Positions 1 to 31,780 of a stretch of 31,780 nucleotides of DNA are shown here, in pieces. The translations under genes and the position numbers were made by a program. How positions within the stretch are numbered: position 1 is the stretch's first letter; every line of letters begins with the position of its first letter. Where the stretch lies: contig JAKSYS010000705.1 in the NCBI GenBank assembly GCA_022925895.1, forward strand, positions 1 through 31,780. The letters are read 5' to 3'. This stretch comes from Fragilaria crotonensis (Eukaryota > Bacillariophyta > Fragilariophyceae > Fragilariales > Fragilariaceae). The notes under the pieces were generated by a model, which was not told the origin of the DNA, did not search any database, and saw only the letters and a list, made by a program, of their open reading frames with translations.

Positions 1-17
1 ACCCCTGAAGATATGGC

Positions 18-22
18 ATGCG
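18..22. repeat. Target-site duplication, left copy
   Basis: ATGCG lies directly before the TG end of the left LTR and recurs at 6172-6176 directly after the CA end of the right LTR. A 5-bp duplication is the usual integration footprint of Copia elements and fixes both element ends. Confidence 0.95.
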
Positions 23-194
23 TGTTGGAAAAAGACAACCGAATACGCGCGACGTCGCACCTCCGGGTGCAGAGGAACTACATGAAGGAGAAGTAAGAGG
101 TAAGAAGAGTGCTATATGTGAACGTACGTGGGCCGACGTAGTCAGAGGGCCCGTGCGTGGAAAAGAACGAAGGGCACTACTAATAAACGAAGAG

Positions 195-200
195 AATAAA
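195..200 (+). terminator. Poly(A) signal hexamer in the 5' LTR
   Basis: AATAAA lies just before the LTR hairpin; a second hexamer is at 182-187. In the 3' LTR the equivalent is at 6004-6009. This suggests that the R region, and so the transcript ends, lies close to the hairpin. The cleavage site itself cannot be seen. Confidence 0.45.
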
Positions 201-201
201 A

Positions 202-236
202 GGATTTGTTGCGAGTGCACTTTCTCGCAACAATCC
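202..236 (+). other. LTR hairpin containing the putative self-primer
   Basis: The left arm GGATTTGTTGCGAG and right arm CTCGCAACAATCC pair over about 13 bp with one bulge and an 8-nt loop. The right side, CTTTCTCGCAACAA at 220-233, is also perfectly complementary to the 14 nt directly downstream of the LTR (360-373). The same hairpin occurs in the 3' LTR, with the segment at 6031-6044. Confidence 0.75.
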
Positions 237-359
237 GTTAGTTAGGTTCGAAGTTTGATTAACTTCCGACTACTATCAACACTATCTATATCGTTCAAGA
301 AAAAACAATAACGAGTTGAAGGCTCTATCATATTGTGGACGGAGTAGCTAGTTGCAACA

Positions 360-373
360 TTGTTGCGAGAAAG
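360..373 (+). other. Putative primer-binding site (self-primed)
   Basis: TTGTTGCGAGAAAG starts at the first base after the 5' LTR, where an LTR retrotransposon keeps its primer-binding site. It is perfectly complementary over 14 nt to 220-233 of the element's own LTR. I do not recognise a tRNA 3' end (no TGG start). Self-priming by the transcript's own 5' end is known for Tf1 of fission yeast; its use here is inferred. Confidence 0.55.
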
Positions 374-441
374 GAGGTATTATTTTACTTACATCCCCAG
401 TATCTTTACTGACACATTGTTTCTCCGTCAAAACCTGCTTA

Positions 442-822
442 ATGGAAGACGAGAGTTTTGAAGAACTCATCGAGGAACTACGCGAACTGAAAATCAGAGA
501 AGCAGATCTCACTGTCAAGATCGAACGCGCCAGGCTAGCAAGAGCAGAGAGGGCCAACGCAGCGACACTGCAATCTAACGACAACCACACGCTCCCTGAC
601 GGTACGTTGTTCTTTACGAACGGTTTCAGGCAAGGCGATCGCGTCCGCATTACGAACAAAGTCCGAAAACCGGCAACGGCTGGACCAGCGTGGACAGAGG
701 CTCGGGAACGCTCAGCGGTAGTGACTAAGGTCATCCCCGACCAGGTCCACATACTCACGGACAACGGGACCAAGACTTGGCGAGCTCCGAACAACTTGAA
801 ACGCGTTTCGGGACCACACTAG
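442..822 (+). CDS. Leader ORF before gag, coiled coil plus SH3/KOW-like fold
   Basis: This 126-residue ORF starts at the first ATG after the primer-binding region and stops 2 bp before the gag ATG at 825. Residues 1-40 are acidic and heptad-like (EELIEELRELKIREADLTVK), so a coiled coil is likely. Residues about 65-122 contain GDRVRITNKVRKPA and VHILTDNGTKTWRAPNNL, the pattern of a small SH3- or KOW-like beta barrel that often binds nucleic acid or chromatin. The frame is unbroken, unlike gag and pol downstream, which suggests it is functional. A separate ORF before gag is not standard for Copia elements. The fold and role are inferred. Confidence 0.6.
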   Translation: MEDESFEELIEELRELKIREADLTVKIERARLARAERANAATLQSNDNHTLPDGTLFFTNGFRQGDRVRITNKVRKPATAGPAWTEARERSAVVTKVIPDQVHILTDNGTKTWRAPNNLKRVSGPH

Positions 823-824
823 CC

Positions 825-2317
825 ATGAGCAGCAACAGCAGCACTGGCGCCGATACCACTACCAGCGGCCTGACGACCGAGACCGGTCGTGGCAACTCCA
901 CCAGCCGTACGGCGGGGCGAGGAAGAGGACGTGGTCGCGGAGGAAGCGGACGTGGCCATGGACGCTCCACCGTTTCCAGACCCAGGAGCACCGGGTTCAA
1001 AGGCACAACACCCGAGATGAACGGGAACGTTTTTGAGTGCTATGACGAACAGACAGACCGCAGGCAGTACATGAAGACCCTTGAAGCGTTGGAAGGATAT
1101 GCTAAGAAGACTCTCATGCAGAAGACTTGTCGCCCCTGTTTGCAACCGAGATGAGACTACCGACACTGGAGAAGCCAGCAAGACCAGGTGCAGACGCCGA
1201 CGAGACAGACATTGCGATTTGGAATGAGGACATTCGCGACTACGCGAAGAGAAAGCGTCCTCCGAGGAAACCTCGCCGCACTCCACGCTGTGATTTGGGG
1301 ACAGTGCAGTGAGTCCATGAAGGCAAAAGTGAAGTCCCTCGACGGCTACGCCCAAAGCACTGCCAACGATGACTGCGAATGGCTTCTTAACAATATCAAG
1401 GCTGTAACCATGCAGTTTGACGCCAAACACAACGGATACATATCCATGCTCGACGCCACGGCGAGTTTTCTCAACTGCAGGCAGCAGCAGGGACAAAGCG
1501 CTGACAGTTACCTTGAAGCTTTGAAGAGCCGCAGTGACACCATCGAGTACCACGGAGGTACACTTGTACTCAACCCGAAGTTGGCCCCAGAGACAAAGAA
1601 GACGGTTCCAGGTACACCGAGGAAGAGCGTATGAAGATCGCACGCGACTGCACTTTGCAGCTGCCCTCATTCGTGGCTCCGACCCGACCAGATATGGAAC
1701 CCTGGTTGCCGACCTCTCGAACCAGTACAGCAAAGGGAAGGATGAGTACCCGCGGGACCTCGCATCGGCATACAGCTTGCTCGTAAATTACCGCACTCCA
1801 ACGAACGCGGCCCGCGGTAGGACCCACAACAATGGAAGCACAAGCGAGACGACCACAAACGCTGGTGTTCCCAGGCTACCCCGGCGGCTCGGAGGGCAGC
1901 GCCATGACCTTCGCGCAACGCACCACTACTGTCACCCCAGGAACAAACGGGATCACGCACGACGGCGTCACCTGCTACCGATGCAACGAAACAGGACATT
2001 ATGCTTCCGACTGCCCCACCGACACCAACTCCACCGCGTCTGCCGGCACTACGCTCGTTCAGTACGGTTTCACGCTTGCTCAGGGCGTGTCAGGAATTGA
2101 CCCCTCGTGGATTTTGCTGGACTCACAGTCCACAATCTCTGTATTTCGCAACGCCGACATGTTAACGAACATCAGGCCAAGCGAACACGTTCTTCGCGCC
2201 GTTACAAACGGCGGCCACCAAGACTCGACCCTCGTGGGCGATTTCCCTAACCTCGGCAAGGTTTGGTTTAACCCTCAGTCCATCGCAAACATTCTCTCCT
2301 CGCGGAAGTTCGCAAGG
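825..2317 (+). pseudogene. gag: gag and protease region, frame-broken
   Basis: The reading starts at ATG 825. An N-terminal Ser/Thr- and Arg/Gly-rich tail (GRGRGRGGSGRG) is followed by a capsid-like helical part (QQQGQSADSYLEALKSR), then a CCHC zinc knuckle at 1973-2014 (CYRCNETGHYASDC), then a retropepsin-like site at about 2108-2146 (WILLDSQSTISVF). Frame changes are needed near 1110-1140, 1255-1310, 1600-1635, 1830-1855 and 2310, so no continuous polyprotein is encoded as written. Each piece keeps recognisable family sequence up to its break, which is more like recent single-base indels than long decay. The protease triad reads DSQ where most Copia elements have DSG or DTG. Confidence 0.85.
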
Positions 2318-3560
2318 TTTGTCGCGTCATGATGGACACCGCCACGGAACCTGCCATGATCGTTCACCGCCTCGACGGATCTGCGATGAAATTCCTCGAA
2401 CATGTATGTGGTTTGTATGTTTATGTTTCCCTTCTAATGCTAGTAGCCACTGCGTTACAGCCTATAACATGGTGACCACCGTCGCCAATCAGAAGAAGCT
2501 TTTTAGCCGACGCGATGTCGCGAATGCCGATGCGGCACGTGCCCTGTACCGCATGATCGGGCGACCCAGTGAAGCAGTTTTCCAACGCATCCTTGCCGGA
2601 GGTTTTATTCGCAACTGTCCCGTCACGCCATTGGATGCGAAACGCGCCCTTGTCATTTATGGCCCTGACATTGCCACCCTCAAAGGAAAACCACGCGTGC
2701 CGGCGCCGCCACGCACACACCCGCGCTCGAATCTGTTCCATTGCCCCCTCCGGTGCTCGACCACCACCGCGACGTCATCCTCTGCGTTGATTTTTCTTCG
2801 TCCAAGGCCACGCCTTTTTTCACACCATCTCGCGCAACATCCAGTTTCGCACCGTCAGCTCCGTGCCCGACCGCACCCACTCTACAATGGTGAAGGAGGT
2901 TCAGGCCGTTCTTCGCCTCTACGCCGCCCGTGGTTTCAACGTGTGCGCCCTACACGTCGACCACGAGTTTGCCTGCATTCGCGACGCCGTCGCCCGATCC
3001 ACCTTGACGTCGTCGCCCCCGACAGTCACGTTGGCGAAATTGAGCGTTCCGTCCGCACCGTCAAGGAGCGCCTCCGCTCCACCGTACACGGCCTCCCTTT
3101 TAAACGCTTGCCCAAGCTCATGGTCGTCCACATGGTAGCCGACGCTGTTCGTTGCCTTAACATGTTCCCCGCCGACAACGGTGTCTCCCCTTTTCTCAGC
3201 CCTCTTTCCATCGTGACCGGCGTCCCGCCGCCTGACTATGCGTGCCTTCGTCTCGAGTTTGGCACCTATGTCCAACTCTTCCAGGACCATTCCCCGTCCA
3301 ACACCATTGCTGCACGCACCCTCGGCGCCATTGCCCTCACCCCAACTGGCAACGCGCACGGCGACTACCACTTCTTGTTGCTCGCGTCCGGCTGTCGCGT
3401 CTCCCGGCACCGCTGGACTGCTCTCCCGATGACCGACATCGCCATCGCTCGCGTCGAGGCCCTCGCTCTTCACGAGAAACAGCCCCTCATTCAGGAAGAT
3501 GGTCTCGTCGTTGAATGGCGCCCAAACCAGCCCGTTGACCTTGACGAATATGACCGCGAC
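2318..3560 (+). pseudogene. pol: pol: pre-integrase and integrase, frame-broken
   Basis: This part inserts the cDNA into the host genome. The pre-integrase zone includes ADAARALYRMIGRPSE and YGPDIATLKGK at about 2525-2700. The three catalytic acids of a DDE integrase can be placed: the first in CVDF near 2790, the second in HVDHEF near 2960, and the Glu in VGEIERSVRTVKER near 3030-3080. They sit in different frames: breaks occur near 2310, 2430-2445, 2700-2800 (a T-run one base short near 2791-2795) and 2990. The downstream stretch to about 3500 (MVADAVRCLNMFPADNGVSP) matches the integrase C-terminal part of Copia elements. Confidence 0.85.
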
Positions 3561-4064
3561 TACGTTCCCCCCCTCCGCGCCGATGTCGATGACCCCCTCC
3601 TCGCCGCCGATTACCCCCCCATTGACCCGACCGAGTTGGCCGACCTTCGCGCCGATGCTGCTCCTCCCGACGATGCCCCTTTTCCCGCCGTCGCGCTCGA
3701 GGACCAAGGAGCGCACATAACACAGCCCGACGCGAATCCCCACATTGACGAACCCACCGAGAACAATGGGACTGATTCATCTGTATTCTACGAGGAAGAC
3801 GAGGAAGACGCCGACGAATACACCTACGATGACGTCACAGGCGACTACACAGCACAAGAAGACGACGGAGACTACGAGCAGGACTACGACGTACCACATG
3901 CCGACGCAGACACAGATTTTAATGATGCTACACTACTGGGAGACGACGATGAAGCACCCGACGGGCTCCTGCTCCAAGATGATACAAACGCTGAAGAACA
4001 AGGAGCGAACACGACCACCGGTACGAACAACCAAGGAGCGTCTTTACAAGCCAGGTACAACCTT
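3540..4064 (+). other. Acidic disordered linker between integrase and RT
   Basis: About 170 codons continuous with the integrase frame are dominated by Asp and Glu (for example EEDEEDADEYTYDDVTGDY). They end at the basic motif ARYNLRNRIDTTARR, which in Copia elements lies just before RT. The segment is probably intrinsically disordered; no domain is recognisable. Confidence 0.7.
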
Positions 4065-4521
4065 CGGAACCGGATTGACACGACCGCCAGGCGATTCAGG
4101 AATGCCATGGACGAACCATTCAACAATAAGTCGTACTTCCCGCCAACCCAGCTTTTACAGGCTGGCGGTGACATTTTCCGCTACATCATGGATATGTGCG
4201 CGACTGACCCTGCGTTTGCCTACACCATGACGCAGATGTCTGCTAATGCTGGGATCAAAAAGCACGGAAGAAAGGCGATGGAGGCTTTAATGGCCAAATT
4301 CGCTCAACTCGAAGACCTAACCGCTTACGAGCCGCTTGACCCCACGAAGCTGACCAGGGCCCAAAAGAAATCGGCCCTCAGAGCCATAAACCTCATCAAG
4401 GAGAAACGGTGCGGAAAGCTAAAAGGACGAACTGTCGCAGATGGACGAGCACAGAGAACTTTGTACGATAAGTCTGAAACTGCATCCCCAACTGTGGGTA
4501 CGGACTCGCTCATGATATCGA

Positions 4522-6057
4522 TTGGACATCGCCGGTGCCTATCTTAAAGCGTACATGAAGGACTTCGTTATCATGAAGTTCACGGGTGCATCCGTTGACA
4601 TACTGTGCGAAATGAACCCCAAGTACACCGCCTTCGTGACTGTCGAGAACGGCGCGAAAGTCATATACGTTCGTCTGATCAAAGCCCTTTACGGGTGCGT
4701 CCAGTCGGCTCTACTGTGGTATGAAATGTTTCACTCCTACCTCGAGGAAATCGGTTTCGTACTCAACCCGTATGACCCGTGCGTTGCAAACAAGGTCATA
4801 AACGGTAAGCAATGCACGGTTGCGTGGTATGTCGACGACATGAAAATTTCGCACGTCGACCCAAACGTTGTTACCCAAGTTATCGAACAGATTGAGGATC
4901 GGTTCGGGAAGATGACCGTCACCAGAGGCAAAGAGCACACGTTCCTCGGGATGAAGATTCTGTACAAGGAGAATGGAACCGCAGAGATCACCATGCGGGA
5001 CTATTTGGAAGAAGCCATCGTGGACTCCGGATTGGAAATATCCAGAACCGCAGCAACACCAGCCAGAAGGGACCTATTCGAAACCGACGCCATCGCACCA
5101 CCCCTTGCGAAGAGGGAAGCCGAGATTTTTCACAGCGTGACAGCCAAGCTCCTGTATGTGTCCATACGCGCACGCATGGATATACTCCTACCCGTCATTT
5201 TCTTGTGCACACGAGTTTCCAAATGCACCGTACAGGATCAAGCGAAACTGAAACGAGTTTTGGAGTACTTAAAGGGTACTTTACACTATAAGTATACGAT
5301 CGGTTCGGACGACATGGGAAAAATCAGAACATGGGTGGACGCATCATACGCAGTTCACCCCGATATGAAGAGCCACACCGGCGGCTTACTGTCTTTCGGT
5401 ACTGGTGGCCTCGTGTGTAAGTCAGCCAAACAGAAATTGAACACCAAGAGTTCCACCGAGGCCGAGCTAGTCGGAGCTAGCGATTACCTCCCAAACTTAA
5501 TGTGGGTACAGAACTTCCTGAAAGGACAAGGATACGAAGTGAAGGAGAGCACGCTGCAACAGGACAACGAAAGCGCCATCAAGTTGGAGAAGAACGGGCG
5601 GATGTCGGCTGGGCAAAAGTCCAGGCACATCGACATCAGATATTTTTGGATTAAGGATCGAGTGCAGTCGAACGGCGTAACCATCCAACACTGCCCCACT
5701 CTCGAGATGCTAGCGGATTTTTTTACCAAGCCTTTGCAGGGCAATTTGTTTCGTCGTTTCCGAGATGTCATTCTAGGATACAGCCACATCGACACCCTCC
5801 GGCGCGACCCCGCCGTACCGGTCGAGGAGCGTGTTGGAAAAAGACAACCGAATACGCGCGACGTCGCACCTCCGGGTGCAGAGGAACTACATGAAGGAGA
5901 AGTAAGAGGTAAGAAGAGTGCTATATGTGAACGTACGTGGGCCGACGTAGTCAGAGGGCCCGTGCGTGGAAAAGAACGAAGGGCACTACTAATAAACGAA
6001 GAGAATAAAAAAGGATTTGTTGCGAGTGCACTTTCTCGCAACAATCCCGTTAGTTAG
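4522..6057 (+). CDS. pol: pol: reverse transcriptase and RNase H, reading into the 3' LTR
   Basis: This open stretch copies element RNA into DNA. It begins with DIAGAYLKA, part of the RT fingers; the codon at 4522 is TTG, so this is the start of an open stretch and not a real initiation site. The catalytic motif YVDD is at 4828-4839. RNase H follows at about 5335-5760 with VDASYA, KSSTEAELVGASDY, QDNESAI and SRHIDIRYFWI, and ends near FFTKPLQGNLF. The frame then crosses into the 3' LTR at 5832 and adds 74 residues before stopping at 6055-6057. About 15 residues expected between DSLMIS and DIAGAYL are missing, and the frame changes there. Confidence 0.92.
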   Translation: MDIAGAYLKAYMKDFVIMKFTGASVDILCEMNPKYTAFVTVENGAKVIYVRLIKALYGCVQSALLWYEMFHSYLEEIGFVLNPYDPCVANKVINGKQCTVAWYVDDMKISHVDPNVVTQVIEQIEDRFGKMTVTRGKEHTFLGMKILYKENGTAEITMRDYLEEAIVDSGLEISRTAATPARRDLFETDAIAPPLAKREAEIFHSVTAKLLYVSIRARMDILLPVIFLCTRVSKCTVQDQAKLKRVLEYLKGTLHYKYTIGSDDMGKIRTWVDASYAVHPDMKSHTGGLLSFGTGGLVCKSAKQKLNTKSSTEAELVGASDYLPNLMWVQNFLKGQGYEVKESTLQQDNESAIKLEKNGRMSAGQKSRHIDIRYFWIKDRVQSNGVTIQHCPTLEMLADFFTKPLQGNLFRRFRDVILGYSHIDTLRRDPAVPVEERVGKRQPNTRDVAPPGAEELHEGEVRGKKSAICERTWADVVRGPVRGKERRALLINEENKKGFVASALSRNNPVS

Positions 6058-6171
6058 GTTCGAAGTTTGATTAACTTCCGACTACTATCAACACTATCTA
6101 TATCGTTCAAGAAAAAACAATAACGAGTTGAAGGCTCTATCATATTGTGGACGGAGTAGCTAGTTGCAACA
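5832..6171 (+). repeat. 3' long terminal repeat
   Basis: The 340-bp direct copy of 23-359 has two extra A after AATAAA and one extra C after the hairpin. It contains the poly(A) hexamer at 6004-6009, the hairpin with CTTTCTCGCAACAA at 6031-6044, and the last 74 pol codons. Confidence 0.95.
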
Positions 6172-6176
6172 ATGCG
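6172..6176. repeat. Target-site duplication, right copy
   Basis: ATGCG directly after the CA end of the 3' LTR matches 18-22. Confidence 0.95.
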
Positions 6177-6366
6177 GCATGCACCATGCACAGCACGGAG
6201 TATGATGGAAATGTTCCAATGAAAAGATCTGTTTTCGTTGTTCACAATCTCTTGTCACACAAACCAACATGTGCCGCGGCTGGAAGCCAGCAAGCTATAC
6301 AGTTCAATCTATTCATGCGGCCGCTCAAGATCCTTCCTCTTGCAGCGCTGCACTCTGTCTTTGGGC

Positions 6367-7298
6367 ATGGCTTTCGATTCCGAGCTGGTGTTGATTGGGC
6401 GCGTGCGTGCGTTCTTTGCAAGAGGTCTGCAATGAGCGCAAGGGTCTATTTTGAATTCAATCTTCTTTGAAGTACCAAGACAATCCTCCATCGCCCCAGC
6501 AATGGGCATCCAAACCGTCTCATGCAAACGCTATGTTGTGAGTCTCTTTTGTGCTGTTGAATTTGTCAACGGAACCTGGTATGAGTTGCAACCTCACTTC
6601 TTTCTTCTTCTAGGTTCAGGACACCGTCATGTCACCCATGGCCGAAGGATGGCGAGCTCAATCGTTTCGGCGTTGCCTTCTCAAATTGAATTTGTTCAAT
6701 TGCTTGGCTCTTGAAATCCATATGGAATCGAGGCGCGTGTTCTTTCTAAACATGGTGTATGCAAGAGTACGACGTAATGATGTGGTGACTTGAATTCATC
6801 CCTTCGGTGACTCATCTCGTATGAACTCCTCATGTGGTTGTGACCGCCTATAGACGCCACCAACATGTTCACTGACACTGAAAATGATGAAAACATGGTC
6901 GCGCAGAACGATCGCACGAAACAAGATGCCGTTGTGGATGATAAGAATGTCTAGGGCTGCAATCCCATCGTATGGAAAATGATCAGCAAGAGCACGACTT
7001 GTTCGCTATAAAGTTTGATCTCACCCCGGACAGGCGGCAGGAGATGTGTGTGGGATCCGAGCTGTGCAACACATTACTAATGGGCCTGACTTGGCTTGGT
7101 CCGATCCGGTATGCATGCATTTGATTCCTTCTTCGGTCAAGCCATGTTTCCATCCAGAGCATCGATCGAGTCAATGAAACGTTCATGACAAACCTTGGTG
7201 AAAGCAGTAGTGATCCTTCCAGGAGCCAATGGCAGCTGGAAGCCGTTGGCTTCTGGACATTATCCTACGAATACGTAGTCGATCCAAACATTGAATAG
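6367..7298 (+). CDS. Candidate small multi-exon gene, unknown function
   Basis: No long ORF is present, but spliced reading gives plausible protein. ATG 6367 opens MAFDSELVLIGRVRAFFAR. Intron 6425-6499 (75 bp, GT...CCCCAG) joins in phase to MGIQTVSCKRYV. Intron 6538-6613 (76 bp, GTGAGT...TTCTAG) joins in phase to VQDTVMSPMAEGWRAQ. A possible third intron (about 6755-6853) leads to an exon with NMFTDTENDENMVAQNDR, but phase is lost there and again near 6950. A last pair of exons, 6972-7108 (MENDQQEHDLFAIKFDLT) and 7160-7298 (stop at 7296), joins in phase across a 51-bp GT-AG intron. The protein is hydrophilic and matches no family I know. It would be convergent with the LRR gene. Whether it is one gene or two is unclear. 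Confidence 0.35.
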
Positions 7299-7594
7299 TT
7301 ATCGTTCACTTTGAAAGTACGAAACCCTTGAACAAGAAACATCCAGGTAACTCGGGCCCTGAAAAGCCTGTTGTAGGCAATCCGGTCCGACACACAGGGT
7401 ATAGCACTATACTCATCACACGTCACACAATTTCCTAAGTAACATCGAGCACACAAGCCCACATAAAACAAATCGAATGATCAATCCAATTCGCCGTTCC
7501 ATTTCCGATCTCAAGCTCGACCCGTCGCCAGTGCCTCGCCTTTCGCCGTCATCTGGTATTCGTCCCTTTTATTTCCACGCATGCGTTCATTCCT
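7299..7594. other. Intergenic gap, nothing recognised
   Basis: This short region lies between the end of the candidate plus-strand gene and the stop of the minus-strand LRR gene. I see no ORF, repeat or RNA gene in it. Confidence 0.5.
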
Positions 7595-7689
7595 TTATCC
7601 ACAATAATTGCCAGCTTCAGCATCCGAGCAGCAGTCTGAATTACACGTAATTTCACCACAGTCGATCGTTATAGTAGAAGCGTGCGAGC

Positions 7690-8890
7690 AGAGGGATGAT
7701 GGAATTATCCCCTTCAACTGATTGTTATTGATTTTCACAATCGACAATTTGGTCAAGAGTCCAAGCTCACTAGGAATTGTGGACGTCAACGAATTGTTGA
7801 ACAAATACAATTCCATCAATTGTGTCATGAGTCCGATCTCACTTGGAATTGTGGAAGACAACGAATCGATGTACAAGGACAATTTCTGCAATCCTGTCAA
7901 CAGTCCGATCTCACTAGGGATTGTGGAAGTCAATGAATTGTTGAACAAATCCAATTGATACAACTGTGTCAAGAGTCCGTGCCATCTCGCTTGGAATTGT
8001 GGAAGTTAACGCATTCTAGTCGATATGTAAAACCCATAACTGTGTCAACAGTCCAATCTCAGTTGGAATCTTAGAGTTCAACAAATTGCCGGACAAAGCC
8101 AAAGATGTCAACTGAATCAAGAGTCCAATCTCACTCGGAACTGTGGACTTCAACTGATTGTAAGGGAATGCCAGATGCTGTAACTTAGTCAAGAGCGCAA
8201 TCTCACAAGGAATTGTGGAAGTCAGAATATTGGAAAAGAAATCCAAAGATATCAACTGAGTCAAGAGCGCGATCTCTTTAGGGATTGTCCCCTTCAACTC
8301 ATTGCCTCCGAGATCCAAATCCTGTAACTGCGTCAAGAGTCCGATCTCACTTGGAATTGTGGAAGTCAATCTATTGGCAAAGATATTCAAAAACTGTAAC
8401 TGAGTCAAGAGCGCGATCTCGCTTGGGATTGTTGAAGTCAACGCATTGACCCAGAAATCCAAAGATACCAACTGAGTCAAAAGCATGATCCCACGTGGAA
8501 TTGTGGACTCCAACCGATTGGCAGAGACATCGAAAGAAGTCAACTTAGTCAAGAGCGCAATCTGGCTTGGAATTGCGGAAGTCAACGTATTGGAGGATGA
8601 TTCAAAATGGGTCAACTGAATCAAGAGTCCGATCTCGGTGGGAATTGTGGCAGTCAAATCATTCAAGGAGAAAGACAACTGCGTCAACTGTGTCAAAAGA
8701 CCAATCTCACTTGGAATTGTGGACACCAATGAATTGTACGTGAATCCCAAAACCTGCAACTGTGTCAAGAGCCCGATCTCAGTTGGTATCGTGGAATTCA
8801 GTTGGTATCGTGGAATTCAACTTATTGTCCCAGAAGTGCAAAACCTTCAACTGTGTTAAGAGTCCAATCTCACTTGGAATAGTGTAACCA
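7690..8890 (-). repeat. 72-bp LRR-encoding tandem repeat array
   Basis: About 15 units of about 72 bp share near-identical DNA around CACTTGGAATTGTGGA and the AAGAGTCCGATCTC segment. Similarity at the DNA level, including silent sites, suggests recent repeat expansion or gene conversion within the array. Confidence 0.8.
8781..8818. repeat. Exact 19-bp tandem duplication in the LRR gene
   Basis: AGTTGGTATCGTGGAATTC at 8781-8799 is repeated exactly at 8800-8818. Nineteen is not a multiple of three, so it breaks the LRR frame and creates a stop just downstream on the minus strand. Confidence 0.95.
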
Positions 8891-9306
8891 GTTGTTCTGT
8901 CTCCGTAATTGTACGCATCAAACGTTTCTCTCAATCGACACTCCGTCGCATTCGGAATGGAAAGACACTTGCAAGCGATTAGTTCCGGCGTCAAGAAGGT
9001 CGGTGTCGATGTGAGTGCCGCCCCCGTATTTGGTGCCGGTGTGGGGGGCATCGTAGTAGTAGGTTTGGGGCTGGCGCGTGTCTGCAATAGGCGCCGAGGA
9101 GGGAGGCGCTATGGTTGGGTCAGGGCTGATGCGCGCGACTGCAATAGGTACGCGTGTGGGGGCATCGTACGTGGTCGGCGGGTGGGATGAGACGACTTCG
9201 CTGCAGCAGGTGGTCGAAAATAAGTAAAGACGTATACTACTGCAGTGACAAGTAGAATCCAACCAGACAAGGCAAGGAACACGAAAATCCACCGATACCA
9301 CTTCAT

Positions 9307-10003
9307 TCTGCCCGAGGTATCGACTATAAACAGAGTGAAATAGCACAGTGAAACGTGGTTTTTGAACTTATCTCCAACTGATAAATGTGGTGGACTCTTT
9401 CGTTATGAAGGAAATCTCAACTCCCAGTAGGGAGTGCAGCGCTGACTAAATAATGAAGCAAAGTGCGACGATTCGTTCGGAACATACTGAACTATTTAGC
9501 AGCTTTCAGTACCAAGCATCGTAGGTATCAACGAGAGAAGCTGGTTCTGTCTCGCATTCGACTGAATACAAAAATACGACTACCACCCAGCCCCCACTGA
9601 AACAACGTCGTGTCTGGTTATCATACACACACTGGACAAAAGCTGCGCAACTACTACTGCACTGCCCAACGATCACTGTCAGTCATGCATTGACGATCCT
9701 TTCATTCATGGACAGTTGCGCAACGATTGAAAATGTCAGTTTACGACCATCAATGCGGCGAATCAACCGCACACGGTTTTCAATATATGTTATCATTTCT
9801 TGAACTCGTCGCTTTACTTAGGGTACTACTGCAGTACATGTAGTCGCAAGTAGATGAGTGTAGAAGATGCACTACTATATAATGGTCATTGTTTAGAACA
9901 CCCTTTTGTCCGTATCAGTATGATTGCATATGGATATATGAAAACATCGGATCCCGGCTTCCTACAGGATGCCCATTCTGGAGAACGTTGATAACTATCA
10001 GAA
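9307..10003. other. Intergenic, upstream of the LRR gene
   Basis: About 700 bp contain no convincing gene. The only open stretches are short and have no family resemblance. The part next to 9306 would hold the LRR gene promoter, but no motif stands out. Confidence 0.5.
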
Positions 10004-10005
10004 TA

Positions 10006-10100
10006 GGGAGATCCGGGTAGAGTTGCGTTTCCACCAAAACGATTCTGTTTGGATTCAGAACCGGTTATGAGACGCACACACCAAAATAAAAACGAAATGT
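10006..10100 (+). mobile_element. One end of a TA-flanked inverted-repeat element
   Basis: GGGAGATCCGGGTAGAG begins at 10006 directly after TA, as at 12615. The following 60 bp match the reverse complement of the right end of the 12615-13564 element, including CAGAACCGGTTATGAG. I could not find a second terminus, so this is a diverged or truncated relative. Confidence 0.6.
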
Positions 10101-10133
10101 CCTCTCGCTCCCCGCCCATGACAAACGATTGCA

Positions 10134-10628
10134 ATGCCACTAATGTGGCCGCTGCACCACAGAGTTAAAAATCCCGTATCGACTTATGTTGATACGGCGG
10201 ATCGAAGAACGACGCAAACGACAGTGCTCAAAAACGGGATTCTGTTGAGAACGAAGAAGGTTCATCTTGGGTGGATCAGTACGGCTCCAGTGGCGAGGGA
10301 CTCTTGGAAAGGGTGTCATCCTCACCATTGTTGTGGCCTAATATCCAGTGTTGGAGACCAAGGACAACTGGATGGATATCATGATTGCCAAGAGAAAAAT
10401 ATGACGATGGAATCTCACCAGCAGAAGGAAAACACGGAAAGGGAATTCAAGATGCAGGAGCAGATGATGAACGTCATGACCGCAGTCATGAATCGTTTTC
10501 CAGATGGAGGATCTGGCACCAGGGGGGTTGCTCCTAGTATTACTGCCTTTGCTTCCCATGATCAAAGTGCTGCTGGTGGGGGTGATACTGGTGGTTGTGA
10601 TGATGACGATAGTGACAAGGAGAATTGA
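10134..10628 (+). CDS. Doubtful ORF, Met-rich amphipathic segment
   Basis: A 164-codon ATG frame. Its first half has no protein-like features and overlaps the flank of the inverted-repeat element. The second half (EREFKMQEQMMNVMTAVMNR) could form an amphipathic helix, followed by Gly-rich and Asp-rich residues (DDDDSDKEN) at the end. I do not recognise a family. It may be the tail of a larger, decayed gene or chance. Confidence 0.2.
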   Translation: MPLMWPLHHRVKNPVSTYVDTADRRTTQTTVLKNGILLRTKKVHLGWISTAPVARDSWKGCHPHHCCGLISSVGDQGQLDGYHDCQEKNMTMESHQQKENTEREFKMQEQMMNVMTAVMNRFPDGGSGTRGVAPSITAFASHDQSAAGGGDTGGCDDDDSDKEN

Positions 10629-11322
10629 TGACGTTGCTGCAAGATATGCTGGGGATACGACGATGGTATGGTAGCTAGTAGTACTCAAGCGACCATGCCA
10701 TCGCAAAACAACAATTCATACTTCTTTTAGTACTTTAGAGATAGTGATGCTAGCTAGTACTACTAGTTCTGCTAATCAATAAGTTGCTAATAGTAGTTAT
10801 CAATTGACACATGCGGTCGCCCGCAGAATCGAAAAAAACTAATCGTCTGCTTCCCATAAAAAGTTGTCCTGAGGTTGCAAAGAAAGGTCGCAACTACGTA
10901 ATAGTACTTTGCAACTGGAATTTGGTATATCTTCAGACCATTTCTGAAGTTGACAAACGCCCATGGTTGGGGGATGTAGGCGAAACCTCACTCGACACGT
11001 TCGCGAACGCTGGACATTTGGCTCGTATTCCATTGAACTTTTGCGAGAACCATTGGGGGGGATCGTTCATCTAGCTAGTAGGCCAGTAGAAAAGCTATTG
11101 CCCGTCATTGCTGAACCACTTGCATGGAATCGGCGCGTACGCCAAACGCAGAGTGGGCCGCCATCGGAGCAAAATATCAGCGCAGGGTGTGTATTCAATA
11201 CGATAAAAGCACAGGCAAAACAGCCATAAACAAAAATATACCCCATTATAAGACAGAGCAAATTCATCGGTGCAGTAGTCTCGAGTAATCGTACTACCAC
11301 TGAACAAAAAAGCACCATGGAG
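10629..11322. other. Intergenic, with one hairpin
   Basis: No supported gene. An imperfect inverted repeat (CGATGGTATGGT at 10661-10672, ACCATGCCATCG at 10692-10703; 11 of 12 pairs) could form a stem. The remainder shows nothing recognisable. Confidence 0.45.
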
Positions 11323-12109
11323 TTACAGACTTTGCTTGCCGCGACTGCAGCAAACAACAATCAGAGTGATGATCACCACAACGATGAGAACGATGACACC
11401 GATCCCACCATAGAAAGCTGTCGGGTTACTCTGCTCCAGGCCCTTTGCCTTTGCAACAAAGTTCCCTGGATGGTGCCGAGGTTGGCTCATCCGTCGGGGT
11501 TGGTCTGGCAGTGGTCCTCCAAATCGTAGGTGCCTTGGTCGGGCGCCTCGTCACGACGGCTGATGTAGGCGGAGATGGCGACGGCGGAGGCGTTTGCACA
11601 CTTTTGAAGTTTCCCAACGAAACAATGACATTGTCCACATACGATCCTGTCTTGAGAGTTACCAGCACATACGCCGCTGCGTAATTGAAATACGATGCTA
11701 CGTTTTTGGCAGTGCTTGACACATAGAGGCTGACCTTGCCATTGATTGTGTAGCAATTGGTTACGTTAGTGACGCAGGCGCCTGCAATCGTATCTTTTGG
11801 ATCCAGATCGAGGCCAACCACGTCCGGAAAGTCAGAAGTATCCGTTCCACTTGCTGCGCAGGAGGGGATCATGAAGGGGGCGACTTTCTCCGCAAGTGCC
11901 TTTTCGATCGCTGGCAGGATGGCTGTCTTGATGTCTGCCTGTGTTGTTCCATTCTGTACAATAAGATCGTATTTGAAGGACATCCCTATAAACTCGCCGC
12001 TGTCGACCCCAATGAACCTGTCAACGACGGTACACCCAGCCGAGACGTCCTTTGTCGTGAATGAAAGGACGAGCACGAGGACGAGGAGGATTGCCTTACC
12101 ACACTGCAT
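11323..12109 (-). CDS. Paralog copy 1: secreted/membrane protein with mucin-like stalk
   Basis: The start is placed at 12109 (MQCGKAIL) because it aligns with the starts of the paralogs; an in-frame ATG at 12118 is the alternative. Residues 1-25 are a signal peptide. A compact domain of about 150 residues follows, with Cys in AGCTVVDRF, IPSCAAS, GACVTN and NCYTINGK, then a Pro/Thr/Ser-rich stalk (TRRPTKAPTIWRTTARPT). The first frame ends at 11426. A frame change near 11465 gives a membrane segment (GGIGVIVLIVVVIITLIVV) and a short basic tail ending at 11323, as in the paralogs, so a type I membrane protein is likely. The domain is roughly SEA-like in length and pattern, but I do not recognise the family. 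Confidence 0.75.
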
Positions 12110-12411
12110 GATGGACATCGGATGCCCTGCGAACCTGTGAGAGCGCGTCGATTCGGATCGTTATGGTAAGAAGATAACGAGAATGTATGAAGGTAATGTA
12201 AATGTAGGCAAGTATCAATGTTTTAAGCACATGCTCCCACATCTTACCTCGTACACGGGGGGTGGGGGATGGCTCACATGTGCAGTTTTGCTCCCAATTC
12301 TCAATTGAGTGAAATCTTTACGGACGTATCCTTAATGAGGTCTTTGCTATCACCCCAAGCATAATTCATACGGACTACTGGTACCAAATAGACGAATCAA
12401 ATTAACTCCAA
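12110..12411 (-). promoter_or_regulatory. Upstream region of copy 1 with shared motif
   Basis: This contains TTGAGTGAA at 12305-12313, read as TTCACTCAA on the coding strand, about 200 bp before the start, with CCTTAA 20 bp further on. The same motif lies upstream of all four paralogs. No other gene is visible here. Confidence 0.45.
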
Positions 12412-12614
12412 GGAATTGTACTACCGTTAGCTACTAGTAGTATGTGAAGTGTACTGTAGGTGCTGCAGCCTGAAGCGCAACAATATATTGTATGTACAAT
12501 ATATTGCAAAATATTGTTACCAATATATATTGTATCGGTTCGTCTGACAATAACAATATACTGTATTGGCGTTTCCAACAATACCAATATATTGTATTGG
12601 TAGGTCCAACAATA
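12412..12614. repeat. Palindrome-rich array, left part of block A
   Basis: This opens the duplicated block (compare 23939 on). After a unique lead, units built on the palindrome CAATATATTG alternate with spacers of the form TTGG-N5-CCAA (for example TTGGTAGGTCCAA). The array is interrupted at 12614 by the DNA element. Confidence 0.85.
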
Positions 12615-12639
12615 GGGAGATCCGGGTAGAGTCGTGATT

Positions 12640-12676
12640 CCACTAAGTTTCCCTTGTCATAAGGGAACCTTAGTGG
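12640..12676. other. Hairpin near the left end of the DNA element
   Basis: CCACTAAGTTTCCCTT and AAGGGAACCTTAGTGG pair at 15 of 16 positions around a 5-nt loop (GTCAT). Confidence 0.8.
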
Positions 12677-12750
12677 AAGGGAAAGTCCGGAATTAGAGAT
12701 CCGGGTTGACGTGCGGCAAGTGAAATTTCTACTAAATTCCTGGACAGGGA

Positions 12751-13275
12751 TTCCTCCTGAACGTCAAACAAGATTCCGCTGTGAGTTGATTTTTCATCGA
12801 AAGCCTGTTGGTGGGTTGTTTTCAGCTAATTCGGATTGCTGAGCACTGTCGTTTCTATTGCTAGATTTTCCGTATCGATATTAGTCTATAGTCTAAACAT
12901 AAGTCAGTGGTTTAGGGGATACATTATCTGTATCGCAATCGCCGTTGTGATCGGAGAGCGACGACATCGTTTTTGCTCTGAGCGCGCCAAGCCAACGCTC
13001 GAAATTTCGAATAAACTTCAGCACAAGGATTCCTCAGTAAAATGGGAAAGATTCCGCACAAGGTCCGTGTTGTCAAGTAGTGTTGGTGCTCGAATCTCAG
13101 CGGATTCGAATTTTTGAGCATTGTCGTTTGTACCGTTAAATCCGCAATGTCCACATTAGTCTAGGAAAGATGACAAGTCAGAAGTGAAGGTGATTCTTGC
13201 ACCGGTTTTGCAATCGACGTCATGGCGGGAGAGGGATGTCGTCGTTTTCCGGTTGGTGCCGACTAATTCGAACGC
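12751..13275. repeat. Imperfect tandem duplication of about 250 bp in the DNA element
   Basis: Copy a (about 12751-13015) and copy b (about 13026-13275) share ordered matches: GATTCCTC...AGATTCCG, TGAGCA(C/T)TGTCGTTT, A(T/C)ATTAGTCTA, GCAATCG(C/A)CGT and the following CGTCGTTTT-like segment. This suggests one internal duplication that has since diverged. Confidence 0.6.
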
Positions 13276-13566
13276 TTTTGTTGACAGCTTTGTCTTCAAG
13301 TACGACGTCCTGCTTTGGCTTACATAAATGTAGTGCAACGTGGAACTTGGAAAGCAATAATTTGACACGTGTAACGGAGTCTTGATAGCAGAAAACGCAG
13401 TGGAATGAAGCAGCGTCAAACTTCCACTAAGCCCCGAGGATCGACCTTTATCAGAAATTGCGAAACAAGATTCCCTTTTTCTGATCCGTTATTGTGACTC
13501 ATAACCGGTTCTGAGCTGAAATAGCAGAAACGTTAGTAGAAACACGACTCCACCCGGATCTCCCTA

Positions 13567-13795
13567 ATAACAATATATTAATAACAATATATTGTACAAT
13601 ATATTGTATATGTACAGTAAGACAGTAGTAGTATGATCTACTACAGTACTGCTGAGCAGCGTACCAGCGTGCCGTACGTAGTATGAAGTACTCCGAGTAT
13701 GAACAATATATTGTAATATATTGCAATATATTGTTATCAATATATTGTATTGGTCTGTCGGACAATAACAATATATTGTATTGGACTGTCTGACA
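13567..13795. repeat. Palindrome-rich array, right part of block A
   Basis: The CAATATATTG units continue, with spacers such as GGTCTGTCGGACAATA. A non-array stretch at about 13608-13702 (GTACAGTAAGACAGTAGTAG...) also occurs at 24205-24290 in block B. Confidence 0.85.
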
Positions 13796-14775
13796 GCAGC
13801 CTCCACACTCCACAGTCCATATTGCATACAACTCTGTAACACTACCTAGTACTGTAGTACCAGCCTATATACTTATACCGGTCCTCCTCCAAACTACAGT
13901 ACGAGTATCACAATCCACAATACAGAATACAGGCACCGACACCGGGAGTAGCATTTTCTACAATACTTAGCCTGACTATTCTCCTGTTTCAAAAAAAACA
14001 TTATTAGGAATTAGGATAGCACGCCCAAAGGAGTTGTGGTGAAAGTGGAGAGCGGAGAGCCAAAAGATTGTTGGAGTCTTCTAGCTGGTCGCATTGTGGG
14101 AAGCTTATTTTGTGTCAGAAGCTCTTGTGAAAACATGGTCTACGTGGGGCTACTATACGTTTTCTTTATTTCGTCAAGGTCATCGAAAGTTTTACTAGCA
14201 ACGCATTGCGATACCTGTCAACTACCTAAAGTCTGGTTCCCTAAAGTCTGGTTCCAAATAAGCCAGCTTAAGCACACCAGCCACAGTCTGATTCGTTCAC
14301 CTTGTTGCTATAATGCAACCAAATTACCTAGGTTCATCCCAGTACTCCCGGTCGTGTCCTTTCTCACAAAGCCGCTACCAGTCCAGTCAACCCAACTTAA
14401 GCGTTTCCAGATGCCATACTTTCAATCAGAACAAATTGGCTGACGAAGAAAACGCCTATTGACATCAAGCAGACCATCAATTTATTGTCGCTACTCTTGA
14501 CCATTTCGTCGGAAACAATATTGTGGAAGTTGGCAATTCCATGACCACTCATAGTGGCGCTATCGACCGTAAATTAATGCATCATACAACCGAGGTGGAG
14601 ACAAGTAGAGAAAGTCATATTCCGATGGTCCCAATATGTTATTATAAGACTTCTGATCAAAACTTGTTACACATGTCAGCGCTCCAATTCGCCAACGTCC
14701 ATCAAATAACACCCACGGCGATACTTCCATTTCTCAGTTCAGAGATGTAGTTGCATGGGATGAATGCTGGATTGT
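13796..14775. other. Duplicated non-coding stretch downstream of copy 2
   Basis: The sequence is nearly identical to about 24510-25514. The part from about 14170 also resembles, at lower identity, the region downstream of copy 3 (about 16410-17058). No gene is secure. Relative to block B, about 33 bp are missing near 14176. A short plus-strand frame at 14523-14750 has weak protein-level similarity to one at about 16860-16995 (see findings). Confidence 0.6.
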
Positions 14776-15694
14776 TCACTTTTTGGTGGGCTTCTTTTGC
14801 TGATTTCCATTGCCCTTACCTAGAGCGGCATCGTATACCTTCAACTTTACCTTCCAGTAGCAGTAGCAGCCCCAATGATAGCAAGTATGATTGCGACTAT
14901 GATGGACCCGATAGCAAAAAAGAAAAGACCAGGGTTGTCATTCTTGAGGTCTTTCACCATTTGAATGAATGTCTTTTCCTCACCTGATGATTCGGGTGGA
15001 ACGGATGGGGCCAGCACGGAAATTGGCAACCCAGTCCTTCTACTTCCCCATGTGGGGCTTCGGAATGTTGGGCGGGCTGTCGTCGCAGATGTTTTCTGTA
15101 CCGGCAACGGTGTTGGCGATGGCAAGGACGTGGAACTTGGTATCGCCCATGTAGGCTGTAACGACGTAGGCGACGACGAAGGGGTTTGCACACTAATGAA
15201 GTTGCCTAACGAAGCAATGGCATTATCCAAGAACGTTTCTGTCTTGAGCGTTCCGAGCACAGACGCCACTGCGAAATTGAAATAGGATGCCACATTTTTG
15301 GCAGTGGATGACACATAGACGCTCATCTTGCCGTTGATGGTGTAGCAATTGGCCACATTGGTGGCGCAGGCGCCTGCAATTGTATCTTTTGGATCCAGAT
15401 CCAGGCCAACAACGTCCGGATACTTGGAGGTGTCCGTTCCACTTGCTGCGCAGGTGGGGATAATGAAGGGGCGATTTTCTCGGCAAGTGCCTTTTCGATT
15501 GCTGGCAAGATATTTGTTCTGATATCTGCTTGGGTTGTTCCACTCTTTACCGTAAGATCGTATTTGAAGGACATGCCTACAAAGTCGCCGCTGTCGACCC
15601 CTATGAACCTGTCAACGACGGTACACCCAGCCGAGACGTCCTTTGCCGTGAATGCGAGGACGAGCAGGAGGAGGATTGCCTTACCACACCACAT
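14776..15694 (-). CDS. Paralog copy 2: secreted/membrane protein, two frame breaks
   Basis: ATG 15694 opens a signal peptide (MWCGKAILLLLVLAFTAKDV). The ectodomain with its conserved cysteines follows, then a Pro/Thr/Ser stalk, a membrane segment (LFFFAIGSIIVAIILAII) and, by comparison with copy 4, a basic tail stopping at 14776-14778. The frame breaks at 15468-15471, where copies 3 and 4 have GGGGG and this copy GGGG, and again at 14870-14873, where copy 4 has CCCCC and this one CCCC. Both are one-base homopolymer losses. Apart from these it aligns end to end with the paralogs and may be intact in reality. Its 3' half is almost identical to copy 4. Confidence 0.75.
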
Positions 15695-17058
15695 GATGAA
15701 TGGTTAATGCCCTGTTTCCCGAAGTTTTCCCTGAGATCGAAATTGTCTGGAAACAACGAGCATGTAGCGAAGCAAACACTTCCCATGTACGCACTCATAC
15801 CAGAGTGCGAAGGTAGACTACATCATATGCAACTTTCGCATTGAGTGAAATCAAGGTAGCGTAGCCTTAACGCATTTTGGTATTTTACTGTTTTCCTGAC
15901 AACAGTCCACGCTACTGGTACTACAGAATGAGAGTTTCAAGTTTGAAGTACGAACCCTTCCAATGGCAAAAGTAACCTTAATGTGCTTGGGTACGGTGTG
16001 ATCGTACTTCACATTTCACATCATTCAAACTCCAATTAATACACTACGTTCAGACCATCAACAGTACCTCCAATGGCAACTGACTGATAGCAACACAGCA
16101 CAGGAGAGGTCCACAGGAGAGGTCCACCAGTCTCCAAAGTTTGAATAAGTTGTGCTCATGCATGCTGTAAAGCATAAGGTACAAGTACTTGCAGGCTCGG
16201 ATAACTTTCACCAGTTACTCCAGTACCCAAGTAGTCAGACTAGGATCACGAATGCATTCCAGTGCGTCGGATATATTTATGATCCATTCTACACTTAGAC
16301 ATCGCGGAAGGTGCATGGCTACAATATCGTTGGGGTCTACAAGGTGGAAACCATTTGGAAATAATATCACAGCGGTGTGCAGAAATTAGTTCAATTTCGG
16401 CCTTATACAGCTTGGTGGTTCGCCAAGCTCATCGAAAGGTATGGTTGTCGTACCTGTCGACTGAAATAGCCGGGTTCAGATTATATCGGATTCATCACAA
16501 GGAGAAAGGTCCTCATTCATTCGCCGGAGAAAGGTCCTCATTCGTTCGCCTTGCTATTATGCGACCAAATCACCACGGTTTATCCCCAGAGTTCCAGTCG
16601 TATCCTTTCTCACAATGCAAACCAAGAACAAAACCGCTCGCCGTCCACTCAATCCAATCACGCTCTGCCTCTTGTCAGGACTACTCAGCATTGCAAAATA
16701 GATCACTGTAGAACACGTCCAGCCATCAAGCTGGTCATCCATTCAATGGCGGAACCAGCAAGCAATGGTGTGCCTCGTTATCTTAAGTATGCGACTTCTC
16801 TGCGATAATCTGCGTTTCGTCGCAATTGAAAGTCCGCGTATTCGGGCGCAGTCTTCCGTAATTCAATGCATCATGCACCGAGATGAAGAAAAGAGAAATG
16901 GCTACTTGGAAGCCAAGAAAGGTGACGACAATGTTCAGATGGTCCCAGCGCCTCATTTCAAGACTACTGATCAAAGCTTGTTGCGTATTTTGAAGGTACT
17001 TACGCGGAATGAACGCCGAGATCAATCATTTTTGGTGGTCTTCTTTCGTGGACCCCAA
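15695..17058. other. Spacer between copies 2 and 3
   Basis: The end next to copy 2 is its upstream region, with TTGAGTGAA at 15841-15849 and CCTTAA 13 bp beyond. From about 16410 the sequence resembles, at reduced identity, the region downstream of copy 2, as expected if gene and downstream flank were duplicated together. AGGAGAGGTCCAC and GGAGAAAGGTCCTCATTC each occur twice locally. No secure gene. Confidence 0.5.
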
Positions 17059-17956
17059 TTACCTTCTCTTTGCTTCCTTTAATCTCTGATAGTAAATGCA
17101 GCCTCCAATGATGGCAAATAGGATTGCAAAAACGACGGAACTGATCGCAAAATAGAAAAGGCCAGGACATTGTCCTTGAGATCAATCACCCTTTGAAAGA
17201 AAGCCTTTTCACTTTCTGACAACTCGGGTGGAACGGAAGGCGCCAGCGTGTATCCAGGAGCTCAGTCCTACTCGTCGTTTTCAATGTGGGGCTTCGCACC
17301 AGGAATGTTGGGCGGGCTGTCGTCGCAGATGTTGTTTTATGTACCGGCCACCGTGTTGGCAAGGACGTAGGAGACGTTTTAGCCAATGTAGGCCGTGGCG
17401 AAGGAGGGGGAGTTGGCGATGGAGTTGGTGGCAAAGTTGGAATTGTAACGCTTTGAAAGTTTCCCAATGAAGCAATGGCAAGATCCACCAGGGTTCCTGT
17501 CTTGAGCGTTCCTAACACAGAGGCCACTGCGAAATTGAAATACGATGCAACATTATTGGCTGTGGTTGACACATAGACGCTCATCTTGCCGTTGATGGTG
17601 TAGCAATTGGCCACATTGCAGGCGCAAGCGCCTGCAATTGTATCTTTTGGGTCAAGGTCCAGGCCAACAACGTCCGGATACTTGGAAGTGTCCGTTCCAC
17701 TCGCTGCGCAGGCGGGGATCATGAAGGGGGCGATTTTTTTGGCAAGTGCCTTTTCGATTGCTGGCAAGATATTTGTTCTGATATCTGCTTGGGTTGTTCC
17801 ACTCTTTACCGTAAGATCGTATTTGAAGGACATGCCTACAAAGTCGCCGCTGTCGACCCCGATGAACCTTTTGACAACGCTACACCCAGCCGAGACGTCC
17901 TTTGCCACGATGGAAAGAGCTATCAGGAGGAGGAGGATTGCCTTACGGTACCTCAT
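17059..17956 (-). CDS. Paralog copy 3: secreted/membrane protein, two frame breaks
   Basis: ATG 17956 begins MRYRKAILLLLIALSIVAKD, a signal peptide. The ectodomain is followed by a longer Pro-rich stalk (PTPSPTPPPSPRPTLA) than in copies 2 and 4. The first frame ends at 17186. Two frame changes, at about 17270-17300 and 17161-17180, restore PSVPPELSESEKAFFQRVID, a membrane segment (FAISSVVFAILFAIIGG) and the basic end YYQRLKEAKRR, with the stop at 17059-17061. The first 120 codons and the 5' flank are almost identical to copy 4. ACACN replaces ACATN or ACVTN of the other copies, adding one Cys. Confidence 0.75.
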
Positions 17957-18228
17957 GCTGCACGGTTGATGTCCTGTATGCGCGTCGCGTCGGATAGCTA
18001 TGGATCGAGAATCGTTGAATAATACCCTTGTGAGATGACATGAACCTCTGATGAGACGCCATACTTGATCCCCCCTTTGTACAGCACCGGTACCACTAGA
18101 TGAGTATTCTTACTGTACCTCATTTCACCCCTGCAGTTTTCGCATTGAGTGAATGAAAATGCTAACCTTATCAATAAAAATACTACCGTTAAGTCTCCAT
18201 ACGGTACGAAGTACATACAGTAGTGTTG
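17957..18228 (-). promoter_or_regulatory. Upstream region of copy 3
   Basis: It is nearly identical to 26445-26718 upstream of copy 4. It contains TTGAGTGAA at 18145-18153, about 190 bp before the start. Homology to block B stops at about 18228, where retroelement sequence begins. Confidence 0.55.
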
Positions 18229-20732
18229 AACGACAGGCTTCCGAGTGGCTCTTGATATCTCAAGTTGGAGTTCTTCAATAAAAACTGGCTCTGTGGCATT
18301 CCGGTACGGTCTGGAACCAAACTGCCCATCATTCAATAACCGAAGATCTTCCGCTTGATGCATCGCTTCGCGCCACTTGATACCAAGAAACAAGTTGAAA
18401 TCGGCTTCGTAGATGTGGATAACGCGTGTGCGATGCAACCGAACATTATCGGGGTCTTTAAATAGCATAGTATTTACCACTTTTTGCCACCGCTGGAAGG
18501 AATAGCCGCGCTCAATGAGTAGTTGATTAGCGCTAAGCGTAGGCTTCGTAAGGCCTGCTGTCGATAGTTCAGGTGTCTCGTTTCTCCCTATACTCTGGAG
18601 TCAAGTCTTCGTCAGCAGCTTCAGAGGAGTATGAATGCCGCGCGATGAGAGCTTTATAATGCCCTAAGTGCATACCGGAAGGGGACGTTGTAGTGGATTC
18701 GGACCAAAGTTTCAATTTGCTACAAAATCGTCGTCACTGATAGTGGGGCGGGTCGTATCCGCGATTGTGGACTGGGCAAATTGGAGGTGACGGAGGAGTA
18801 GCTGGATGCTCCCTTCAAAACCAGAATTGTCGAATGTTCCCCGCAGGAGTTGGTTTTGCGTCTCACTAGTACCAGTGTAGCCCAGCAGTTCCGACAAGGG
18901 TGGTATCGTGAACGGGGTACCTTGGGCTTGACCGAAATGCAACCGGTTCCTCTCTTGAAGAAGACGAACGATCTCGGATGGGATATCGACTTGGGTCCAT
19001 TGGACACACGTTTTTGGATCGTCGCCTTCGTTCAGTGGAATTTCTAGACGGACAACACTACCTTGGTGGGATTTGCCACGTACGTGTCTTAGTTTGTCGG
19101 TGACTGCTTTGATGTCCTCGGCTTTCATGATCCTGCGCAACCGTTGCGCAGTGAGCTTATCGGCTTTTGAAATTGATTTTTCCAGGTCGTTGATGCGCTG
19201 AAGACGCTCAGAGCTACGGGTCGCAAAACTATCCTTGATGATTCGCTGACCTCATTTTTGCCCATCTAAGGAGACGTGAGCAATGGCCTTGATTCCTTGG
19301 TAGTTCGTCAGTAGGGAGTTCGACTGAATATTCTTGGAGAATGATGGAACTATCGAGTGCATTTCGGAATGCGGATAAGCATTTCCGAAGGTATTGAACT
19401 CGACGTCGTGCTGTAGCTAATGCGACCGACCAAGCTGGCTCATTAAACTGTGGAATATGTGCCTCAGCGGCTAGACTTGCAGCTAAAACATCCCGATCTA
19501 GTTTTTCCGCATATTGATGCCTGTTTCCCGCATACGTCAACCGCTCGCCTCGTCGGAAAGCATTGTGCTCCTCAAGGAACTCATACATGTTGTTGATATA
19601 TTCGGTGACCTGATGAGGGTTTGTTGCTTTGAGCATGCGCCGAGCTGGTGTTGCAAGATCCTGAGTCGGACTGCCGAAGAGTTTGACCGTGTCGAAATCG
19701 AAAGAAACCTCTGTGATCCGAAGATAAGCGAGCATTGAAGGCGTCATATCCCATCTTGACCAGCGCCTCTTGGAGTCGCTGACTGCCGAGAGCATAATCT
19801 AAACACTTGGTGCCACGAGCGTAAGTCGCGGGAACCTTTGATGAGTGTCGACAAGCACTCAGGCTAACCAACTTCAGTTCTCCTGCAACAAAACTTAAGC
19901 CGTCGGGATCAGAACCGAATGCTTCGTTGAAATCCCCGACCAATAAAATGTCAGCACCTGCTCGCTGATATACGAGCAACTCTTTGAGCAAATCTCGACG
20001 AAATGCTGATCTTGGATTACTTAGTGCGTCCTGAGATTGCAGAAGGAGGCTTCGTTGTTGGCCTGCCACAGTTAAGTTGCCGTCTTGTCCCCGTTTGTCA
20101 ACTGGTTGGTAGGCGGATGCAATAACAATTCTTGTCCCCGAACGACCAACGAATTCTTGAACAACCCACCGACCCCATCGATCTTGTGTTTGACGGATGA
20201 TCCGACCGGATAAGCTCCCTATGGTTAAGAGGAACGTACCGCCGGGCTTGTAATGCGTTCGAAACGGGATGGGCGTAGTGCCTGCGATAAACTTTGTTCG
20301 ATGCCAGTATTGTTTAACCGTATCGTATAAAATACTTCTAATATACACTTGAGTGACGTCGAGGTTGTGCTCTTGCCCACAAAAAACGTCCCCTTGAACT
20401 TCTTGAAGAACTTTGCATACGTCGTTGAGTTGTCCACCTCTTCGGTCTAAAGATAAACCATTGACGTTTTGAACGTAAACTCGGGTACAATTGGGCGCTT
20501 TGGAGGTGAGAATATCTCCCCAAGGGTAATTCTCGCGTTGGTTGCTCCGAGTAAGCGAACTTGGCTGACGTCCGTGCTTGTCGGAGTCTTCCAAAAAATT
20601 GCTTTGGGACATAGCCTTACTAAATAGATTTTTCCATTGCGCTTGTGCGCTCTCCAATGAATGTCTCGCATTTGAACCTTCTCCCAAAGCTGATGTCCCT
20701 TGGACGGCTGCGATGCTTCCTTGTGTACTCAT
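18229..20732 (-). pseudogene. ORF2: APE-type endonuclease and truncated RT
   Basis: ATG 20732 overlaps the ORF1 stop. The endonuclease nicks target DNA to prime reverse transcription, and its motifs are present in order: RVYVQNVNGLSL, FCGQEHNLD, ASAYQPVDKRG, LLVGDFNEAFGSDPDG, CLDYALGSQRL and LSSDHRGFF. A frame change near 19700 leads to a helical linker (NNMYEFLEEHNAFRRGERLT), then, after more breaks and an in-frame TGA near 18590, to RT pre-motifs SESTTTSPSGMHLGHYKALI and YEADFNLFLGIKWREAM. The reading is lost at 18229, so the polymerase catalytic site is missing and the protein cannot be active. Confidence 0.85.
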
Positions 20733-23392
20733 GCTTCAGTCGCTCCAGCTTGATCCGAGGGATAGGTGTATTGGGAATCAAGGGGAGCGGGTAATGGATA
20801 AGGCGTCGGTTGGGTTAGGACAGGCGACATACTAGGGTCATGCGGGGGAAGATTGACCTGAGCAGGGCTGCTGATGATGTCCGGAGAGTCGAAGGCTTCA
20901 TCAAGGTTAGTACATACTTCCATAAGCTCAACTTCGGAGTTACAACCAGGAGAATCGTTGGAACTGTAGACTTGATGAGAATGGTCATGCTGTTGCTTCT
21001 TGTTACCGAGTTTCCGATGCGAACGTTGTTTCTTCTTTTCCGGGGAACAATAAACCTTTGAGGAGGCGGACGAAGTGACGGACTGGGCGTTGGACTGTGA
21101 CGACCCTGAAGCAGAACTTGCGCTACTTGTAGAGCATAAGTCCGTAACGTGTCTTTGAGACAGCACCGACTTGGAAGGTGGTTTGTCCATGGAGGCCACC
21201 GCAGTGATTGGTCCTGGTTCTCGATCAAATTCCATTTTTGTCGCCAAGCCTTCCATAAAGGCAGACAACTTTTCAAAATGTGCATGTAAATCGAGCATTG
21301 TAGTCGACATCTTGTGTTGACATTCCATATTTGTCAGTAACCGATTGTTCATTTCTGTAAATTGTTTTTCCGTGAGAACTTTCATCTCCTCCATATCTGC
21401 GGAGATATGTTTCTGAAGTTCGCCAGATTTCTCGATCTGTTCGGTTGCCTTCTCCACTTTGTCCGACACCGCTGCCAATTTTTTATCGAATTCGTCGATC
21501 CTTGTGAACTGTTGTTCGATTGATTGTAACCGCATTGAAGACTTTCGGCCTGATACATCAAGTGCTTCCAACTTCTTTTTCATTGATCTTTCTAATTCGA
21601 GAAACTTGGTATCCGACGAAGTTCTAGAAGCGTGCGTGAGGAATGTGTTGACCCGGCGCTCCGATCTTCATCAGTGCCGATGGATGTATCGCCTCCTGCA
21701 CTATTGAGATCGGCTGCTACCTGGCCTTGTTTGGTCTTCCATGCGTTGCGAAGGGGTCTCATTGGGTTGGAGGCCTCCATTGGTGTGGGCCACTCTGGAC
21801 TGCCTTCCGATCGTCGTTTACTGATGTGATTTTGGGCGCGGTTGACCTCCCCTTCTGCTCGAGCGTTCGGGAAAGTAGAAACTTGCTCTTGAATGTTGTC
21901 ATGCCACCCTGCTGCCGTTGAGAGCTTGTCTAGGAACGATACATTAGCGGCAATTTCGGCTTGGATGTGAATGACATCCGGTAAACCTGGAATCTTGTCC
22001 CGGTAACGTGCTTCCCGTTGGTTGGGTGGATACAGGCGTGATTTGTAGGACCTCCACTCTTGTTGAACCTTCTGCAAATACTGGCTTGGGACCAACAAGT
22101 AAGCTTTATGATCGGGTGGTCCGTTCACTACATCGCAAAGTGCTGGGGAGACGTTGTCTACCGCCAGTATTGTTGCTGCCCATTCTCGAGTAGACCGTTC
22201 GATCGTGGTTCCATCTGCATTATATTCAATACGTGCTTGATCGAGATGGTTGATGGTCGGCGTCATAGGAATGGCCTTCAGAGAGCGTGCCCACCTTTCA
22301 TGTACCTGAAAATGGCTGCGAATTTTTCATCTGTCATTGTACCTAATGCGTATCTTGGGATGAAGAGCACTCCGTGACCTGTTAAAACTGGAAGCAACGC
22401 ATGACATAGGGCATCACGTGTTTCTCTCCGCATTGGATACGAAGATGTGGTATCAACTGATCCATTGGAGACTTTTGTACCGGACGATGTCAAAGTATGG
22501 GGTGTTGGTGGGAAGCACGCTGCGCAAGAATTGAGTATATCGATGAAGCTGGGTGGTGTTGGGAGCTTTCAAGAGGACGTATCCTGCGATGACCATTTTT
22601 CCACTTGTGCTCTTGGAATTTGAGATCGATAACTCCACTCTTGGCCTTGAGAACTCCTGCCGTAATGTTTGACCGCAACCACTGCCCTGGAGTAATGCTG
22701 AAACCGATCCGAAGTCCAAAATGATCTGGCGCTGGGAATGAACGATTGTTATAACAGGAGTGATAAAGTCTCGAAGTTCTTCTGCAATCATGCTCGGTGC
22801 CGATTTGGACACAGAGAGAGGTCTTCGCTCTCCCACCTGTAGAGAATTCCTACCTCATGGGGAATCAGTTCCTGAACGATGTCATAAATGGCTTCATTCA
22901 GTTTCTTTTTATCTTTCTCGTATGCATGAGTGTTCTCAGGTGGTGTCCATTTGACATTTACTCGATGAGTACCGTCGTTTGTGGGAATATTCGGGAAAGG
23001 GAAGACTTCAACTGTGTGGGCACTGAGTTTTCACTTGCCAACTCGGGATGTGGATTATCGGTCATTGCCTGCGAGTCAACTTCTTTCTTCTTCGATGTCT
23101 TCGGTAACTGTGGTCACAGGTGGGAGACCTTGAGACCAGGAGAGCTTTGAGAATCGTTTCTTTTTGGTGGATTCTGTTTCGTTGCACTTTTGAAAGCCGA
23201 CAATGCCAAACTACTGGGAGACTCATCCTCCAATGACTCTAGGAGGCGATCAGGTGAGACGGTTGTGGTATTGTTGGTGGGTGGTGGTTCGTTATCGGTA
23301 GACTTCGGAGGGCTTTTGGAACGTCTCCGCCCCATGACTGGAATCCAATCCGTCTGGTCGTCGGTATCCATCGGTGTCGTCATAAACGGCAT
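20729..23392 (-). pseudogene. ORF1 of the LINE-like element, frame-broken
   Basis: ATG 23392 (MPFMTTPMDTDDQTDWIPVM) is the most likely start. Pieces in changing frames follow: a Ser/Pro-rich acidic start, a segment with QRQIILDFGSVSALLQG and KMVIAGYVLLKAPNTTQLHR, one with VLFIPRYALGTMTDEKFAAI and YLLVPSQYLQKVQQEWRSYK, then a clear coiled coil (21583 to about 21240, beginning MKKKLEALDVSGRKSSMRLQ), and a Ser-rich, basic C-terminus. The length, about 880 codons, is large for a LINE ORF1. It presumably binds element RNA; I see no RRM or zinc knuckle. The frame breaks lie near 22850-23110, 22480, 22270 and 21590. Confidence 0.65.
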
Positions 23393-23397
23393 GGTTT

Positions 23398-23894
23398 TCA
23401 AGAATAGGCTAACGTGTCCGTGTCATGAAGAGTAGAAGGATCATAATGAGAAAGGTACTCTCTGGAAACGTTCATCGCCCAGGCATTTAACTGCGGTGGG
23501 ATATCCATCTCTTGATCTACATGGAACCGAAAATTGTACCAGATCGAACGATGCACTTGAAGCGGATCTGACTCCATTGCAGCCCAAAGTTTATCACATT
23601 CGAAACAGTCTTCGAAGACGAAGAAACCTAAATAGAGGTAACGAAACCAATTTTCTTTGGTGCCGTGCTGACGATAAGCGTACGCGTTTGCATCGCGTCG
23701 AGCGCGTTCTTCAGCCGAAAACCAATCGGGACCGTTTGAGTTGGATGATCGAACCACTGGTCGCAACGAAAACTATACAAAGGATGCGATAGTTCTGCTT
23801 CCGCTGGGAAAGCTGACGGAGGCGTTGATTGCCTCCTTTCCGGCATGGTCATGGTGGTGAGGTTACGCGACAACTTCCTATTCGGTGTACGCAA
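23398..23894 (-). pseudogene. Short ORF at the 5' end of the LINE-like element
   Basis: Two overlapping frames (23894-23628 and 23766-23398) appear to be one coding stretch split by an indel. It runs from MPERRQSTPPSAF to EERARRDANAYAYRQHGTKE and GFFVFEDCFECDKLWAAMES and stops a few bases before the ORF1 start. It is not a known LINE domain to me. It could be an extra leader ORF or an unrelated gene fragment at the boundary. Confidence 0.4.
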
Positions 23895-23938
23895 TTACGG
23901 TCGAAGGACAGAACGTATTTGCGAAAACTAAACTAGAA

Positions 23939-24500
23939 AATTGTGTACTACCGGTAGCTACTAGTAGTATGTGAAGTGTACTGTAGGTGCTGCAGCCTGA
24001 AGCGCAACAATATATTGTATGTACTGTACAATATATTGCAATATATTGTTACCAATATATATTGTATTGGTTCGTCTGACAATAACAATATATTGTATTG
24101 GCGTTTCCAACAATACCAATATGTTGTATTGGTAGGTCCAACAATAACAATATATTGTATTGGTAGGCCTAACAATAACAATATATTGTACAATGTATTG
24201 TATATGTACAGTAAGACAGTAGTAGTATTATCTACTACTGCTGGCACGCTTTCCAGCGTGCCGTACGTAGTATGAAGTACTCCGAGTATGAACAATATAT
24301 TGCAATATATTGTTATCAATATATTGTATTGGTCTGTCGGACAATAACAATATATTGTATTCTGGACTGTCTGACAATAACAATATATTGTATTGGTCTG
24401 TCGGACAATAACAATATATTGTATTGGTTGGTCCAACAATAACAATATATTGTATTGTAAAATCAAAAACCAACAATACAATAACAATATTATTGTGCGC
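23939..24500. repeat. Palindrome-rich array, block B
   Basis: At least twelve copies of CAATATATTG are linked by about 20-bp spacers. Most units read CAATATATTGTATTGG + 5-8 nt + (C)CAACAATAA. Spacers vary (TAGGT, TTGGT, CGTTT, TAGGC, TCTGTCGGA) while the flanking TTGG and CCAA are mostly kept, so each unit can fold into a long hairpin. A perfect 7-bp stem (GGCACGC/GCGTGCC) is at 24243-24262. Confidence 0.85.
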
Positions 24501-25514
24501 ATCCCTGGCAGCCTCCACACTCCACAGTCCATATTGCATACAACTCTGTAACACTACCTAGTACTGTAGTACCAGCCTATATACTTATACCGGTCCTCCT
24601 CCAAACTACGGTACGAGTATCACAATTCACAATACAGAATACAGGCACCGACACCGGGAGTAGCATTTTCTACAGTACTTAGCCTGACTATACTTCTCCT
24701 GTTTCCAAAAAAACATTATTAGGAATTAGGATAGCACGCCCAAAGGAGTTGTGGTGAAAGTGGAGAGCGGAGAGCCAAAAGATTGTTGGAGTCTTCTAGC
24801 TGGTCGCATTGTGGGAAGCTTATTTTGTGTCAGAAGCTCTTGTGAAAACATGGTCTACGTGGGCTACTATACGTTTTCTTTATTCCGTCCTTCTACATCT
24901 TGGTTCTGAAGGCAAAGGTCATCGAAAGTTTTACTAGCAACGCATTGCGATACCTGTCAACTACCTAAAGTCTGGTTCCCTAAAGTCTGGTTCCAAATAA
25001 GCCAGCTTAAGCACACCAGCCACAGTCTGATTCGTTCACCTTGTTGCTATAATGCAACCAAATTACCTAGGTTCATCCCAGTACTCCAGGTCGTGTCCTT
25101 TCTCACAAAGCCGCTACCAGTCCAGTCAACCCAACTTAAGCGTTTCCAGATGCCATACTTTCAATCAGAACAAATTGGCTGATGAAGAAAACGCCTATTG
25201 ACATCAAGCAGACCATCAATTTATTGTCGCTACTCTTGACCATTTCGTCGGAAACAATATTGTGGAAGTTGGCAATTCCATGACCACTCATAGTGGCGCT
25301 ATCGACCGTAAATTAATGCATCATACAACCGAGGTGGAGACAAGTAGAGAAAGTCATATTCCGATGGTCCCAATATGATATTATAAGACTTCTGATCAAA
25401 ACTTGTTACACATGTCAGCGCTCCAATTCGCCAACGTCCATCAAATAACACCCACGGCGATACTTCCATTTCTCAGTTCAGAGATGTAGTTGCATGGGAT
25501 GAATGCTGGATTGT
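24501..25514. other. Duplicated non-coding stretch downstream of copy 4
   Basis: This is nearly identical to 13796-14775. It contains about 33 bp (near 24887-24920) that block A lacks. No gene is secure. It belongs to the segmental duplication described in the findings. Confidence 0.7.
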
Positions 25515-26431
25515 TCACTTTTTGGTGGGCTTCTTTTGCTGATTTCCATTGCCCTTAGCGGCATCGTATACCTTCAACTTTACCTTCCAGTAGCAGTAGC
25601 AGCCCCCAATGATAGCAAGTATGATTGCGACTATGATGGACCCGATGGCAAAAAAGAAAAGACCAGGGTTGTCATTCTTGAGGTCTTTCACCATTTGAAT
25701 GAATGTCTTTTCCTCACCTGATGATTCGGGTGGAACGGATGGGACCAGCACGGAAATTGGCAACCCAGTCCTTCTACTTCCCCATGTGGGGCTTCGGAAT
25801 GTTGGGCGGGCTGTCGTCGCAGATGTTTTCTGTACCGGCAACGGTGTTGGCGATGGCAGGACGTGGAACTTGGTATCGCCCATGTAGGCTGTAACGACGT
25901 AGGCGACGACGAAGGGGTTTGCACACTTATGAAGTTGCCTAACGAAGCAATGGCATTATCCAAGAACGTTTCTGTCTTGAGCGTTCCGAGCACAGACGCC
26001 ACTGCGAAATTGAAATAGGATGCCACATTTTTGGCAGTGGATGACACATAGACGCTCATCTTGCCGTTGATTGTGTAGCAATTGGCCACATTGGTGGCGC
26101 AGGCGCCTGCAATTGTATCTTTTGGATCCAGATCCAGGCCAACAACGTCAGGATACTTGGAAGTGTCCGTTCCACTCGCTGCGCAGGCGGGGATCATGAA
26201 GGGGGCGATTTTTTTGGCAAGTGCCTTTTCGATTGCTGGCAAGATATTTGTTCTGATATCTGCTTGGGTTGTTCCACTCTTTACCGTAAGATCGTATTTG
26301 AAGGACATGCCTACAAAGTCGCCGCTGTCGACCCCGATGAACCTTTTGACAACGCTACACCCAGCCGAGACGTCCTTTGCCACGATGGAAAGAGCTATCA
26401 GGAGGAGGAGGATTGCCTTACGGTACCTCAT
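25515..26431 (-). CDS. Paralog copy 4: secreted/membrane protein, recombinant of copies 3 and 2
   Basis: ATG 26431 is chosen because MRYRKAILLLL starts the signal peptide; the frame upstream to 26551 is only flank. The ectodomain, Pro/Thr/Ser stalk, membrane segment (LFFFAIGSIIVAIILAIIGG) and tail (CYCYWKVKLKVYDAAKGNG, ending in KKPTKK) give a complete type I membrane protein. One break at 25858, where copy 2 has GGCAAGG and this copy GGCAGG, splits it in two frames. The 5' part matches copy 3 and the 3' part copy 2, with the switch at 26135-26161. This is the best template for the family. Its function is unknown. Confidence 0.8.
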
Positions 26432-26856
26432 GCTGCACGGTTGATGTCCTGTACGTGTTGACTGCAAATGCGCGTCGCGTCGGATAGCGCAATGGTTCGA
26501 GAATCGTTGAATAACCTTGTGAGATGACATGAACCTCTGATGAGACGCCATACTTGATCCCCCCTTTGTACAGCACCGGTACCACTAGATGAGTATTCTT
26601 ACTGTACCTCATTTCACCCCTGCAGTTTTCGCATTGAGTGAATGAAAATGCTAACCTTATCAAAAAAAATACTACCGTTAAATCTCTATACGGTACGAAG
26701 TACATACAGTAGTGTTGAATGTTGAACAGCGAACGTGGCAGCAGCACTGGAATCGAAACTTGGAACCCTACTTCTATTAAAACTTGCATTTAATACTTGG
26801 CTGCAGATTATGCTGATTGGATTGATCTCTAGTAGAGTGTCAGAGACGGTAGTCTA
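26432..26856 (-). promoter_or_regulatory. Region between copy 4 and the kinase gene
   Basis: The part to 26718 is the copy 3-type upstream flank, with TTGAGTGAA at 26634-26642. From about 26719 to the kinase stop at 26857 the sequence is unique and probably carries the 3' end signals of the kinase gene. No RNA gene is seen. Confidence 0.5.
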
Positions 26857-29800
26857 CTAATCGCGTGTGCAGTCACTACCGGTCGTAGCCGAGTAAGATT
26901 GCTGGCGACTGAGTTTACTCTTGTTCGCCACCTGTCTGGCGACTTTGATGTCAGGACATGCTTGCATGGCCGATAAGACAAGGTCCAGTCCTGTCTGATC
27001 TGTCCCTGACAAGGCAAACTCAATGATCGTACTAGAGTCACCTCCAGAACGGAGGCCGTATTGATCAATCTTCACGCCAGGGGCGGCATCCTTGATGAGC
27101 TGCATGGTTCGATTTAAAACAAGATCCGAAGGTTGGACCTCGACGCGCAGCAACAACATGGAACTCTCATCTTGTAGGCTCTGATCCAAGGATTGGATTG
27201 TGAATTTCCCAATACCTTGTCCATCATTCGAACAATATCATCTGCAGATGGACGTTCCGATGGGATTGGAGACAGCATCGCCGAAAGCATGGAGTTAAGA
27301 ATGGGAACGATCCAGCAACATTGGTTGCCCACTCGTCTGGAATCACTCCTTGTCGCAATCGGGAGAACATTATATGCCGTTCCATTCCAGTGGACATTCG
27401 AAAGGTCAGTTCAAAGAGAATGAACCCAAGTGAGTAAATGTCGGTCGAGTTGTCGTAGTCTGAGCCCTTAATCTGTTCAGGACTGGCGTAAGCCCGTGTT
27501 CCAACCCCAGCAGTATTTTCCTCCCCATCGCCATTCGACAAAGATCTGTCCTCCTCAGCGCGCAGCGATGTATTCATCAAATTATTTGTTTCTCGACTTA
27601 GACCAAAATCTCCAACCTTGACAATGCCGGAATCATCCATGAAGCAGTTATTTGGTTTCAAATCTCGATGGATCAAGTCTTGAGAATGAACGTACTTGAC
27701 ACCCATGGCAATATGGTGAAATAACTTGAGCGCGTAGTGGATATCCACTTCTGTCCCATCAGGTGTACAGCGTGCCTTGTGATTACAAAGAAAGTTAGCC
27801 AAAGTCTTTTGACCACAAAGTTGCATTTGAATGTACAAAATGTGTCGCAACTTTGGCTCACTCGGTGTTTTAGAAACCGAGGATTCCGCATCAGACTTTT
27901 CAGACAAGACGGTTCCAAGACTGCCATCGTCCGAGGAACAGGATGATGAAACGTTGTCTTCGTCGTCGTCATCGCTCTGCTCCTGCTGATGAATTGGCTC
28001 AAATTGTACCATTTTGCTGGATGTGTTGTTGTCATCATCGTTGCTTTCGTCTTCCTCCTCGGTTGGCTCATTAGTCGAATCGCCGCTGTTCTCGTCGCGT
28101 TCAAAGTGAAAGCCATAATCGGAGAGTGATTCGACAGAGGCATATGTTCGTTTCTCGAGAGATAACTGTGACATGTCCTCATCAAAGATATTCCAATGAG
28201 TTCCTAAAGGATTGGGTTGTGGTGGTTGCGATTTCCGCTCTGTTGGGGTGGTCCTCTTCGCCGGTTCATCGTCATTTGACTCGGTCGACCATCGTCAAGC
28301 CAACCCGCCGTTGTCAACAAGATGCTACTTGAATATCGTTTGGAACGATACTTGTAACTGGTGTAATAACCCTCATCGCCAGTGCCTCGTGCTGCTGAAG
28401 ACATGTTTTCTCTGCCTTCGTCGGTTCTTTCTTCCACTTCCATCCATGCCGTGTAATATCGCACAATGTTGGGATGGTCCAGCAGCGCCAAAATCTTGAC
28501 TTCTCTTAAAACTCGCTGAAGACGATCTCGGGTGAGCTGGGGGTCGTCAAAGAGTTGAATCGGCACTTTCTTAACGGCGTATTTGCGACCATCCAGCAAG
28601 TTTTGGCATTCAAATACAGATCCAAATCCTCCCTTCCCGAGTGGTGCGAGTTCCTTGAATTCCGATCGATATCTCGAGTATCGAACTAAGGAAAGCCTTC
28701 CAGGCTTGCTGGTACCTTGAGCATAGGGGATACTTGACTTAATTGTGCAGCTGTCGAGGAATTATTGTCCGAGACAGTGTTGGAAGACCTCTGTCGCAGT
28801 GAGGTAGTGCCTCCGGTGATAACGAGTCGAGCAGCGCTCCCTTTATCCCCACTGACCGCCGACTTGTCTCGACTCAATACTGGCATGCTCGTGCTTCTCG
28901 TCACCACGTGTGGTGAAATACTACTACTGGTAGTATTACTGTCACGAAGATGATTATGATTTCCTCGATTGGTACCGACACATGCCGGTCCAATGATAGT
29001 GGTGAAAATTGGGAGGAATGTCGCTGTGATGTGATGTAGCTGGGGTCGAATCTTCTGGCTGCACCAACCAATTTTGTTTCTTATTCAGGTACATGTACAC
29101 GATTCCACAGGCTCCGGCAATGGCGGTGATAACAATACCCGCCAAGATTGGCCATGTGAGGAATAAACCGCCGGATGGTCTCAAATCCGGTGGATATACA
29201 GGGACTGTTGCGATTGGTGTTTGTTGTACGCCATCGGGGATGGGAACATAGAATGCCGGTTCACCGGGTTGAACACAAATGAAGACATCGGGCCGCAGAG
29301 AATCGAGCACACACATTGGGCCCACAACTCCGTTTCCCAACTGTTGTTGTTGTAGTTGTTGTTGTTGTAGTTGTTCCTGAGTTCGCGCCTCGTCCGAATT
29401 GTCGTTGAAATTATTCAACTCGTTTACGAGTGGCGGATGGTAGAGTCCAAGACTCGTGTCGAATGCCCACTGTTGTGCTGTATATGCTTGCTTCAATTGT
29501 TGTTCCATTAAAAGTTGATAAATTTCATCATCTTGACTGCCTGGTGGCAAGAGCAATTGTTGCGGTTCGGACAATGGAGTACCCGTATCATCGTCATGGT
29601 CCTCGGGATTTTCATCATCTTCCGGTTCAACAATGGTGAGTGGAACCCATATTCCATCACACAATCCATACACTCGTGCAATGACATGTGGCAATTGTCG
29701 TCGCCATTGCACTTGTCGAGTGTTTTGATCAATGACTGTGAGGATGCGACCTTGTTCATCAAAGGATATAAAAGGCATCTTGACCATCATCATTCCGATA

Positions 29801-30888
29801 TCATCATCTTCATTCTCAGGAGTGAGATCCTCGATTCCATCATCATCAATCATAAGATTACCAGTGGTCGATGTCGTCGTTGGTCCAGTCGATGCAGAAT
29901 GCCGTTTGGATCCAAAATTAGGCGCTGAAAAGCGTCCTAGGGTAACATTCCAAACTTGATTTCCCGTGGATGCCGAAAGGTGTTGTACAAAGTAATCCTC
30001 TCGCTGCAGTACGACAATATCATTCGATGATGATTTACTGTTGGATGACGAATCTGATGGTGGCGATGACGAATGCGAACTCCAAACCAGTTTTCCAGAC
30101 GAGGCATCCATTCCATACAGTGATGTGAGCTTGGCAGCTGTGACAATACCACACAGGGGCGGTTGTCCTGGAAAATGATTTTCGACGCAGGTTTGGACAG
30201 GTGCTTGAAGGATCTCATCAATTGTAACACCCAATTCTTGCATATTCCGAGTTTGGTACAAATTTCCGTCGAGATCGGGAACGACCAATGTGTGATGATG
30301 GTGGTTCATGTTGCCATGATTATTATTTTTGTTGTTGTCAAGGTTATTTTTGTCGTCAGTGTTGTCATTGTTGTTGTTAGTAGTTGTAGTTGTCGAAACC
30401 AGATCACGACCAGTTTGAAAGAAGGAACTCAATTGTCCCGAATCACTGGACAGTGCAATGACAGAACCATCAATCAGAGTACAAATTAATAACGACGGAT
30501 ATCGTACGGATGAGGATATGGCTTTTGAATCATCACCTGTTGCAGCGGCGATGCTGTTGGATGTCAACATGGAAATAAGAACCAGCCAAAGGAATACCGT
30601 TGCTGCGAATTTCGATCCTTGGCTGTGTGTTCGTATCGGTGCTGTTGTTGTTGTTGTTGTTGTTGTTGTTGCCCTTGATGCTACTGTGGTGGATATGGCG
30701 CAAACGACTGGTATTCTGCTGTCATGGTCATTATCGTTGCTGATGTTGCAAACGACAACAACCGTATCTTGTTGCTGCTGTCGCGTTGTGCGTCTGGATC
30801 TTTTGCATCGATTCAGGCATGCCGTGTTGACCATTTGTAATGTTGCTTCAGAGTTCCATATGTCATTAGGATTGCCTTCCACCAACAT
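26857..30888 (-). CDS. PERK: PERK-like ER-stress eIF2-alpha kinase, frame-broken
   Basis: Known PERK senses unfolded protein in the ER and phosphorylates eIF2-alpha. Read from ATG 30888: about 90 low-complexity residues, a hydrophobic signal segment (FAATVFLWLVLISMLTS), a luminal PQQ-propeller-like domain (LICTLIDGSVIALSSDSGQL, LYGMDASSGKLVW, STGNQVWNV), a membrane helix (ILAGIVITAIAGACGIVYMY), then the kinase: LGKGGFGSVF near 28640, Lys in KYAVKKV, DHPNIVRYYTAW, a long acidic insert, HRDLKPNN near 27665, DFGLS near 27605 and YASPEQI. The insert and the lack of an RNase domain favour PERK over IRE1. One-base losses near 29007, 28689, 28276, 27304 and 27207, all in homopolymers, split the frame. 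The end looks ACT-like. Confidence 0.85.
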
Positions 30889-31780
30889 ATGATGATATAT
30901 AGGATATGCTCACACAACAAATACTCAGTAGATAGTACTGTAGTCAAGTACGATAAATAGAATCCAAGTGAATGGAATGCAATCAATGCAACGACAGCCA
31001 ATGGAGCAATGTTGATCTGTGAAGAGCAACAACGTGAACTTGTAGTGCAACTAACGCCACCAGGCAACAACAATACCAACAAAAAGACAACACAATTGCC
31101 GCGCTATTTATTGGACACTGGCAATAGGAATGATTCTGATTCTGACACTTGAGAGATCAAACAAGAATGCTCGGGCCTCAAACAAATTCTGATCGAGAGA
31201 GAGCGTGTATTGTGTATGATCTATGCATGTAGGACGTAGGACTATATCTGCTACTGTACATCGGAGTACTTGTACTTGTTCTGGTGCAAGTACTAGTACC
31301 AGGTACAATGAAACTCACACAGATGTGGTGAACAATAGCTGCTGTACCATACTGTAGTACTTGTACCTGGTACTGTCAATGCACAAACGCACCCTTGCGG
31401 GTGACCAGTGGGACCAGAGCAACGAGACTTGTGTTGGATCGTGTCCAGTCTCCAGTCAACCGTGTCGCAGGATGTCGTTTTCGTTCATTTTTACGGCTTT
31501 GCACTACTTCCGTCCATACGACACCACGAGAACATTGTTCCTGTGTCTGACACTGACACCTGTCAAAAACCGACACCTGTCCCTCTCCGGCGTCGTCTCC
31601 GGACCAAGTGTATGCGCATCATACTACTGGAGCACACTCCGTTACTCCGTTATCAAATTCTCGGACTGATCTCTGTCTCTACTACTAGAGTCTAGTAGAA
31701 CATGCTTTACTAGTACCATAGTCTGCACTCCATTTCTGAGTTTCTACTGTGACGTAGGCTAGCAGTATATCAAACGCGCA
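30889..31780. other. Upstream region of the kinase gene, no gene seen
   Basis: This should hold the kinase promoter. It contains many GTAC-rich words and an exact 14-bp inverted repeat (AGTACCAGGTACAA at 31295-31308 and TTGTACCTGGTACT at 31361-31374). Open stretches are short and unlike known proteins. Confidence 0.5.

Follow-up and report, generated by a model that had tools for sequence, protein, structure and literature searches.

A Ty1/copia retrotransposon with a primer-binding site complementary to its own LTR: a candidate for Tf1-like self-priming

Organisation of the element

The window is the whole stretch of DNA that was analysed, 31,780 bases long with a GC content of 0.48. A Ty1/copia element lies at its start, on the + strand. 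Comparison of the LTRs places the 5′ LTR (TGTTGG...GCAACA, 337 bp) at 23-359 and the 3′ LTR (340 bp) at 5832-6171. The two copies differ by two indels and zero substitutions. A target-site duplication, ATGCG, is present at 18-22 and matches the copy past the 3′ LTR at 6172-6176. As the LTRs differ by two indels only and ATGCG is found on both flanks, the insertion looks recent.

The near-identical TG...CA LTR pair and the short target duplication conform to the Ty1/copia type. The reverse transcriptase (RT) is also of the Copia type, matching PF07727 at 1.4e-12, which is over the cut-off; together with the RNase H region it occupies 4516-5829. A gag zinc knuckle (PF00098) was found by Pfam at 1970-2017, within an ORF at 1787-2332. 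Between the proposed primer-binding site (PBS) and gag there is an ORF of 126 codons (442-822), for which the Pfam search gave no family above the cut-off. The coding frames of the element are interrupted, and no Pfam integrase ahead of the RT was found in 2166-4547 at E values up to 1. Within the 5′ LTR, AATAAA at 195-200 may serve as a poly(A) signal or as a TATA-like element.

Other features lie elsewhere in the window. On the minus strand, 7695-8887 encodes leucine-rich repeats in units of 72 nt (PF23598, PF00560). The stretches 12417-15124 and 23944-25858 are duplicated approximately 10.6-11.5 kb apart, with many pieces 97-99% identical, and beside them are four related 300-nt segments (11598, 15190, 17448 and 25923). 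A repeat spaced at 31 nt and rich in ACAATATATTG forms clusters at 12493-12614, 13715-13782 and 24025-24472. Also on the minus strand, the domains found in ORFs at 27224-28761, 19581-20735 and 28954-30909 are a protein kinase, which is divided between two frames, an endonuclease/exonuclease/phosphatase domain and, weakly matched, PQQ.

Complementarity at the end of the 5′ LTR

The segment CTTTCTCGCAACAA at 220-233 of the 5′ LTR is the exact reverse complement of TTGTTGCGAGAAAG, which occupies 360-373, directly after the LTR, and is the proposed PBS. A preliminary description of the locus had claimed that these segments are perfectly complementary from the first base after the LTR and that a match of 14 nt at this position is unlikely by chance. 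The match is exact, and the pairing reaches 15 nt (220-234 with 359-373) by adding the last base of the LTR, an A, which pairs with 234. The segment 220-234 is the proposed self-primer, and its bases 224-233 double as the right arm of an LTR hairpin. The A of a CA dinucleotide at 219 is the putative transcript start, suggested by the sequence and by the folds of starts 216 and 219.

The low chance level was also borne out. Dinucleotide shuffles of the window LTR gave 11 nt in three of 20,000 cases and 12 nt or more in none. Inside the element, the longest match to the LTR at any of 5,450 positions is 9 nt. The expected number calculated from base composition is 5e-7. The 15 nt of 360-374 are shared by 28 IMG/VR contigs; in the 700 bases that precede them, complementarity does not exceed 7 nt. 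An origin of the match by chance, or by duplication of the left hairpin arm (206-215), is hardly credible. A duplication would account for the direct repeat of this arm at 360-369, but the complement of 14 nt is four bases longer than the direct repeat of 10, and the shuffle results and the independent case of the relative described below both speak against such an origin.

No tRNA 3′ end is apparent at the site, as the preliminary description had stated: TGG, the complement of the tRNA CCA end, is absent at 355-400. Near the site, initiator-tRNA probes are mismatched at six or more positions (full tRNA) and at seven or more (half tRNA). The best fit to the site of half-tRNA-iMet Copia elements has 7 mismatches of 15. 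No tRNA was detected by ARAGORN within the 31,780-base window.

A relative with the same design

An RT profile was searched against a prokaryote genome collection and gave 47 loci with Copia-like RTs, some of which overlap or share a contig (L063/L087, L083/L084). These loci are presumably eukaryotic contamination of bacterial and archaeal assemblies. The top match, L041, is on contig PBTY01000005.1 of an assembly labelled Rickettsiales bacterium NP5, and its RT is 30% identical over residues 4-421. The LTR of L041 is at 418-671 (TGTTGG...CCAACA), with the repeat beginning at 6236.

The 15 nt directly after this LTR (672-686) are exactly complementary to 550-564 within it, and the pairing extends to 16 nt with the last A of the LTR. 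Compared with the window element, the segments have no evident similarity and the architecture is alike. The distance from the last base of the primer to the end of the LTR is 126 bases in the window element and 107 in L041. A CA dinucleotide opens the primer segment in both elements and could be an initiator. TGG is likewise absent from the corresponding region of L041 (667-712). In shuffles, 15 nt was attained once in 20,000, owing to the AT-richness of L041. Within its assembly, exact copies of the 15-mer are confined to four places on PBTY01000005.1, two in the LTRs and two at the PBS; three more places match with one mismatch. The gag region of L041 (705-2402) has CCCH zinc fingers (PF00642 barely over the cut-off, others under it) and not a zinc knuckle.

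Both the window element and L041 thus have a proposed PBS that is complementary to part of their own LTR. The preliminary description had suggested that the Copia element primes with its own LTR, and had proposed covariation in diverged relatives as a check. Both segments are wholly changed in L041 and remain perfectly complementary, which supports priming from the LTR by covariation in one relative.

Control loci and the half-tRNA alternative

The controls were 21 sites in 19 loci, picked by eye, with a PBS of the initiator-tRNA type (10 half, 11 full) after an LTR-like end. Self-complementarity at these sites is 2-6 nt, compared with 14 in the window element and 15 in L041; the scan covered up to 400 upstream bases, and six of the 21 sites had fewer than 210, where a match could be missed. 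Exact inverted pairs of at least 11 nt occur elsewhere in the fetched loci, up to 15 nt (L059), and none is at an LTR end. When the scan was relaxed to positions after any CA, several chance pairs of 10-12 nt turned up. Since long pairs arise away from LTR ends and chance pairs reach 10-12 nt, the length of a match is no proof by itself, and it is the position that provides the proof. A self-match at the LTR end was found in two elements only, the window element and L041.

Several pairs were set aside on grounds of position. A 10-nt pair at L038:649 is inside an ORF, and a 12-nt pair in L074/L104 is beyond the RT, on the 3′ side. The 15-nt pair of L059, the 14-nt pair of L068 and the AT-rich pairs of L039, L040 and L043 are away from the LTR end.

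The principal alternative is that the primer comes from a host tRNA, as either an internal fragment or one half, in the manner of Copia elements that use half an initiator tRNA; the LTR match would then be incidental. Sites of the half-tRNA type are frequent in the fetched Copia loci (10 of the 21 controls), but this explanation is unlikely for the window element. The complementarity to the LTR is perfect across 14 nt and lies exactly at the site, and the usual half-tRNA site, with its seven or more mismatches, is absent. Moreover, L041 repeats the design with other letters, whereas half-tRNA sites keep letters of the GGTTATGRGC type.

Two observations concern the origin of the sampled loci. 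Three further Copia-like loci were taken from plasmid records, the three found in the plasmid collection: L038 (NC_015657.1), L039 (NZ_CP115454.1) and L040 (NZ_CP115302.1). They are filed as bacterial plasmids, encode Copia-like RTs and may be eukaryotic contaminants and not plasmids. An assembly labelled Trichormus has nine Copia contigs (L049, L053, L057, L064, L065, L067, L070, L078 and L081), seven of which have a PBS of the full initiator-tRNA type; this assembly looks to be contaminated by plant DNA.

Predicted folds and the LTR hairpin

For the predicted RNA 219-440 of the window, the lowest-energy fold contains the whole PBS helix (-54.6 kcal/mol, z -3.4, equalled by one of 200 shuffles). 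The lowest-energy fold predicted for L041 550-760 also contains the whole PBS helix (-31.2, z -1.7, 13 of 200 shuffles equal). With this z value the predicted L041 fold, from an AT-rich element, is not exceptional. The helix is predicted to close a loop of approximately 124 nt in the window element and 105 nt in L041. A long-range helix of this kind might also serve packaging, dimerisation or translation control, with priming carried out by something else. This is very unlikely: nothing would oblige a helix with another purpose to start precisely at the first base past the LTR in the two elements alike, and the site shows no alternative PBS of the full or half initiator-tRNA type.

The LTR segment had also been described as one side of a hairpin just past AATAAA, which agrees with the sequence. 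The hairpin has a left arm at 206-215 that pairs with 224-233 (10 bp, 8-nt loop), just 3′ of the AATAAA at 195-200, and a copy of it is in the 3′ LTR (6017-6026 with 6035-6044). In the window element, the LTR hairpin and the PBS helix are predicted to compete. For RNAs starting at 150, 195 or 206, the predicted probability of the hairpin is 0.72-0.89, as against 0.01-0.22 for the PBS helix. The value for the PBS helix rises to 0.94-0.99 in RNAs that start at 216, 219 or 225, with 0.99 at both 216 and 219. The predicted pairing is compatible with transcript starts at 216-219.

Tentatively, the hairpin 206-215/224-233 may act as a gate which hides the primer unless the RNA starts in the loop, at approximately 216-220. 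The predicted pairing agrees with this hypothesis, which is less likely than not. RNA bearing the left arm, either by read-through or as the 3′ copy in full-length RNA, would hide the primer segment. Self-priming would then be restricted to genomic RNA that is correctly started, and to its 5′ end only. If true, the gate would be special to the window element, as no such pairing partner lies 5′ of the primer in L041. By sequence, the hairpin design is not common to both elements: L041 has a different, 8-bp local inverted repeat (555-562/567-574), downstream of the start of the primer. Its PBS helix has a predicted probability of 0.94-0.97 for starts at 480, 526 and 550, and of 0.03 at 556.

Proposed mechanism of self-priming

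The window element is a Ty1/copia LTR retrotransposon that very probably self-primes its minus-strand synthesis in the manner of Tf1. The transcript would start at approximately base 219. The complementarity and the predicted folds suggest that the RNA folds back over approximately 125 nt, so that its first 14-15 nt pair with the PBS just past the LTR. By analogy with Tf1, RNase H would then cleave behind base 233 and release a 3′ primer end, which would be extended to copy U5 and R. The plus strand would then copy the attached primer and thereby renew the PBS from the LTR segment in each round. Such rewriting would explain why the two segments stay complementary while the elements diverge.

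Relationships and database searches

In a tree of 29 of 44 rows, the window element, L088 and L041 are grouped with support of 100/98; the rows were hand-chosen and the grouping depends on this choice. The rows omitted were the long branches L038, L048, L071 and L158, together with L054, L056, L059, L062, L066, L067, L070, L072, L075, L080 and L085. In the same tree, the fetched plant-type full-tRNA loci are separate from L041 and the window element. A quick tree built earlier from 42 of the 44 rows, two rows of under 180 residues being omitted, did not place L041 with the window element; it had several long branches and forks with 0 support. L048, which is half-tRNA-like by eye, was near the window element in this tree, with no support.

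L088, from an assembly labelled Chlamydiia, is nearer to the window element than L041 (39% identical) and is on a contig without the 5′ end of the element. Within the group of three, the evidence for self-priming comes from the window element and L041. A more distant locus from the assembly of L041, L118, has no self-match of at least 11 nt at the LTR end in the leader after TCTAACA.

A profile of the window element, L088 and L041 was searched against sets of 390, 232, 392 and 378 prokaryote genomes and matched two new assemblies, G083 and G948. The match in G083 covers 259 of 417 profile positions at a contig end, and the repeated unit in G948 has no clear LTR by eye. The window RT matched at E 1e-30 or better in 8 of 16 further assemblies, none of which had a locus closer to it than L088. 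Among searches for relatives in IMG/VR, one gave no stretch and others gave 59 and 36 stretches, none confirmed by tblastn. DNA patterns in IMG/VR gave 28 and 9 contigs with no convincing Copia match (best E 0.024). The phage collection gave no match and the PDB no sequence match.

Comparison with known systems

The passages of PMC7175516 that bear on Tf1 report that the first 11 bases of its own RNA act as the primer, with a cut between bases 11 and 12. Self-priming has also been proposed for Tj1, according to the relevant part of PMC4600332. Similar to these fission yeast elements, Tf1/Tf2 and Tj1, as far as those passages describe them, the window element has a PBS complementary to a 5′ segment of its own predicted RNA. 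Tf1/Tf2 and Tj1 belong to the Tf1/sushi group of Ty3/gypsy, whereas the RT of the window element is of the Copia type (PF07727) and not of the Gypsy type, which places it outside the Tf1/sushi (Gypsy chromovirus) clade. It also differs from Tf1 in its match of 14-15 nt and in the LTR hairpin around the primer. The steps of self-priming have been demonstrated for Tf1 and are predicted for the window element from its sequence.

Within Copia, the preliminary description had known of no standard case of self-priming. One does exist as a prediction: the relevant text of PMC6317226 reports predicted self-priming for the TAR lineage of plant Ty1/copia, with Houba and Osr-1. The likeness of this lineage to the window element, both being Copia and predicted to self-prime, was judged from that description. 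Fungal GalEa elements are also Copia without a tRNA PBS; the portion of PMC5445492 that describes them reports a Conserved Hairpin Site and no LTR sequence complementary to the site. The window element differs from GalEa, so described, in having such an LTR segment. The half-initiator-tRNA Copia elements share with the window element the superfamily, the TG...CA LTRs and, at several loci, a PBS right after CAACA. In contrast, they have conserved tRNA-derived PBS letters and a self-complementarity of 2-6 nt.

Self-priming in the Copia group of the window element was not found in the open-licence literature. It was also not reported for diatoms in the searchable portions of the open-licence literature on diatom retrotransposons and self-priming. 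The paper on CoDi, the diatom Copia elements (PMC2806351), has no occurrence of 'priming' in its main text, where 'PBS' appears only as a buffer.

Implications

The mechanism itself is not new, as it is known from Tf1 and predicted for TAR. What would be new, on the best explanation of the data, is a further Copia group with Tf1-like priming. If this is right, self-priming is found beyond the Gypsy elements of the Tf1/sushi group and the single plant lineage of Copia. The proposed self-priming Copia pair groups apart from the sampled tRNA users, so the trait would either have arisen repeatedly or be old.

There is also a consequence for annotation. PBS calls of the LTRdigest type rest on tRNAs. 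A diatom genome study screened its candidates for a PBS by means of LTRdigest, as stated in the pertinent section of PMC7466962. If the window element does prime itself, pipelines that demand a PBS call for LTR elements can miss those that are self-primed.
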